A DNA stretch of 64,000 bases, taken from assembly GCA_024226555.1 (NCBI GenBank), contig JAAELO010000399.1:62001-126000 (forward strand), written 5' to 3'. This document shows, piece after piece, positions 1-64,000 of this stretch (position 1 is its first letter; the number at the start of each line of letters is the position of its first letter). The notes beneath the pieces are model-generated. The model worked only from the letters and a program-made list of their open reading frames with translations. It ran no database searches and was not told the DNA's origin. This stretch comes from Desulfobacterales bacterium (GTDB lineage Bacteria; Desulfobacterota; Desulfobacteria; Desulfobacterales; JAAELO01). Position numbers and translations under genes: made by a program.

Positions 1-1245
1 TATACTGATATTGATGTGGTAAGTGACCAATATTATCTTACAGATTTTAAAAATGACAAACTAACAGGTTATGATGATACCAATGAATATTTTGAAAAAA
101 ATTTTGGTACTTCATTGGATAATTATAATGATTCAGAAAGACAGAACAGTTTAAGTATAAAAAAAAACTGGACAAAATATAGTCTTGATATGAAATTTAA
201 CTGGCTTGATAATGTTGCTGTTAAAAACACAGATGATAGCAATAATTCTCTTCACCAACTTCCCTATTTAAACTTAAAAGCATTAAAACAAAGCTTATGG
301 AAAACACCATTATATTTTTCACTGAATACAAGATATGATAATTTTTACAGAGAAGATACTGATGCGGATAATAGAAAAGGTCATAGGGGGGATCTTTATT
401 TTGATCTCTCTTATCCTGGGAGTTTTGGTTTTTTAAATATTGAACCTTCTGTTGGTATTAGATACACATCCTGGAACACAAATTATGAAGATAGCGATTA
501 TGAAAGTGAAGAAAGATCTATAATTTATACAGGAATATCTACTTCATCTGAAATTTATAAAGTTTTCAAATGGTGGGATACAGACTTTAAGCATTCAATT
601 AAACCTGATGTGACAATAAGCTGTATATCAAATGGAAATGAATCAATAAGCACATCATTTGATTCAATTGACACAATTTCCGATCAAAAAAAAGTTACTT
701 ATTCAATTACAAATACATTTATTTCAAAAAATAAAACAAGTTTAGATCAATTCAGTTATAATCAATTTCTTTGGTTTAAATTATCACAGAGCTATGATTA
801 TGAAATAGAGGATAATGAAGGTGAAGAACCTTTTTCTGATATTTCATTTGAACTAAAAATAAATCCTGAAAAATATCTAACACTCTCTTATGATACAACA
901 TATTCTGTATATAGTGACCAATTTAATACCAGTAATTCAGCAATAACTGTTAAAGATAGTGATTTATTTTCAATAAATCTTGAATATAGGTTTACAAGAA
1001 GTACAAGTGAATTGTTAATAGCTGGTATTACTGCAAAAATAAGTGATTCAGTAAGTCTTTTTTATAATTATGAGAAGGATTTATATAATGATGATACAAA
1101 TGAGCTTGAATTTGGAGGTGTTTATAAGTCTCAGTGCTGGGAATTTACATTAAAATATCTTGAAGAGAGCGATGATACAAAATATATGTTCTATATACAA
1201 TTAAACGGATTGGGAACAATCGATCATAAAGAGAAAGTTGAGTAA
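1..1245 (+). CDS. lptD: LPS-assembly protein LptD, C-terminal beta-barrel part (5' end outside window)
   Basis: This is the open 3' portion of a gene. The frame is open from base 1 (reading YTDIDVVSDQYY), so the track's GTG at 16 is not the real start. The roughly 414 visible residues look like an outer-membrane beta-barrel: alternating aromatic/polar strands with the LptD C-domain landmarks VSDQYYLTDF, HQLPYLNL, HSIKPDVT and a strand-rich end. LptD inserts lipopolysaccharide into the outer leaflet of the outer membrane together with LptE. The N-terminal OstA/LptA-like domain and signal peptide would lie upstream. The stop overlaps or abuts the next gene, a NusG paralogue. Assignment rests on family pattern and barrel character; another OMP is possible but less likely. 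Confidence 0.8.
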   Translation, partial: YTDIDVVSDQYYLTDFKNDKLTGYDDTNEYFEKNFGTSLDNYNDSERQNSLSIKKNWTKYSLDMKFNWLDNVAVKNTDDSNNSLHQLPYLNLKALKQSLWKTPLYFSLNTRYDNFYREDTDADNRKGHRGDLYFDLSYPGSFGFLNIEPSVGIRYTSWNTNYEDSDYESEERSIIYTGISTSSEIYKVFKWWDTDFKHSIKPDVTISCISNGNESISTSFDSIDTISDQKKVTYSITNTFISKNKTSLDQFSYNQFLWFKLSQSYDYEIEDNEGEEPFSDISFELKINPEKYLTLSYDTTYSVYSDQFNTSNSAITVKDSDLFSINLEYRFTRSTSELLIAGITAKISDSVSLFYNYEKDLYNDDTNELEFGGVYKSQCWEFTLKYLEESDDTKYMFYIQLNGLGTIDHKEKVE

Positions 1246-1249
1246 CAAG

Positions 1250-1759
1250 ATGAATTTAAAACAGGATTGGTACGTAGTTTATACAAAAAGTAAGTTCGAA
1301 AATGTTGTTTTCGACGGATTCTCAAAAAAAAATTTTGAAGCTTTTTTACCTAAAATGCGAGTTCTCAGCAAAAGACGTGATAGAAAGAAAATTCTCGATT
1401 CACCAATTTTCCCAGGTTACGTTTTTGTTAGATCTGATATGAATGCAAATGAACATATTGAAATATTGAAAACTGTAGGTGTTGTAAATTTAATTAAAAA
1501 TCAAAAGGGACCAGTACCTGTTGATGAAGAATCTATAAACTCATTAAAAATAATGATTTCAGAAGATTCTGAGAATATCCTCACTGGAAGCAGCTATACT
1601 AAAGGCGATAAAGTCAGGGTAATGTATGGCCCATTTACAGGTGTTGTAGGGATTTTCAATAAGATGAAAGGAAAAGAAAGAGTTATTGTTAATTTTGAGA
1701 CATTAGGACAGTTTGTTTCTGTGGATGTCAATAAAGAGGATGTTGAAATTATAAAATAA
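1250..1759 (+). CDS. NusG-family transcription antiterminator paralogue (RfaH/UpxY-like)
   Basis: A protein of about 169 residues with the two-domain NusG layout. The N-terminal NGN domain starts WYVVYTKSKFE and contains FPGYVFVR. The C-terminal KOW domain is GDKVRVMYGPFTGVVG. NusG proteins bind RNA polymerase and modulate pausing and termination. The track start at 1238 is TTG; I prefer the ATG at 1250 because it begins immediately before the conserved QDWYVVYTK and lies just after the lptD stop. It is not next to secE or rplK, so it is probably a specialised paralogue like those that drive long polysaccharide operons (RfaH, UpxY, LoaP). The large glycan locus starting at about 24.6 kb is a plausible target, but that link is inference. 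Confidence 0.85.
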   Translation: MNLKQDWYVVYTKSKFENVVFDGFSKKNFEAFLPKMRVLSKRRDRKKILDSPIFPGYVFVRSDMNANEHIEILKTVGVVNLIKNQKGPVPVDEESINSLKIMISEDSENILTGSSYTKGDKVRVMYGPFTGVVGIFNKMKGKERVIVNFETLGQFVSVDVNKEDVEIIK

Positions 1760-1858
1760 CATAATTGCCTGATTAACCTCAACTTTAGTCTTTATTTAAA
1801 AATAGTAAAGTGATATGTGGTTGTTTGTAATTTCAATTAAAAAGTAGGGTGACTAAAT

Positions 1859-2140
1859 ATGAACAAAATGGAACTTATTACAGAACTTAGTAATCAAAGC
1901 GATTTAACAAAATCTGATGCATCTGATGTTGTTCAGATCTTTATTTCATCAATGGAAGATGCTCTTGCTGAAGGAGAAAGAGTAGAAATAAGAGGTTTGT
2001 TTAGCTTTCAAATAAAAACATATAAAGGTTATGTTGGAAGAAATCCGAAGACCGGGGAAAAAGTTGAAATAAAGCCCAAAAAACTTCCTTTTTTTAAGTG
2101 CGGTAAAGAATTAAAAGAACGTTTAAATTTGATCAATTAA
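1859..2140 (+). CDS. HU/IHF-family DNA-binding protein
   Basis: A 93-residue protein with the full HU/IHF fold: an N-terminal helical dimerisation part (MNKMELITELSNQSDLTKSDA), the RGLFSFQ strand, and the DNA-clasping arm with the signature GRNPKTGE followed by basic residues. It bends or wraps DNA as a dimer in the nucleoid. A purine-rich site (AGTAGGGTGAC) lies just upstream of the ATG. It precedes holB by 3 bp, so the two are probably cotranscribed. Whether it behaves as HU or as an IHF subunit cannot be told from one sequence; the PKTGE arm is shared. Confidence 0.9.
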   Translation: MNKMELITELSNQSDLTKSDASDVVQIFISSMEDALAEGERVEIRGLFSFQIKTYKGYVGRNPKTGEKVEIKPKKLPFFKCGKELKERLNLIN

Positions 2141-2143
2141 CCA

Positions 2144-3133
2144 TTGAGCAATATTGCTAAAAATATGAACCAGGAGAAAGTTGATAAGATTTTATCACTT
2201 TTTCTTGGTAATATGAAAAAATCAAACAGTTTTCTGTTCTCCGGGCCTGAGGGAACAGGTAAATCCCAAAAATCTATAAATTATGCTATGGCTGTAAATT
2301 GCAGCAATAATAGTATCTCTTCAAAAGCTGAACAGTTTTGTGGCATTTGCAAATCATGCATTAAGATCAAGTCCTCGAATCATCCTGACATTATAACTTT
2401 AAAACCAACAGACAATTTAATTAAAATAGATAAAATCAGAGATCTGCTTAAAATAGTTTCTTTGAAACCATATGAGGCAAAATACAGGTTTATAATTATT
2501 CAAAATGCAGATTTAATGAATATTGAAGCATCAAATGCTCTGTTAAAATCTCTTGAAGAACCGCCTTCAAATACGATGTTTATTCTAACTACAAGTAGAG
2601 AACAAAATTTAATAGATACGGTTTTATCAAGGTGTTTTATTATAAAATTTAAACCCATCGATATTGTAAATTTTAGTGAATGCTTGACGAAAGAACATGG
2701 CATTGATGAAAAGGATTCATATATTTTAGCTGTTTTATCTGGGTGTGATTTAGAAAAATCACTAAAAATGAAGCGTGATGGCTGGATAATAAAAAGAGAT
2801 TGGATAATCGATCAAATAATTAATTTAGAAGTTTATATTAGTAGAGACCTGATACTATTGGCTGAAAAAATATCGAATAACAAAATCCATGTGGTATTAT
2901 TTATCAAAATTATTATATCTATCTATAGAGATGTGGAAATATATAAAAATTGTTCTGAATTAATTGTAAATAAAGATAAAATCAACTATATTAATCAATT
3001 GTCCTTGGAACTAAGTTCCGATTTGGTTTATAAGAGGTACGAGATAGCCCTTGAAGCTGAAAAAGCTTTAAAATCAAATATGAACTTAAAATTGTTAATA
3101 GAAAATATGGTTTTTAGATTGGCAGAAAAATAA
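2144..3133 (+). CDS. holB: DNA polymerase III delta' subunit
   Basis: A 329-residue AAA+ clamp-loader protein. It shows a Walker A motif GPEGTGKS (about residues 35-42), a zinc-binding module CGICKSC with an upstream Cys, and the typical SNALLKSLEEPPSNTMFILTT block (Walker B/sensor 1 region of delta-prime), ending with a helical C-terminal domain. Delta-prime is part of the complex that loads the sliding clamp. The start is uncertain: TTG at 2144 gives an N-terminus aligning with the family, whereas the first ATG is at 2167; neither has a strong ribosome site. Its TAA overlaps the ATG of the PSP1 gene (TAATG), which is typical of the holB-PSP1-metG arrangement in many bacteria. Confidence 0.88.
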   Translation: MSNIAKNMNQEKVDKILSLFLGNMKKSNSFLFSGPEGTGKSQKSINYAMAVNCSNNSISSKAEQFCGICKSCIKIKSSNHPDIITLKPTDNLIKIDKIRDLLKIVSLKPYEAKYRFIIIQNADLMNIEASNALLKSLEEPPSNTMFILTTSREQNLIDTVLSRCFIIKFKPIDIVNFSECLTKEHGIDEKDSYILAVLSGCDLEKSLKMKRDGWIIKRDWIIDQIINLEVYISRDLILLAEKISNNKIHVVLFIKIIISIYRDVEIYKNCSELIVNKDKINYINQLSLELSSDLVYKRYEIALEAEKALKSNMNLKLLIENMVFRLAEK

Positions 3134-3924
3134 TGGAAAAATTTATTGGCGTTAAGTTTAAGTCAAATGGGAAAATTTATGATTTTCTTAGTGGACCTTT
3201 TGTTCTTAATATAAATGATAGCGTTATTGTTTCAACAGAACAGGGCCTTGGTTTTGGGATTGTTGTAAATCCACCTTTACCTGTTTCTGAAAGGGAGTCT
3301 AAAAGTCCCTTAAAAAAAGTTTTCAGACTTGCAAATGAATCCGATTTTGAGCAGCGTGAAAAGAATAAAGAGGTTGAAGTTGAAGCAAAAGAATTCTGTC
3401 AGGAATGTATTGATGAGTTAGGCCTCCAGATGAATCTTTTTTCCGTTGAAAGTACCTTTGATGCAAGTAAGTTAACATTTTTCTTTACAGCTGAAGGACG
3501 AGTTGATTTCAGACAACTTATTAAGATGCTTGTTAAGAAATTTCGAATAAGAATCGAGATGAGACAGGTTGGCATTCGAAATCAGGCAAAGATGTGTGGA
3601 GGTATGGGAAGATGTGGTCGTGAAGTTTGTTGTTCCTCATTTCTTGATAAGTTTGAACCAGTTTCAATTAGAATGGCAAAAGAACAGGATCTTTCATTAA
3701 ATCCTACAAAAATTTCGGGACTTTGTGGGAGGTTAATGTGTTGCCTGACATATGAGAATGAAACATATAAACATTTACGTTCAAAATTTCCCAAAATTGG
3801 ATCCGAAGTTAAAACAGGTAAGGGTAAAGGGAAAGTTGTTAATCAAAATGTTATTAGAAATGTAGTTAGAGTCAGCTTTGAAGATGGAACCTACTCAGAA
3901 CATAAATTAGACGAATTGATATAG
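3133..3924 (+). CDS. PSP1/RicT (YaaT)-family iron-sulfur protein
   Basis: A 263-residue PSP1 domain protein. The cysteine-rich core CGGMGRCGREVCCSSF and the second cluster GLCGRLMCCLTYE are the family hallmarks, preceded by VDFRQLIKML and RIEMRQVGIR. In Bacillus the homologue RicT (YaaT) works with RicA and RicF, binds Fe-S clusters and influences RNase Y-dependent RNA maturation; the role in Gram-negatives is less clear. The C-terminus carries a KOW-like GSEVKTGKGKGKVV segment. It is translationally coupled to holB by the TAATG overlap and lies 15 bp before metG, a widely conserved gene order. Confidence 0.92.
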   Translation: MEKFIGVKFKSNGKIYDFLSGPFVLNINDSVIVSTEQGLGFGIVVNPPLPVSERESKSPLKKVFRLANESDFEQREKNKEVEVEAKEFCQECIDELGLQMNLFSVESTFDASKLTFFFTAEGRVDFRQLIKMLVKKFRIRIEMRQVGIRNQAKMCGGMGRCGREVCCSSFLDKFEPVSIRMAKEQDLSLNPTKISGLCGRLMCCLTYENETYKHLRSKFPKIGSEVKTGKGKGKVVNQNVIRNVVRVSFEDGTYSEHKLDELI

Positions 3925-3939
3925 AACAGGATTATAGTA

Positions 3940-5859
3940 ATGCAGGAAAGTAAAAACAAATTTTATGTAACAACACCTATTTATTATGTTAATGCTAAAC
4001 CTCATTTGGGACATGCTTATACAACTATTGCCGCTGACGTTGCAAACAGATTTAGAAAAGTTAAAGGCTTTGATACATTTTTTTTAACAGGTACTGATGA
4101 ACATGGTGATAAAATTGTTGAAGCAGCAGAAAAAAATGGAATTAAGCCAAAGGAATATACAGATCAGATAAGCAAGCTTTTTTCAGATCTTTGGCCAAAT
4201 ATAAGTATTGAAAATGATTATTTTATCAGAACAACTGATGAAGATCATAAAAATATTGTTAAAGGAATTTTACAAAAAATATACGATTCAGGTGACATAT
4301 ATTTTAGTGAATATGAAGGTCTTTACTGTAAGGGATGTGAAAGATTTTATCAGGAAAGAGAACTTGTTGATGGACTATGTCCTGATCATAAAAAAGCTCC
4401 TGAAGTTATTAAAGAGGCCAATTATTTCTTTAAAATGAGTAAGTACCAGAATTGGTTAATTGATCATATCAATCAAAATGAAGGTTTTATAAGGCCTGCT
4501 AGATATAAAAATGAAGTTTTATCATTTTTGAAAGAACCATTGGAAGATCTATGTATATCCAGACCTAAAACCAGACTCACGTGGGGAATAACCCTTCCAT
4601 TCGATGAAAATTATGTGACTTATGTGTGGTTTGACGCATTGGTTAATTATATTTCAGCACTTAACTATCCTGGAGACATGTTTAATAAATATTGGTCATC
4701 AGTACAGCACATAGTTGCAAAAGATATATTGAAACCCCATGGAATTTACTGGCCTATAATGCTTAAATCTGCAGGTTTACCTATATATAATAACCTGAAT
4801 GTACATGGATTTTGGAATATAGGTAAAGAAAAAGATAAAATGTCAAAATCCCTTGGAAATGTTGTAGATCCTGGGCATATGGTTGAAAAATATGGGAGTG
4901 ATCAGTTCAGATATTTTTTGATGAGGGAGATGGTATTTGGGTTAGATGCAAACTATTCAGAAGAGGTAATAATAAAGAGAATAAACTCTGATCTTTCAAA
5001 CGATTTTGGAAATCTTTGTAACAGAGTTTTTTCAATGACCCATAGGTATTTTGAAGGTATAGTTCCAGAAAAAAGTGATCAAATTGAAGAAAGTAATAAT
5101 CTTTCTTTAGATCAGGAAAAAAATGAGATGATAGATGCATATTTGAAAGAGATGGAGTTATTCTCATTTCATAAGGGGCTCGAATCTGTCTGGGTCTTTA
5201 TAAGGCGTATGAACAAATATGTTGATGAAAAGGCACCATGGACCCTTGCAAAAGAATCTAAAACTGATCAGTTGTCATGTGTCATATATAATTTACTCGA
5301 AGGTGTTAGAGTTGTAGCTGGACTCCTCTACCCTGTTTTACCAAAATCATATGTTAAAATAATGGATATGCTCGGACTGACTGAATCAACAAATTTATTT
5401 GAAATTGAAAAAATAAAATTTAAAGATTTTCTTGTTAGCGGTAATAAAATTAATGAGTCAGAGATACTTTTTCCAACAATTGAAGAGGAAAAAGTTGAAG
5501 AAAAAAAGCAATCTTTAGCAAAACTTAAAAATTTAAAAGATGAAATAACATATGAAGATTTCATGAAAATAGATTTAAGAGTTGGCGTGGTAACCCATGC
5601 AGAACCAGTAAAAAAATCTGACAGGCTTTTAAAAGTTAAAGTTGATATTGGTGAAGAGAGAGAACTTGTTGCTGGTATTTCAAAAAGTTACAGTGCTGAA
5701 GATATTATTGGTAAGAGTGTTGTGGTTGTTGCCAATTTGAAGAAAGCTAAGATAATGGGTATTGAATCAAATGGTATGATGCTGGCTGCTTCAGAAAAAA
5801 AGAATCTTACTTTGATAACACTAGATAAAGATGTAAAAAAAGGTTCACAAGTTGCTTAA
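3940..5859 (+). CDS. metG: Methionyl-tRNA synthetase
   Basis: A 639-residue class I synthetase that charges tRNA-Met. The HIGH motif appears as PHLGHAYT near residue 20, the KMSKS loop as KDKMSKSLGN near residue 300, and a zinc-binding insert as CKGCERFY...CPDH. A C-terminal EMAP/Trbp111-type tRNA-binding domain occupies about residues 534-639 (DLRVGVVTHAEPV, SNGMMLAAS) and usually mediates dimerisation. An AGGA ribosome site sits 7 nt upstream of the ATG. Last gene of the HU-holB-PSP1-metG run. Its TAA stop coincides with the TTAA duplication at the left end of a MITE-like element, so the element inserted exactly at the stop codon. Confidence 0.96.
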   Translation: MQESKNKFYVTTPIYYVNAKPHLGHAYTTIAADVANRFRKVKGFDTFFLTGTDEHGDKIVEAAEKNGIKPKEYTDQISKLFSDLWPNISIENDYFIRTTDEDHKNIVKGILQKIYDSGDIYFSEYEGLYCKGCERFYQERELVDGLCPDHKKAPEVIKEANYFFKMSKYQNWLIDHINQNEGFIRPARYKNEVLSFLKEPLEDLCISRPKTRLTWGITLPFDENYVTYVWFDALVNYISALNYPGDMFNKYWSSVQHIVAKDILKPHGIYWPIMLKSAGLPIYNNLNVHGFWNIGKEKDKMSKSLGNVVDPGHMVEKYGSDQFRYFLMREMVFGLDANYSEEVIIKRINSDLSNDFGNLCNRVFSMTHRYFEGIVPEKSDQIEESNNLSLDQEKNEMIDAYLKEMELFSFHKGLESVWVFIRRMNKYVDEKAPWTLAKESKTDQLSCVIYNLLEGVRVVAGLLYPVLPKSYVKIMDMLGLTESTNLFEIEKIKFKDFLVSGNKINESEILFPTIEEEKVEEKKQSLAKLKNLKDEITYEDFMKIDLRVGVVTHAEPVKKSDRLLKVKVDIGEERELVAGISKSYSAEDIIGKSVVVVANLKKAKIMGIESNGMMLAASEKKNLTLITLDKDVKKGSQVA

Positions 5860-6049
5860 GGAACAATCTAATAATTAGAATTTTTATTGAAATACAGCGT
5901 TTAAAAAAACTATTATTTTTTATAAAAATCTCTGCATGAGAAAAAATAACGAGCTTTATTTTGATAACAGTTATTATTTGAGTAATTATATTGTTATGTT
6001 TTTGAACAATTTAAGTATTTCGGAAAAAAGGCAGTTATTCGAGGTTCCC
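5860..6049 (+). mobile_element. MITE-like element, copy 1
   Basis: A 190 bp non-coding element. The left end reads GGAAC...CTAATAATTAGAATTTTTATTGAAATACAGCG. The right end reads TTTCGGAAAAAAGGCAGTTATTCGAGGTTCCC. The ends are inverted repeats of GGGAACCTCTAAT type. It is flanked on both sides by TTAA, which fits a 4 bp target duplication. It is the longest of four copies in the window and contains no ORF. It sits between the metG stop and the promoter/ribosome-site region of the transpeptidase gene. Mobilisation by an unlinked transposase with matching ends is inferred. Confidence 0.75.
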
Positions 6050-6072
6050 TTAATTGAAAACTGGAGACTTTA

Positions 6073-7284
6073 ATGTCCATAATAAATATGAATAAAAAAA
6101 AGCCAATCCTGTTGGCTTTTTTAATATTTACTGCAGTATTCTTATCAATGAATATAACTCATGGAAAGCGAATTCGTGTTGATAATCTGGTTTTAAATAA
6201 AGCTGATGTTAATAAATTAGTCGGTCAAATTGAATTTGATCCACTTAAGAAGAGATATATTGTTGATGATAAAATAATAACCACAAATATAGATTACAAA
6301 CTTCAAAAGATTATTGAAATAGAGCTTAAAAGCAAACAAAGGCTAAATAGGGGTAAACCTTTGGAAGTTGTAATCAGAGCTATTGATCCAAATAGTGGAA
6401 ATGTTCTGTTGGCAGCAAATTTTGTTAAAGATAAACCAGTAAAATTTACAACTCTTTATCCTGCAGCAAGTCTTTTTAAAATAATATCAGCTGCAGCAAT
6501 CATTGATAAATACGGATATAAAGCGAATACACCTTTCTATTATAATGGTGGAAGTCATACGTTATACAAATCACAGTTAAAAAATAAAAAAAACAGATAT
6601 ACTAACAGAACATCACTCTCAAGTGCATTTGCAAAATCTGTGAATCCTGTTTTTGGCAAAATAGGTAATATACTTGGAGCTGATAGTTTAAAAAGATATT
6701 CAGATATTTTTGGTTTTAACGAAAAAATAAAATCTGATTTTTACTTTAGATCAGGAAAAATAAAATCTATAAAACGACCATATCATGTTGCTGAGACAGC
6801 ATCTGGTTTCAACAGAGAAACAGAAATAACACCACTCTTTGGTTCAATTCTTAGTTCAGTCATTGTTAATAATGGTAAAATATATGAACCGCATCTTGTT
6901 AAAGATGTACAGGATTCAAACGGGAATATGCTGTATGAGAGTAAACCTGTGGTACATAAAGATATTTTAAGAGGGCGAACTTTTAATACATTAAACAGGT
7001 TGATGGTTAATACTGTGAAATCGGGTACGGCAAGAAAAATATTCAGAAAGGTAAGGCGTGATAAGTTAATGAAGCGTTTGATAATTGGTGGAAAAACCGG
7101 TTCTATCAATAACAGGAATAATAAAATAAGATATGATTGGTTTGCAGGTTTTGCAAAAGATAAAAATGGTAATAATAGTATTGCTATTTCAGTTTTGGTA
7201 ATGCACGGCAAATATATTGGAAAGAGATCTGGCGAGTATGCATATTTGGTTATTAAAAAATTCTTTGAGGGAAGAAATGTTTAA
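6073..7284 (+). CDS. Penicillin-binding protein transpeptidase domain, short class B-like
   Basis: A 403-residue secreted or membrane-anchored D,D-transpeptidase. An N-terminal hydrophobic segment (ILLAFLIFTAVFLSM) follows a lysine-rich start. The three active-site motifs are present in order: SLFK (S-x-x-K, about residue 133), SVN (about 189) and KTG (GGKTGS, about 341). It cross-links peptidoglycan in the periplasm. It is much shorter than PBP2 or FtsI and lacks the usual long dimerisation domain, resembling the transpeptidase half of PbpA-type proteins. GGAG lies 7 nt upstream of ATG 6073. Its end overlaps the start of the GlmS-like gene by 8 bp, so translational coupling links an aminosugar-related protein with a wall enzyme. 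Confidence 0.88.
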   Translation: MSIINMNKKKPILLAFLIFTAVFLSMNITHGKRIRVDNLVLNKADVNKLVGQIEFDPLKKRYIVDDKIITTNIDYKLQKIIEIELKSKQRLNRGKPLEVVIRAIDPNSGNVLLAANFVKDKPVKFTTLYPAASLFKIISAAAIIDKYGYKANTPFYYNGGSHTLYKSQLKNKKNRYTNRTSLSSAFAKSVNPVFGKIGNILGADSLKRYSDIFGFNEKIKSDFYFRSGKIKSIKRPYHVAETASGFNRETEITPLFGSILSSVIVNNGKIYEPHLVKDVQDSNGNMLYESKPVVHKDILRGRTFNTLNRLMVNTVKSGTARKIFRKVRRDKLMKRLIIGGKTGSINNRNNKIRYDWFAGFAKDKNGNNSIAISVLVMHGKYIGKRSGEYAYLVIKKFFEGRNV

Positions 7285-10200
7285 GAAATTTGAAGATAAG
7301 GTAATAAAGAGATCAGTTAATTTTTATAAAAATGTGGTTAAAGATACTAATATTAGTTTTTTTAAAAGACCAGTTGACGTAAAAGGCCCGTCTGTAATTT
7401 TTTTCCCTGTTTATGAAAATCAGTTAAATTGTGGTCTTACCGGAATAGTTACTTTTAAAAAGTGTGAAAAAAATAATAAAGAATTTGAAATTGAAAAGCT
7501 CAAAAAGTTAGTAACTAAAGCTAAAGAATCCTGTATTAACAGCATAAACGACAATTATGATATTTATTTAAATGGTAAGGACCATTTAGATGAATTTAGT
7601 TTAATAGTTTCAAATAACAAAAATGATGAAGTTTTCAACGATCTTCTTTTGAGAAATTCAAGTCTTGATAGTTTAAAATTATTATTTGAAGATCTTAAGG
7701 ATTTTATAAATAGTGAATCAGATATATTTAAAGATATATCAGGTCAATTATCAAGGGATTCATTTGATATAATCTTTGAAAGAATAGAAACATTAAAAGA
7801 TATTCAATGGGTTTTGGAAGTAGAGATATACAATAATATTCAAAAGATACAGTCATTAATCAATAAAAACAGTGAAATAAGCTTAAGAAATACTGAGGTT
7901 TTCAAAAAAATAAATACAGTTTTAAATAGCATAGACAGATTAGAGGTTAGAGGAAGAGATTCTGCCGGTATTTCTGTCATGTTTATTTTCGAAGCTGATA
8001 CATATCACAGAATTTTAATGAAACTTGAAGATGAAACTCTGGATTCAGTACTTTCAGAGCGTAGAGATCGGATAATCCTAGAGAATAAGACTATCTCAAT
8101 CAGGGATTTTAAAAAAGACGGAGAGAATTTAGTCTCTTTTAATATAACTTATAAGGTTGCTGCCGAAATTGGAAGCCTTGGTGATAATATAAGATATATA
8201 AGGCAAAAAATTAAAAATGATCAAATAATTCAACTCATTGCAAATGAGTCATACAGATACAATACAGTTTCAGCTCACACACGTTGGGCATCGGTTGGAG
8301 CGATTACAGTTCCAAATTGTCATCCGGTTGATAATATGACAACACTTGATAAGAAAAACTCTGGAATTATTCATGTTAGTTTAAATGGTGATATTGATAA
8401 CTATTTGGAACTAAAAGAAGAGTTTGAGAACAATTACGATATAATCCCTGAAGAACTAACAACAGATACAAAGATAATTCCTGTTTTAGTGGAGATGTAT
8501 GTAAAACAGGGGCAATCTGTTGAAAATGCATTTTTAATGGCTGTTAACGATTTTGAAGGTTCCCATGCAATTTCGATGCATACAGATCTTGCACCAGGTA
8601 AACTTTTTCTTGCGCAAAGGGGTAGTGGACAGGCCATATTTATTGGAATATCTGATAATAATTATATGGCTGTTTCTGAAGTGTACGGTCTTGTTGAAGA
8701 AACATCAAAATTTATAAGGGTTGATGGTGAAACAGTAATAGAAGGTAAAAGTGGTCCTGTTCAGGGACAAATCTTTATACTTGATCAGAATTCAGGAGGT
8801 GGTCTCTCCGGAATGGAAGCTATGTATTATGATGGCTCAAAAATTGAATTGACTGAAGATCTGATTAAAAAAACTGATATAAAAACCAGAGATATCGATA
8901 GACAAGGATTTAATCATTATTTTCTAAAAGAAATTTCTGAATCACCAATATCTGTTGAAAAAACAATACAAAATCGTTGGAAAGCAAATAAAGACGATAC
9001 TTTAAAAGTTGTTTTAGATGAATCCCATGTTCCTGAATATATAATCTCAGATATTAAAAGTAAAAAAATCAAAAGAATATTTTTTATGGGGCAGGGAACA
9101 GCAGGAATTGCAGCTCAGGTATGCGCAGACTTAATGAGTTATTATTTAAGCGACAGCTCGATTTTTGTTTCTGCGATTAAATCATCAGAACTTAGTGGTT
9201 TCCATATTAATGAGATGCAGGATTCAAACAGCATGTCAGATACCATTGTCATAGCTATAAGTCAGTCCGGAACTACAACTGATACAAATAGAGCTGTTGA
9301 TATGGTTAAAGAAAAAGGAGCAAGAACTTTAGCTATTGTTAACAGACGTGATTCAGATCTGTCGTTTAAAGTTGATGGGGTTATATATACCAGTAGTGGA
9401 CGAGATCTTGAAATGTCAGTTGCTTCTACAAAAGCATTTTATTCCCAAATAATAGCAGGTTCAATTCTTGGATTGTACGTATCATCAATAACTGAGAAAA
9501 TGTGTCCTCAGATGGTTAATGATGAGATAAAAGAACTTCTGAAGATTCCTGATGTTATGAGAAAAATTCTTTCTATGAAAGATGAAATTAAAGCATCTGC
9601 AATGAATATTGCTGTTAAGAAGACTTATTGGGCTGCCGTTGGAAGTGGTCCTAACAAAGCTTCAGCAGATGAGATAAGAATAAAATTAAGCGAACTTTGC
9701 TATAAAACAATATCAACTGATTATATAGAAGATAAAAAGCATATAGACCTTTCCTCAGAACCATTAATAATAGTATGCGCTGCTGGTACACGAAGGAGTG
9801 TTCTTGGAGATATAATTAAAGATACTGCAATATTTAATGCACATAAAGCAACAACTGTTGTAATAACGGATGAAGGCGAAGATGGTTTTGATTCATACTC
9901 TGAAAATATATTTAAGGTTCCATATTTGAGTGAACATCTGGCTCCCATATCAAATACTTTAGTTGGACATATCTGGGGATATTATGCTGCACTTGCTATT
10001 AATGAAGGTTCAAGGTTCATGTATAAGAAGCGGGAGCAATTTAACAAAACCTTAAACTCTTATGCACATCAGGGACTTAATGTTTACGAAGTTATTCTTG
10101 AGAAAAAATTCAGAGAAGAGATCGCAACATTTTATAAAGAGTTCAGAAAAAAAAGGTTAAATAAAGAATTTCCTCCAATCATGGGATTTAATACTGCTTC

Positions 10201-10993
10201 AGATTTGACTCTTTTATTGAAATATCTTTCCGGAAGACTTCCCGTATCAGATTTTGAGATAGATTTTGCAAAAAAAGGAACACCACTTAATATGCTCGAT
10301 ACTTTTTTTGAGTGTATTGGAGACTCTATAAACTGTATGGCAAGGCCTATTGATGCGATAAAACATCAGGCTAAAACAGTAACTGTTGGTACCAGTAGAA
10401 TTAGTGACCGTTTAGAAGGTTCTTTATTTGAAGTACTTAATCAGCATAATGTTAATATCTCTCAGGTTGTAAACAAAAATGTAATTGTTATGAAGAACCT
10501 TCAGTCAATTATCTCATATATAAAAGGTACTGTTCTTTATAAAGTCACAGGAATAGACGTTTTAGGTGAGCCTGATGATAATACAAAGATAGAAATAATT
10601 GAAAAAACGGGTGAACTTAAAAATGTAGAATCAAGGGTTGAAAATGATAATACATTAAGGGGAACAAAGAAAATTATAGTACGTGAGGGAAATGTTTTTA
10701 TTGGAAAAGGTAAAAAAGATGATAGAATGACCCTCGTAATACCTATAATTTCAAAAAAATCAACAACATATAACGTTATTGAAAATCTTATTTCATTAAA
10801 TGTAGCCCTAAAAAAAGATGATGAAATTCCGCTGTTTAAAAAAGTGAAAGCTCTTGGTGGTAAGCATGAGAGACTAAGAAATATAGTTCAGGAAAGTAGC
10901 CTAAAATGGGATGATTCATTACTAAATAAGATACCTGTTGATGATCTTTTTGGATTATCAGCTGAAAAAGTTGTAGAAAATTATTTAGTTTAA
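7277..10993 (+). CDS. Giant GlmS-like protein: class II glutamine amidotransferase plus two SIS domains with long extensions
   Basis: About 1238 residues, roughly twice the size of GlmS. A class II amidotransferase cysteine motif NCGLTGIV occurs at residue 52 rather than at the N-terminus, so a 51-residue propeptide must be removed if it is catalytic. The further glutaminase motifs RGRDSAGI (near 224), HTRWASVGA (near 334), LNGDIDNY and TDTKIIP follow, with a large insertion between the first two. SIS domain 1 (GQGTAGIAAQ, ISQSGTTTDT, ASTKAFYSQ) and SIS domain 2 (VGSGPNKASADEI, VCAAGT) follow. About 300 C-terminal residues match nothing I recognise. I chose ATG 7277 because GAGGGA lies just upstream; the track start at 7217 lies inside the transpeptidase gene. 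It may make glucosamine-6-phosphate or act as a regulator. Substrate unproven. Confidence 0.8.
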   Translation: MFKKFEDKVIKRSVNFYKNVVKDTNISFFKRPVDVKGPSVIFFPVYENQLNCGLTGIVTFKKCEKNNKEFEIEKLKKLVTKAKESCINSINDNYDIYLNGKDHLDEFSLIVSNNKNDEVFNDLLLRNSSLDSLKLLFEDLKDFINSESDIFKDISGQLSRDSFDIIFERIETLKDIQWVLEVEIYNNIQKIQSLINKNSEISLRNTEVFKKINTVLNSIDRLEVRGRDSAGISVMFIFEADTYHRILMKLEDETLDSVLSERRDRIILENKTISIRDFKKDGENLVSFNITYKVAAEIGSLGDNIRYIRQKIKNDQIIQLIANESYRYNTVSAHTRWASVGAITVPNCHPVDNMTTLDKKNSGIIHVSLNGDIDNYLELKEEFENNYDIIPEELTTDTKIIPVLVEMYVKQGQSVENAFLMAVNDFEGSHAISMHTDLAPGKLFLAQRGSGQAIFIGISDNNYMAVSEVYGLVEETSKFIRVDGETVIEGKSGPVQGQIFILDQNSGGGLSGMEAMYYDGSKIELTEDLIKKTDIKTRDIDRQGFNHYFLKEISESPISVEKTIQNRWKANKDDTLKVVLDESHVPEYIISDIKSKKIKRIFFMGQGTAGIAAQVCADLMSYYLSDSSIFVSAIKSSELSGFHINEMQDSNSMSDTIVIAISQSGTTTDTNRAVDMVKEKGARTLAIVNRRDSDLSFKVDGVIYTSSGRDLEMSVASTKAFYSQIIAGSILGLYVSSITEKMCPQMVNDEIKELLKIPDVMRKILSMKDEIKASAMNIAVKKTYWAAVGSGPNKASADEIRIKLSELCYKTISTDYIEDKKHIDLSSEPLIIVCAAGTRRSVLGDIIKDTAIFNAHKATTVVITDEGEDGFDSYSENIFKVPYLSEHLAPISNTLVGHIWGYYAALAINEGSRFMYKKREQFNKTLNSYAHQGLNVYEVILEKKFREEIATFYKEFRKKRLNKEFPPIMGFNTASDLTLLLKYLSGRLPVSDFEIDFAKKGTPLNMLDTFFECIGDSINCMARPIDAIKHQAKTVTVGTSRISDRLEGSLFEVLNQHNVNISQVVNKNVIVMKNLQSIISYIKGTVLYKVTGIDVLGEPDDNTKIEIIEKTGELKNVESRVENDNTLRGTKKIIVREGNVFIGKGKKDDRMTLVIPIISKKSTTYNVIENLISLNVALKKDDEIPLFKKVKALGGKHERLRNIVQESSLKWDDSLLNKIPVDDLFGLSAEKVVENYLV

Positions 10994-11011
10994 GTCATGA
11001 ATAACAAAAAA

Positions 11012-11032
11012 GGGCTATAATAACTATAGCCC
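11012..11032. terminator. Bidirectional intrinsic terminator
   Basis: A perfect 8 bp stem GGGCTATA / TATAGCCC with a 5 nt loop lies between two convergent genes. A-rich sequence precedes it, so the minus-strand transcript (pyrG) ends in a U-tract; the plus-strand side is followed by CTTTCAATTT. Confidence 0.85.
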
Positions 11033-11051
11033 CTTTCAATTTAAAATATTT

Positions 11052-12692
11052 TTACTTGTTCGAGTTTTTGATAGAAGCTCTAATAAACTCTGTAAAAAGA
11101 GGATGTGGCTTCATTGGTTTTGATTTAAATTCAGGATGGAACTGACAACCTAAAAACCATGGATGGTCTTTTAGTTCAACAATTTCCACAAGGTCTCCCT
11201 TCGGTGATGTTCCACTAATAAAAAGTCCATTTTCAACAAGTGTATCTTTAAAGTCGTTATTAAACTCATAGCGATGTCTGTGTCTTTCTGAAATATCACT
11301 GCTGTTATAAGATTCTTTTGCAAAACTGTCATCTTCAAGAACACAGGGATAAGCACCTAATCTCATTGTTCCGCCATAGTCAGAATTTATATCTCTTGTT
11401 TCAATTCTCTTTTTATGTTCATCATACCATTCATGCATCAAATTTATTACCGGATATTCAGTTTTTTTATCAAATTCAAAACTGTTTGCACCTTTTAAAC
11501 CTGCAATATTTCGAGCAAATTCAATAACAGCAATATGCATACCCAGGCAGATACCAAAGTATGGTACTTTATTTTCCCGTGCATACTTTGCAGCATGAAT
11601 TTTACCCTCAATACCTCGTGATCCAAATCCACCAGGAACAAGAATACCATCAGCATCTTTTAGTTTTTCAGCACAATTTGATTCATCAATAGTTGTTGAG
11701 TCTATGTAAATAAGATTAACTTTGCAACTATGGGGAAAACCACCATGGGTTAGAGCTTCATTTAAGCTCTTGTAAGATTCTGTTAAATCAACATATTTTC
11801 CGACAATTCCAATATTTACTGATTTCTCAGGGTTTTTGAATTTATCAACAACATTTAACCATGTATCTAATCTTGGAGATCTTGTCCAGATATGAAGTAA
11901 TTTGGAAATTATTTCATCAAGTCCTTCCTGCTGGTAAACAAGAGGAACTTCATAAATACACTCAACATCTTTAGCTGTAATAACGGCTTCTGAGCTGACG
12001 TTACAAAATAGTCCAATCTTCTTTTTTAAATCCTGTGAAAGATACCGATCAGTCCTGCATAGTAAGATATCTGGCTGAATACCTATACTTCTAAGTTCTT
12101 TAACACTATGTTGAGTAGGCTTGGTTTTTAATTCACCTGCAGTCGGAATGTATGGAACTAATGTTAGATGAATGTAAACTACATTTTCACGTCCAAGGTC
12201 AGCTCTTAATTGACGGATCGCTTCTAAAAAAGGAAGGCTTTCAATATCGCCTATGGTTCCACCAATCTCAATAAGTGCTATATCAACAGTTCCAGCTAAA
12301 AGCATTATACTGTTTTTAATTTCGTCTGTAATATGAGGTATTACCTGAACAGTACCACCTAAATATTCACCTTTACGCTCTTTTGTTATAACAGAATTAT
12401 ATATTTTTCCTGTAGTAAAGTTATTATTTTTACCAAGGTTAGCATTTGTGAATCTTTCGTAGTGTCCTAAATCAAGATCAGTTTCAGATCCATCGTCGGT
12501 TACAAAAACCTCTCCATGCTGGAAAGGGTTCATTGTACCAGGGTCTACATTTATGTATGGGTCTAGCTTCTGGATAGTAACGCTTAAACCTCTACTTTCC
12601 ATTAAAGCTCCTATTGAAGCCGAAGCAAGTCCTTTTCCAAGAGATGAAACAACACCTCCAGTTACGAATATAAATTTCGTATTATGTCCCAT
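11052..12692 (-). CDS. pyrG: CTP synthase
   Basis: A 546-residue enzyme that aminates UTP to CTP with glutamine. The synthetase domain begins [21 protein letters not shown] and contains [13 protein letters not shown]. The class I glutaminase domain has the nucleophile in FGICLGMH (around residue 380) and the catalytic pair in [11 protein letters not shown]. Length and motifs are canonical. It is transcribed leftward and ends at the bidirectional hairpin. CTP is also the donor for the CMP-nonulosonates of the downstream glycan locus, but the gene is a general housekeeping one. Confidence 0.97.
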
Positions 12693-12781
12693 AACATTTC
12701 CCTTAAATATTTATTGTTTATAGTTCTAAATGAAAAAGATTATTAAAGATTACCTTTTATGACAAATTAAAAGGAATTAAA

Positions 12782-13576
12782 TTAAAATCGTTTATCAAAT
12801 TTATCAATCGCATTTTTTACATCATCATCTTTAATATCGATCTTTTCCTTAACATAAATTTGTTTTAGATATTCAATATCAAAGATGTTCTTTTTAAACT
12901 TTGGGTTTAAGGCTATTTTATCAACCCTAATAATTCTTGTTAAAATATCATTCTCATAAAAATCTATTCTTCTTGGATACCATGTTTTTCTCAGGCGTTT
13001 CCATTCATTATAGTGAATCTCTAACTTGTTAGATTCATTAACAATAATTAGCCTGCTTGGCATCAAACTTTCTTTATCAACCCATAACTGGGAAGCACTA
13101 AAATCATTATTAGCAGCTCCAATAATATATGATAGTCTGTTTTTAAACTGACCAAGGCTTGAAACGAGCATATCTATGCCAATTTTCTTAAGTCTTTTAA
13201 AAAGCTGCGAACTATCTCTAATTAGAAGAATGTCTTTATAATAATCTATTTTAGACTCCTCTTCAGAAATTATTAGAGAATCTAAAATTGTTAATGCAGA
13301 TCCTTTTGAATATATATGAATTCTTGTTTTTTCTTTTGATTTGGTAACAGATCTGAAACGATTTGCAATATTATATTTAAGATTCTGCTTAAAAACCATA
13401 AAACCATTGTCAAAAGTATCATCAAATATTTCAAGATTTTGATAGACCTCAATTCTGTCAGGTTTACCTAATTTCTCTGTAACAAGTTCAAGAAGAAAAG
13501 GTGAATCTGGCAAATATGCCAAAGAAGGACTAATAAACAAAAATAATGTTAGTATCGTAAGAAGATATTTCTTCAT
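12782..13576 (-). CDS. Secreted protein, LolA-like lipoprotein-carrier fold (tentative)
   Basis: A 264-residue protein with a clear signal peptide (MKKYLLTILTLFLFISPSLA, probable cleavage after SLA). The mature part is beta-rich and contains SQLWVDKESLMPSRLIIV followed by a strand with YPRRIDFYEND, the pattern seen in LolA/LolB-like periplasmic proteins where a substrate-facing half-barrel is built from such strands. It has no lipobox Cys. It starts 12 bp after eno on the same strand, so the two are probably cotranscribed. The function is unknown; the LolA-like call is from pattern only. Confidence 0.5.
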   Translation of the reverse strand: MKKYLLTILTLFLFISPSLAYLPDSPFLLELVTEKLGKPDRIEVYQNLEIFDDTFDNGFMVFKQNLKYNIANRFRSVTKSKEKTRIHIYSKGSALTILDSLIISEEESKIDYYKDILLIRDSSQLFKRLKKIGIDMLVSSLGQFKNRLSYIIGAANNDFSASQLWVDKESLMPSRLIIVNESNKLEIHYNEWKRLRKTWYPRRIDFYENDILTRIIRVDKIALNPKFKKNIFDIEYLKQIYVKEKIDIKDDDVKNAIDKFDKRF

Positions 13577-13588
13577 AATTATTACTTT

Positions 13589-14887
<1,299 letters not shown>

Positions 14888-14910
14888 TCATAAGTTCATT
14901 TTAATTAACT

Positions 14911-14933
14911 CTTTTAAATACTCTATTTAAAAG
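14911..14933. promoter_or_regulatory. Palindrome in the divergent eno/plsB control region
   Basis: A perfect 9 bp inverted repeat CTTTTAAAT-ACTCT-ATTTAAAAG lies in the 208 bp region between the divergent eno and plsB starts. It could be an operator or a weak hairpin. No function can be assigned from sequence alone. Confidence 0.35.
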
Positions 14934-15065
14934 GGTTGTGTCAAGATCAGGATTTTAAACAATAAAAATATTCTGATCCTTTAATTTCATTGCTTTAACG
15001 ATTTAATATTGATAAAAATTGAGTAGAAATATTTTAAAATATTAAATTAAAGATAAGGCATTTTA

Positions 15066-17636
15066 ATGCAAATAAAAAAATATATTGATAATATCTCGGA
15101 CAAATTCACAGGCGGAACACACAACAATTACTATTCAAATCTTTCAAATGAAAGTTTTATACAAAAAATACTATACAAATATTTTTTAAGAAAGATTAAA
15201 TTTAACTATGAAAAGATAAATAAACTTCAGGAGAGCATAAAAAATAATAAAGAGGATACAATCATTGTATATTCCACTAAATTTCGAAGAAACTTCGACT
15301 ATATTTTATACAATTCAAACTTCAAAAATAATGGATATCCAGAACCAACAATCGGACTAAATTTCTCAATTTATCTTTTTCACCCTTTAAAGCGGTTTTT
15401 TAGAATAACATTTTCTAAAATTGATTATTTTCTAAGAAATTTTTCAAAATCAAACCCTTTTCAAAATGGTTTTTACAAACAAGAAATGTTTGGTGGTAAA
15501 TCGATGATTTTGCCATTAATTGTAAAGAATTCATTTTATGATAGATTTGTTAAATCGAAAACAGACCCGGTTAAATTTCTTATAGATATACAAAAAATAA
15601 CAGATAAAACCATATATATAGTCCCACAATTAATTTTCTATTCAAAAACCCCATCCTCACAGGAAAGTGTAATATCTGATTTCCTGTTTGGAACAAGAGA
15701 GAATCCTGGAACTTTTAGACGTATTTTTACAATGCTAATAAATCCATCAAGTGTTTTTGTAGAGTCAGATGATCCAATTAACCTTAAAGAATATCTTGAA
15801 AAAGAAAGTATTAAAAATCTGAGTGATAAAAGAAAGGCAGAAATTTTAAGGAGTGAACTTGTTCAAAACTTAAATATTCACAGACAAAGTATTACTGGCC
15901 CGGTTATAAAATCAAGAGACGAACAAAGGGAAATAATCTTAACGAGTGAAAGATTAAGTAAATATTTTGATGAATACTCAATAGATAAAAAAATACCAAT
16001 CAATAAGGTTTATAAAAAAGCCAATAAGCACTTTGATGAGATTTCAACTAAATATAATTTTACTGTAGCAAAATTCCTGTTAATATTTGTTAATTTTCTA
16101 ATTAACAAAATATTTGATGGTGTTACTTATAATCTTGACGGGCTTTTGAAAATCAGAGAGATGTCCAAAAAAGGGCCCGTTATATTTATTCCCTGCCATA
16201 AAAGTCATATAGATTATCTTGTGCTGCCCTATGTTCTGATGGGAAATAATTTTCCAAATCCCCATGCACTTGCCGGGAAAAACCTATTCTTTTTTCCTGT
16301 GAATAAATTTTTAAAAGCTGTTGGGGCAATATCTATAAGAAGAACTTTTAAAAATTCTCCCTTATATTCGGCAATTTTTGCAGAGTATATTAATCAACTT
16401 CTATCGGAAGGATTTAATATAGAGAATTTTATTGAGGGAGGAAGAACGAGATCTGGAAAAATACTTGCTCCTAAATTAGGCTTTATTTCGATTGTGCTAA
16501 ATGCTTTTAAAAATAATGCATGCAAAGATATTAATTTTGCTCCGGTTTTCATAAGCTATGACAGAGTTGTAGAGGAGAAAGCATATCTAAAAGAGATAGA
16601 TGGAGGGACAAAAACAAAAGAAAGTCTTAGTGAATTTGTTAAAGCAGGAAAAGTTTTAAAGAAACGATTTGGTAAAATTTACCTTAAATTTGGTGATGGA
16701 ATATCTTTAAATGAATTTATTGAATCAAGTGGTTTATCTCCAGATAATGATTCAAATGTTGTTTGTGAAGAGCTTGGCAATAGAATTATAGATTCATTAA
16801 ACAAAAATTCTATCGTTACTCCACACTCTATAATTGCCAGTGCGCTGCTAAACAGTTCAAGAAAATGGGTCTCAAATGAGACTATTTTTGAAACTATTGA
16901 TATGTTCCTTAATTATCTTAAATTTCACAATGCAGAACTCGCTGCAACAATAAAGACAAATCACAAAGTAGTGTTTGAAGGTGTTCTTGATACGTTTGTT
17001 TCAAGGAAATTTATTGATATAAAAGATGAAAATGAATTTGATAGATCTTATAAAGTTTTAGAAAATAAAAGGGTTATTTTAGATTTTTACAGAAATAATA
17101 ACATAATATTCTTTATTCCGGCAGCCTACGTATCGGCATCAATTTTAAATCATGACAATGTAAATTTTAAAACTGAAGATCTCATTAATGAATACAACTA
17201 TCTTAAATCTCTTTTTTCCATTGAGTTTACTTTTATGAATATGGAAACAATAGATAAAGAAATTAGAAAGGTTATTAAATCTTTCATAGATGATGGATTA
17301 CTTGAGCCAGATATGAAAGAACCTGATAAATATCAGATAACAACAAAAGGTTATAAAACAATTAAATTCTATTCAGCATTTTTGAAGTGTTACTTTGAAT
17401 CATATTTTGTTGTTATTAAATATATATTAAAAAATACGGGAAAAGATGATTTTAGAAAAAAAGTTAAAAAAGCACACATCCTTTCTTTAAAGATGTATGA
17501 AAATAAAGAGATTGAGCTAAAGGAGAGTATCTCTAAAATTAATATCAAAAATGGTGTTATTTTTATGGATAGATTAAAAGAAGAGGAGATTAATATTCAC
17601 AAAATGAAGATAAAAAAATATTTAAGCTTGATCTGA
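15066..17636 (+). CDS. plsB: Glycerol-3-phosphate 1-O-acyltransferase
   Basis: An 856-residue PlsB-type membrane-associated acyltransferase that makes lysophosphatidic acid, the first step in phospholipid synthesis. The acyltransferase motif I is FIPCHKSHIDYLVLP (HxxxxD, near residue 378). Motif II is FFPVNKFLKAVGAISIRRTFK. Motif III is FIEGGRTRSGKILAPK. Downstream NFAPVFISYDRVVE matches motif IV. The long N- and C-terminal regions are as in gammaproteobacterial PlsB, which is about 800 residues. The product is lysine-rich like its neighbours. It ends 8 bp before a MITE-like element. Confidence 0.93.
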   Translation: MQIKKYIDNISDKFTGGTHNNYYSNLSNESFIQKILYKYFLRKIKFNYEKINKLQESIKNNKEDTIIVYSTKFRRNFDYILYNSNFKNNGYPEPTIGLNFSIYLFHPLKRFFRITFSKIDYFLRNFSKSNPFQNGFYKQEMFGGKSMILPLIVKNSFYDRFVKSKTDPVKFLIDIQKITDKTIYIVPQLIFYSKTPSSQESVISDFLFGTRENPGTFRRIFTMLINPSSVFVESDDPINLKEYLEKESIKNLSDKRKAEILRSELVQNLNIHRQSITGPVIKSRDEQREIILTSERLSKYFDEYSIDKKIPINKVYKKANKHFDEISTKYNFTVAKFLLIFVNFLINKIFDGVTYNLDGLLKIREMSKKGPVIFIPCHKSHIDYLVLPYVLMGNNFPNPHALAGKNLFFFPVNKFLKAVGAISIRRTFKNSPLYSAIFAEYINQLLSEGFNIENFIEGGRTRSGKILAPKLGFISIVLNAFKNNACKDINFAPVFISYDRVVEEKAYLKEIDGGTKTKESLSEFVKAGKVLKKRFGKIYLKFGDGISLNEFIESSGLSPDNDSNVVCEELGNRIIDSLNKNSIVTPHSIIASALLNSSRKWVSNETIFETIDMFLNYLKFHNAELAATIKTNHKVVFEGVLDTFVSRKFIDIKDENEFDRSYKVLENKRVILDFYRNNNIIFFIPAAYVSASILNHDNVNFKTEDLINEYNYLKSLFSIEFTFMNMETIDKEIRKVIKSFIDDGLLEPDMKEPDKYQITTKGYKTIKFYSAFLKCYFESYFVVIKYILKNTGKDDFRKKVKKAHILSLKMYENKEIELKESISKINIKNGVIFMDRLKEEEINIHKMKIKKYLSLI

Positions 17637-17644
17637 TATTTTTA

Positions 17645-17803
17645 GGGAATCTCTAATAACTGCCTTTTGATCGAACTACAGCGTTGTTCGCAAAAAATAA
17701 CTGTTGTATGTTTATAAAATTAAAGTTTTTTATAAACGAATCGGCTCGTAACTTTTTTCTCACCCTTGTATTTCAAACAAAATTCTAGATATTAGAGGTT
17801 CCC
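17645..17803 (-). mobile_element. MITE-like element, copy 2 (inverted orientation)
   Basis: A 159 bp copy in reverse orientation relative to the others. Its left end GGGAATCTCTAATAACTGCCTTTTGATCGAACTA is the complement of the right end of copies 1, 3 and 4. Its right end CTAGATATTAGAGGTTCCC is the complement of their left end. It is flanked by TTTA on both sides, a perfect 4 bp duplication. Its right end overlaps the 3' end of the DjlA-like gene and supplies its stop codon. Confidence 0.75.
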
Positions 17804-18510
17804 TTTAGTTTTTTAATATCTTCATAAGCTTCCTGAATTTTAAGAAAATTATTGAGAGAACCTTTGCTCTTGTCCGGATGATAAATTGATATTAGGGATC
17901 TGTATTGCTTAGTAATTTCTTTTAGATTATCATTTTCATCACAATCTAAAATGGCATATGGAGATTTGGAATTATGTCTAACTATGTTAAAAAGTTCTGT
18001 GAAAGAATTCTTAACATCAAGTTTTTTTGAAATAGAATACAAAAAACTTTCAACTTCAGAACTAATTTCATTATTTACAAAGGAAAATTCAAGAAGAGAT
18101 TTTATTGTAAATAATGATATATCTTCATACAGAACAAACTCATTACAGAATTCTTTATATAATCTAAAATCAGGATTTGTTTTAAGAGCCTGGTTAAAGT
18201 ATTTAACAAGAATATTTCTTCTTTTTATATCGAAATTAAGTTTTGTTTCTATGAATTTTTCAAGGTATCTGATCTTTCTTTTTGTTACTTTTTTATCCAA
18301 TACACATATATGGGCATACATTGTAAATAGGTTTGATAGAAATAAAGTTTGATCATTTTTTGATATAGTAAACTGATAGTTGTTATCGCTAATATCCAGA
18401 TCATTTTTATCAAAAAAACCGTGACCAATAGCTAAGCCGGCAATTGCTCCAGGTGGGCCACCAATTGCCATTCCTATTGTTCCTCCTAAAACTTTACCAA
18501 ACCAACCCAT
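17785..18510 (-). CDS. DjlA-like J-domain protein with TerB-like middle domain
   Basis: A 241-residue protein. The N-terminus MGWFGKVLGGTIGMAIGGPPGAIAG is a glycine-rich hydrophobic segment typical of DjlA-family proteins. The middle helical region (about 50-170) resembles a TerB/DjlA domain. The C-terminus is a J domain with SPYAILDCDEN and the HPD triad in SIYHPDKSKGS, which stimulates DnaK ATPase. It acts probably at the inner membrane. The last residues GTSNI and the TAG stop are encoded by the end of MITE-like copy 2, so the original C-terminus has been replaced or trimmed by the insertion. The J domain itself appears complete. Confidence 0.82.
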   Translation of the reverse strand: MGWFGKVLGGTIGMAIGGPPGAIAGLAIGHGFFDKNDLDISDNNYQFTISKNDQTLFLSNLFTMYAHICVLDKKVTKRKIRYLEKFIETKLNFDIKRRNILVKYFNQALKTNPDFRLYKEFCNEFVLYEDISLFTIKSLLEFSFVNNEISSEVESFLYSISKKLDVKNSFTELFNIVRHNSKSPYAILDCDENDNLKEITKQYRSLISIYHPDKSKGSLNNFLKIQEAYEDIKKLKGTSNI

Positions 18511-18598
18511 CTAAAATCCTTAAAGAAAGTTGCATTAATATAATTTAATAATATAAACTTAATTTAGTATAAATCGATCTTAAAAACAAAGGTAAAAT

Positions 18599-19042
18599 AT
18601 GAATATATATATAGTACAACATGGACTGAGCGAAAAGGATGGATCTGGTAAAAAAGTATTAACAATCGAGGGAATTGAAAAAGTAGAGCTTATAGCTGGA
18701 GTTGCTGCTGGTTATGGGGTTAAAATTGACAAAATAATACATAGTGGAAAAATTAGAGCTAAACAAACAGCAGAGTTAATCTCTAAAAAGTTCAATAATG
18801 TCAATATTGTTGAAGAAAATGATTTAAATCCTAATGATGATGTTGAACTTTTCAAAAGTAAAATAGAAGCGAATTTAATGATTGTTGGGCACCTGCCTTA
18901 CTTAAATCGTCTTGTGTCTTATCTGGTAACAGGTAATATTGATAAGAAAATTTTTGACCTGCAAAATGGTGGAATTTTATGTTTAAATAAAGATGAAGAT
19001 GGTTGGGTTATTAAATGGGGATTTATGCCAAATATATCATAA
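18599..19042 (+). CDS. Histidine phosphatase family protein, SixA-like
   Basis: A 147-residue small member of the histidine phosphatase (phosphoglycerate mutase-like) superfamily. The catalytic N-terminal motif is IVQHGLSE, with the usual Arg of RHG replaced by Gln, and the second catalytic His lies in MIVGHLPYL. Further family signs are LTIEGIEKV and IIHSGKIRAKQTAELI. SixA proteins dephosphorylate phosphohistidine of histidine kinases or phosphotransfer proteins. The QHG variant is, as far as I recall, found in some SixA-like groups, so it is not by itself a defect. The TAA stop touches the left end of MITE-like copy 3. Confidence 0.83.
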   Translation: MNIYIVQHGLSEKDGSGKKVLTIEGIEKVELIAGVAAGYGVKIDKIIHSGKIRAKQTAELISKKFNNVNIVEENDLNPNDDVELFKSKIEANLMIVGHLPYLNRLVSYLVTGNIDKKIFDLQNGGILCLNKDEDGWVIKWGFMPNIS

Positions 19043-19208
19043 GGGAACCTCTAATGATTAGATTTTGATTGAAATACAAGGCTGAGAAAAAAATAATGAG
19101 CCGATTTTTACAACAGTTCTTTTTATTGAAGATACTCCGTTGTTTTGTTTTTATTTCTTTTAAAACAACTTAAGTAGTTCGGTCAAAAGGCAATTAGTAG
19201 GGATTCCC
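19043..19208 (+). mobile_element. MITE-like element, copy 3
   Basis: A 166 bp copy and the best preserved pair of ends: GGGAACCTCTAATGATTAGATTTTGATTGAAATACAAGG on the left and GTTCGGTCAAAAGGCAATTAGTAGGGATTCCC on the right. It is flanked by ATAA on the left and TTAA on the right, a near-duplication. It fills the space between the SixA-like stop codon and the ribosome site of the hydrolase gene. No ORF. Confidence 0.75.
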
Positions 19209-19228
19209 TTAAAAATGAGGTGTTATTG

Positions 19229-19987
19229 ATGGATAATTATTCAAAATTAGACAACGATCTTATAACAAATTTTCTTTTTCACCCAAGAAAAGGAAATGTA
19301 CCGTCAAAGGGATTAGACCTAAGAATTCCTGTTGAAAGTTATGAAATCGGAGCAAAATTTTTCAACTCAGGAGAGAATAACCCCACTATTCTTTTTTTTC
19401 ATGGAAATGGTGAAATCGTTTCAGATTATAACGATATCGGAGAGTATTATTTAAATGAAAATATAAATTTTTTTGCAGTGGACTACAGAGGTTATGGAAC
19501 TTCCTCAGGAAATCCAAATGCATCGACAACAATCAAAGATTCAATATTAGTTTTTGATTATGTTAAAAAATATTTGAAAGAGAACAAAATTACTGGAAAA
19601 TTATATGTTATGGGCAGATCTCTTGGTAGTGCTTCTGCTATTGAGATTGCTGCTAAACATGAGAATGATTTAGATGGATTAATAATTGAAAGTGGGTTTG
19701 CTTATACTGTTCCTCTTTTAAAAGTTTTAGGTATAAGCGGTTTAGATATAATTGAGGAGGAAGGCTTTAACAATCTTAAAAAAATTGAATACTATAAAAA
19801 GAAGCTTCTTGTTATACATGCTGAAAATGATCATATAATACCATTTAGTGATGGAGAAGATCTTTACAGAGGTTGTGCTTCAGAAGATAAAGGGCTTATA
19901 AAAATTGAGAAAGCTGATCATAATACAATTTTTTATTACGGTATGGAAAAATATATGGATGCGGTTAATAAGTTCATAAAAAATTAG
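19229..19987 (+). CDS. Alpha/beta hydrolase
   Basis: About 252 residues with a full alpha/beta-hydrolase set: oxyanion region FFHGNGEIVSDY, nucleophile elbow GRSLGSASA (Ser), an acid in VIHAENDHIIPF and the catalytic His in KADHNTIFYY. It resembles cytosolic serine hydrolases of the BAAT/FrsA/ABHD-like group; no signal peptide is seen. The substrate is unknown. The track start at 19220 is GTG; I prefer ATG 19229 because GAGG lies 8 nt before it. It is transcribed toward queC and ends within a strong hairpin. Its promoter must lie within or next to MITE-like copy 3. Confidence 0.85.
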   Translation: MDNYSKLDNDLITNFLFHPRKGNVPSKGLDLRIPVESYEIGAKFFNSGENNPTILFFHGNGEIVSDYNDIGEYYLNENINFFAVDYRGYGTSSGNPNASTTIKDSILVFDYVKKYLKENKITGKLYVMGRSLGSASAIEIAAKHENDLDGLIIESGFAYTVPLLKVLGISGLDIIEEEGFNNLKKIEYYKKKLLVIHAENDHIIPFSDGEDLYRGCASEDKGLIKIEKADHNTIFYYGMEKYMDAVNKFIKN

Positions 19988-20018
19988 ATCATTTTTTGTG
20001 CTTTAAAATGATCTAATT
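19982..20018. terminator. Strong hairpin terminator between convergent genes
   Basis: A perfect 14 bp stem AATTAGATCATTTT / AAAATGATCTAATT with a 9 nt loop. It includes the hydrolase stop codon. On the minus strand it is followed by a run of T, so it serves as a terminator for queEC; on the plus strand the T-tract is weak. Confidence 0.8.
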
Positions 20019-20061
20019 GATAATTAAATTTGTAACCTTTAGTTGTTTGAGTAATAAAAAA

Positions 20062-20742
20062 CTATAAATATTTAGTGGGATCTTCAATGTTTGCTTTGCG
20101 AAAACCCTCAACTCTTAAATAGCATGAATCACATTTTCCACATGAAAGGCCGGCTGTTGGGTTGTAGCAACTAATAGTTTTACCGTAGTCAACACCAAGT
20201 GATACGCCCTTTTTAATTATTTCCGATTTACTCATATCCTGAAGAGGTGTTTGAATTTTGAGGTTTGTTGTTCCTTCAACCCCTGTTTTTGTCGCTAAGT
20301 TAGCCATCATTTCAAATGATTTTATAAATTCTGGTCTACAATCAGGATATCCACTATAATCTACAGCATTTACACCAATAAAAATATCAGATGATTTTAA
20401 AACTTCAGCCCATGCCATTGCATAAGATAAAAATATTGTATTCCTTGCAGGAACATAGGTAACTGGTATTTCATCAGTTACAGAATCTGCATCAGGAACA
20501 TCAATATCATCTGTAAGTGCAGATCCACCAATTTTTCTCAAATTTATATCTATAACTAAATGTTTTTCAACATTAAAAAACTTTGCAATATCTCTTGCAG
20601 CATTAAGTTCATATTTATGTCTCTGTCCATAGTCAAAACTTAAGCTATAAACTTTAAATCCCATATCTTTTGCTATTGCTATAACGGTTGTGGAATCTAA
20701 ACCTCCACTTGATAAAACAATAGCATTTTTAGAAACTTCCAT
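20062..20742 (-). CDS. queC: 7-cyano-7-deazaguanine synthase
   Basis: About 226 residues. QueC converts 7-carboxy-7-deazaguanine to preQ0 with ATP and ammonia, in the queuosine pathway. The PP-loop is [10 protein letters not shown] at the N-terminus, and the zinc-binding cysteines are in [19 protein letters not shown]. The family motif [19 protein letters not shown] is intact. The track start at 20769 lies inside queE; the ATG at 20742 has AGAGGTG upstream and overlaps the queE stop as TAATG, so I use it. Coupled with queE. Confidence 0.95.
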
Positions 20743-21386
20743 TAAACACCTCTTTCTACATCTGGCCATATAAATTTATGAATTTGAATTTGTAATCTAA
20801 CTTTTAAATTATCTTCCAGTATCCATTTTGCGAGATCAGGCAAGGATAGTGTTTCTTTTACAGAAGATATAATAATATTTTGATAAGGGATATCATTCAG
20901 TTTCTTTAGGATAATATCTTTTGCAAATTCATAATCTTTTCTTGAAGACAATACAAATTTAATCTGATCATCACCTTTAAAATATCTTATATTAGATATA
21001 TAAGTAGAATCTGAAACGTTACTATCCGGACATTTTATATCCATTATCTTGATACAACGGGAATCTAAATTTGCTAAATCGTAAGTTCCATTAGTTTCTA
21101 ACAACACTTTGTAATCAAGATCAGCAAGAGTTTTAATCAGGTTTTTTGTATGATCCTGATACAACGGCTCACCGCCGGTTAGTAAAACTAATTTGCATTC
21201 AAATTTTGAGATTTCGTCAATTATCTGATTTTCCTGATAAAAAGTTCCTTCATTGTAGGAATACTCAGTATCGCAATAGGAACAACGAAGATTACAACCT
21301 GTTAATCGTATAAATATACATGGTAGTCCTGAAAAAGTTGATTCACCCTGAATACTGTAGAAAATTTCATTAATCTTAATCTTCAT
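20742..21386 (-). CDS. queE: 7-carboxy-7-deazaguanine synthase (radical SAM)
   Basis: A 214-residue radical SAM enzyme converting 6-carboxytetrahydropterin to 7-carboxy-7-deazaguanine. The N-terminus has [23 protein letters not shown], and the iron-sulfur motif is CNLRCSYCD (CxxxCxxC). [11 protein letters not shown] is the SAM-binding GGE strand. First gene of a two-gene queE-queC operon whose other pathway members (queD, folE) are not in the window. Its ATG lies only 7 bp from MITE-like copy 4, so its promoter must be inside or beyond that element. Confidence 0.94.
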
Positions 21387-21393
21387 TTCTATT

Positions 21394-21551
21394 GGAACCT
21401 TAATAATTAGTATTTTGATTGAAATTTAACGTTTATAAAAGCTTTTAGTTTTATAAAATCTCTGCTTGGGTAAAAAATAGCCTACGTTTTAAAAGTTATT
21501 GTTTTTCTCATAACGAATTAGTTCGGTCAAATGGCAATTATTTAGGTTCCC
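21394..21551 (+). mobile_element. MITE-like element, copy 4
   Basis: A 158 bp copy with left end GGAACCTTAATAATTAGTATTTTGATTGAAATTTAACG and right end TTCGGTCAAATGGCAATTATTTAGGTTCCC. Internal sequence such as TAAAATCTCTGCTTGGG matches copy 1. It sits between queE and the 87-residue gene, both leftward, and its right end provides the final codons and stop of the latter. Flanks are TATT and TTAT, so the duplication is not exact. Confidence 0.72.
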
Positions 21552-21805
21552 TTATGAGTTTCATCTTTCAGGAATTTATTATGATATTCATTTTCAGAAA
21601 TATGCTTCCTTAACTTAATATTAACAAAATCATATATTTCAGTAAGTTCTTCATCTGAAACTCTTTTAAGTAACATCTTTCCAAAATTATCATCAGATAA
21701 CATCTGGAGATACAGAAGAACGGTTTCTTCATCGGATTTTCTATCCATCCCAAATGCACCAAGACCATCATAATTATTTACAAAATCGTGTTTAAATTTA
21801 CTCAT
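21542..21805 (-). CDS. Small conserved cytoplasmic protein of unknown function
   Basis: An 87-residue acidic/helical protein beginning MSKFKHDFVNNYDGLGAFGMDRKSDEE. It carries repeated helix-like segments (VLLYLQMLSDDNFGKMLL, LTEIYDFVNIKLRKHI). There is no signal peptide and no metal motif. It reminds me of small 'cytoplasmic proteins' of deltaproteobacteria, but I cannot name a function. Its last residues (K-G-T) and TAA stop come from the end of MITE-like copy 4, so the ancestral C-terminus may have been slightly different. It lies 14 bp downstream of the SUMF1-like gene. Confidence 0.6.
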   Translation of the reverse strand: MSKFKHDFVNNYDGLGAFGMDRKSDEETVLLYLQMLSDDNFGKMLLKRVSDEELTEIYDFVNIKLRKHISENEYHNKFLKDETHKGT

Positions 21806-21819
21806 TTTTGTATCATATC

Positions 21820-22674
21820 CTATTTCATCTTTACTATTCTAAAACCAATATTATTTCTATATGCTTTAGGTCTGTAATAGCCTCTGCTTGCAGATCTCAA
21901 ATATTGAACACCTTGATTCCAGCTTCCACCTCTAAAAATTTTTCTATCTCCAGATTTAGATAGAGGGTCAACAATACCATCTTTATAGGTATCTGTATCA
22001 ACAGCTACTAATCCTGTCCAACTTTTCCATCTACAGCTATCCAAAACCCATTCTGCAACATTACCATGCATGTCGTATAAACCCCATTTATTAGGTTTTT
22101 TCTTTTTAACCGGATGAGATTTAAGGTCAGCTACAGGATCTCTTTTTCCAGAATTACCACAATACCAGGCTGTATTTTTCAGATTTTCAATCAATGCGCA
22201 ATATTTTTTTTCTGTTATTTCAGTTATTTTTCCTGATGAAAAAGCAGTTGTAGTTCCTGCTCTGCATACATATTCCCACTCAGCCTCTGTTGGGAGTCGA
22301 TACTTATCTGTTGATTCCATCATATTAAGCTTTTTTATAAAATTCTGGGCTTGGTGCCATGTAACTCTCTCAACCGGGCAATTCTTTCCACAACTGATAA
22401 ATGCTGATGGGTTATATTTCATGACTTTTAAAAACTGTTCCTGAGTTACTTCAGTAATAGATATAAAAAACCCCCTGGAAATTTTCACCGTATGTAGTTT
22501 TTCATTTCTTTTTCGATATAGTTCATTTTCAGGACTACCCATTTTAAAATTTCCAGGTTTTATGAAGACAAATTGCATACCAATACTGTTTTTATATGAA
22601 GGTTTTCTGTATGCAAATGAGTAGTCGGGTATTATAAACATTGATAAACAAAACATTAGAATTAGTTTATTCAC
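21820..22674 (-). CDS. Secreted SUMF1/formylglycine-generating-enzyme-like protein
   Basis: A 284-residue protein with a signal peptide (MNKLILMFCLSMFIIPDYSFA) and an FGE-sulfatase domain: IGMQFVFIKPGNFKMGS, ITEVTQEQFLKVM, VERVTWHQAQNFIKKLN, RLPTEAEWEYVCRAG, GNVAEWVLDS and the C-terminal FRGGSW...ASRGYYRP..GFRI. True formylglycine-generating enzymes carry catalytic cysteines in the C-terminal core; I see none after RGGSW, so it is probably a structural or binding member rather than a sulfatase activator. Periplasmic or outer-membrane localisation is expected. Divergent from the LysM gene. Confidence 0.82.
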   Translation of the reverse strand: MNKLILMFCLSMFIIPDYSFAYRKPSYKNSIGMQFVFIKPGNFKMGSPENELYRKRNEKLHTVKISRGFFISITEVTQEQFLKVMKYNPSAFISCGKNCPVERVTWHQAQNFIKKLNMMESTDKYRLPTEAEWEYVCRAGTTTAFSSGKITEITEKKYCALIENLKNTAWYCGNSGKRDPVADLKSHPVKKKKPNKWGLYDMHGNVAEWVLDSCRWKSWTGLVAVDTDTYKDGIVDPLSKSGDRKIFRGGSWNQGVQYLRSASRGYYRPKAYRNNIGFRIVKMK

Positions 22675-22736
22675 TTTGATGACCTTTCAATATTTGACCA
22701 ATTAATTTGAAAAAAAACAGATAGAAGCTAAAATGC

Positions 22737-22757
22737 GATAAACAATGAAAGTTTATC
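22737..22757. promoter_or_regulatory. Inverted repeat in divergent intergenic region
   Basis: A perfect 7 bp palindrome GATAAAC-AATGAAA-GTTTATC in the 198 bp region between the divergent SUMF1-like and LysM genes. It could be an operator for one or both promoters. No regulator is identified. Confidence 0.3.
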
Positions 22758-22872
22758 ACTATTTTATTAAAGCAGTCAAATGCTGTAAAACTTTGGTAAT
22801 ATTTACAATTAAGTGTTATTAAATTAATGATTGTTAAGATATTATCAAAATCTCTAGGTGAAAGGTTCATTT

Positions 22873-23508
22873 ATGGAATGGGGAAAGAAACTGGACAAAA
22901 CAAGTAGTAAGGTTATTACTGAAACTGATTTCACAGGAGCAGAAGAGAAAAAATTTAAACTTTTAACCAAACAGGACCTGCCTTTTGTTTTGATAGGTAT
23001 AATAATAATTGTTCTGATCGCGGGTTTTGTTAGTTTAATACCTATGATACGTGAACATGGCTCTGACCAAAGTGTTGTGATTGACAAGAAAATTGCAGAG
23101 TTAAATGAAAAAATAGAGAAATTTAAAGAGATTGAGGGAAAACTCGCTAAATTTGAAAAAAATCTTATTATACTTAAAAAGATGGATTCAAAAATAGATA
23201 CTATAGATGCAAATCTAACTTTGAAAATAGGTAAGCTCTCTCAAAACCTTGCAGAGATAAATGAATTGTATGCTTCAATAAAATCAAAAATAGATAAACA
23301 AAAAAAGATAATTGTAAAGGAAACACCAGCAATAATTATAAAAAAAAAGAATGATATTCCAGTTAAGTTTTATCAGGTAAAAAAAGGTGATACTTTTTAC
23401 AGTATAAGCAGAAGGTTCAAGATAAGCCTTGTACAATTAAAAAAATTAAATAACTTTAATGAGAAATCAAAACTATATCCAAATATGAAAATTAAGATAC
23501 GGGAGTAA
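22873..23508 (+). CDS. Membrane-anchored LysM protein with coiled coil
   Basis: About 211 residues. Layout: a short cytoplasmic N-terminus, one transmembrane segment (FVLIGIIIIVLIAGFVSLIP, about 37-57), a charged heptad-like coiled coil (about 75-140), and a C-terminal LysM domain (VKKGDTFYSISRRFKISLVQLKKLN) that binds peptidoglycan. Hence it is probably an inner-membrane protein reaching the wall. The track begins at a GTG (22858); I prefer ATG 22873 with AAAGG upstream. It is followed after 1 bp by the TPR gene. Confidence 0.75.
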   Translation: MEWGKKLDKTSSKVITETDFTGAEEKKFKLLTKQDLPFVLIGIIIIVLIAGFVSLIPMIREHGSDQSVVIDKKIAELNEKIEKFKEIEGKLAKFEKNLIILKKMDSKIDTIDANLTLKIGKLSQNLAEINELYASIKSKIDKQKKIIVKETPAIIIKKKNDIPVKFYQVKKGDTFYSISRRFKISLVQLKKLNNFNEKSKLYPNMKIKIRE

Positions 23509-23509
23509 A

Positions 23510-24175
23510 ATGTATATAAAAACCCTTGTAAATATCTTTATCATAATATTTTTTATTAATATTGGGATATGCTCTGAACTAAATAAACTTAAAAAAGAAT
23601 TAAAGAATAATCCAGATAGTTATTCAACAAATTATAATCTCGGAAGTTATTACGAAAAAAATGGTAATTACAATCAAGCTATAAAATACTTAAAAAAATC
23701 TATTAAAATTGATAGCAAAAAAGTATTTTCATATATCATGTTAGGGAGTAGTTTCGATTCCTTAGGAAAATACAAAGAAGCAGTTACAAATTACAAAAGA
23801 GCAATTAGGATTGATTCAAAAAATGGTTTATCATATTCGATGTTAGCAATGAGTCTAACAGAATTAAATGATTTCAAAGGTGCTATAAAATATTTTAAAA
23901 AATCAATTAAGTTGAACAAAAAAAATGGAAAAAATTGTGCGATATTATTTGGAATCGGTAATGCGTATGTAAATCTGAAAAACTATAAAAAGGCTATTAA
24001 ACCCTTAAAATCGGCAATAAAACTAAACCCTAAACTAAAAAATGCCGTAATGCTATTAGGCCTCTCATATAATGAAACCGGGAATTCAGAAAAAGCTTTC
24101 GATCAATATGTAAAACTACAGAAAATAGATCGTGAATTATCGATAATATTGCTCGATTATCTCAGTCGTAGTTGA
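23510..24175 (+). CDS. Secreted or membrane-attached TPR protein
   Basis: A 221-residue protein with an N-terminal hydrophobic signal (TLVNIFIIIFFINIGICSE) and about five tetratricopeptide repeats in tandem, each with the G-Y/A...A pattern (NLGSYYEKNGNYNQAIKYLKKSI, MLGSSFDSLGKYKEAVTNYKRAI and so on). The ICS sequence near the signal end could be a lipobox-like Cys, but it does not fit the consensus well. TPRs mediate protein-protein contacts; a partner is unknown. GGGAG at the LysM stop serves as its ribosome site, so the two genes are coupled. Confidence 0.8.
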   Translation: MYIKTLVNIFIIIFFINIGICSELNKLKKELKNNPDSYSTNYNLGSYYEKNGNYNQAIKYLKKSIKIDSKKVFSYIMLGSSFDSLGKYKEAVTNYKRAIRIDSKNGLSYSMLAMSLTELNDFKGAIKYFKKSIKLNKKNGKNCAILFGIGNAYVNLKNYKKAIKPLKSAIKLNPKLKNAVMLLGLSYNETGNSEKAFDQYVKLQKIDRELSIILLDYLSRS

Positions 24176-24232
24176 CTCAACTAAATTTTCTCTTTATAAT
24201 TAACTTAACTTTTAAAAAAAGGAGTTACTAAA

Positions 24233-24403
24233 ATGGAAATTTCAGGAAACCAGGGAGTTAATCCTTTAGCAAATCAATATAAAAGTGATCCAATAAAATC
24301 TACAGAAAAAGAAACAAACAAAATAAATCCAAAAGAGAAAGAAGAAGTAAAATCAAATAACATTGACCCAAATAAGGGAAATAATGTTGATATTGAGGTA
24401 TAG
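24233..24403 (+). CDS. Small unrecognised ORF, 56 residues
   Basis: Not in the ORF track. The ATG has an excellent ribosome site (AAAGGAGTTACTAAAATG). The product begins MEISGNQGVNPLANQYKSDP and is then dominated by Lys, Glu, Asn and Pro, ending GNNVDIEV; it looks disordered. It lacks Cys and Trp. It could be a small regulator or secreted peptide, or a chance ORF; the strong ribosome site and lack of overlap favour a real gene. Nothing similar is recalled with certainty. Confidence 0.45.
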   Translation: MEISGNQGVNPLANQYKSDPIKSTEKETNKINPKEKEEVKSNNIDPNKGNNVDIEV

Positions 24404-24550
24404 AAATAAAATTATTTTATGATTTGATTCTTTTTTTTATTGTAATAATTATAAGTATTTAAAAACAAAAAAATAAAATCCAATACAATCCTTTAAAATA
24501 TGCCCTTCTAATAACTTGACACCATATCTATATTGTGAGATCTTTTATTA

Positions 24551-24600
24551 TGTTCATTTCTTGAACACAAAGAAATGTAATTATCAAATGCGGAGCTGTG
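24551..24600 (+). promoter_or_regulatory. Leader hairpin and ops-like element at the head of the glycan locus
   Basis: In the 230 bp gap before the first glycan gene there is a perfect 8 bp hairpin CATTTCTT-GAACACA-AAGAAATG (24555-24577) overlapping a TGTTC...GAACA palindrome. It is followed 12 nt later by GCGGAGCTGTG (24590-24600), which matches 8 of 12 positions of the Escherichia coli ops element GGCGGTAGCGTG when read as TGCGGAGCTGTG. RfaH-type NusG paralogues act at such sites. The gap also holds a T-run and a lone TTGACA at about 24516, without a convincing partner. The functional reading is inference. Confidence 0.35.
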
Positions 24601-24633
24601 CCTTCAATCCTACCTTAAAATAATTGTATAAAA

Positions 24634-25209
24634 ATGGATAATAAAGAACTTAGAACTTTAAAAATTCTTGAAGAGATCGATAAAAACCAATCGATAAATC
24701 AGAGAGCTTTGGCTGGAAATTTGAATATTTCATTAGGGCTTGCAAATTCTTTTATAAAGCGACTTGCTAAAAAAGGTTATATAAAAGTATCTTCGATACC
24801 AAAAAATCGAATGATTTATCTATTAACACCAACAGGAGCTGCTGAAAAAACGAGATTGACTTACAATTATATCAAATATTCATTTAAATTTTATAAAGAA
24901 ACTAGATCAAAAATGGTTTCTTTGTTTGATAAAATTTCAAAAGAAGGTATCAAAAAAGTTGCATTCTACGGAGCTACTGAGGTAGCAGAAATAGCTTATA
25001 TATCTTTAAAAGATACCTCAATAGAGTTTGAAGGTATTTATGATTTAAAAAAAGTTGGTACTTTTATGGGTAAGCAGATATGCAATACACAGGATATTCG
25101 ATATTCAAGCTTTGACAGACTAATCATTACTGATGATGAAATATCTAAAAAAGAAATATTGAATTTAGATAGTGATAAATGTTTGCACTTGAATCAAATA
25201 TCAATATAG
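24634..25209 (+). CDS. Winged-helix regulator with C-terminal Rossmann-like domain
   Basis: A 191-residue protein. The N-terminal winged helix (about residues 5-75: LRTLKILEEIDKNQSINQRALAGNLNISLGLANSFIKRLAKKGYIKV) is MarR-like, like the EPS-associated regulators that often head polysaccharide loci. The C-terminal half reads KKVAFYGATEVAEIAYISL and a following beta strand FEGIYDL, resembling a nucleotide- or CoA-binding Rossmann fold, perhaps a ligand sensor. First gene of the glycan locus and 50 bp before wecB. It may control the locus, or recognise a nucleotide sugar; both are inference. Confidence 0.7.
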   Translation: MDNKELRTLKILEEIDKNQSINQRALAGNLNISLGLANSFIKRLAKKGYIKVSSIPKNRMIYLLTPTGAAEKTRLTYNYIKYSFKFYKETRSKMVSLFDKISKEGIKKVAFYGATEVAEIAYISLKDTSIEFEGIYDLKKVGTFMGKQICNTQDIRYSSFDRLIITDDEISKKEILNLDSDKCLHLNQISI

Positions 25210-25259
25210 TCATTATGCTTAAAATAGAATTATAAGAATATTTAGGATATTTATAATAC

Positions 25260-26354
25260 ATGAAAATATTTTTAATCGCGGGTGCAAGGCCAAATTTTAT
25301 GAAAATTGCACCTATAGCTAGAGAACTTGAGAAAAACAAAGACATAAAATATCGAATAATTCATACAGGACAACATTATGATCAAAATATGAGTTATGTT
25401 TTTTTTGAGGAACTTGGTATTAAAAATCCAGATTACCACCTTAAAGATTGCAGTGGAACCACTACTCAGCAGACTGCTAGAATTATGATTGAGTTTGAGG
25501 CCATTTGTAAATCAGAAAGACCAGATCTTGTAATTGTAGTTGGTGATGTAAATTCAACTTTGGCCTGTTCAATAGTAGCAAAAAAATTAAATTTAAAATT
25601 AGCTCATGTTGAAGCAGGGCTCCGCAGTTTCGATTTAACAATGCCTGAAGAAATTAATAGAATGGTAACGGATTCCATATCTGATATTTTTTTTGTTACA
25701 GAAGAAGAAGGTCTTGTAAATCTTAGAAAAGAAGGTAAATCTAAAAAAGACATTCACTTTGTCGGGAATGTTATGATAGATAGTCTTTATTATCAGCTAT
25801 CAAAAATTAATAAAAAAACTTCCGATGTATTAAAATTTGATGAATATAAAATTAAAAACCCAGAATATGGTGTAATAACACTTCATCGTGCATCAAACGT
25901 AGATGATAAGCAGACTTTAGTAAAGATATATGAATCTTTACAAAAAATATCTGAAAAACTTCCTTTGATATTTTCTATTCATCCAAGAACTAGAAAAAAT
26001 ATGGAAAAATATGGTATCAATACTCCGGAAAAAATAAAGATAGTTGAACCCTTATCTTATATGGAATTTTTGAATTTATGGAAAGATGCAAAAGTAGTTC
26101 TTACAGATTCCGGTGGACTACAGGAAGAAACGACGGCTCTTGGAGTTCCCTGCTTAACAATTAGAAATAATACAGAAAGGCCTATAACAATATCAAAGGG
26201 TACTAATCAATTAGTAGGAACTTCAAATAGAAAAATTCAAGATGCATTTAGAAAAATTATGGAAAATGATTGGAAGTCTGGAGAAAAACCTGAGTTATGG
26301 GATGGCAAAGCTGCAGAAAGAATAGTTTCTATAATTTTAAATGAATATTTTTGA
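25260..26354 (+). CDS. wecB: UDP-N-acetylglucosamine 2-epimerase (non-hydrolysing)
   Basis: A 364-residue enzyme interconverting UDP-GlcNAc and UDP-ManNAc. It has the WecB signature N-terminus (IAGARPNFMKIAPIARELEK), HTGQHYDQNMS, VVGDVNSTLACSIVAKK, AHVEAGLRSFD and MPEEINRMVTDSISD. The C-terminal part has TLHRASNVDD and DSGGLQEETTALGVPCLTIRNNTERP. Product UDP-ManNAc could feed ManNAc-containing glycans or, through other enzymes, a neuraminic-type acid. Weak AGGA upstream. It is the first biosynthetic gene of the locus. Confidence 0.93.
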   Translation: MKIFLIAGARPNFMKIAPIARELEKNKDIKYRIIHTGQHYDQNMSYVFFEELGIKNPDYHLKDCSGTTTQQTARIMIEFEAICKSERPDLVIVVGDVNSTLACSIVAKKLNLKLAHVEAGLRSFDLTMPEEINRMVTDSISDIFFVTEEEGLVNLRKEGKSKKDIHFVGNVMIDSLYYQLSKINKKTSDVLKFDEYKIKNPEYGVITLHRASNVDDKQTLVKIYESLQKISEKLPLIFSIHPRTRKNMEKYGINTPEKIKIVEPLSYMEFLNLWKDAKVVLTDSGGLQEETTALGVPCLTIRNNTERPITISKGTNQLVGTSNRKIQDAFRKIMENDWKSGEKPELWDGKAAERIVSIILNEYF

Positions 26355-26395
26355 GTATATATTAAATAATTACAAAAAGTTGTTAATTCAATTTA

Positions 26396-27643
26396 ATGAT
26401 CTTTGCTCTTAACCAAATGGTAATAAAAAAAATGAATGAAATTATTCCTTATGGAAGACAATTAGTAGATGAAGATGATATTGATGCAGTTATTGAGGTA
26501 CTTCAATCAAAGATGCTTACTCAGGGACCTAAGACAGCGGAGTTTGAATTAGATTTGTGTAATGTTGTTGGATCTAAATTTGGTATAGCAGTTAATTCCG
26601 GTACATCAGCACTTCATATAGCTTGTCTTGCAGCAGGAGTTAAAGAAAATGATGAAGTAATTACTTCTCCTATAACTTTTGTAGCATCAGCTAATTGTAT
26701 TGTTTATTGTGGTGGGAAACCGATTTTTGCTGATATAAACCCAGAAACCTATAATATTTCTCCTGATGAAATTGAAAGGCTAATTAGTAAAAAGACAAAA
26801 GCTATTATTCCAGTACATTTTGCTGGTCAAAGTTGTGATATGGAAAGAATTAACCAGATAGTTAAAAATGCAGAGAAGAAATATGGAAATAGAATATACA
26901 TCATTGAAGATGCTTGCCATGCTTTAGGATCGAAGTATTTAGGGAGTGAAGTTGGATCATGTGAATATTCAGACATGACAGTTTTGAGTTTTCATCCTGT
27001 TAAACATATAACAACTGGTGAAGGTGGTGTTGTTTTTACAAACAAAACTGAAATTAGTAATATGCTCATGAAATATCGTTCCCATGGTATAACAAGTACT
27101 CCGGAAGAAATAGTGTACAAAAAAGAAGGATTTAACACTTCTATTGAGTACGATAAGCCTATGATGAATCAATGGTATTATGAGCAGAAAATTTTAGGTT
27201 ATAATTATAGAATAACAAATATTCAGGCTGCATTAGGATGTTCGCAATTAAAAAAACTATCTTCTTTTATATTAAGGAGAAGGGAAATTGTTAATATTTA
27301 CAATAAGGCTTTTCAAGGTATAAAGAATATTACAGTTCCCTTTGAATCTGAAAATTGTAAGAGTAATTTTCATCTTTATGTACTTCTATTTAATTTCAAA
27401 AATATAGGAATTGATCGTGCAAGTTTAATGAAGAAACTGAAATCCAGAAATATTGAAACACAAGTTCATTACATTCCTGTACATACTCAGCCTTTCTACC
27501 AAAATAATTACAAAACTAAATGGAGAGATTACCCAAATGCTGAGAATTATTATAGACAATGCCTCTCAATTCCTCTTTTCCCAGCAATGACCAATGAAGA
27601 AATTGAAAAAACAATATATGAGGTAAAAAAAGCCGTAATTTAA
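26396..27643 (+). CDS. pseC: UDP-4-amino-4,6-dideoxy-N-acetyl-altrosamine transaminase (PseC)
   Basis: A PLP-dependent DegT/DnrJ/EryC1-type aminotransferase. Motifs: IPYGRQLVDEDDIDAVIEVL, VNSGTSALHIACLAAGV, the catalytic Lys in VLSFHPVKHITTGEGG, YNYRITNIQAALGCSQL and VHYIPVHTQPFY. PseC makes the 4-amino sugar in the pseudaminic acid pathway from the product of PseB. The start is unsure: ATG 26396, 26417 or 26432 (MNEIIPYGRQ is the family-like N-terminus) and none has a clear ribosome site. The rest of the pse genes are more than 10 kb downstream, and pseB is decayed. Confidence 0.9.
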   Translation: MIFALNQMVIKKMNEIIPYGRQLVDEDDIDAVIEVLQSKMLTQGPKTAEFELDLCNVVGSKFGIAVNSGTSALHIACLAAGVKENDEVITSPITFVASANCIVYCGGKPIFADINPETYNISPDEIERLISKKTKAIIPVHFAGQSCDMERINQIVKNAEKKYGNRIYIIEDACHALGSKYLGSEVGSCEYSDMTVLSFHPVKHITTGEGGVVFTNKTEISNMLMKYRSHGITSTPEEIVYKKEGFNTSIEYDKPMMNQWYYEQKILGYNYRITNIQAALGCSQLKKLSSFILRRREIVNIYNKAFQGIKNITVPFESENCKSNFHLYVLLFNFKNIGIDRASLMKKLKSRNIETQVHYIPVHTQPFYQNNYKTKWRDYPNAENYYRQCLSIPLFPAMTNEEIEKTIYEVKKAVI

Positions 27644-27693
27644 CTGTTGGATAGTTATAAAAGAAAAAAATTTAATTATTAAAGGGGTTTGAA

Positions 27694-28497
27694 ATGCTAA
27701 GTAGTTTAAAGTCAATATTGTCATATGATAAACCATATAGAGTCTACTTATATCAAAAAGCTAAAAACATATACCACAAACTTCTAAAAAAAAATCTACC
27801 CCATAAGGGACATAAATATTACTTGAAATACCAGATAACAAAAGCGATCAATCTGGCAAGTAATCTGGGTCATAAACGAATGAGTATTCTTGAATTTGGA
27901 GTTGCTGGTGGGCAAGGTTTGCTTGAAATTGAGGCTTATTGTAAAGATATAACAAAAAATTTAGACCTAGATATTGAAATTTATGGTTTTGATCTGGAAA
28001 AAGGATTACCTCCCAGTAAAGACTATAGGGATGAACCATATAAGTGGGTTGAAGGTTCATACTCCATGGATATGGAATTGCTGTTAAGCAAAATTAAAAA
28101 ATCAAAACTGATTATCGGTGATGTTAAAAAAACAGTACCTGAGTTCGTTGAAAAATATAATCCGGCTCCAATAGGGTTCATTAACTTCGATTTAGATCTA
28201 TACTGGCCTACTAAATGTGCACTTGAAATTTTTAATGAAGAGGATCTGTACTTTTTACCAAGAGTAGAGTGCTTCTTTGATGATATATTTTTTGAGCATG
28301 CAGGGATTTATCTGGCAATAAATGAATTCAATGCTGAGAATGAGATGAAAAAAATTGGCCAGAATAACCGGACATTGGTTCACAATTTTAATGAAATAAT
28401 GAAATACAGAATGTTTGAGTATCATAAGTTTAATCATGTGGATTACAGCAAAAATAATTTCATGAAGAATAAAGCGGCAGAACTGCCTATAAAGTGA
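27694..28497 (+). CDS. Putative SAM-dependent methyltransferase (TylF/macrocin-like)
   Basis: A 267-residue protein with a class I methyltransferase-like strand-loop (SILEFGVAGGQGLLEIE, about residues 63-79) and an acidic strand IYGFDLEKGLPPS, then FINFDLDLYWPT and FFDDIFF, acidic positions that may hold a metal as in TylF-type sugar O-methyltransferases. Good ribosome site AAAGGGG. Nineteen bp before the dehydroquinate-synthase-like gene, so probably part of that cassette. The target could be a sugar hydroxyl or the cassette product. The family call is tentative. Confidence 0.55.
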   Translation: MLSSLKSILSYDKPYRVYLYQKAKNIYHKLLKKNLPHKGHKYYLKYQITKAINLASNLGHKRMSILEFGVAGGQGLLEIEAYCKDITKNLDLDIEIYGFDLEKGLPPSKDYRDEPYKWVEGSYSMDMELLLSKIKKSKLIIGDVKKTVPEFVEKYNPAPIGFINFDLDLYWPTKCALEIFNEEDLYFLPRVECFFDDIFFEHAGIYLAINEFNAENEMKKIGQNNRTLVHNFNEIMKYRMFEYHKFNHVDYSKNNFMKNKAAELPIK

Positions 28498-28516
28498 AAT
28501 AAGCGAAGAAATTAAT

Positions 28517-29650
28517 ATGAACTATATACATAGTAACACAAGAGAGCTGAAAGAAATACAGAAGGTCAATTTTATCATTGATAATTCTGAATCATTTTCA
28601 GGTTTCGAGCAACTTGAAATTATACAGTACCCAAAAATATTTCTGTTTATTGACCGTATTATATACGAAAAATATCGGAATTTTGTTTCTTTATTAAACT
28701 CAATCCATGGAAATATTATAATTACAAAAATTGACTCTGACGAAAGTGAAAAAAATATCAGCAGATATAGTAATTATATTGAAATCCTTTCAAACGGTGC
28801 ATGTAGTAAAAAGGATCTCATATTAGCTGTTGGTGGCGGAGTTATTTTGGATGTTGTTGGATTTCTTTCTTCAACATATATGAGAGGTGTGGATTTTATT
28901 GCAGTTCCAACAACTCTGGTTGGTCAGTCTGATGCATCTACAGCAGGAAAAACTTGTATTAATACAAACGCTTCAAAAAATCTAATCGGTACCTTTTATC
29001 TCCCTAAAGTTGTCTACAACAATACTCATTTTCTAAAAACTTCAACGGATTATTCATTGCGTCAGGGCTTTTCAGAAATATTCAAATATGGATTGCTGTC
29101 ATCCCAGAAACTCATTGATTTACTGGTTGAAGGAGAGGGGTCTCTTTATAATTCTCAAATGAATGAAATACTAAGAATTGTTATGAATGCAAGGTTTGAC
29201 ATCAGAACCAGAAACCCGTTAGCCAGTAATTTAGGGCATACATTCGGGCATGCACTGGAAAAATACTCAGAATATGAAGTCGGTCACGGTGATGCAATTT
29301 CAGCCGGAATAATTATGGCACTGAAGTTTTCACTTGATCAGGGGCTCATATCTGAAAGTATTTTTACAAAAGTTGGTTCATGGATGGATGAAATTGGCTT
29401 AAATACATATATCGAAGCAGATATCAACCCGATAGAATTAGCATCATTAATGTGTAAAGATAAAAAATCCTTTGATGACACAATCGGTCTGGTTCTTGTT
29501 AAGGAAGTAGCTGAACCGCTTACATCAAATGAACAACCGTTTTATTATGCAGATAGAAAACAAATTGAAAACTTCTTAATAAAATACATGAATAATGAGA
29601 ACCATGTAAAAAAAGGATGCTGGAAACAGCTAATGGAAAATGGAAATTAA
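28517..29650 (+). CDS. Divergent 3-dehydroquinate-synthase-like sugar-phosphate cyclase
   Basis: A 377-residue member of the AroB / 2-deoxy-scyllo-inosose synthase / EEVS superfamily. NAD-binding AVGGGVILDVVGFLSSTYMRG and VPTTLVGQSDASTAGKTCIN are present. The three zinc ligands are visible in GFSEIFKYG (Glu), NLGHTFGHALE (His) and VGHGDAISAG (His). Compared with AroB as I know it, the block around the K-x-x-V-V..DE-x-E-x-G-x-R substrate region appears shortened to NARFDIRTRNPLASNLGH, and the catalytic Lys pattern is absent, so dehydroquinate is probably not the product. It overlaps the SDR gene by 11 bp. It may cyclise another ulosonic- or hexose-phosphate substrate. Confidence 0.78.
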   Translation: MNYIHSNTRELKEIQKVNFIIDNSESFSGFEQLEIIQYPKIFLFIDRIIYEKYRNFVSLLNSIHGNIIITKIDSDESEKNISRYSNYIEILSNGACSKKDLILAVGGGVILDVVGFLSSTYMRGVDFIAVPTTLVGQSDASTAGKTCINTNASKNLIGTFYLPKVVYNNTHFLKTSTDYSLRQGFSEIFKYGLLSSQKLIDLLVEGEGSLYNSQMNEILRIVMNARFDIRTRNPLASNLGHTFGHALEKYSEYEVGHGDAISAGIIMALKFSLDQGLISESIFTKVGSWMDEIGLNTYIEADINPIELASLMCKDKKSFDDTIGLVLVKEVAEPLTSNEQPFYYADRKQIENFLIKYMNNENHVKKGCWKQLMENGN

Positions 29651-30401
29651 TTTTAATTCAGAGCATGTGGTTGTCGTAACAGGTGGAACAAGAGGTATCG
29701 GTCTGGCTTTGGTAAAGGATATTCTGGATTCCGGAGCTTCCGTTGCTGTAATTTCAAGAAAATCAACAGGTCTGTTAGATACTGTTTTTTGTGATTGTGA
29801 CTCAAAAAGACTTTTTCTGTATGATTGCGATATAGGCAACTACCATGATGTTGAAAAGACTTTTCATAAAATTGAAAATGATGCCGGTATGATTTCTGGT
29901 TTAATAAATAATGCTGGAGTGAATCCATCACGAAACACAATCATAAATACGAATTTGGAAGACTGGGAACAAACCATATCTGTAAATTTATCAGGAACAT
30001 TCTATTGTTCAAAATTTGCGATTCAATCTATGAAAAAATGTGGAAAGGGTGTAATTATAACAATTTCTTCAATAGCTGGCATTACAGCTATGGAAAAACG
30101 AGCTTCATATTCTGCAAGTAAAGCAGGAGTAATTGGCTTGATGCGATCTATTGCTGCAGATTATTCCTCTAAAAAAATCAGAGCTTATTGTATTTGTCCC
30201 GCGTATATAGAAACAAGTCTTACAAAGCCTTATTTGGAAAGCCTTGATGAACAAGAATACAACATTTTACTTGGAAAACACAGACTTGGTAGTTTGGGTG
30301 AAACGTCAGACATATCAAATCTTGCATTGTTTTTATTAAGTGAATACTCAAAATGGCTGACAGGAGTAGTAATTCCTGTAGATGGAGGTTATTCTGTTTA
30401 A
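29640..30401 (+). CDS. Short-chain dehydrogenase/reductase
   Basis: A 253-residue classical SDR. Cofactor motif VVTGGTRGIGLAL (TGxxxGxG), NNAGVNPSRN, catalytic Ser in ITISSIAGITAM, and YSASKAGVIGLMRS giving Tyr-x-x-x-Lys. The C-terminus GVVIPVDGGYSV is family-typical. An oxidoreductase for a ketone or alcohol; in this cassette it could reduce the ring ketone left by the cyclase. It overlaps the cyclase gene and is followed at once by the aminotransferase gene, so the three are translationally linked. The substrate is unknown. Confidence 0.88.
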   Translation: MEINFNSEHVVVVTGGTRGIGLALVKDILDSGASVAVISRKSTGLLDTVFCDCDSKRLFLYDCDIGNYHDVEKTFHKIENDAGMISGLINNAGVNPSRNTIINTNLEDWEQTISVNLSGTFYCSKFAIQSMKKCGKGVIITISSIAGITAMEKRASYSASKAGVIGLMRSIAADYSSKKIRAYCICPAYIETSLTKPYLESLDEQEYNILLGKHRLGSLGETSDISNLALFLLSEYSKWLTGVVIPVDGGYSV

Positions 30402-30402
30402 T

Positions 30403-31560
30403 ATGAAAAGAAAAAGATTAATGATACCCGGCCCGACAGAAGTAAGCGATGAGGCTCTGGAATGTATGTCACTTCCGATCCAGCCACATTATGGTGACAA
30501 ATGGATGGAAATATATACAGAAACTCAAAAAAAACTTAGAAAAATTTTCAAAACTGAAAATGATATTATTATCTATACAGCAACAGGAAGCGGAGCAATA
30601 GAATCTGCAATATCCTCTGCAATTGATCCCGGTGACAAGGTTCTGATCTGTCACAATGGATACTTCAGTCAACGGTTGATTGATATGGTCCAATTGTGGG
30701 GCGGTGAACCTGTGATACTTGAAGCAAGACTCAACCAGTCATTTGATACGTCAAAAGTTACGGAAACAATCAATCTGTATACAGATTTAAAAATGATAGC
30801 TATGGTTCATGTGGAAACATCTACAGGTGTTGAAAACAACATAAAGCAAATTTGTGACATTGCTAATAAAAACAATATCGTAACTTTGGTTGACTGCGTA
30901 GCAAGCTTAGGAGGCACTGAGTTAAATGTAGACGACTGGCATGTAGATTTTGCCGCTACAGGTAGCCAGAAATGTTTTGAATCACCTGCCGGTTTAAGTT
31001 TTCTTAGTGTGAGTGAAAAAGCCTGGGATGCTGTAAGCCAAAAAAAATCAAAGATCGGGGGATGGTATTTAAACCTTTCCAATATTAGAAAATATCAGAA
31101 GAAATGGTCCCACTGGCACTCACATGGTCCAAATACAGCACCTGTTTCTCTATATCTTGCTCTGAATGTATCTCTGGACAGAATTCTCAAAGAAGGGTTG
31201 GGTGAAAGAATTATGAGGCATGAAAAAATGACCGGAGCCGTTAGAAAAACACTTGAAACCCTTGGATTGAAATTATTTGCAGATGATAAAATTGCAAGTA
31301 AGACACTAACTTCCTTTTTACTTCCTGAAAAAATAAATGCTTTGGATTTTATCGGTCTTATGAGGGAAAAATACGATATTTTTGTATCCGGTGATGTTGG
31401 ATATGTTGATAACCAGCTAATTAGGTTGGGTCATATGGGCATAACAGCTTCTGCAAGTTTTTTAACACCAACTTTCGAAGCTCTTGAAGCATCACTCAAC
31501 AGTTTGAATTTTGAATTTTCTGAAAGAAATGCAAAAAAAATATTTACTGAAAACATTTAA
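30403..31560 (+). CDS. Class V (alanine-glyoxylate/serine-type) aminotransferase
   Basis: About 385 residues. Begins KRLMIPGPTEVSDEAL, the class V aminotransferase opening, followed by ATGSGAIESAISSAI. The PLP lysine is in ATGSQKCFESPAGLSFLS, with the Asp-bearing VDCVASLGGTE upstream. Related to alanine-glyoxylate, serine-pyruvate and 2-aminoethylphosphonate transaminases. I use ATG 30403 (MKRKRL) rather than the track's in-frame upstream codon because it follows the SDR stop directly. In the cassette it probably transfers an amino group to a 2-oxo acid or ketone intermediate; it is not the usual sugar aminotransferase class. Confidence 0.87.
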   Translation: MKRKRLMIPGPTEVSDEALECMSLPIQPHYGDKWMEIYTETQKKLRKIFKTENDIIIYTATGSGAIESAISSAIDPGDKVLICHNGYFSQRLIDMVQLWGGEPVILEARLNQSFDTSKVTETINLYTDLKMIAMVHVETSTGVENNIKQICDIANKNNIVTLVDCVASLGGTELNVDDWHVDFAATGSQKCFESPAGLSFLSVSEKAWDAVSQKKSKIGGWYLNLSNIRKYQKKWSHWHSHGPNTAPVSLYLALNVSLDRILKEGLGERIMRHEKMTGAVRKTLETLGLKLFADDKIASKTLTSFLLPEKINALDFIGLMREKYDIFVSGDVGYVDNQLIRLGHMGITASASFLTPTFEALEASLNSLNFEFSERNAKKIFTENI

Positions 31561-31579
31561 ATCAAATATGAGGAAATGA

Positions 31580-32620
31580 ATGTTAAGAATAGCGGTTAAT
31601 GGATTTGGAAGAATTGGTCGAATTGTTTCACGAATCAATGCTGAGAATAGCAGGTTCAAGCTTATTGCAATAAACGACACCATACCTTCAGTGGATAACA
31701 TGGCCTACCTTTTTAAGTACGACTCCACTTACGGCAAATTCCCCGGAACAGTAACGGTTGATAATGATAAAATGATCATTAACGGGGATGAAGTATCTGT
31801 AACTCATAAGGCAAGTTTGAATGATATACCGTGGGATAGTTATGATGTGGATGTATTAATTGACTCAAGTGGCATCGAACAAAATGTAACTGATGCCAAA
31901 AAGCTGCTTGATGATGGCGTCATAAAAAAATTCATATATACAATGTCATCTGAAAATGTGGATTGTGAAGTGATTGTGGGTGTTAATGATAATATGATTG
32001 AAAGCGGGCAGCGAACATTTTCTGCAAGCATTTGCGATGCAAACGCCCTTGCCCATATTCTTCAGATGATTGATAATGAATATAAAATTCATTCCGGATC
32101 AGTGACCACCCTTCATCCATGGTTGACTTATCAGAATTTGCTTGATGGAGCTGCAAAAGGGATTGCACCAGATCCGAATAAATATACTCCTCCGCATATT
32201 AAAGAAAATTATGGAATGGGAAGAGCTAGTATTGGCGCCATGATACCAAAAAAAACCACAGCTGTTACTTGTACAGAAAAAATATTGACATCCATAAAGG
32301 GAAAATTGCTTTCTCATTCCTATCGTATTCCTACATCAACAGTTTCGATTTCGGATCTTGTTTTAAAAACAGAAAAAAAAGTCACTTCTGAAATTTTAAT
32401 ACCAACAATAGAAGAATGGGCAAAGGAAAATCCATTTGTAAAGCTCAATTATGAACCACTCATTTCATTGGACTACCAGGGTGAAGAGGCCAGTGCCGTT
32501 ATTGATATGCAGTGGCTACAGGTGGAAAATGACCTGATTAAAATAGTTCTCTGGTATGATAACGAGTGGGGTTACAGTTCAAGGGTGCTGGATTTGGTTG
32601 AAAAAGTGATTGAAGTATAA
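31580..32620 (+). CDS. GAPDH-like phosphorylating aldehyde dehydrogenase with divergent active site
   Basis: A 346-residue homologue of glyceraldehyde-3-phosphate / erythrose-4-phosphate dehydrogenase. The NAD motif is VNGFGRIGRI with NDT. The catalytic region reads SASICDANALAH, where GAPDH has SASCTTNCLAP: the Cys and the Asn are kept, but the two Thr that contact phosphate are Asp and Ala. The catalytic His is in TTLHPWLTYQ, and WYDNEWGYSSRV is intact. GAGG 7 nt upstream. A different substrate from glyceraldehyde-3-P is likely. Fourth gene of the cassette; together with the next gene and the aminotransferase it echoes the Epd-PdxB-SerC order of reactions. Confidence 0.8.
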   Translation: MLRIAVNGFGRIGRIVSRINAENSRFKLIAINDTIPSVDNMAYLFKYDSTYGKFPGTVTVDNDKMIINGDEVSVTHKASLNDIPWDSYDVDVLIDSSGIEQNVTDAKKLLDDGVIKKFIYTMSSENVDCEVIVGVNDNMIESGQRTFSASICDANALAHILQMIDNEYKIHSGSVTTLHPWLTYQNLLDGAAKGIAPDPNKYTPPHIKENYGMGRASIGAMIPKKTTAVTCTEKILTSIKGKLLSHSYRIPTSTVSISDLVLKTEKKVTSEILIPTIEEWAKENPFVKLNYEPLISLDYQGEEASAVIDMQWLQVENDLIKIVLWYDNEWGYSSRVLDLVEKVIEV

Positions 32621-32666
32621 AACTGCGTTAAAAACTTGTATCAATTTAAAGGTTCAAAAGCATATT

Positions 32667-33683
32667 ATGGAAAAAGCAAAAATGAATATTCTTATTCCAG
32701 ACAGACTGAAAAAAGATGAAATTGAATTTGAACAGAAGATATTAGGAGACCGGTACTGCATTAAAGCTCCTTGTGCAAAAACGGCATTGGAAATTGATGA
32801 TTTGATTTGGAAGGAAACTGATGCAATTCTCGCATGGCATGAGCTGCAATATACCAGAGAAATTATAAATAAGTTGGATAGATGTAAAATTATTGTTCGT
32901 GTAGGGGTAGGCTTTGACAATGTTGATCTTGCAGCTGCAGGTGAAAAAGGAATTCTTGTTTGCAATGTTCCTGATTATGGAACAAATGATGTTGCGGACC
33001 ATGCAATTGCAATGCTTTTATCTTTTCAAAGAGGTATCCTTTCATATAATCAGGGAGTCAAAAAAAAACACACATGGGGCTGGACTGATGCAGGTCCGTT
33101 AAAAAGAGTTTATGGTTCTGTCCTCGGAATTATTGGAATGGGCAGAATAGGAACTGCCACGGCAATGCGTGCAAAAGCTTTCGGAATGCAGGTTCACTAT
33201 TATGATCCCTATATTCCTGATGGTATGGATAAAGCTCTGGATGTAAAAAAAGTGGATGATTTAAGTGAACTAATTAAATGCTCAGATGTAATTAGTCTGC
33301 ACACTCCCTTAACTGATGAGACATCCGGTATGGTTAATGCTTCATTCCTTAAATCCATGAAAAAGGATAGCATATTAATAAATACTGCAAGAGGTGAAGT
33401 TATTGACTTTGATGCACTATATGATGCATTAAAAAATTCAGAGATCAGGGCAGCAGGATTGGATGTATTACCAATTGAGCCTCCTGACCCGAAGCATCCT
33501 TTAATTAAAGAATGGAGAGATAGTGAAAGCTGGCTGGAAGGTAGACTCCTTATTACTCCCCATTCAGCATTCTTCAACAGGGAGGCCTATGAAGAACTTC
33601 GCTGTAAGTCTGCAATAGTTGCTAAAAATTATTTTGAAGGAAAAACTCCAAAGAATATTGTTAATAAAAATTATTTGAAATAA
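32667..33683 (+). CDS. D-2-hydroxyacid dehydrogenase, CtBP-like
   Basis: About 338 residues of the NAD-dependent D-2-hydroxyacid dehydrogenase family. GIIGMGRIGTATAMRAKAFGM is the Rossmann motif, and the catalytic triad is in NTARGEV (Arg), AAGLDVLPIEPP (Glu) and ITPHSAFF (His). VRVGVGFDNVDLAAAGEKGI..NVPDYGTNDVADHAIAM is typical of the C-terminal-binding-protein-like subgroup. The track's TTG start lies inside the GAPDH-like gene; ATG 32667 or 32682 is more likely. It oxidises or reduces a 2-hydroxy/2-oxo acid, and may link the GAPDH-like and aminotransferase steps. Confidence 0.85.
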   Translation: MEKAKMNILIPDRLKKDEIEFEQKILGDRYCIKAPCAKTALEIDDLIWKETDAILAWHELQYTREIINKLDRCKIIVRVGVGFDNVDLAAAGEKGILVCNVPDYGTNDVADHAIAMLLSFQRGILSYNQGVKKKHTWGWTDAGPLKRVYGSVLGIIGMGRIGTATAMRAKAFGMQVHYYDPYIPDGMDKALDVKKVDDLSELIKCSDVISLHTPLTDETSGMVNASFLKSMKKDSILINTARGEVIDFDALYDALKNSEIRAAGLDVLPIEPPDPKHPLIKEWRDSESWLEGRLLITPHSAFFNREAYEELRCKSAIVAKNYFEGKTPKNIVNKNYLK

Positions 33684-33721
33684 CTCTAAGGAATAATTTA
33701 TTATCAAGGCGTATCAGCGAT

Positions 33722-35266
33722 ATGAAATCAGATTTTAAAGTTATATATTCAGGATTTGACGAAGATTTTCACTTTGGTGTTATTGACAAGTTATATACTG
33801 ATCACCATTGGAAACCAGTTTATTTAGTCGGAAATCCAAAAAATGAAAAAAAGATAAGGGAAAAATACTCCGATGCAACTTTCCATTGTGATTTTGATGC
33901 ATGCAGAGGTATCATTCCCAAAGATTTGAAAGGTATAACTCTTGAACCTTTAGATAGTCAGATTTTGGAAAAACTATCCTTTGATAGGTTTATAGCTATC
34001 AAAATGATGGATAGAATGGATCCTGGAGGATCTTTCAACTTTGATGAAAGGTTGGAACTTTTTAACAATCTTGCCAGTTACTGGCTGACAGTATTAAGGG
34101 AATATAATCCTAACTTTGTTGTATTTCATTTAACTCCTCACCTTATATATGACTATATACTTTATTCAGTTCTGAAAATTGAAAATATTCGATCGATTAT
34201 TTTGAATTATACTTCTGTAAATGATCTTATATATGCATGTAACAGGTTTGAGGAATCGACACCGATTAAGAGAACCTATGATGAACTTATGCGTAATAAC
34301 AATATAAAAGCAGATCTTTCAAAATCCATTTTAGATTACTTGAAAAGGATTAGGGGCATTTACAGCGAAGCAACCCCTTTTTACGTGAAATCCAATATTT
34401 CTAAAGAGAATAAGACAAACCGGAAGAAGAGCCTGAAATGGATAATTTCTTCATTAAAAGCAACCTTGTTGTCGGTCAGAGATTACAATAAGCCATTTCG
34501 GCAAAATTATCTGAAAAGAATAAATAAACCGATCAGTGACTCTGCCTGGACAGTCATTGAATATAAAAAATATAAAAAGAATGCCAATAAATATAAACTG
34601 AAACTCCGGAACTATTATGACAATAAATCAGTTCAACCGGATCTGGATAAAAATTTTATCTATGCACCTTTACAATATCAGCCTGAAAAAACGACTTCAC
34701 CTGAAGCAGGAATTTTTGTTGATCAGTTTCTTATGATTGACATATTGTCAAAATCAATTCCTGATAATTATTCAATCTATGTAAAAGAACACCCCAGTCA
34801 GTTTTTTGAAACCTGGCATGGGGAACGCTCGTCTAAAAATCAGGCGTTTTATGACAAACTGATTGCTTTACCTAACGTAAAACTTGTGTGTTTAAATACA
34901 CCTTCATTTGAGTTGATCGACAACTCTGTTGCCTGTTGCACTACAACAGGTACAAGTGGATGGGAATCAATTCTCAGGGGAAAGCCGGTATTACTTTTTG
35001 GTCATCCCTGGTATGCGGGATGTGAAGGAATATTCAATATTTCAACAATTGATAATTGCAGGGAAGCGATTATCAATATTACTTCTGGTTATAAAGTTGA
35101 TGATGAAAATCTTAAACTTTTTTTCATAGCCATGAAAAAAACTTGTGCCAAAGGATTTATTTACGGACGAATGAAAGAAATAACTGATATTCCCATCGAA
35201 GAGAATATCAATGGAGTAGTTAAAATAATACTTAATTCAGGAGTAAATTCGCAATATAATGTATGA
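33722..35266 (+). CDS. Capsule-polysaccharide-type glycosyltransferase (tentative)
   Basis: A 514-residue protein. The C-terminal half carries IYVKEHPSQFF, then VACCTTTGTSGWESILRGKPVLLFGHPWYAG, the pattern of Capsule_synth / KpsC-KpsS-like GT-B glycosyltransferases and related capsule enzymes. The N-terminal half (DFKVIYSGFDEDFHFG) is unlike a well-known domain. No membrane segment. It probably acts in the cytoplasm, adding a sugar or building block. It follows the cassette of five metabolic enzymes and may transfer its product; that is inference. Confidence 0.65.
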   Translation: MKSDFKVIYSGFDEDFHFGVIDKLYTDHHWKPVYLVGNPKNEKKIREKYSDATFHCDFDACRGIIPKDLKGITLEPLDSQILEKLSFDRFIAIKMMDRMDPGGSFNFDERLELFNNLASYWLTVLREYNPNFVVFHLTPHLIYDYILYSVLKIENIRSIILNYTSVNDLIYACNRFEESTPIKRTYDELMRNNNIKADLSKSILDYLKRIRGIYSEATPFYVKSNISKENKTNRKKSLKWIISSLKATLLSVRDYNKPFRQNYLKRINKPISDSAWTVIEYKKYKKNANKYKLKLRNYYDNKSVQPDLDKNFIYAPLQYQPEKTTSPEAGIFVDQFLMIDILSKSIPDNYSIYVKEHPSQFFETWHGERSSKNQAFYDKLIALPNVKLVCLNTPSFELIDNSVACCTTTGTSGWESILRGKPVLLFGHPWYAGCEGIFNISTIDNCREAIINITSGYKVDDENLKLFFIAMKKTCAKGFIYGRMKEITDIPIEENINGVVKIILNSGVNSQYNV

Positions 35267-35612
35267 TTTCAGCATTACAATTGACAGTAAACTTAATTTT
35301 ACTGCAGATAATCAAAACAAAATCAGTGATGATTTTTTCCTATTTGGTAACCTTTACGGTGCCTGTTACAAAGATAAGATATTGATCAAAAAGGAAACAA
35401 TAGAGTTATTCAAGGAGAACACTGACGATATCGATAAAATAAATCAGCAAACTGCTGAAATTAGCGATAATTAAGATATGAGGACATATTTCAAGCACTT
35501 TGAAGAGGTGCTGGATCAAAAGACAGTTCTAAGAAAAGAGGAATTGTATGAGGTTGAGCGATATAAACCTGAACCTATATGTGAACGAAATCCTCAGAAA
35601 GCAGAAGAATAA
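35259..35612 (+). pseudogene. Internally deleted remnant of an asparagine-synthase-like gene
   Basis: The first 71 codons (35259-35474) resemble the N-terminus of the intact AsnB-like protein at 46384: FFLFGNLYGACYKD versus LFVIGNLYGAYYKN, and ETIELFKENTDDIDKIN versus ETISLFHDNIQQINKI. After one in-frame TAA the same frame continues as MRTYFKHFEEVLD...ELYEVERY (35478-35612), which resembles the intact protein's C-terminal ITEYFKDIENKLN...EYNEIERF. Both ends of the gene are kept and about 550 middle codons are missing, so this is a deletion remnant rather than two small genes. It overlaps the upstream gene's end by 8 bp. Confidence 0.75.
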
Positions 35613-35617
35613 AGGGT

Positions 35618-36771
35618 ATGGAAAATAAAAAGTTTGACATCATTATTGTTTATGCTTTCAACCGGCTGCATAACTACTATTTGCCGATCATTAAAACCCT
35701 TTCATCTAAATTCAGTATCGGGTTACTTTTGAGTGATGAAAAAAATTTTTGCGATAAGGATGGAAGAAATTCATTTAAAAAAAACAGGGAAACCGAAAAA
35801 AAATTCAGAAAACTGTGTGATGAATTCGGAAGTAAACGGGTCTATGTTAATGAAAAATGTCATTGCAAAATCTTACTAATGCATCATTATTCTTATTCAG
35901 ATGATTATATTAAAAAAATTGAAAAAAATATCAAATCTGATAAAATAGTAGGTTTGTTTTATTTACTGGGAACGATAACTGGTATTGATCAACTAAAAAA
36001 ATGGAAAGTGAAAAAATACATTGCTCCTGCAAAATATATTCTGGATATAAGAAAAGAAACCGAAGCAGATTTCAAGAAAGCCATTGATGATATTCATATT
36101 TCTGAATCAGGATTTCCTTATAAAAAATATCCGGTTTTTGATAAGGAAAATTTTGATATTGATTATATAATCGCTTTTCCCTCACCAATACATTTCCGGG
36201 CAGGAAATGAAGATAAACTGTATCGATTTTTAAAAGCTGTTAATAGTGTCGTCAATCAGACCGATAAACATGATAAAATATATATAAAATACCATTCTGT
36301 TCTTGATAAACATCGTTATTTTGAAAGAACAATAAGTAAAAATCAGAATTTGTTAAGACTTATCGCTTTTCTTTGTAAAATTTGTTTATCTGTTACTCCT
36401 ATTAAAAATATTTATAATAAAATAATATATAAAATAGGAGCTTCAGCTTATTACAATATATTGACAAGGAATTACCAAAGCCTTGAAACATTAACTGAAT
36501 ACCACAACCTGGGTATTGAGTTGTTTTTACCTCATGTCAGAAAAGGACTGATTACAGGAAACAGCGGGTCAGTATTACATGCTTTGGTAAACAAACTGCC
36601 AATATATAATTGTGACTCTCAAAAAGATAGTCCAGCGTTTCATCCAGCGAATGAACCTTATAGGATTCCATATTGTAATGGAAAACTCAAATTTGATGAA
36701 AAAGAATTTTTGAGAATTCCTGAGGAATGCTGTGAAGCTGACTTGATTGAAATAATAAAGGAAGAAATATA

Positions 36772-36772
<1 letters not shown>
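35618..36772 (+). CDS. Putative glycosyltransferase-like protein of unknown specificity
   Basis: A 384-residue lysine-rich protein. No clear catalytic family is recognised. KYIAPAKYILDIRKE and the later block GLITGNSGSVLHALVNKLPIYNCD resemble the donor-binding end of GT-B fold polymerising enzymes (as in the capsule-type gene upstream). YIIAFPSPIHFRAGNEDKLYRFLKAVN precedes it. No signal peptide. The gene is AT-richer than the preceding cassette. It is translationally coupled to the pseB pseudogene (TAATG). Confidence 0.45.
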
Positions 36773-37737
<965 letters not shown>

Positions 37738-37764
37738 TTTTAAACAATTAAGATATTTAATATT

Positions 37765-38496
37765 ATGAATATTGCAATAATTCCAGCAAGGGGTGGTAGT
37801 AAAAGAATCCCTCGAAAAAATATCCGAGATTTTTGTGGTAAACCTATTATAGCTTACTCAATTGAATCTGCAATAAAATCTGAATTATTCGACAGGGTGA
37901 TTGTTTCAACTGATGACGAAGAAATATCAGATGTTGCCAGACAGTATGGTGCTGATGTCCCTTTTCTAAGACCTGACAGATACTCTGATGACTTTGCAAC
38001 AACGGCGGATGTTATGGCTCATGCAGTGAGTTGGTTACAGGAAAAGCAATACGAATTAAATGGTGTTTGTTGCATCTATGCAACTGTACCATTTCTAAAA
38101 CCAGAAGAAATTGCATATGCATTAACATTATTTAAAAATAATAAATGGAATTTTGTATTTTCAGCCACGGATTTTTCTTATCCTATCCAACGTTCTTTTA
38201 AAAAGATAGACACCGGATCTGTTGACATGCTTTTCCCGGAACACTTCAATACACGTTCTCAGGATCTTGATAAAACCTATCATGATATCGGGTATTTTTA
38301 TTGGGGGACACCTGAAGCATGGAAAGAAAAAAAAAGAGTCTTTTCCAGTCAATCAACATTTGTCCACATCCCTCCCTACAGGGCAGTGGATATTGATAAT
38401 GAAGAGGACTGGATTAGAGCTGAACTGCTTTTCAAAGTTTTAAATAGTATAGGAAATAAAAATGAAAAAAGTACTGGTTGTTGCAGCTCACCCTGA
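37765..38496 (+). CDS. pseF: Pseudaminic acid cytidylyltransferase
   Basis: A 243-residue CMP-nonulosonate synthetase-family enzyme. The nucleotide-binding N-terminus is IIPARGGSKRIPRKNIRDFCGKPIIAYSI, followed by VIVSTDDEEISDVARQYGADVPFLRP. The middle has YATVPFLKPEEI, and the end has VDIDNEEDWIRAELLF. It activates pseudaminic acid with CTP. The last 35 bp overlap the next gene. Its neighbours pseH-like, pseG and pseI support the Pse assignment over neuraminate. Confidence 0.9.
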   Translation: MNIAIIPARGGSKRIPRKNIRDFCGKPIIAYSIESAIKSELFDRVIVSTDDEEISDVARQYGADVPFLRPDRYSDDFATTADVMAHAVSWLQEKQYELNGVCCIYATVPFLKPEEIAYALTLFKNNKWNFVFSATDFSYPIQRSFKKIDTGSVDMLFPEHFNTRSQDLDKTYHDIGYFYWGTPEAWKEKKRVFSSQSTFVHIPPYRAVDIDNEEDWIRAELLFKVLNSIGNKNEKSTGCCSSP

Positions 38497-39649
38497 TGAT
38501 GAAATATTAGGTTGTGGGGGGACCATTGCACGACATATTGAAGACGGGTATGAAGTTCACGTTGCCATAATGGCCGAGGGTGTAACCAGCAGAGATGTCA
38601 CCCGTGATACTGAAATGAGAGGAAGTGATCTTGCTTTTCTGAGTGATTGTGCGAATCATGCCCATAAAATTCTTGGAAGTACATCACTGGTCTTGCACAA
38701 TTTCCCGGATAATAGGATGGATTCGGTTGATTTACTTGATATTATCAAAGTAATTGAAGGTCTTATTAACCAGATCAAACCAGAAATAGTTTACACTCAC
38801 TGTGACTGTGACTTAAATATTGATCATCGTATCACCCATCAGGCTGTGGCAACGGCATGCAGGCCGGCACCAGGAAGATCAATAAAAAAATTAATCAGTT
38901 TTGAAGTACCTTCAAGTACCGAATGGCAATCTCCGGTTACCAGCAACAATTTTATTCCTAATTATTTCATCGATATCTCCAGAACAATCAATCAAAAATT
39001 ACTATCTTTGGAAGCATATCGGTCAGAAATGAGAGACTGGCCTCATCCCAGATCTTATAAAGCGGTAGAAAACCTTGCACGTTATCGGGGTTCAACAGTT
39101 GGATTTGAAGCCGCTGAAAGCTTCATGTTAATCAGAGAATTGATATTCTATCCTGATAAAAAAGATAAACGTGCCTTCAAAGGTCTTCACCTTATTCCAG
39201 CAGGGATTGAGAATGCAGATATGATTCTTGAGTGGCGTAACGACATAGAAAGCAGAAGGGCTAGTACCATACCAGACATCATATCCAGAGAAGATCATAT
39301 TGAATGGTTGGAGAAATCACTGCAGATGGAAAACCGAAAGATTTTTATTGCTGTTGAAGAAGATACTCCGGTAGGAGTGGTTAGAGCTGATTTTTTAGAT
39401 GGTGAACATGAACTTTCCTGGACTGTTTCTCCAGATTTCAGAGATAGAGGACTTGGCAAAAAAATAGTATCGCTTCTGGTTACATCTCTTTCTCTACCTG
39501 TTTCTGCCAAAGTAAACAAAAACAACAAAGCTTCCATAAAAATAGCAGAATATGCAGGTATGAAAAAAAAAAGTAAAAACGGAGATATGAATTTGTACAG
39601 AAGGGATGTCCATACAAGAGAATCTGATCCTAAGGACTTTGGAGAATAA
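38462..39649 (+). CDS. Fusion of a PIG-L/LmbE deacetylase and a PseH-like GNAT acetyltransferase
   Basis: A 395-residue two-domain protein. The N-terminal half is a PIG-L/LmbE zinc deacetylase: AAHPDDEILGCGGT (zinc ligands His, Asp) and HCDCDLNIDHR. From about residue 240 a GNAT domain resembling PseH follows: LIPAGIENADMILEWRNDIESRR, REDHIEWLEKSL, and the acetyl-CoA loop RDRGLGKK. PseH acetylates the 4-amino group of the Pse precursor. The deacetylase half suggests removal of an acyl group before or after that step, which would allow a different acyl (a formyl group, see the formyltransferase) to be placed. Overlaps pseF. Confidence 0.82.
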   Translation: MKKVLVVAAHPDDEILGCGGTIARHIEDGYEVHVAIMAEGVTSRDVTRDTEMRGSDLAFLSDCANHAHKILGSTSLVLHNFPDNRMDSVDLLDIIKVIEGLINQIKPEIVYTHCDCDLNIDHRITHQAVATACRPAPGRSIKKLISFEVPSSTEWQSPVTSNNFIPNYFIDISRTINQKLLSLEAYRSEMRDWPHPRSYKAVENLARYRGSTVGFEAAESFMLIRELIFYPDKKDKRAFKGLHLIPAGIENADMILEWRNDIESRRASTIPDIISREDHIEWLEKSLQMENRKIFIAVEEDTPVGVVRADFLDGEHELSWTVSPDFRDRGLGKKIVSLLVTSLSLPVSAKVNKNNKASIKIAEYAGMKKKSKNGDMNLYRRDVHTRESDPKDFGE

Positions 39650-39651
39650 AT

Positions 39652-40749
39652 ATGCAGCATATAGGAAATATTTATTTTCGTACTGACGCATCTGTTCGGA
39701 TCGGTTCAGGACACATGATGCGCTGTCTAACCTTTGCTGGTGAAGTACAAAAAAAAGGATGGGAGACTTATTTTGTAAGCAGGGAACTTCCGGGTAACAT
39801 GTTTACTGAGATAAAAAAAAGAGGGCACCACCTTCTTCCTTTAACCCCGGTTGAATATAAAACAGGTGAAATAGACCATAATGATTATGAGTCTAATTTA
39901 GGGGTAACTGTTAAAAAGGATGCCGCAGAAACTGTTAATGCAATTAAAAAAAGCAATAATGGGCCAAGCTGGATGGTAGTGGATCATTACAGCCTGAATC
40001 TGGAATGGGAAAAATGTATCGGTAAGGAAGTTGATAAGGTTTTCGTTATTGATGATATTGCAGATAAATATCATCAATGCGATATCATACTGAACCAGAA
40101 TTATATACCTGGAATCGAAACAGTTTACAGACGTTATACAGAACCTTCTACAAAGTTGCTCCTTGGTCCAAAATATGCGATTTTAAGAAATGAATTCCTT
40201 AAAGCCCTTAAAAAGAAAAAACCGGGTGATGGATCAATCAGTAATATTCTAGTTTACTATGGGAATGTTGATCCAACAAATGAGACTGAAAAAGCACTTG
40301 ATGCTATTACCACAATACTTCATTCCGGTTTACATGTGAATGTAGTAGCCGGAAGCTCTAACCCTTATAAGAAGCAGTTAAAAAAAAAAATTTCAAAATT
40401 TCAAAATGTCGAATTACATATTCAGCTGGAACATCTTGCTGATCTGATGTGTGAAGCAGATATTGCCCTTGGAGCAGGGGGAACGACAACATGGGAAAGA
40501 ATGTTTATGATGCTACCTGCGATTGTAACAACAATCGCAGATAATCAGCTTCCGTCAATAACTTCTGTCTCTAAGGGAAACGGTATAATATATATCGGAA
40601 AAAGTGAAAATACTGATAGTCGTGGAATCTCTAAAACACTGAACTGCCTTATTAATGATAGGGAATGGATGAAAACGTTGATAAAAGAAACTAAAAATAT
40701 GAATGTTGGTAATAAATTTGAAAATATGGTTAAGGGGTTTAAAATATAA
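39652..40749 (+). CDS. pseG: UDP-2,4-diacetamido-2,4,6-trideoxy-altropyranose hydrolase
   Basis: A 365-residue GT-B-like nucleotide-sugar hydrolase releasing UDP in the Pse pathway. The N-terminal FRTDASVRIGSGHMMRCLTFA contains the catalytic His of the GxGHxxR motif, and the C-terminal part reads ALGAGGTTTWERMFMMLPAIV. ILVYYGNVDPTNE and KLLLGPKYAILRNEF are also characteristic. It starts 3 bp after the fusion gene and ends in a TAATG overlap with the next gene. Confidence 0.92.
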   Translation: MQHIGNIYFRTDASVRIGSGHMMRCLTFAGEVQKKGWETYFVSRELPGNMFTEIKKRGHHLLPLTPVEYKTGEIDHNDYESNLGVTVKKDAAETVNAIKKSNNGPSWMVVDHYSLNLEWEKCIGKEVDKVFVIDDIADKYHQCDIILNQNYIPGIETVYRRYTEPSTKLLLGPKYAILRNEFLKALKKKKPGDGSISNILVYYGNVDPTNETEKALDAITTILHSGLHVNVVAGSSNPYKKQLKKKISKFQNVELHIQLEHLADLMCEADIALGAGGTTTWERMFMMLPAIVTTIADNQLPSITSVSKGNGIIYIGKSENTDSRGISKTLNCLINDREWMKTLIKETKNMNVGNKFENMVKGFKI

Positions 40750-41501
40750 TGCAGAATAAAGTTCATGAATTTTGGGAAAGTCAAGCAAAAAAAGGAGTTG
40801 AATCTGGAACAAGGGATTTAATACTGGACTCACTTGAACGGAATGCATTATCATCATATATAAAAAACGGTGTATCCATTCTTGAAGTCGGATGTGGGGA
40901 CGGTAGACTTTCAATAGACTTACGAAAAAATTATGACATCAATATCACTGCATTTGATTACTCAAAAAACATGATTGATCTTGCAGTATCAAATGCAGAA
41001 AAGACTTCCATAACAGATATCAATTTCTTTGTTCAAAACCTGTTAACCATTGATGAAATTGATCAGAAGTTTGATATTGTCATCTCAAAAAGGGCTTTGA
41101 TCAATCTTAGCAGTTATGAAGATCAGGTTTCCGTAATTAAAAAAGTAAGCAAGTTATTATTACCTGGAGGTCTTTTTTTAATGTGCGAAAGCAGCAAAAA
41201 AGGATTGAAAGCTATCAATCAGTCAAGGCAAGCATTCAACCTTAGTGAAATTTCTTCACCCTGGCATAATAATTACATAGATGATGACCGATTATTAGAA
41301 GAATCGCTTCCATTAAAATTAGTTAAAAGAGAAGACTTTTCATCGACCTATTATTTTTTAAGCCGGATCGTTAATGCTCATCTTGTAGATCTCGAGGGTA
41401 AAGAACCTGCCTATGACTCTCCGGTAAATGAAATGGCACTAAAACTTCCATCTTTTGGAAATATGGGACAAACTATTTTATGGGTGTGGAAAAAAGGATG
41501 A
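40749..41501 (+). CDS. SAM-dependent methyltransferase
   Basis: A 250-residue class I methyltransferase: motif I SILEVGCGDGRLSIDL, acidic loop ITAFDYSKNMIDLAVSNAE, then FDIVISKRALINLSS (motif II) and LLLPGGLFLMCES (motif III). Located inside the pse operon between pseG and the formyltransferase, so it probably methylates a Pse derivative or a precursor. The exact target is unknown. It overlaps pseG by 1 bp and the formyltransferase gene by 4 bp. Confidence 0.82.
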   Translation: MQNKVHEFWESQAKKGVESGTRDLILDSLERNALSSYIKNGVSILEVGCGDGRLSIDLRKNYDINITAFDYSKNMIDLAVSNAEKTSITDINFFVQNLLTIDEIDQKFDIVISKRALINLSSYEDQVSVIKKVSKLLLPGGLFLMCESSKKGLKAINQSRQAFNLSEISSPWHNNYIDDDRLLEESLPLKLVKREDFSSTYYFLSRIVNAHLVDLEGKEPAYDSPVNEMALKLPSFGNMGQTILWVWKKG

Positions 41502-42172
41502 CATACATCATTGTATCAAACCGGCGCTGGAATAATGATCTAGCTACAAAACTCGCTGAAAAAACCGGATATAGTTGTCAAAAAATTTCCTGTAAGGAAG
41601 ACTTGAACTATAAAAAGCTGATAGCCTTTGATCCAAAATTCATTTTCTTTCCGCATTGGTCTTACATCATACCTGACGAAATTTTTCAGAATTTTGAATG
41701 TGTCATTTTTCATATGACTGACCTTCCATATGGCAGAGGCGGGAGTCCACTGCAAAATTTAATAGTACGTGGACATGAAAAAACTGTAATAACCGCGTTA
41801 AAATGTGTTAAGGGAGTTGATGCAGGACCTGTCTATCTAAAAAAAACTTTAAGTTTAATCGGAAGTGCTGAAGAGATATACATACGTGCAAATAGTATTA
41901 TAGAAGAAATGATCTGTGAAATCACGCAAAATAACATGCAAGCAGTTGAGCAGGAAGGAAAAATAACTGAATTTAAAAGACGTACACCGGAACAGGGTGA
42001 CTGGAGTAAAATGAAGAATCTGGATGAGGTTTATGATTATATCCGAATGCTGGATGCAGAAGGCTATCCACCTGCCTTTGTTAAGGTGGGTCCGTTTAAG
42101 CTTGAATTTACACGAGCTTCTCGCCGCTTTGGTTCAATTATTTCAGATGTTTGTATACGTATGGAGGATTAA
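41498..42172 (+). CDS. Formyltransferase-like protein of the pse operon
   Basis: About 224 residues of the formyltransferase (FMT/ArnA-like) fold. The core is FHMTDLPYGRGGSPLQNLI, with the catalytic His, and a following VDAGPVYLKKTL carries the Asp. The usual Asn two positions before the His is replaced by Ile (VIFH), as seen also in relatives from Pse clusters as far as I recall. It probably transfers a formyl group from 10-formyl-tetrahydrofolate to an amino sugar, giving an N-formyl nonulosonate. I use ATG 41498, giving an ATGA overlap, instead of 41480. Confidence 0.72.
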   Translation: MTYIIVSNRRWNNDLATKLAEKTGYSCQKISCKEDLNYKKLIAFDPKFIFFPHWSYIIPDEIFQNFECVIFHMTDLPYGRGGSPLQNLIVRGHEKTVITALKCVKGVDAGPVYLKKTLSLIGSAEEIYIRANSIIEEMICEITQNNMQAVEQEGKITEFKRRTPEQGDWSKMKNLDEVYDYIRMLDAEGYPPAFVKVGPFKLEFTRASRRFGSIISDVCIRMED

Positions 42173-42173
42173 A

Positions 42174-43226
42174 ATGAGTAACTTTAAAATCGGAAATATT
42201 CTTATTGGTCAGGAACACCCTCCTGTTATTATTGCAGAGATGTCGGGCAACCATAACCAATCTCTAGATAGGGCTCTGGAGATTGTTGAAGCAGCAGCAA
42301 AAGCAGGTGCTCATATCATAAAGCTGCAAACTTACACTGCTGATACCATGACACTGGATGTAAGAGAGGGGGAGTTTTTTATTGATGACGAAAACAGTCT
42401 CTGGAAGGGAAACAGCCTACATGACCTTTATAAAAATGCCTATACACCATGGGATTGGCATGAGCCAATTATCCGGAAGGCAGAAGAGCTTGGAGTACTC
42501 TGCTTCAGTACGCCCTTTGACAGTACAGCAGTTGATTTTCTTGAAAATCTTAATATACCTGCATATAAAATAGCATCCTTTGAAAACGCAGATCTGCCAC
42601 TTATAAGGAAGGTCGCTTCAACCGGAAAACCTATGATTATTTCCACTGGTATGGCTACATTAGCCGAACTGGATGAAACTGTGAAAACTCTTCGTGAAAG
42701 TCGTTGTGAAAATTTTATTCTTTTAAAATGTACCAGTTCCTACCCTGCATCACCAGAGAACAGTAATATACTAACAATTCCTCATATGCGAGAACTTTTT
42801 AAATGTGAGGTGGGCCTTTCTGACCACACCTTGGGAGTTGGAGCTTCTATTGCTGCGGTTGCTCATGGAGCCACCGTTATTGAAAAACATTTCACACTAA
42901 ATCGATCAGATGGTGGAGTAGATTCTGCTTTTTCAATTGAACCAGCAGAATTAAAAATACTTGTGGAGGAAACTGAGCGAGCATGGCAATCTTTAGGAAC
43001 AGTGACTTATGGTATTTCCGAAGCCGAAAAAACAATGGCAAAGTATCGTCGCTCTTTATATATAGACCAAGACTTAAAGACTGGTGATAGATTAACCTCT
43101 GAGAACCTAAGAATCGTTCGCCCTGGCTTAGGTCTTCCACCGAAATATTTTGATGTATTAATTGGACGAAGTGTCGGATGCGATATAAAAAAAGGAACTC
43201 CTGTTAATTGGAATCTTTTTCTATAA
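42174..43226 (+). CDS. pseI: Pseudaminic acid synthase
   Basis: A 350-residue NeuB-type condensing enzyme joining the 6-deoxy-altrose derivative with phosphoenolpyruvate. TIM-barrel motifs IIAEMSGNHNQSLDRAL, IIKLQTYTADTM, CFSTPFDSTAVDFLE, AYKIASFENADLPL, LLKCTSSYPASPE, GLSDHTLG and VIEKHFTLNRS, with a C-terminal SAF antifreeze-like domain (RRSLYIDQDLKTGDRLT...GLPPKYFDVLIGRSV). GGAGG 7 nt before ATG 42174. The track start at 42024 is within the formyltransferase gene. Last pse gene of this block. Confidence 0.93.
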   Translation: MSNFKIGNILIGQEHPPVIIAEMSGNHNQSLDRALEIVEAAAKAGAHIIKLQTYTADTMTLDVREGEFFIDDENSLWKGNSLHDLYKNAYTPWDWHEPIIRKAEELGVLCFSTPFDSTAVDFLENLNIPAYKIASFENADLPLIRKVASTGKPMIISTGMATLAELDETVKTLRESRCENFILLKCTSSYPASPENSNILTIPHMRELFKCEVGLSDHTLGVGASIAAVAHGATVIEKHFTLNRSDGGVDSAFSIEPAELKILVEETERAWQSLGTVTYGISEAEKTMAKYRRSLYIDQDLKTGDRLTSENLRIVRPGLGLPPKYFDVLIGRSVGCDIKKGTPVNWNLFL

Positions 43227-43288
43227 CTGAAATTAGCACATTACTATGTTGTTGTGAGTTGATATTATAAAAAAGGTGAAATTGTAAT

Positions 43289-44227
43289 ATGAAAAATTCA
43301 ATTCTATTTATTATTGGTGCAACCAAGACAGCAAGTTCAACCTTGCTAGGAATGCTTAATTGCCATCCGGATATATTTCTTTTTTATGAAACCGATTTAT
43401 ATAAAAGAATACCCTCGAAATACTCTAAACGTTTCTTAGAAAAATATCCTGATGCTAGATACTTCATGGGACACCAAGATGATATTGGAAAACCCTACAA
43501 ACAGGCAAAAGATTTTTTTAGAAAAAAAGGTCATGAATTTAAGATTATTGGAGATGGAACACATGAGTTAGATTCTAATCTTGATAAATTGAAAAACTAT
43601 AAAGCAATATTTTTAATTAGGGATATACAGTCCTGGCTTTATAAAGATGCAGTTGTTATTGGGTATTCATCTATAAATGATATAATACCAGCGGCTGTAG
43701 ACTATTCAGTATCTTTCCTGCAAAGTTTTTTACTTCCAGATGTTCTGCATATTAGCATGGAAGAATTAATTTTGGATAATCAAAATGTTATCAATAAAGT
43801 TAGTGATTTTATTGGGTTAGAGTTAAATCTCGGGAAATGGTGGGAAAAAATAGATAAACAAGGTGAACCTAAAAATGCTCAAAGATGGTGGGAAGTACAT
43901 CCATCTTCATTGCAAAAGCCAAAGCAATTAGATATAGAGATTGAGATAAAGACTCATAAATTTTGGGACACTATATTGCCAATATTTAATAAATATTACC
44001 AACATCTCGAAAAAGGATTCTCATCAGAAGAAATAAAGCATGACATCGAAGAATTATTGAAATTGAGAAAATTATCACCGATTAATTTAACAAATATTTA
44101 TGCTAATTATAACAAAGACATTTTTTTTCCAAAAGTTAAAAAACAGAATATGAATGAAAAATTAAAGAACATTCTGAGAAGGTGTGTAAATAAATTGCAT
44201 CGCGAAACAATTAAACTATTGGGCTAA
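43289..44227 (+). CDS. Sulfotransferase-family protein
   Basis: A 312-residue protein with the PAPS-binding 5' loop in IIGATKTASSTLLGMLNCHPDIFLFYE (G-x-x-K-T-x-S-S-T) and a 3' phosphate-binding block KAIFLIRDIQSWLYKDA. It transfers sulfate from PAPS, here probably onto a sugar of the surface glycan. No signal peptide, so it is presumably cytoplasmic and acts on lipid-linked or nucleotide sugars. The CysC-like gene just downstream could provide PAPS. This area is AT-richer than the pse block. A fragment of a second sulfotransferase-like gene lies at 48431. Confidence 0.75.
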   Translation: MKNSILFIIGATKTASSTLLGMLNCHPDIFLFYETDLYKRIPSKYSKRFLEKYPDARYFMGHQDDIGKPYKQAKDFFRKKGHEFKIIGDGTHELDSNLDKLKNYKAIFLIRDIQSWLYKDAVVIGYSSINDIIPAAVDYSVSFLQSFLLPDVLHISMEELILDNQNVINKVSDFIGLELNLGKWWEKIDKQGEPKNAQRWWEVHPSSLQKPKQLDIEIEIKTHKFWDTILPIFNKYYQHLEKGFSSEEIKHDIEELLKLRKLSPINLTNIYANYNKDIFFPKVKKQNMNEKLKNILRRCVNKLHRETIKLLG

Positions 44228-44272
44228 AAAAAAGTAAGGAAAGTATTTAGAATAAAAAGGGAGTCTTTACAT

Positions 44273-44389
44273 ATGTATTGTAGCATAAGAGAAAACCATG
44301 AAAAAAATAGGCTATTAAGCAATTTAATGGTTTACTTTGGTGATTATTTATTACCCGGAGTACCTCTTTTAACTATGTACAAAATTTAA
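44273..44389 (+). CDS. Small unrecognised ORF, 38 residues
   Basis: Not in the ORF track. A good ribosome site (AAGGGAG) 9 nt before the ATG and 11 bp before the pyruvate-kinase-like gene. The product MYCSIRENHEKNRLLSNLMV... is not recognised. It may be a small gene, a leader peptide or a leftover of a decayed gene. Confidence 0.3.
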   Translation: MYCSIRENHEKNRLLSNLMVYFGDYLLPGVPLLTMYKI

Positions 44390-44399
44390 AAGGAACACA

Positions 44400-45425
44400 A
44401 TGAATAGATCAATACTTGTTACGCTTGGCCCCAGTTCTTTTAATAAAAATAAAGTCGAGCAGATGACAAAACAAAATGTAGCACTTTTTAGGATAAATTT
44501 GTCTCATACTCCAATTGAGGAAGTTGAAAAAAAGATAAAACAAATTCAATCATGGACTAATGTTCCTATTTGCCTGGATAGCGAAGGTGCACAAATACGA
44601 AATCAGAATATGATCGATGAAGAAGTTTCTTACACAAAAGGCGATCGGGTAAAAATTCACTTTGAAGAAGTTATTGGAGATCAACATAATATTTCATTTA
44701 CACCCAATCATGTTGCAAAATTATTTCAAACCGGTGATATTATCAATGTTGATTTCAATTCAGTTTGTTTTTCTGTTGAGTCTTTAAACAAGGACTATTG
44801 TATAGCTTGTGTCAAACGTGGAGGTCATGTCGGCAGTAATAAAGCTGCTGACCTAAATCGTTCAGTGCCGTTAAATCCAATTACAGAAAAAGATAAGGCT
44901 GCAATTGAAATTGGTAGATCTTTGGGTATTATTAATTTTGCTTTATCATTTACAAATAACAAAGAAAATGTCCTGGAAATGAGAAAACTTACAGGTAAGA
45001 AGTCATGCATTATATCAAAAATTGAGAGCTATTCTGGATTACTAAATTTAAATGAAATCATCCAGGAAGCCGATCAAATATTGATCGATAGAGGTGATCT
45101 ATCTCGGCAAGTTCCTATTGTTAAAATACCATTTCTACAAAGACGAATCATTTCTCAAGTCAGATCTCACGGAAAACCGGTTTTCGTTGCCACTAACCTA
45201 CTTGAGTCAATGATTGGAACCCCGACACCGACAAGAGCAGAATTAAATGATGTAGTCAGTACGTTATCAATGGGTGCCAGTGGTTTGGTATTAGCCGCAG
45301 AAACTGCAATAGGAAAATTTCCAGTAGATTCTGTAAAAATTATCAGGGAACTAATTAATCAGTTCGAAAAATGGACATCAAATACCAGTATTGACGAACT
45401 TCTGGAAGATTGTCCTTTTTCTTAA
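44400..45425 (+). CDS. Truncated pyruvate-kinase homologue in the glycan locus
   Basis: A 341-residue homologue of the pyruvate kinase catalytic barrel (usual length about 470). LVTLGPSSFN, RINLSHTP, CLDSEGAQIR (canonical LDTKGPEIR), IISKIESYSGL (catalytic Lys), ILIDRGDLSRQVP and ATNLLESMIGTPTPTRAELNDVVSTLSMGASGLVLAAETAIGKFP are all recognisable, so the active-site residues are largely kept. The C-terminal regulatory domain is absent. Situated between a sulfotransferase and a CysC-like kinase gene, it is unlikely to be the glycolytic enzyme. It might use PEP or ATP in making an activated glycan donor. The role is unknown. Confidence 0.82.
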   Translation: MNRSILVTLGPSSFNKNKVEQMTKQNVALFRINLSHTPIEEVEKKIKQIQSWTNVPICLDSEGAQIRNQNMIDEEVSYTKGDRVKIHFEEVIGDQHNISFTPNHVAKLFQTGDIINVDFNSVCFSVESLNKDYCIACVKRGGHVGSNKAADLNRSVPLNPITEKDKAAIEIGRSLGIINFALSFTNNKENVLEMRKLTGKKSCIISKIESYSGLLNLNEIIQEADQILIDRGDLSRQVPIVKIPFLQRRIISQVRSHGKPVFVATNLLESMIGTPTPTRAELNDVVSTLSMGASGLVLAAETAIGKFPVDSVKIIRELINQFEKWTSNTSIDELLEDCPFS

Positions 45426-45443
45426 AAAAGGAAAATTGAAAAT

Positions 45444-45956
45444 ATGAACAAACCTGTATTGTGGCTCATGGGACCAACTTCAAGTGGGAAAACAACAATT
45501 TCCAAAGCATTTTTAGCTAAACTAACACAAACACAAACACCAGTTATTCATTATGATGGCGATGAAATACGAAATTTTTTTGGTTCGGGGCATGGATTTA
45601 CATCTGATGATAGGTTTATGGTGATTAAAACACTGGTACACTTAGCAAAAAAAGCATCTTGTTCAGGTTTAAATACAATTGTTTCAGCTCTTACGGCTGA
45701 GCCTGAGGCAAGAATGTATGTATCCTCACAAATAGGTAATCTACATACCATTTTGGTAAAAAGTAACATTTCGGAATGTGTAAAAAGGGATCCAAAAGGA
45801 TTATATAAAAAAGCAATTTCCGGGGAGATCACAACTCTTATTGGATATAATTCGGAATACATAATGCCTATTTCTCCAAATCTTATTCTTGATACGAATA
45901 AGAATGAAATACAAGATTCTGTCGATGAACTTGAAAATTATTTTCTAAAGTTATAG
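45444..45956 (+). CDS. Adenylylsulfate-kinase-like protein (CysC-like)
   Basis: A 170-residue P-loop kinase. Walker A GPTSSGKTT, then VIHYDGDEIRNFF, and the family hallmark VKRDPKGLYKKA. CysC makes PAPS from APS. Next to a sulfotransferase, PAPS supply is the simplest role. However, a CysC homologue in the Campylobacter jejuni capsule locus (Cj1415) acts instead as a CDP-amidate kinase, so the substrate here should not be taken for granted. 18 bp after the pyruvate-kinase-like gene, so the two are cotranscribed. Confidence 0.8.
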   Translation: MNKPVLWLMGPTSSGKTTISKAFLAKLTQTQTPVIHYDGDEIRNFFGSGHGFTSDDRFMVIKTLVHLAKKASCSGLNTIVSALTAEPEARMYVSSQIGNLHTILVKSNISECVKRDPKGLYKKAISGEITTLIGYNSEYIMPISPNLILDTNKNEIQDSVDELENYFLKL

Positions 45957-46383
45957 CAGCTAAATAATAGCTATCCGTAGAGTTCTTACATTGTTTATTT
46001 ATGTTTATAAATTTTAAGAATTGAAATAAAATACCGGCTCTTGGATAGGGGAAATTAATATTTAATAGATTAAAAATTGCTGATGCAAATGAGCTTATTT
46101 AGAATATGAGTACAACAGGAGAAACACTTATTTCTTGTCAGATAGTATAAGATGATTAATGGATTTTTTGGATCTGATAGAATTATAAAGTAGGCCAAAG
46201 ATCAATTATTACTAAATGATAAGGTTGTTCTATTTAATTTAAACGGGCATGGAATTATGTTAAAGCTGCAAATACAATGGTTAGGATACTACCTCATTGA
46301 TGTTCTTCTATTTCATCCAAAACTATATAGTAACACTTAACATTTCAGATACTTTAACAAGATATTAGACTGGGGAATAAATA
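45957..46383. other. Degenerate 427 bp gap with a possible TrpB-like relic
   Basis: No intact ORF. One short stretch in one frame (about 46203-46260) reads QLLLNDKVVLFNLNGHG, reminiscent of the C-terminal VVxNLSGHG of TrpB-like PLP enzymes, surrounded by stops. An upstream piece reads EYEYNRRNTYFL. It is best described as decayed coding sequence. I see no clear promoter or hairpin. Confidence 0.3.
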
Positions 46384-48450
46384 ATGAAAGATTTTAAAAT
46401 TTGTATTAATAGTGAACTATGTCCTAATATTGATGGTCATTATAAAACTTATCGTGATAATCAAGATTTGTTTGTAATTGGTAACCTATATGGAGCATAT
46501 TATAAAAATACTTATTTGAATGATCAGGAAACAATCAGTTTGTTTCATGATAATATTCAGCAAATTAATAAGATAATAGAAATCATTCAATGTACAGCAG
46601 GCGATTACTATTTGATTATAAAGCAACAATCCTCTGTTTATATATTTAGTTCAACAAACACGCCTGGGATTTTTTACAAGGAAGGGGATCGCGAAATCTT
46701 TTTAACAAACATTATCAGTGATGCCTTTGTCCAAAGTTCTGTTGATAAATTAGAACAAACTCAATTATTTAACTATATATATACTGTTGGAATAAGAGCT
46801 TCATTCGACACCTTTTTTTCTAATGTTAAAAGAGCACCAGGCGGATCTTATCTTAAGATATCTAACGATTGGAGTATTGATAATATAATATATGTAAAAA
46901 AATCATATAATGATTTTTCAGACACTTATACTAATAAATCTGATAAAGAAAAGTACGATTCATTTAAGAGTGCTATAGACGTCTCCACTCAATTAATTGC
47001 CAATCATTTTGGGAATGAAAAAATTTATTTAATGGTGTCGGGTGGAGCAGATTCTTGCATGATGCTAAGTGCATTCTTAAACGCTGGCATAAAACCAATA
47101 GCCATTAATTGGCAATCTGGAGGTAGTCAAGGCAGATGGCAGGATAAAATTATAGAAAAGCTTTCGAAAGAAATGGGATTTGAATACAAAGTTATAAGAG
47201 GGAATCCGATAAGTGAGGTACAAACGGCAAATGAGTTGGAAAATCATTTTAAAAAAGAGTTGTTTGAAATTGTTAAAAACCCATACATTCAACTATATCA
47301 CTATTTTAATGAAAATAATATAAACGATGCTGTCGTATTTTCTGGCCAAAATCTTGACGGATTATTTGAATTTTTTACATCATTCAAATCGGCCTATATC
47401 GGACTAAAATCGAATATCCTGGAGTTTATTACAAGAATATTCTGCGAAATTATGGGAACCGATTTTTTCTTTAGGAACATTTCGAAATTCAAAAGATTTT
47501 TTCAATTTTTAATAAAAAGAGAAATTAACTACCCCTATTATGATTATCTGTTGTCGATGTCAAATAATACGCAAGGATTTGAAACTATGCTTCCTTATAC
47601 ATATTTAAAGACTTTAAACAAGGGGTCCTCAGATTTTATAATGCCTTTGAACAACACATATTTTATAAAAACAGAGGTTGTAAACGCATATAAAAGAAAC
47701 GTAGGTTCAATTAACATTAATTCCATTCACTTAGGCATTCAAGAGAAAACATTACTAAATAGACTGTTAGATAATGAAGACGAAGCCAGGTTAAAAAATC
47801 AAAAGCCACTAGAGAAAAGAACATATTTTAACCATCTTATCCGACTTCTTAAATATTTAAATGCACATCAGCCCTTCATATTGAAATATTCGATGATGGC
47901 CAGATCCTTGAATTATCAATTAAAGAACTATGGTGATCAAGATATTTTGAGGAAATTTTGTCTTGAATATAATCGAAATTCATTTAAAGATTTATACTTA
48001 CCCAAACGTTTTAAATACAAGTTTATCAACGAAAATTTACCAAATTCCAGTTATAAAAAAATCACAAAAGCAGCAGCTCTTGAAACAGGTTGGAGGCGAT
48101 CCATTTTTAAAGCAATTTTTGTTATTTCTAAAAACACTATAAAATCTATTTTACGGCCAGTTTTTCATATATTTAAAAAGAACAGTAAAAGATTGACACC
48201 AAAGGGTAACGATTTAACAATGCTAAAAGAAATTTGGAATCGGAATAAAACAAACTTTTTTGAATACACAAAGATCGGTGATGATACTTCTATAACAGAA
48301 TATTTTAAAGATATCGAAAATAAACTCAACTCGCTTCAATACATTGAAAATAAGAACGAATATAACGAGATCGAACGTTTCGTTAAGTTAAAAGTTTATT
48401 TAAACGAAATCTTATCAAAACAGATGACCAATGGCACAAAAACATACTGA
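46384..48450 (+). CDS. Asparagine-synthase-like amidotransferase/ligase lacking the glutaminase cysteine
   Basis: A 688-residue protein. The second half has the ATP pyrophosphatase loop LMVSGGADSCMML (SGGxDS, near residue 219) and FSGQNLDGLFEF, as in asparagine synthetase. The N-terminal domain (DLFVIGNLYGAYY, GDYYLIIKQ, GIFYKEGDREIFLTNI) matches the AsnB N-fold, but it begins MKDFKICINS rather than MCGI, so the class II glutaminase nucleophile at residue 2 is missing. It may use free ammonia or another amine, as beta-lactam synthetase does without glutamine, to make an amide on a sugar acid. The C-terminus is very basic. A deletion remnant of a paralogue is at 35259. Confidence 0.75.
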   Translation: MKDFKICINSELCPNIDGHYKTYRDNQDLFVIGNLYGAYYKNTYLNDQETISLFHDNIQQINKIIEIIQCTAGDYYLIIKQQSSVYIFSSTNTPGIFYKEGDREIFLTNIISDAFVQSSVDKLEQTQLFNYIYTVGIRASFDTFFSNVKRAPGGSYLKISNDWSIDNIIYVKKSYNDFSDTYTNKSDKEKYDSFKSAIDVSTQLIANHFGNEKIYLMVSGGADSCMMLSAFLNAGIKPIAINWQSGGSQGRWQDKIIEKLSKEMGFEYKVIRGNPISEVQTANELENHFKKELFEIVKNPYIQLYHYFNENNINDAVVFSGQNLDGLFEFFTSFKSAYIGLKSNILEFITRIFCEIMGTDFFFRNISKFKRFFQFLIKREINYPYYDYLLSMSNNTQGFETMLPYTYLKTLNKGSSDFIMPLNNTYFIKTEVVNAYKRNVGSININSIHLGIQEKTLLNRLLDNEDEARLKNQKPLEKRTYFNHLIRLLKYLNAHQPFILKYSMMARSLNYQLKNYGDQDILRKFCLEYNRNSFKDLYLPKRFKYKFINENLPNSSYKKITKAAALETGWRRSIFKAIFVISKNTIKSILRPVFHIFKKNSKRLTPKGNDLTMLKEIWNRNKTNFFEYTKIGDDTSITEYFKDIENKLNSLQYIENKNEYNEIERFVKLKVYLNEILSKQMTNGTKTY

Positions 48451-48643
48451 GCCTTTTTTATCCAAAGAATACATAAGACAGAAACTCGACTATCGCCATA
48501 TACTAAATTGCCATCCAAAAATTTTCACACTATATGAAACAAGTTTAGGACATTTTATGGCTCAAAAAAAGGTAATCAATTTTTATAGGTTATTCGGGAA
48601 GTATGCCGATTGTTCCGTAATTGTTTTGATATTGGCATTATAA
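48431..48643 (+). pseudogene. Sulfotransferase-like gene fragment
   Basis: A 70-codon ORF whose HILNCHPKIFTLYETSL parallels GMLNCHPDIFLFYETDL of the sulfotransferase at 43289, then NFYRLFGKYADCS. The 5' loop upstream and everything downstream are missing. The following 256 bp to 48899 shows only stops and no gene. It overlaps the AsnB-like gene's end by 20 bp. It looks like a decayed second sulfotransferase. Confidence 0.5.
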
Positions 48644-48899
48644 ATCAATAACTTGCTGATCATTTAAACGAAAGTTCTAATGGAAAGGTCGAAATTATAC
48701 CAAATGAATTTTGTGATGGTAATTAATAATAAAGTAGTAGTACAGACAAAAAGTTTATATTTCCGAAATATTTGCTGTCTGAATCATTAATAAATCAAAA
48801 TCCTTACAGGTTATCATAAGAATTGATCTAATAAATTTGGTTTTGCTAAAAAAGTTAAACTGAAAATTATTTAATACCACAAATATTTTAGAGGAAAAA

Positions 48900-50057
48900 A
48901 TGAATATAAAATATTGTAAAAAGTGTATAATGCCGGAGACAAAACCGGACTTACATATAGATGAAAATGGGGTTTGTAATGCATGCCGCTACTTTGATCA
49001 ACGTGTAGATGTTGACTGGGATCAACGTGAATTAGAATTCAAAAGCATTCTGGACAGATATCGGTCAAAAGACGGGAACAAGCATGACTGCATTATTCCT
49101 GTAAGTGGAGGAAAAGATAGCACATATATGACATTAAAAATGCTTGAATACGGAATGAATCCCTTATGTGTTACTTCAACTACCTGCAAACTTTCAGATA
49201 TTGGGCGAAGAAATATTGAAAATATAAAAAAATTAGGGGTCGATTATATTGAGGTATCCACAAATCCAGTTGTAAGAAGTAGAATTAATAAACTGACTCT
49301 AAAACAAGTTGGGGATATCTCATGGGCAGAACATTTAACCATTTTTACGATTCCGATCAGGATATCAGTTCAGATGAATATTCCATTGATTATTTGGGGT
49401 GAAAATTCTCAGAATGAAAACGGTGGTCCTGCAGCTGATGCAGAAAACAATACCCTGAGCCGTAACTGGCTTGAAGAATTTGGAGGTTTGCTGGGACTTC
49501 GGGTTTCAGACCTGGTAGGGCAGGAAGGAATCCGTAAACAGGATCTGATCTTATACAACTATCCTTCCAACGAGGAACTTGAGAAAGTTGGTGTAACCGG
49601 GTTGTTTCTTGGATATTACATCCCCTGGGATGGTCATAATAATGCCTTGATTGCTCAGGCGTACGGTTTTGAATCCTATCCCAAACAGGTGGAAGGATCC
49701 ATTATTAACTATGAAAATCTGGACAACCTCCAGATGCGGATACATGATTATTTCAAATATCTTAAATTCGGTTTTGACCGCTCAACTGACTGGGCTTGCT
49801 GGCACATCCGTAGGGGAAGGTTGACCCGTGGTGAGGGAGTTGAACTTGCTAAACAAAATGGGGGAAGATTTCCCTGGACATATCTTGGTAAACCAATTGA
49901 AGAGATCATGGATGATATTGATATGACAATGGAAGAGTTCAACAGGATTTGCGATCAGTTCACAAATAAAAAATTATTTAAAAGTGATAAACGCGGAAAT
50001 CTCATCAAAAACAAAGATGGTGATTTGATTAAAATCAACTATGACAACGTGGAATAA
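48900..50057 (+). CDS. N-acetyl sugar amidotransferase (WbpG/PseA-like)
   Basis: A 385-residue PP-loop enzyme. N-terminal cysteines CKKCIMP...CNACRYF suggest a zinc-binding module. The ATP loop is VSGGKDSTYMTLKM, and GENSQNENGGPAADAENNT and SHITWAEHL-like (DISWAEHLTIF) blocks follow. This family converts an N-acetyl group to an acetamidino group, as in WbpG of Pseudomonas O-antigen and PseA/LegX-type nonulosonate modification. The next two genes, HisH- and HisF-like, supply ammonia, which supports the call. GAGG upstream. Confidence 0.9.
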   Translation: MNIKYCKKCIMPETKPDLHIDENGVCNACRYFDQRVDVDWDQRELEFKSILDRYRSKDGNKHDCIIPVSGGKDSTYMTLKMLEYGMNPLCVTSTTCKLSDIGRRNIENIKKLGVDYIEVSTNPVVRSRINKLTLKQVGDISWAEHLTIFTIPIRISVQMNIPLIIWGENSQNENGGPAADAENNTLSRNWLEEFGGLLGLRVSDLVGQEGIRKQDLILYNYPSNEELEKVGVTGLFLGYYIPWDGHNNALIAQAYGFESYPKQVEGSIINYENLDNLQMRIHDYFKYLKFGFDRSTDWACWHIRRGRLTRGEGVELAKQNGGRFPWTYLGKPIEEIMDDIDMTMEEFNRICDQFTNKKLFKSDKRGNLIKNKDGDLIKINYDNVE

Positions 50058-50068
50058 TCAATATTAAA

Positions 50069-50686
50069 ATGAATAATGTTATTGTTATCGACTATGATAT
50101 GGGGAATACGGATTCAATACTCCGGGCAATTGAAGAGTGCGGTGGAAATCCGGTATTGTCTAATAAAAAATCTGATTTAGATGATGCAAGTCATATAATA
50201 TTACCGGGTGTGGGTTCTTTCCAGAAAGCAATGGAAAATATAAATTCCCTTGAGATCATAGACTCCCTTGAAGAACAGATATTCACGTTTAAAGTACCCT
50301 TCCTTGGTATATGTCTTGGGATGCAGCTTATGGCCACTCAAGGAGCAGAAAACGGTGTTACCAATGGTTTAAACTGGATCAACGGCAACGTCGTTAAATT
50401 TCAACAGACTGAAAAGAAAGAACGTATTCCGCATATAGGATGGAATGAAATCCATTTAAAGGAACCTAATCCCTTGTTTGAAGGAATTGAGTCTGGTAAA
50501 GACTTTTACTTTGTTAACAGCTTTCATTTCGAGTGTACGGACAAATCAAATGAGTTGTCTAAAACACCTTACTGCGGGGAGTTCGTGTCCGCTGTAAACA
50601 AGGATAATCTATATGGAGTCCAGTTCCACCCTGAAAAAAGCCAGAAGTTCGGTTTTAAAATCATAAAAAATTTTCTTGCGTTATAA
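50069..50686 (+). CDS. hisH: HisH-like glutaminase subunit for sugar amidation
   Basis: A 205-residue class I glutaminase: IIDYDMGN-like start (VIDYDMGNTDSIL), LPGVGSFQKAME, nucleophile Cys in LGICLGMQ, and the His-Glu pair in QFHPEKSQ. Similar to imidazole glycerol phosphate synthase HisH, but without other histidine genes nearby and placed between a WbpG-like and a HisF-like gene, so it is the WbpG-partner version (HisH2). It releases ammonia from glutamine and passes it through the HisF-like partner. Spacing of 11 bp to the upstream gene and 2 bp to the next. Confidence 0.92.
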   Translation: MNNVIVIDYDMGNTDSILRAIEECGGNPVLSNKKSDLDDASHIILPGVGSFQKAMENINSLEIIDSLEEQIFTFKVPFLGICLGMQLMATQGAENGVTNGLNWINGNVVKFQQTEKKERIPHIGWNEIHLKEPNPLFEGIESGKDFYFVNSFHFECTDKSNELSKTPYCGEFVSAVNKDNLYGVQFHPEKSQKFGFKIIKNFLAL

Positions 50687-50688
50687 AT

Positions 50689-51444
50689 ATGCTTAAACTT
50701 CGAATTATACCCACATTATTATATAAAAACATGACTCTGGTAAAAGGGGTTGGTTTTGATAGCTGGCGTAGAGTCGGCAGTGTTATTCAGGCAATAAAAG
50801 TCTACAACATGAGAATGGTAGATGAACTCATTTTTGTAGACATTACAGCTACCCGTGAAAACAGGAAACCGGATTTCGAACTGGTTGATGATTTTGCTGA
50901 TGAATGCTTCATGCCGCTAACTGTCGGAGGGGGAGTAAATGATATTGAAGATGTTCGGAGATTGCTACAGGTAGGTGCGGACAAAGTCGCAATTAATTCT
51001 TCAGCGATAACTAATCCTGGTCTTGTTAAAGAAGCTGCTTGTGAATTCGGTTCACAATGTGTTGTAATCAGCATTGACTGCAAAAAGAATAATGGAAAAT
51101 ATGAGGTTTATTCTCACTCCGGTACTCAACCCACAGGTCTTGATATGGTAGAACACGCAGTTGAAATGGAAATATCAGGTGCTGGTGAAATTTTGCTGAC
51201 TTCGATTGAACTGGATGGAACCATGAAAGGTTATGATCTTGAGATGATAGATCAGGTTGTAAAAGCTGTTAATATTCCGGTAATAGCATCCGGAGGAGCT
51301 GGAAACTATGAGCATATGTACGAACTGGTCAGTAAAACAAATGTGGATGCACTGGCATCAGCAAGTATATATCATTTCACAGAACAAACTCCGCTGGAAG
51401 CAAAGTTGTTCTTAAAAAAGAAAGGTATAAATGTCAGATTATAA
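50689..51444 (+). CDS. hisF: HisF-like ammonia-channel subunit for sugar amidation
   Basis: A 251-residue TIM barrel like HisF. IPTLLYKNMTLVKG replaces the usual IPCLDVKDGRVVKG, so the catalytic Asp11 of the cyclase is lost (Leu), while the second Asp in VVISIDCKK remains. LTVGGGVNDIEDVRRLLQVGADKVAINSSA and IPVIASGGAGNYEHM are conserved. This fits a HisF2 that only relays ammonia to the sugar amidotransferase. The gene ends overlapping the next one by 14 bp. Confidence 0.9.
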   Translation: MLKLRIIPTLLYKNMTLVKGVGFDSWRRVGSVIQAIKVYNMRMVDELIFVDITATRENRKPDFELVDDFADECFMPLTVGGGVNDIEDVRRLLQVGADKVAINSSAITNPGLVKEAACEFGSQCVVISIDCKKNNGKYEVYSHSGTQPTGLDMVEHAVEMEISGAGEILLTSIELDGTMKGYDLEMIDQVVKAVNIPVIASGGAGNYEHMYELVSKTNVDALASASIYHFTEQTPLEAKLFLKKKGINVRL

Positions 51445-52342
51445 AAAATTTACTGTAGTTGGCAAAATTATAAAAAATGCAATAGTAAAAGCTAAGTATA
51501 TAAGAAATGCTATTCACGAGAATAGAGCTAATAAGTATATTACATGCAAACAGGCCATATGTAATTACTTCAAGTATAGAAATATTGATTACGAAAAATA
51601 CAACATTAAATCTGTAAAAAAATTTAAGAAATCAGATACTTTATTTATAACAGGGGCCGGTCCTTCACTTAATCTGTTAAATGAAGAACATTTAAAAACA
51701 ATTTCTAAACATGATTCTTTTGGTATAAATTACTCTTTTATAAAAAAAGGCATAACTCCAACTTATTTACAAATTTCTTACGAGAATGATTGGGGGCTGA
51801 AATATATGATAAATGCCCTTGAAAAAAGAAAGAAAGAATTAAATAATACAATTTTTTTTTTACATGATAAGTGCCTATTTAGAATGGCACATCCACGTAC
51901 TACCCCATATTTTTTTTCAGAGAAACCTAAATGTTGTTTCTACAAGCTTCCTGAAATAATAAGTTTGGAGAAAAATAGACCTTTTTTGAGTAGTGATTTT
52001 GATCGTTCCTTATTTTATCGAGGGACACTGACTCTCATCCTTGAGTTAGCTATTCGTTTAGAATACAAAAAAATTGTTTTACTTGGAATTGATCCTGATA
52101 AACTATCATATTTTTTCGATGGTTACGATGAGATGAATGAGTATACTGAAAAATTGATGAAAATATGGAAGAAAAAAGGAATAAATGTATACGAAAATAT
52201 GATTCCAAAAGGAAAAAGGTATCACACTATTGATATTTATTTAGAATCTCTTAGAGAATATTTAATCCAAAAAAAAAATGTATCCTTACAGATTGGCTTT
52301 AAAAATGATATTTTCCCTGAGTTTAAAACATTTTTCAATTGA
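51431..52342 (+). CDS. DUF115/MptE-like glycan-associated protein, possible nonulosonate transferase
   Basis: A 303-residue very basic protein. The motif TLFITGAGPSLNLLNEEHLKTI followed by SFGINYSFIKKGITPTYLQIS, and later LELAIRLEYKKIVLLGIDPD, is the pattern of the DUF115 / motility-accessory-factor-like family. Relatives are found beside flagellin and surface nonulosonate genes and are suspected to attach Pse or Leg residues; sialyltransferases of family GT42 start similarly (GNGPSL). Here it is next to the amidotransferase trio. AT-rich compared with neighbours. Function inferred. Confidence 0.55.
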   Translation: MSDYKKFTVVGKIIKNAIVKAKYIRNAIHENRANKYITCKQAICNYFKYRNIDYEKYNIKSVKKFKKSDTLFITGAGPSLNLLNEEHLKTISKHDSFGINYSFIKKGITPTYLQISYENDWGLKYMINALEKRKKELNNTIFFLHDKCLFRMAHPRTTPYFFSEKPKCCFYKLPEIISLEKNRPFLSSDFDRSLFYRGTLTLILELAIRLEYKKIVLLGIDPDKLSYFFDGYDEMNEYTEKLMKIWKKKGINVYENMIPKGKRYHTIDIYLESLREYLIQKKNVSLQIGFKNDIFPEFKTFFN

Positions 52343-52420
52343 TTAATTGCTACTAATACCGTTATTATTCTGGGAAATCAAGGATTTCATAAAAAAAATG
52401 TAAATATTTGTGATCATAAA

Positions 52421-52510
52421 ATGACAAGAAAAGGAATTGTTGTTACAAAGGATGTTCCTCAATGTCATGTTGTCGGTGGGGTGTCTGCAAAAGTAATTAA
52501 AGAAAGATAA
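52421..52510 (+). pseudogene. Remnant of a hexapeptide-repeat O-acetyltransferase
   Basis: A short open stretch of 29 codons reading MTRKGIVVTKDVPQCHVVGGVSAKVIKER, which matches the C-terminal end of left-handed beta-helix acetyltransferases ([25 protein letters not shown] pattern). The rest of the gene is missing; the preceding piece has a possible ILGNQGFHKKNV. It is clearly a relic rather than a peptide gene. Confidence 0.55.
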
Positions 52511-52545
52511 ATTCTATTTATTCAAACAGGAAGCAAAAACAATAA

Positions 52546-53364
52546 ATGTTAAATGATTCAATATATTCAAATAAATATGTAGAAAGCCAGGCAGAAAAAT
52601 TTCGAAATCGTAAGACGAATCACTTTGCAAATCACATACGACTGGCAAAAGACCTTGTTAGGAAGTATGGTCCTTCACCTCCTACTACCATTTTAGATTT
52701 AGGATGTTCAATAGGAACATTTGCAATTGAATTTGCTCTTGATGGATATCGTTCCATTGGCTTGGATCTTGACCAGAAGGCAATGCAGTGCGGTAGAGAA
52801 CTTGCAGATGAACTGGGATGCAAGCCTGAATGGATTTGTTCGGATGCTGGAAACTTTGAATTATCTGAAAAAGTAGATATGGTCATCTGCTTTGATCTGC
52901 TTGAACATCTGGATGACAATACAATTTCAAATATGTTTTCAAGTATTAAAAAAAATCTGAAAAAGGATGGTATATTTGTATTCCATACATTTCCGACACA
53001 ATACAATCATGTGTTTTATGAAAGACCGCGAATATGTATTCCGTTAATTCCATTCCGAAAACTATCAGAAAAAAAATTTGATAAAATCGTTAAGTGGTAT
53101 ACACGATTTTTAGATATCTTTTATTTAATAAGGTATGGAAAAACACATCATGGTGTTATCCAGAAAACCGTACATCCGAATCCCTTATCTCCTGAAAGGG
53201 TAAAATCATTTTTAACATCAGTCGGTTTTGAAATACTGTCTTTTAAATTGGGATTGGATGAAATTAACCCTTTAAAACAAGGACAGGGAGTTTTAGCCAA
53301 AAAATATCTGTCTCATCAAACGATTGCTTTACGTAGTGTATGGGGTGTTGCTAAAAATTCTTAA
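52546..53364 (+). CDS. SAM-dependent methyltransferase
   Basis: A 272-residue class I methyltransferase with motif I TILDLGCSIGTFAIEFAL, acidic GLDLDQKAMQCGREL, then VDMVICFDLLEHLDD and LKKDGIFVFHTFP. It resembles methyltransferase domains of sugar and O-antigen loci. No ribosome site of note; its start is at an ATG next to the acetyltransferase relic. The substrate is unknown. It precedes the second NeuB-type gene by 28 bp. Confidence 0.8.
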   Translation: MLNDSIYSNKYVESQAEKFRNRKTNHFANHIRLAKDLVRKYGPSPPTTILDLGCSIGTFAIEFALDGYRSIGLDLDQKAMQCGRELADELGCKPEWICSDAGNFELSEKVDMVICFDLLEHLDDNTISNMFSSIKKNLKKDGIFVFHTFPTQYNHVFYERPRICIPLIPFRKLSEKKFDKIVKWYTRFLDIFYLIRYGKTHHGVIQKTVHPNPLSPERVKSFLTSVGFEILSFKLGLDEINPLKQGQGVLAKKYLSHQTIALRSVWGVAKNS

Positions 53365-53392
53365 CTTATAATTCTAAAAAGAGAGATAAAAA

Positions 53393-54412
53393 ATGAATAA
53401 ACTGAAAATTGGAAATCGATTGGTTGGGCCAGGAGAACCTGTTTTTATAATTGCTGAAGCAGGGATTAATCATGATGGAGATATCCTAAGGGCTCATGAA
53501 ATGATTGATGCTGCCGCAAAAGTTGGCGCTGATTGCGTTAAATTCCATACTCATCTTGCTTACGATGAAATGGTAAATGTAAACACTCCTGCAAGCGAAT
53601 CACAGTTCAATCTGGTAAAAAAAATGGAATTTACAATCGATGACCACCTTGAACTGAAAGAACATGCCAGCCTAAAGGGCTTAATTTTTATGAGCACTCC
53701 TTTCAGCAAAGAAGCAGTGGATATATTGGATGAAGTAAACGTCGATGCTTATAAAGTTGGCTCCGGGGAGTTGGCGAACCTTCCATTACTGGGTTATATG
53801 GCTGAAAAACTGAATAAACCGTTTATTGTCTCTACAGGTATGAGTTCCTTTTCTGAAGTTGAAGCAACAGTTGAATTTCTTAAAAAAAGAAATACTGAAT
53901 TTGGTATAATGCAATGTACTTCACGATACCCAACCCCGCCATCAGATGTTCACCTTGGAGTGATCTCAAGGTATATAGATGATTTCGGTATTCCTGTTGG
54001 TTTTTCTGATCATTCACCGGTTAATTATACTGTTTTCGCTGCAATTCCCCTTGGTGTATGTATGATAGAAAAACATTTTACAATTAGCCGTGAGTGGCCT
54101 GGACCAGACCAGCAATCATCTCTTGAACCACATGAATTTGCAGATCTTGTAAAAGGAATAAGGGATATTGAAACAGCTCTTTCAGACAAAAAAACAGTCC
54201 ATAACGAAGAGAAGGATCTTCAGATAATTTTCAGGGCAAGTGTTGTTGCAACTAAAAATATTCCTGAGAATACAAATATTACAGATGACATGATCTGGGT
54301 AAAACGACCGGGTTGTGGGATACCAGCAAATCAGATGAATAGTGTAATCGGAAAAAAATCAAATCGTGAGATTAAAAAAAATGAACTCATATCCTGGGAG
54401 GATTTTAATTAG
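53393..54412 (+). CDS. N-acetylneuraminate/legionaminate synthase-type enzyme (second NeuB)
   Basis: A 339-residue NeuB-family synthase. IIAEAGINHDGDILRAHEM, CVKFHTHLAYDEM, FMSTPFSKEAVDIL, AYKVGSGELANLP, MQCTSRYPTPPSD, GFSDHSPVNYTVF and MIEKHFTISREWPGPDQQSSLEP, with a C-terminal SAF domain (RASVVATKNIPENTNIT...GIPANQMNSVIGKKS). The sequence is closer to the NeuB/LegI branch than to PseI above (for example GPDQQSSLEP), so it probably makes a second nonulosonic acid, perhaps legionaminic or neuraminic type. The NeuA-like gene at 56408 would activate it. GAGAG upstream. Confidence 0.88.
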   Translation: MNKLKIGNRLVGPGEPVFIIAEAGINHDGDILRAHEMIDAAAKVGADCVKFHTHLAYDEMVNVNTPASESQFNLVKKMEFTIDDHLELKEHASLKGLIFMSTPFSKEAVDILDEVNVDAYKVGSGELANLPLLGYMAEKLNKPFIVSTGMSSFSEVEATVEFLKKRNTEFGIMQCTSRYPTPPSDVHLGVISRYIDDFGIPVGFSDHSPVNYTVFAAIPLGVCMIEKHFTISREWPGPDQQSSLEPHEFADLVKGIRDIETALSDKKTVHNEEKDLQIIFRASVVATKNIPENTNITDDMIWVKRPGCGIPANQMNSVIGKKSNREIKKNELISWEDFN

Positions 54413-54553
54413 GAAATGTAAAGTAGGGAATTTCATATCATATTTACAGTTAAAAATATTACTATTACTTGTCCAGTTTAAACAAAAATTTGGAAGATAT
54501 TATTAACTTTCAGTATGTAGAAGAAAACACCACTGTTATTAAGGTTTAATGAT

Positions 54554-56362
54554 TTGAAAAATAAAATAAAAAATAGATTTAATAAACTGCTTTTCTTATA
54601 TGATCAACTAGGTACTCTAAAAAAAATGTTTTGGGTTTGTATATTATTTTTTATTCTCCAGGCTTTGTGGGAAGGAGTGATTATAACTTCTTTTGCAACT
54701 TTATTTCAAAGTCTTATAGATTCTACAAACTACTCAGGCGGCCAGTTTGAACCGGGTTCGATATTCGAAAAATACTATCATTTATTTAAAAAACTTCCAT
54801 ATGAAAATAAAGCGATGATAAGTTTTATTATTACTTCAGTTTCATTTGTTGTAAAAAAACTGATTGATATCGGAGTAATGACGTATCGAACAAAATTTTC
54901 AACACTATACATATACCGAATTCGCAAGAAAACATTCCAGAAACTAATTCAAAACAACATGACTTTTTTTGATAATAACAACAAAGGCATTTTGATTAGA
55001 ATGGTTGTTAATGAAACCAGAGCGTGTTACTCAGTTTTAAAATGCATTCTTGATTTGTTGATTGCAACTTTTACAATTTTTGTTTTTCTGTATTTTATTG
55101 TAGCAATATCAGTTGAACTTTCAATTATAGTTACTGTAAGCAGTCTAATTTTCCTCTCTTTTACTCATAAAATTTCCAAGATTGTGAAAAAAATATCAGA
55201 AATTGTATTGGATAAGACAAGAAAGTTGACTGTAACAACGGAAGAAAGTATCGGAGGAATGAAACAAATCAAACTTCTTAAACTCGATGAACAGTTAGGA
55301 TCTGAATTCAATTCGTACGGCTGGAAGTCGGATTTTGCTAACCGAAAAGCAGCACTTCTAATTCAATGGCAAACAACGTTATCATATTTGTTTGGATTGT
55401 TTTTATTCTTTACTCTCGTTTTTATTAATTTTCAATATTCTCTGTTAGCTGCATCACTTTTACTTACTTACCTGTATCTTTTAAAAAGTATTATTGACAC
55501 TATAGCAGGTATAACTTCAAAATATGGATTCCTTAAAACCAGTCTTCCAGCAACTGAAAAAATCATTTCTTTTTTTCAGGAATCCGAAATTTGCAAGGAA
55601 ACAAGCGGTACTTTTGTAAAAGAACACCTGTTAGATCAGAAACTGATTTTCAAAAAAGTCTGTATGGATTACGGAAAAGGAAAAGTGTTAAATGATATTT
55701 CTTTTGAAATGGAAAAAGGTAAGAAGATAGCTATTGTAGGAGCCTCTGGTGCAGGTAAAACTTCGATGATTAATCTAATAACTCGGTTGTATGATCCGAT
55801 TTCAGGGGAAATATTAATAGACGGAAAAAAAATACAAAGCTATGATTTGAATTTTTTGAGAAATAAAATCAGGGTCGTAAATCAGGATACAATTTTATTT
55901 AATAAGACAATAAAAGAAAATATTTTAATGGGAAGTCTCGAAGCATCTGAAGAAGAGATGATTAATGCATCAAAAAATGCCTTTGCCCATGATTTTATAA
56001 TGTCATTTCCAGAAGCGTATGATACCGTTGTTGGAGACCGAGGAGTAAAACTTTCCGGTGGGCAGAGACAACGTTTGAATATTGCACAGATTTTTCTTAA
56101 AAAGAGAGATATACTTATATTAGATGAAGCTACAAGTGCCTTGGATACACACTCGGAAAAAATGGTTCATAAGGCCATAGATAAACTTATTAAAGAAAAC
56201 ACATGTATGATTATAGCCCACCGGCTTTCAACAATAAAAAATGCTGACATTATTTTAGTTTTGAATAATGGGAGAATCGCAGAGAAAGGCTCCTGGTCAG
56301 ATTTAATGAAAAAGAATCACCTTTTTTACAAAATGGTTGATGACCAGTCATTTTCTAATTGA
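54554..56362 (+). CDS. ABC exporter (fused permease and ATPase), candidate glycan flippase
   Basis: A 602-residue half-transporter. Six transmembrane segments occupy about residues 20-310. The nucleotide-binding domain has Walker A VGASGAGKTSM (near 396), signature LSGGQRQRLNIAQ (near 500), Walker B DILILDEATSALD and the H-loop IIAHRLSTIKNAD. In glycan loci such exporters (PglK, MsbA-like) flip lipid-linked oligosaccharides across the inner membrane. It may serve that role here, since no Wzx was seen. The first codons are ambiguous (TTG 54554). Weak ribosome site. Confidence 0.85.
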   Translation: MKNKIKNRFNKLLFLYDQLGTLKKMFWVCILFFILQALWEGVIITSFATLFQSLIDSTNYSGGQFEPGSIFEKYYHLFKKLPYENKAMISFIITSVSFVVKKLIDIGVMTYRTKFSTLYIYRIRKKTFQKLIQNNMTFFDNNNKGILIRMVVNETRACYSVLKCILDLLIATFTIFVFLYFIVAISVELSIIVTVSSLIFLSFTHKISKIVKKISEIVLDKTRKLTVTTEESIGGMKQIKLLKLDEQLGSEFNSYGWKSDFANRKAALLIQWQTTLSYLFGLFLFFTLVFINFQYSLLAASLLLTYLYLLKSIIDTIAGITSKYGFLKTSLPATEKIISFFQESEICKETSGTFVKEHLLDQKLIFKKVCMDYGKGKVLNDISFEMEKGKKIAIVGASGAGKTSMINLITRLYDPISGEILIDGKKIQSYDLNFLRNKIRVVNQDTILFNKTIKENILMGSLEASEEEMINASKNAFAHDFIMSFPEAYDTVVGDRGVKLSGGQRQRLNIAQIFLKKRDILILDEATSALDTHSEKMVHKAIDKLIKENTCMIIAHRLSTIKNADIILVLNNGRIAEKGSWSDLMKKNHLFYKMVDDQSFSN

Positions 56363-56407
56363 AACCCAATAATATAATTTCAATCGTAAGAAGGAGGCAA
56401 GACTGTC

Positions 56408-57082
56408 TTGAAAAACCCAAATGACTTAGCTGTTATTTTAAATGTTCGAAAAAATAGTACCCGTTGTGAAAATAAACTACTGCGAAATTTTGCAGGAACG
56501 ACCCTTTTCGATATTATAGTAGAGAAACTTCATTTGCTCGACTGGCCACAAACATATCTCGGGGCTAATGAAGATATTTTTAAGGAAAAAGCGAAAAAAG
56601 CATGTCCAAATATTAAAATTATTAACAGGTCCCATGAATCTGCAAATGTAGGGTCAGGTACAAACCTTGTTTTTGAAATGTATAAAGAAATTGATCATAA
56701 ATGGGTTTTCTGGATAAACGCGTGTCATGCTCACCTGAAAGTTGATACAATTAAAAAAGCGATTGATGAATTTCTAAAGATTGACAATAACTCAATGACC
56801 TCTGTAAAGCCTTATCTGGGATGGTTTTATTCTCAGGACGGAACCCCAATGAATAATAAAAACTGTTACACTGGTGTCAATACTGATGATTTTATTTATG
56901 TTGGTGCACATGCGTTTCATGCATATTTGCGTGAAACTCCCCTTACATCTGACAAAGTGTGGGACAATGTAAAAGGTGACCCGTATGTATACCCTATCAG
57001 TGAAGACGAATCATTCGATGTGGATACTGAAGAAGATTTTATTATATCTGAAGCACTTTATAAACATAAAACGATAAAATAA
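56408..57082 (+). CDS. Acylneuraminate cytidylyltransferase-like protein (NeuA/SpsF-like)
   Basis: A 224-residue nucleotidyltransferase. N-terminus DLAVILNVRKNSTRCENKLLRNFAGTTLFDIIVEKL, where R-x-x-S-x-R-x-x-x-K replaces the typical PARxGSKxxPxKN. A late block SFDVDTEEDFIISEALY is family-like. It would make a CMP-nonulosonate from the product of the 53393 synthase. The start codon is TTG 56408, chosen because GGAGG lies 10 nt upstream. The divergent N-terminus makes SpsF-type activity another option. Confidence 0.7.
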   Translation: MKNPNDLAVILNVRKNSTRCENKLLRNFAGTTLFDIIVEKLHLLDWPQTYLGANEDIFKEKAKKACPNIKIINRSHESANVGSGTNLVFEMYKEIDHKWVFWINACHAHLKVDTIKKAIDEFLKIDNNSMTSVKPYLGWFYSQDGTPMNNKNCYTGVNTDDFIYVGAHAFHAYLRETPLTSDKVWDNVKGDPYVYPISEDESFDVDTEEDFIISEALYKHKTIK

Positions 57083-57097
57083 TTAAAGGACAAATAG

Positions 57098-58195
57098 ATG
57101 AATTCAATACTTAATGAAAATAGCTGGGTTTTTGATATAGCGAAATGTTTGATTGATAGTCCATATAAAAAAGCGGCACGCCGTTTTGTTGAACTGTCTT
57201 TAAAATTAGGCAACGGACCTTCTCAACAAGTATTTAGAAGTTTGATTAGTATCTCTGTTTTTAAAGAGAAAGTAATGATTGAAAAAAGTGATGAGCATCC
57301 TATAGAACCTTTTATTGAGTGTTTGAACAAACATAGTGATTTAATCGAAGCTTCTCTTAATACTATTGATAATCTGCCAAAAGAGCTAAATGAAGAAAAT
57401 TTTGATGTATGGAAAGATGTAGTTAAATCAACAGGAGAGCATTTTGGAGCACTCTTTTCAGATTTTACAGATGAAATTTACTTTGAAGATGGGTTAAAAG
57501 TCGTTACAGACCGTTTGGTGAAAAATGATTTTCCAATGGATAAGTTGCAGGGTAAAAAAGCAATTGATGCTGGTTGTGGTGGTGGTCGATATTCTGTTGC
57601 ATTACGAAAACTCGGCCTGGGAGATGTTACAGGTATGGACATGAGTGACACAGGACTTGCAAATGCCCGGAAAAGAATTGAAGAACATAATATTGACGGT
57701 GTTAACTTTAAAAAAGGAAATGTTCTTGATATTCCATTTGAAGATGAAACATTTGATTTTGTGTGGTCAAGTGGTGTGCTTCATCATACAACAGATATGC
57801 AAAAAGGCGTTAATGAGTTATTAAGGGTTATGAAAACTGGTGGTTGTGGATATTTTTATCTTATTGAAAATCCAGGAGGTATTTTCTGGGATACCATTGA
57901 TCTTTTACGAATTTTACTTAAGAATGTTTCTTTTGAATTTGCCCAGACAATATATAAAATGGCTGGTGTTTCATCATACGATATTTTTTATATTTTAGAT
58001 CATGTACAGGTTCCTATTAATATATACAGTACACCTGAAGAGGTAGAGCAGCTACTTAAAAATGCGGGAGCAAAATCAATTAGAAGACTTGAGAGAGGAA
58101 CTGATTTCGACCGTGTGGAATTGATATATAATAAACAACCTTATGCTGATTATAAATATGGTGTAGGAGAAAACAGGTATTATTATGAAAAATAG
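57098..58195 (+). CDS. SAM-dependent methyltransferase
   Basis: A 365-residue protein with an N-terminal extension (about 150 residues without a recognised domain) and a class I methyltransferase core: KKAIDAGCGGGRYSVALRKLG, GMDMSDTGLANARKR, FDFVWSSGVLHHTTDMQKGVNELLRVMKTGG. It belongs to the UbiE/Ubi-like group. GGACAAATAG precedes the ATG. The end overlaps the next methyltransferase gene by 11 bp, so the pair is translationally coupled. Substrate unknown; it could modify a sugar or lipid of the glycan. Confidence 0.8.
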   Translation: MNSILNENSWVFDIAKCLIDSPYKKAARRFVELSLKLGNGPSQQVFRSLISISVFKEKVMIEKSDEHPIEPFIECLNKHSDLIEASLNTIDNLPKELNEENFDVWKDVVKSTGEHFGALFSDFTDEIYFEDGLKVVTDRLVKNDFPMDKLQGKKAIDAGCGGGRYSVALRKLGLGDVTGMDMSDTGLANARKRIEEHNIDGVNFKKGNVLDIPFEDETFDFVWSSGVLHHTTDMQKGVNELLRVMKTGGCGYFYLIENPGGIFWDTIDLLRILLKNVSFEFAQTIYKMAGVSSYDIFYILDHVQVPINIYSTPEEVEQLLKNAGAKSIRRLERGTDFDRVELIYNKQPYADYKYGVGENRYYYEK

Positions 58196-59210
58196 TAATC
58201 AAAATAAGATAGTTGATGTCACAAAAGCAACAGGAAGGGATATTTATCGTAAGCAACTCGATAAAGAGTTGCTTGAGCTCATAGATCCCGAAACAGGAAT
58301 TGTTTCATTTCAATATGCAGATTATATTAGCTGCCCAATATGTGACAAAAATGATGCTGAACTACTCTTTAATGTAAAAGGATATCCCCATGTTCGCTGT
58401 CGGGAATGCAATATGGTCTATGCTAATCCTCAGGTAAAACAGGAAAATTTAAAAAAATTATATACCCAGAAGTCCACAGCAAATGATCTGTGGATTGATG
58501 TTTTATTATCTGATTCTGAAAAGGATGTTAATAATAAATTATATGATGATTATCTGATGACTCTTGAAGAATTGACATCAGAGCGTCATCTGGTTGATGT
58601 AGGTTGCAGTATTGGTGATTTTATGCTGCAAGCCTCTAAAAGAGGCTGGAAAACAGAAGGTGTTGATTTAAGTAAAAAAGCTGTTCAATATGCGAAGGAA
58701 GTTCGTGAACTTGATGTAAGGCTTTGCAAAATCGAGGAAGCAGGATATCCGGAATCTTCAATCCCAGTTTTAATAATGACAGGAGTTTTGGAACATTTGA
58801 ATGATCCTAGAGGTTTCTTAAATATGATTAAAAATTATTTGAAACCCGGAGGATTAATATTGTTTCAAGTCCCTAATTTGCACTCTATCGCAAATATGAT
58901 ACTTCAGGAAAAATCAACGAGTTTTGATGGCAGAAATCATTTACATGTTTTTTCTGTAGAAACATTGACTGAGTTATGTCGCCGGGTTGGATTGAAAGTG
59001 GAATTTGTAAAGACTGATATTTTCCCTTCTCACTCGCTAGGAAAATACTTAGGTTACATGGATCCATATGAAGCTCCTATGGACTTTAGTTTTCTACCAA
59101 AATTGTTACAACCTTATTTTACTGAAGAAAAAAAGCATAATCTTTTGTCTGAAACAATTTTAAAAATGGATATGGGTCAGAGGATCACGTTAATCGCCAG
59201 AAGGGCTTAA
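58185..59210 (+). CDS. SAM-dependent methyltransferase with N-terminal zinc ribbon
   Basis: A 341-residue protein. A zinc-ribbon-like module CPICDKNDAELLFNVKGYPHVRCRECNMVYANPQ (four Cys) is followed by a class I core: LVDVGCSIGDFMLQASKRGW, EGVDLSKKAVQYAKE, MTGVLEHLNDP and YLKPGGLILFQVPNLHS. This layout is common in sugar-locus methyltransferases (methyltransf_23 type with NTP_transf-type zinc head). Four bp before asnB; likely in the same operon. Confidence 0.83.
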   Translation: MKNSNQNKIVDVTKATGRDIYRKQLDKELLELIDPETGIVSFQYADYISCPICDKNDAELLFNVKGYPHVRCRECNMVYANPQVKQENLKKLYTQKSTANDLWIDVLLSDSEKDVNNKLYDDYLMTLEELTSERHLVDVGCSIGDFMLQASKRGWKTEGVDLSKKAVQYAKEVRELDVRLCKIEEAGYPESSIPVLIMTGVLEHLNDPRGFLNMIKNYLKPGGLILFQVPNLHSIANMILQEKSTSFDGRNHLHVFSVETLTELCRRVGLKVEFVKTDIFPSHSLGKYLGYMDPYEAPMDFSFLPKLLQPYFTEEKKHNLLSETILKMDMGQRITLIARRA

Positions 59211-59213
59211 ATT

Positions 59214-61097
59214 ATGTGTGGAATAGCAGGTATTGCTGGTCCAATTTGTGACCAGAATAAGTTAGATAAGATGGGGGACGTCCTAAAACACCGCGGACCT
59301 GATGACTTTAAAACATGGATAGGAAAAGAAGAAAAAATAGGATTTTCCCACCGAAGACTTTCAATCATTGACCCGAAGGGTGGTTCCCAACCAATGAAGA
59401 CGACCGGGAATCGTTTTGTTTTGTGCTATAACGGTGAAGTTTATAATTATCTAGAATTGAGAAATGAACTGTATTCAAAAGAATCTCAGATGAGAGAGAA
59501 CTGGACTTCATCCTCAGATGTAGAAGTCCTTTTGTATATGATGCAACAAAAAGGAATCGAAGGCTTAAAGAAACTAAATGGAATGTTTGCATTTGCCTTA
59601 TGGGATGAAAAGGAAAATAAACTTTTTGCTGCCAGGGATCGATTAGGAATTAAACCATTTTATTATTATTATGACGGTGAAAGTTTCATTTTTGCCTCAG
59701 AAATAAAAGCAATTATTGCAGCCGGTGTGAAGCCTGAATTAGATAATAAGGGCGTTGCTCAGTATATAGAACTTCAATATTGCTTAAAAGACCGTACGAT
59801 GTTTAAAGGTATTAAAAGGTTACTTCCAGGTCATTATCTTGAGTTTGACTACTATTCAAAAAAACTACAAATCCATAAGTATTGGGATATCCCTACTGAA
59901 CCATTTTCAGACTACGATGAAGAAAAGTATATTGAAGAAATTTCTTTTCTCCTGAATGATGCTATGCGTATTCAATTGAGATCAGATTTTCCGATTGGCT
60001 TTCATCTTAGTGGAGGTCTTGATTCTTCGACTATATGCTGTCTTGCGTCCCGGTTAAAAAGCGAATCTATTAAAACATTTACAGGTGGTTTTAAGGTTAA
60101 TAACTATGATGAATCTCATCACGCTAAATACTTATCAGATCATATTGGTGCGCAGAACTTTACAGTATTTCCAACAAGCAATGATTTAATTGATAGTTTT
60201 AAACATATGATATACATGCTGGATGAACCAGTTGCAGGAGCTGCGATTTTCCCCCAGTATTTTTTATCAAAGCTAATTTCAGAAAACAATGTGAAAGTTG
60301 CACTTGGTGGGCAGGGTGGAGATGAATTATTTTGTGGGTATGTAAGGTACCTGATTGCAGTTGTTGAAGATTCATTAAAGCATGAAGTATATTCAAATGG
60401 TAAAAAATCAAACAGTTCTATGAATCTGAACGAACTATTACCGAACATGCATTATTTGAGAGGATATGAACCATTGATGAAGAAATTCTTTTCAGAGAAT
60501 TTGTTCGGTGATTTTCCTCAGCGTTATTATCACATGATGAAGCGGACAACTGGCCTGGGAGAAATTCTTCATCCTGATTTTTACAAAGAGGATGATTGTG
60601 TAATGACTGAATTTGTCGAAGAATTCAACAACTGTGAATCAAACAATATTATAGATAAGATGAGTGTATTTGATATTAAAAATCATCTGCAGTCATTATT
60701 GCATCTCGAAGACCGGGCAAGTATGGCATGGTCTGTTGAATCCCGTATTCCTCTGCTTGATCACAGGATTGTTGAAACTGTAATGCGTGTACCTGCTCAT
60801 AAAAGAATACCAGCCGGAAACCTGAAACATCTTTTTAAACGGGTCGCCCAGAATATCCTTCCTGAAAAAATACTGAACCGAACTGATAAGAAAGGTTTTC
60901 CGGTTCCAATCAGCGAATGGTTCAAAGAGGATCTCAATTACTGGGTCAAAGAAATTCTTCTTTCCAAAAAGGCAAAAGAAAGAGGAATCTACAATATTCC
61001 GGCTCTGGAGAAGAAGCTGAATGATCATGTTGCTTTTGATAGAACTATCTGGGGGTTACTATCCTTGGAGTTCTGGTTTCAGAATTATTTCGATTAA
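59214..61097 (+). CDS. Asparagine synthase (glutamine-hydrolysing) type amidotransferase
   Basis: A 627-residue full-length asnB-type enzyme. The glutaminase nucleophile Cys2 is present (MCGIAGIAGP), with RGPDDF, HRRLSIID and YNGEVYNYLELRNEL. The synthetase half has LSGGLDSSTICCLA (near residue 266), LGGQGGDELFCGY and ESRIPLLDHRIVET. Glycan loci often carry such enzymes (for example WbpS-like) to amidate sugar acids rather than aspartate. It contrasts with the Cys-less AsnB-like protein at 46384. Nearby methyltransferase and sugar isomerase genes suggest a glycan role. Confidence 0.9.
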   Translation: MCGIAGIAGPICDQNKLDKMGDVLKHRGPDDFKTWIGKEEKIGFSHRRLSIIDPKGGSQPMKTTGNRFVLCYNGEVYNYLELRNELYSKESQMRENWTSSSDVEVLLYMMQQKGIEGLKKLNGMFAFALWDEKENKLFAARDRLGIKPFYYYYDGESFIFASEIKAIIAAGVKPELDNKGVAQYIELQYCLKDRTMFKGIKRLLPGHYLEFDYYSKKLQIHKYWDIPTEPFSDYDEEKYIEEISFLLNDAMRIQLRSDFPIGFHLSGGLDSSTICCLASRLKSESIKTFTGGFKVNNYDESHHAKYLSDHIGAQNFTVFPTSNDLIDSFKHMIYMLDEPVAGAAIFPQYFLSKLISENNVKVALGGQGGDELFCGYVRYLIAVVEDSLKHEVYSNGKKSNSSMNLNELLPNMHYLRGYEPLMKKFFSENLFGDFPQRYYHMMKRTTGLGEILHPDFYKEDDCVMTEFVEEFNNCESNNIIDKMSVFDIKNHLQSLLHLEDRASMAWSVESRIPLLDHRIVETVMRVPAHKRIPAGNLKHLFKRVAQNILPEKILNRTDKKGFPVPISEWFKEDLNYWVKEILLSKKAKERGIYNIPALEKKLNDHVAFDRTIWGLLSLEFWFQNYFD

Positions 61098-61118
61098 TTA
61101 ATAGAATAAAAAAAAATT

Positions 61119-62075
61119 ATGACTCAAATTTATATTGGTTCAAAATCAGGTATTGATCCAGAACAGTTATCACAACGTATTGAAATTCAATTGCGATTAG
61201 AATTAGAATTGAATCACCCAGACATCTCTTTCCGCTATATTGAAATCCAACCGCCTGGAAATTTAAATAGAAGCCTAACAAAAGAAGAACAATATGTTAT
61301 TGATATAGCACTGGATAAAAATTTTGTTATCGGTTTCGAATTTCCACACCTATGGAATGGAAGAGATATTGATCCCTGTGATTATAAAAGTGCCGGAGAT
61401 ATAATTACTATAGCTGGTATAGCAAAAGAAGTTGGTGCATCATATATTTTTACAAATCCTGGAGATATCTCTAATCATCCCTATGATCGACAAAGATGGG
61501 AAAAGGCAAGAAAAGCTCATATAGATATAATGCAACAGCTATCCGAAGTCCATTCTTCCGTTGGTATGGAAAACACAAATCCCATACGTCATCTGGACGG
61601 TTATAGTGTTTATGGATATTTTGGAATGGTTCCGGAAGATTTATTTCTATTCGATTTTATAACTCTGGATATCGCACATGCTCAGTTTGCAGTAAATCAC
61701 TTCAACAGGAATGAAAGAATCGAATCCATTGAATCCCTGGAGGCCATCCACCAAAGGGAGACTTTATCTCTGGATGATTATGCTGATATTCTAAAGGATA
61801 AAATCCAGGTTATACACGCTGCGAATGCAATTGGTCTTGGGGAAATTGACAAAGAGGGATTGAAATTAAGTGAAGGTCAGGCAGATTGCACACGCTTTAT
61901 AGAACGGGTCCTTAAAAACAGGACAACATCGATTCATATTATTGCTGAACCAAGTCATATTCCATATAATATTGACTACTTCGAACTTGGTACGATCATG
62001 TACGAAGAAGAGAAAGTTCTTTTTGAGATTTGCACATCATATTTTAATAATATATCAATTAATCAATCCAGATAA
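61119..62075 (+). CDS. Sugar-isomerase/endonuclease-IV-like TIM barrel protein
   Basis: A 318-residue protein. IEIQLRLELELN, IGFEFPHLWNGRDIDP, SYIFTNPGDISNHPYDRQRW, VGMENTNPIRHLDG, FITLDIAHAQFAVN and IHAANAIGLGEIDKEG and IIAEPSHI give the Glu/Asp/His strand-end pattern of xylose-isomerase-like TIM barrels (AP endonuclease family 2), which bind divalent metals and isomerise or epimerise sugars and related ketoacids. No clear ribosome site. Part of the run with the radical SAM gene; the role is unknown. Confidence 0.6.
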   Translation: MTQIYIGSKSGIDPEQLSQRIEIQLRLELELNHPDISFRYIEIQPPGNLNRSLTKEEQYVIDIALDKNFVIGFEFPHLWNGRDIDPCDYKSAGDIITIAGIAKEVGASYIFTNPGDISNHPYDRQRWEKARKAHIDIMQQLSEVHSSVGMENTNPIRHLDGYSVYGYFGMVPEDLFLFDFITLDIAHAQFAVNHFNRNERIESIESLEAIHQRETLSLDDYADILKDKIQVIHAANAIGLGEIDKEGLKLSEGQADCTRFIERVLKNRTTSIHIIAEPSHIPYNIDYFELGTIMYEEEKVLFEICTSYFNNISINQSR

Positions 62076-62123
62076 AATGTGTCCGTGCAGAGAAATCTGC
62101 ATAGGCTTTTAAGTAAGGATAGT

Positions 62124-63056
62124 ATGAATTTAAGCAAAGTAAAACAAGCAGTCCAGACAATGCTGAAAAAGAAACAGACAAAACCAACTCAAGTAATTCT
62201 TGAAACAACAAACAGGTGCAACCTCAATTGCCCTTTTTGTTTGGTCGGAATGCAGAATGAACTTCAGAAAAAACATGGAAATACAGCACACGAACTTATG
62301 AGCAGAGAGATGGGGACTATGTCAATGGAAACATTTGATCGTGTTCGCAAAGAGCTGAAAATATTTGGCATAAAAAAAGTTTACCTTCACTTTCAGGGAG
62401 AGCCTTTTTTAAATAAATTAACACCTGATTTTGCAGAACAGTTGAAATCCGATGGAATGTATGTCGGAGTCTTTACAAACGGACAGGCATTTACTGATAA
62501 AATGATAAACAAAATTGCAAATGTTGAAATTGACCTGATTCGCTTCTCTGTTGATGGTGCCTCTGAAGAGACATATGGGGTAAACCGGGTAGGAGGAAAA
62601 TTTAGTAATGTTTTAAAAAACATGGAAAAAGTTTCTGCTGCACATAAAGGAAAAAAAACACGGATCGAATGGCAATTTCTACCGCTAAAAAACAATGAGC
62701 ATGAGGTTGAAACAGCACGAAGTCTAGCTAAACAGATTAGTGTTCATTTTTTTACAAAGGGTTTCAGAGAAACTGATCCCAACCTCACACCAACTAACAA
62801 AGAATATAGATCAAAATTTATGAAAAAACCATGTAAGGATATTTACAAACAACTTGGTTTTTATTGGAATGGAGATGTTGTTCCTTGTTGTTATGATGTT
62901 GATGGAAAAGAGGTTATGGGTAATATAATGAACCACGATCTAGAAAATATTTGGAATAACTCAAAATATAATAAATTTAGAAAAGATGTTGATGAATATT
63001 TAAAACAACCTGAAAAAGAACCTGATATTTGTAAAACATGCCTAAGATGGCGTTAA
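62124..63056 (+). CDS. Radical SAM/SPASM protein
   Basis: About 310 residues. VILETTNRCNLNCPFCLVG contains CxxxCxxC for the SAM-bound cluster. HFQGEPFL is the GGE-like strand, and LIRFSVDGASEETYGVNRVGG is typical. The C-terminal SPASM region (CKDIYKQLGFYWNGDVVPCCYDVDG, CKTCLRWR) binds auxiliary Fe-S clusters. Similar enzymes sit in glycan loci, where they could perform sugar epimerisation, dehydrogenation or C-C chemistry. I use ATG 62124 (AAGGA upstream) rather than the GTG at 62079. Substrate unknown. Confidence 0.8.
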   Translation: MNLSKVKQAVQTMLKKKQTKPTQVILETTNRCNLNCPFCLVGMQNELQKKHGNTAHELMSREMGTMSMETFDRVRKELKIFGIKKVYLHFQGEPFLNKLTPDFAEQLKSDGMYVGVFTNGQAFTDKMINKIANVEIDLIRFSVDGASEETYGVNRVGGKFSNVLKNMEKVSAAHKGKKTRIEWQFLPLKNNEHEVETARSLAKQISVHFFTKGFRETDPNLTPTNKEYRSKFMKKPCKDIYKQLGFYWNGDVVPCCYDVDGKEVMGNIMNHDLENIWNNSKYNKFRKDVDEYLKQPEKEPDICKTCLRWR

Positions 63057-63153
63057 AAAGTGATTTTGAAAAATATTTTCAAAATTTAATAGCCTATAAA
63101 GAGTAATGGAAATGAATGACATTGGTGTGTTATTTGTTGGTTTTTAAATATTA

Positions 63154-64000
63154 GTGCAACTAAACAATTCGAATAATAAAATATCAGTTAAAATAAATAA
63201 AAAATCAATGAATTTTATAAAAAAACTAAAAAAGAGTCTTGAATGTATAAAACCTACCTCCGATGGTGATAAGCTTAAAATATTTATTTCAAAAAGACCA
63301 AAATTTTTTGGAGGTGGAAGTAGTACTTTTGCAAGACTCTTCAAAGAGAAAGCAATTGAAAATGGTCATAAAATAGTTAAAACTATTGATAAAGCAGATA
63401 TTGCTATAGTAATTGCTCATCTGACAGAAAAGAAAGAACTTTTGAAAGCCAGGGAAAATGGATGTTGTATCATACATCGACTTGATGAACATTTCGAAAA
63501 AAATGAAAAATCAGATAGGAAAGTAAAACATGAAAAAATAATAGAACTAAATAAGTATACTGATATAACTGTATTCCAAAGTAATTTTGTCTATAAAAAT
63601 GTCTTTCCTATTATTCAACCTAAAAAATACAAGATCATACATAATGGAGGGGATCCTGATCATTTTTCCCCCGCAAAAGAAATTGGATCATTTATTGGTC
63701 ATGTCACCTGGGGTATTGATAAAAAGAAAAGGTTGGATTTGCTACATAAATTCATAATCAATCATCCTGATGAACAGTTTCTTTTAGTAGGAAGACATGA
63801 AGAATCTAAATATAACTTTAACCTACCAAATGTTAGATGCATTGGTAAAATAAAACCTAACAAGATTCAAAAATATTTTCGCATGATGAAAATGTTATAT
63901 TTCCCTTCTGAAAATGACCCATGTCCAAATACCGCAATTGAAGCAATTTTATGTGGTATCCCGGTTTGTTATAACTCGGTAGGAGGTACTATTGAACTTG
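63154..64000 (+). CDS. Family GT4-like glycosyltransferase, 3' end outside window
   Basis: Not in the ORF track because no stop occurs before the window end. The frame is open from GTG 63154 (or ATG 63208) to base 64000, giving about 282 residues so far. KYKIIHNGGDPDHFSPAKE, FLLVGRHEES and the C-terminal SENDPCPNTAIEAILCGIPVCYNSVGGT (the E-x7-E motif region of GT4 enzymes) identify a GT-B retaining glycosyltransferase. The first 45 codons look less conserved. It would add a sugar in the assembly of the surface glycan. Confidence 0.8.
   Translation, partial: MQLNNSNNKISVKINKKSMNFIKKLKKSLECIKPTSDGDKLKIFISKRPKFFGGGSSTFARLFKEKAIENGHKIVKTIDKADIAIVIAHLTEKKELLKARENGCCIIHRLDEHFEKNEKSDRKVKHEKIIELNKYTDITVFQSNFVYKNVFPIIQPKKYKIIHNGGDPDHFSPAKEIGSFIGHVTWGIDKKKRLDLLHKFIINHPDEQFLLVGRHEESKYNFNLPNVRCIGKIKPNKIQKYFRMMKMLYFPSENDPCPNTAIEAILCGIPVCYNSVGGTIEL

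Follow-up and report, generated by a model that had tools for sequence, protein, structure and literature searches.

A recurrent module of an AroB-like cyclase and a GAPDH-like dehydrogenase in a bacterial surface-glycan locus, possibly for a carbocyclic building block

The C7-cyclitol pathways of validamycin and acarbose, with the cyclases ValA/AcbC, the epimerase ValD, the kinases ValC/AcbM/AcbU, the dehydrogenase AcbL and the nucleotidyltransferases ValB/AcbR, are among the closest described systems to the locus presented here. ValD is cited in PMC7081202 as a VOC-superfamily epimerase of validamycin synthesis, and the acarbose pathway comprises the cyclase AcbC, the kinases AcbM and AcbU and the nucleotidyltransferase AcbR (PMC9200736). 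As in our locus, the cyclase is clustered with an SDR. The VOC protein, kinase and nucleotidyltransferase are shared with related loci of other genomes, but the window (the whole stretch of 64,000 nucleotides that was analysed) has neither a VOC nor a glycerate kinase gene; of the validamycin/acarbose-type set it holds the cyclase and the SDR alone. Unlike those pathways, the module has a cyclase of another clade, a GAPDH-like enzyme, kinases of the glycerate-kinase type and CDP-alcohol phosphotransferases, and is found for the most part in glycan loci. The putative sugar phosphate phospholyase (cyclizing) of TIGR04425 is likewise an AroB relative found in carbohydrate loci, and its viral cases adjoin an SDR and an aminotransferase, as in the window; however, it forms a separate tree branch, and no GAPDH-like gene is among its viral neighbours listed. 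The ebo operon is a further uncharacterised cross-phylum operon defined by a new sugar-phosphate-cyclase clade (EboD), but its partners are UbiA-like, TIM-barrel and phosphodiesterase-like, and a GAPDH-like gene is not described (PMC5133447). Finally, the Epd–PdxB–SerC enzymes of the 4-phosphohydroxythreonine route share broad superfamilies with the GAPDH-like protein, 2-hydroxyacid dehydrogenase and class V aminotransferase of our cassette; unlike them, these three score below the family cut-offs, and the GAPDH-like enzyme travels with a cyclase and has its phosphate-site residues replaced.

The cassette consists of five open frames in one direction, on the forward strand, with catalytic motifs present wherever checked. 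With the likeliest starts, neighbouring genes are spaced by −11, +1, +19 and +46 bp. These values differ by no more than one base from those in the preliminary description, whose account of five closely spaced, co-directional genes stands. The first gene (28517–29650, 377 aa; PF01761 and PF24621) encodes the AroB-like protein and overlaps by 11 bp the gene for a classical SDR oxidoreductase (29640–30401, 253 aa; PF13561). These are followed by a class V aminotransferase of the BhcA/alanine-glyoxylate/PhnW type (30403–31560; PF00266), whose probable start, the ATG at 30403, is preceded by GGAGG, by the GAPDH-like dehydrogenase (31580–32620, 346 aa; PF00044 and PF02800) and by a CtBP-like D-2-hydroxyacid dehydrogenase (32667–33683; PF02826 and PF00389), for which the ATG at 32667 is the likelier start, the frame being open from a TTG at 32610. 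The Pfam search thus bears out the DHQ_synthase, classical SDR and Aminotran_5 domains, as well as the two domains each of GAPDH and 2-Hacid_dh. Against the NCBIfam models listed, all five proteins stay below the cut-offs. Downstream on the same strand, the gene at 33722–35266 matches PF05159 (E 2.4e-8), which agrees with its earlier description as a capsule-type transferase, and is a possible user of the cassette product. The forward-strand gene 19 bp upstream of the AroB-like gene (27694–28497) had been labelled a TylF-like methyltransferase; this label did not hold, as the gene has only a SAM-binding-like motif and no Pfam or NCBIfam match at E ≤ 0.001, and it is kept here as a putative SAM methyltransferase that may belong to the cassette. 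The G+C content of the cassette genes is 0.33–0.375, against a window mean of 0.322. Pseudaminic-acid genes lie in the same locus (PseC above its cut-off; PseF, PseG, PseH and PseI by eye). The preliminary view of an apparently undescribed enzyme set, tied to surface glycans and including a cyclase branch, is sustained; in the literature searched (open-access papers), no description of the combination was found. There is a somewhat better than even chance that the cassette is the local form of a rare module making a small non-sugar, most likely carbocyclic, building block for a surface glycan, of either the cyclitol or the hydroxy/amino acid type.

The AroB-like protein belongs neither to AroB proper (TIGR01357, 243.9 bits, cut-off 305) nor to TIGR04425 (197.1 bits, cut-off 400). 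It is 37–44% identical to nine homologues, with which it forms a monophyletic clade (100/100) separate from ordinary AroB and from TIGR04425, and the family profile gives 556–624 bits for full-length members against at most 194 for other AroB relatives. The AroB-like proteins have kept those motifs of DHQ synthase that serve Zn binding, phosphate binding and catalysis, with equivalents of R130, D146, K152, N162, E194, K197, N268, H271, H275, H287 and K356. In 10/10 members K250 is replaced by Arg and R264 is gone, together with a six-residue loop deletion. In DHQS structures these two residues bind the DAHP carboxylate, and the substrate of the AroB-like enzyme is therefore likely to be one without this carboxylate group. 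The AlphaFold model (pLDDT 86.8) matches the DHQS, DOIS and ValA folds, as expected. The Zn ligands, NAD fold and phosphate and catalytic residues of the sugar phosphate cyclase superfamily are all found, and the protein is placed, by its sequence and modelled fold, in a new clade of that superfamily; ring closure with phosphate release is predicted for it.

The GAPDH-like protein is also below the cut-offs of its textbook families, with 239.9 bits for GAPDH-I (TIGR01534, cut-off 367) and 200.1 bits for Epd (PRK13535, cut-off 539). Its clade is monophyletic against ordinary GAPDH, and its members score 480–571 bits on the family profile, against at most 309 for ordinary GAPDH in the same genomes. 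The catalytic Cys149 and His176 are present in 12/12 clade members (which take in one gene of a phage contig and one solo gene in genome G024), and Thr208 and Arg231 are likewise retained across the clade. Residues of both phosphate sites are replaced in the same 12 members: Ser148 is I or T, Thr150 is D, Thr179 is L and Thr181 is Y or F, the window's protein having S148I, T150D, T179L and T181Y. These changes disfavour erythrose-4-phosphate as its substrate. Salmonella Epd, included in the comparison, has S148 and T150 but not T179 and T181. Loss of the latter pair is therefore by itself not unique, whereas the Asp beside the catalytic Cys and the HPWL motif are unique to the clade. The AlphaFold model (pLDDT 83.8) matches GAPDH and Epd folds, as expected. 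We know of no precedent for a GAPDH relative in a cyclase-based pathway.

The window's SDR is 46% identical to those adjoining AroB in two other loci (L006 and L011), and the SDRs of the loci do not form one orthologous group. For the aminotransferase, the best NCBIfam model is BhcA (220.7 bits, under its cut-off of 650), and the PDB relatives are alanine-glyoxylate and serine-pyruvate enzymes; those of the CtBP-like dehydrogenase are CtBP1/2. It had been proposed that the GAPDH-like enzyme, dehydrogenase and aminotransferase reproduce the logic of Epd–PdxB–SerC. This proposal is not borne out, as the aminotransferase scores only 32.6 bits against SerC (cut-off 253) and the dehydrogenase 89.8 bits against PdxB (cut-off 434), Epd membership failing as given above, and as the GAPDH-like gene is linked to an AroB-like gene in 10/10 loci. 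No relative of the CtBP-like dehydrogenase or of the class V aminotransferase occurs in the sequence examined at the other nine loci, and, used as independent markers, the two recover only the window's own copies among 231 genomes of its class; they are local additions to the core. Those plasmid relatives of the CtBP-like protein that were looked at lie within TRAP-transporter/GMC-oxidoreductase operons, and CtBP alone is therefore not informative.

The core itself recurs. A scan of 85,462 genomes, which used exact peptide patterns of the AroB-like protein alone and thus under-samples the family, yielded 8 loci in 8 high-level lineages, bacterial and archaeal: Deltaproteobacteria, Gemmatimonadaceae, Woesearchaeota, Nitrospinia, Peregrinibacteria, Gammaproteobacteria, Woesebacteria and Solobacterium, the locus from the record titled Deltaproteobacteria being placed in Myxococcota by tree analysis. 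A GAPDH-like gene of the same clade lies at most 9 kb from the AroB-like gene in every one of these 8 loci, and an SDR is nearby in 7 of them, with none on the 8.7-kb contig of L014. A search of relatives with the GAPDH-like protein added locus L006 of genome G048, whose gene order is GAPDH – 2PGK-like kinase – AroB – SDR – nucleotidyltransferase – CDP-alcohol phosphotransferase. Elsewhere the GAPDH-like clade was found in 2 of roughly 1,150 other genomes sampled (G048 and G024, from partly overlapping sets of 58 and 395 genomes), in G024 without an AroB-like member being found, and, known carriers apart, in none of roughly 700 further genomes. As the pairing holds in 8/8 loci although the GAPDH-like clade is so rare, it is not due to chance. 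A tblastn search of plasmids, phages and E. coli genomes with both proteins returned no clade members. Of the five-gene order singled out in the preliminary description, the core (AroB, GAPDH and SDR) recurs, while the exact order AroB–SDR–AT5–GAPDH–CtBP was found nowhere else in the genomes searched. The trio of cyclase, GAPDH-like enzyme and reductase is thus a rare module scattered over distant bacteria and one archaeon, with most of the loci coming from metagenome-assembled genomes and several neighbouring genes named by eye from sequence.

The company of this trio elsewhere recalls cyclitol synthesis. A VOC (glyoxalase-I-like) gene lies directly behind AroB in six loci (L012, L013, L014, L015, L017 and L018), nucleotidyltransferases are found in six (L006, L011, L013, L015, L017 and L018), and five have a glycerate or phosphoglycerate kinase, drawn from three unrelated families: a MOFRL-type glycerate 2-kinase in L013 and L017, a PF02595 glycerate kinase in L015 and L018, and a 2-phosphoglycerate-kinase-like protein in L006, the three groups showing no mutual similarity by BLAST. 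CDP-alcohol phosphotransferases occur in 3–4 related loci. The L006 protein clearly exceeds the threshold of 22 bits (43.7), and that of L011 barely reaches it (22.1); the one in L015 stays below threshold with NCBIfam models, and a short BLAST match suggests one in L017. Cyclase, VOC, kinase, nucleotidyltransferase and SDR are all present in L013, L015, L017 and L018, and partially elsewhere. Sugar phosphate cyclases lose the phosphate of their substrate, so that a kinase is needed before nucleotide activation, and the related loci, with this set of genes, plausibly work like a C7-cyclitol route. The window has no VOC or glycerate kinase gene, and a scan of the contig flanks gave only weak general matches; its route may therefore differ. 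L016 has only SDR–AroB–GAPDH of the module, adjoined, by eye, by a MATE-type transporter, a dioxygenase and a long multidomain NRPS-like ORF. As this ORF runs off the contig end, an inference of the product from it was dropped.

Viral contigs offer two further contexts. A pattern scan of them for GAPDH returned mostly ordinary GAPDH and one clade member, on an 83-kb contig (L104), where the gene is followed by a small HAD-like protein (by eye), a cytidylyltransferase, an HpaI aldolase and a CtBP-like gene. The latter, separated from the GAPDH-like gene by three genes, encodes a protein 46% identical to the window's; scans for CtBP gave only this contig again, and those for the aminotransferase none. 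As a cyclase was not detected in L104, other routes can also employ the GAPDH-like enzyme, and any claim that it acts solely on cyclase products is weakened. In three other viral loci (L019, L021 and L022) a cytidylyltransferase, SDR, AroB-related cyclase and aminotransferase are close together in that order; the aminotransferase is of class III, and the cyclase passes the TIGR04425 cut-off in L019 and L022, viral TIGR04425 members scoring 407–428 bits.

From gene content, clustering, motifs and folds we infer the reactions of the cassette, their order and their product. The AroB-like enzyme would take a sugar phosphate, without DAHP-type carboxylate recognition, oxidise it with bound NAD, eliminate phosphate and close a ring, as in sugar-phosphate-cyclase chemistry, after which the SDR would reduce or oxidise a ring alcohol or ketone. 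The GAPDH-like enzyme would then act on an aldehyde through Cys149 and His176, without phosphate contacts of the usual kind, and its product would probably be a carboxylate. That this would be a 2-hydroxy acid is suggested by the three families of glycerate and phosphoglycerate kinases together with the window's 2-hydroxyacid dehydrogenase and glyoxylate-type aminotransferase. Only in the window would the CtBP-like enzyme convert it to a 2-oxo acid and the class V aminotransferase to an amino acid, to be attached by the transferase that follows; in many other loci the product would likely be phosphorylated by a glycerate-kinase-type enzyme and then nucleotide-activated, with transfer by a CDP-alcohol phosphotransferase in some. 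What the trio makes is probably a building block that is not a sugar and has not been described, a ring compound being the likeliest kind. The fuller proposal, of a bacterial and archaeal pathway in which a cyclase of new specificity and, functionally coupled to it, a GAPDH-fold dehydrogenase acting on a non-phosphorylated aldehyde make a carbocyclic hydroxy acid (an amino acid in the window) for cell-surface glycans, is tentative and has less than an even chance of being right.

The same genes can be read in other ways. In an aminocyclitol route, the class V aminotransferase would act on the ring ketone of the cyclase, and the GAPDH-like and CtBP-like enzymes elsewhere in the route. The contiguity of AroB, SDR and aminotransferase in the window speaks for it, as does the grouping of cyclase, SDR, cytidylyltransferase and (class III) aminotransferase in the viral loci L019, L021 and L022. 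However, the aminotransferase is nearer to enzymes of 2-oxo acids and glyoxylate (BhcA, alanine-glyoxylate) than to those of ring ketones, such as the DegT family, and GAPDH is left unexplained, so that this route is considered unlikely. It is rather less likely that no ring is formed and that the AroB-like enzyme does no more than remove phosphate from a short-chain aldose phosphate, e.g., erythrose-4-P; the SDR would then reduce a methyl ketone and the GAPDH-like enzyme oxidise the aldehyde, and the resulting deoxy homologue of glycerate would be phosphorylated in other loci or made into an amino acid in the window. A glycerate-like acid would suit the kinases, the 2-hydroxyacid dehydrogenase and the glyoxylate-type aminotransferase, and also a GAPDH-like enzyme lacking phosphate-site residues. 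Nevertheless, the catalytic residues of DHQS are retained in the AroB-like protein, and to our knowledge the characterised members of the AroB superfamily that eliminate phosphate close a ring.

An alternative raised earlier is that two unrelated pathways adjoin, one of cyclase and SDR and another of GAPDH, CtBP and aminotransferase analogous to Epd–PdxB–SerC. L104, with its GAPDH-like and CtBP-like genes and no cyclase detected, would fit such a split, which is nonetheless improbable, given that all ten loci have the GAPDH-like gene in a cluster with the cyclase, that the aminotransferase sits between the SDR and GAPDH genes and that membership of Epd, PdxB and SerC is absent. Although a well-known housekeeping homologue exists for each protein, it is very improbable that the genes are decayed or redundant housekeeping copies: frames are intact, catalytic residues are conserved, and family-specific motifs are invariant across distant lineages. 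A second AroB gene, adjoining one that by eye encodes a DAHP synthase, lies elsewhere in the genome, which upholds the preliminary distinction of the cassette from housekeeping genes.

The preferred reading, of a local version of a cyclase-based module, links the folds of DHQ synthase and GAPDH, which are thought of as housekeeping, in one recurrent specialised cassette. The signatures in their catalytic residues, with TAGKTC[IL]N and RQGxSE for AroB and S[IT]CD and HPWL for GAPDH, would flag 'AroB' and 'GAPDH' genes that are mis-annotated. The cassette hints at a new component of surface glycans, which in one gammaproteobacterial metagenome-assembled genome may instead enter an NRPS product.

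Inside the glycan locus of the window, positions 44400-45956 encode a pyruvate-kinase barrel protein of 341 aa, which aligns with full-length pyruvate kinase models over their N-terminal portion only, and, directly behind it, an APS-kinase-like protein that scores below the family cut-offs. This pair is odd company for such a locus. The genes at 48900-51444, named by eye, encode a PseA-like amidotransferase followed by HisH-like and HisF-like proteins, and they share the locus with the pseudaminic acid genes.

Members of the GAPDH-like clade are also found away from the cyclase. The viral contig L104 carries, in a row at 9001-12850, genes for a clade member, a HAD-like protein (a label assigned by eye), a cytidylyltransferase, an HpaI aldolase and a CtBP-like dehydrogenase. 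A solo clade member at 2751-3815 of locus L007 adjoins an enoyl-CoA-hydratase-like gene, and no AroB-like clade member was found in the genome that carries it, G024.

A recurrent cassette in three viral contigs from IMG/VR (L019, L021 and L022, at about 6150-11740) comprises a cytidylyltransferase, an SDR, an AroB-related cyclase, an aminotransferase and a small ORF, the latter SIS/phosphoheptose-isomerase-like by eye. In L019 and L022 the cyclase exceeds the cut-off of TIGR04425, the model for AroB-related putative cyclizing phospholyases, and the aminotransferase is of class III. This cassette resembles a glycan pathway of the aminocyclitol type that is carried by phages.

The SDR-AroB-GAPDH trio itself occurs in a gammaproteobacterial MAG (L016, 8112-18167), where the genes beside it, judged by eye, seem to encode a MATE-type transporter, a dioxygenase and an NRPS; what the trio makes may there also go into a peptide natural product.
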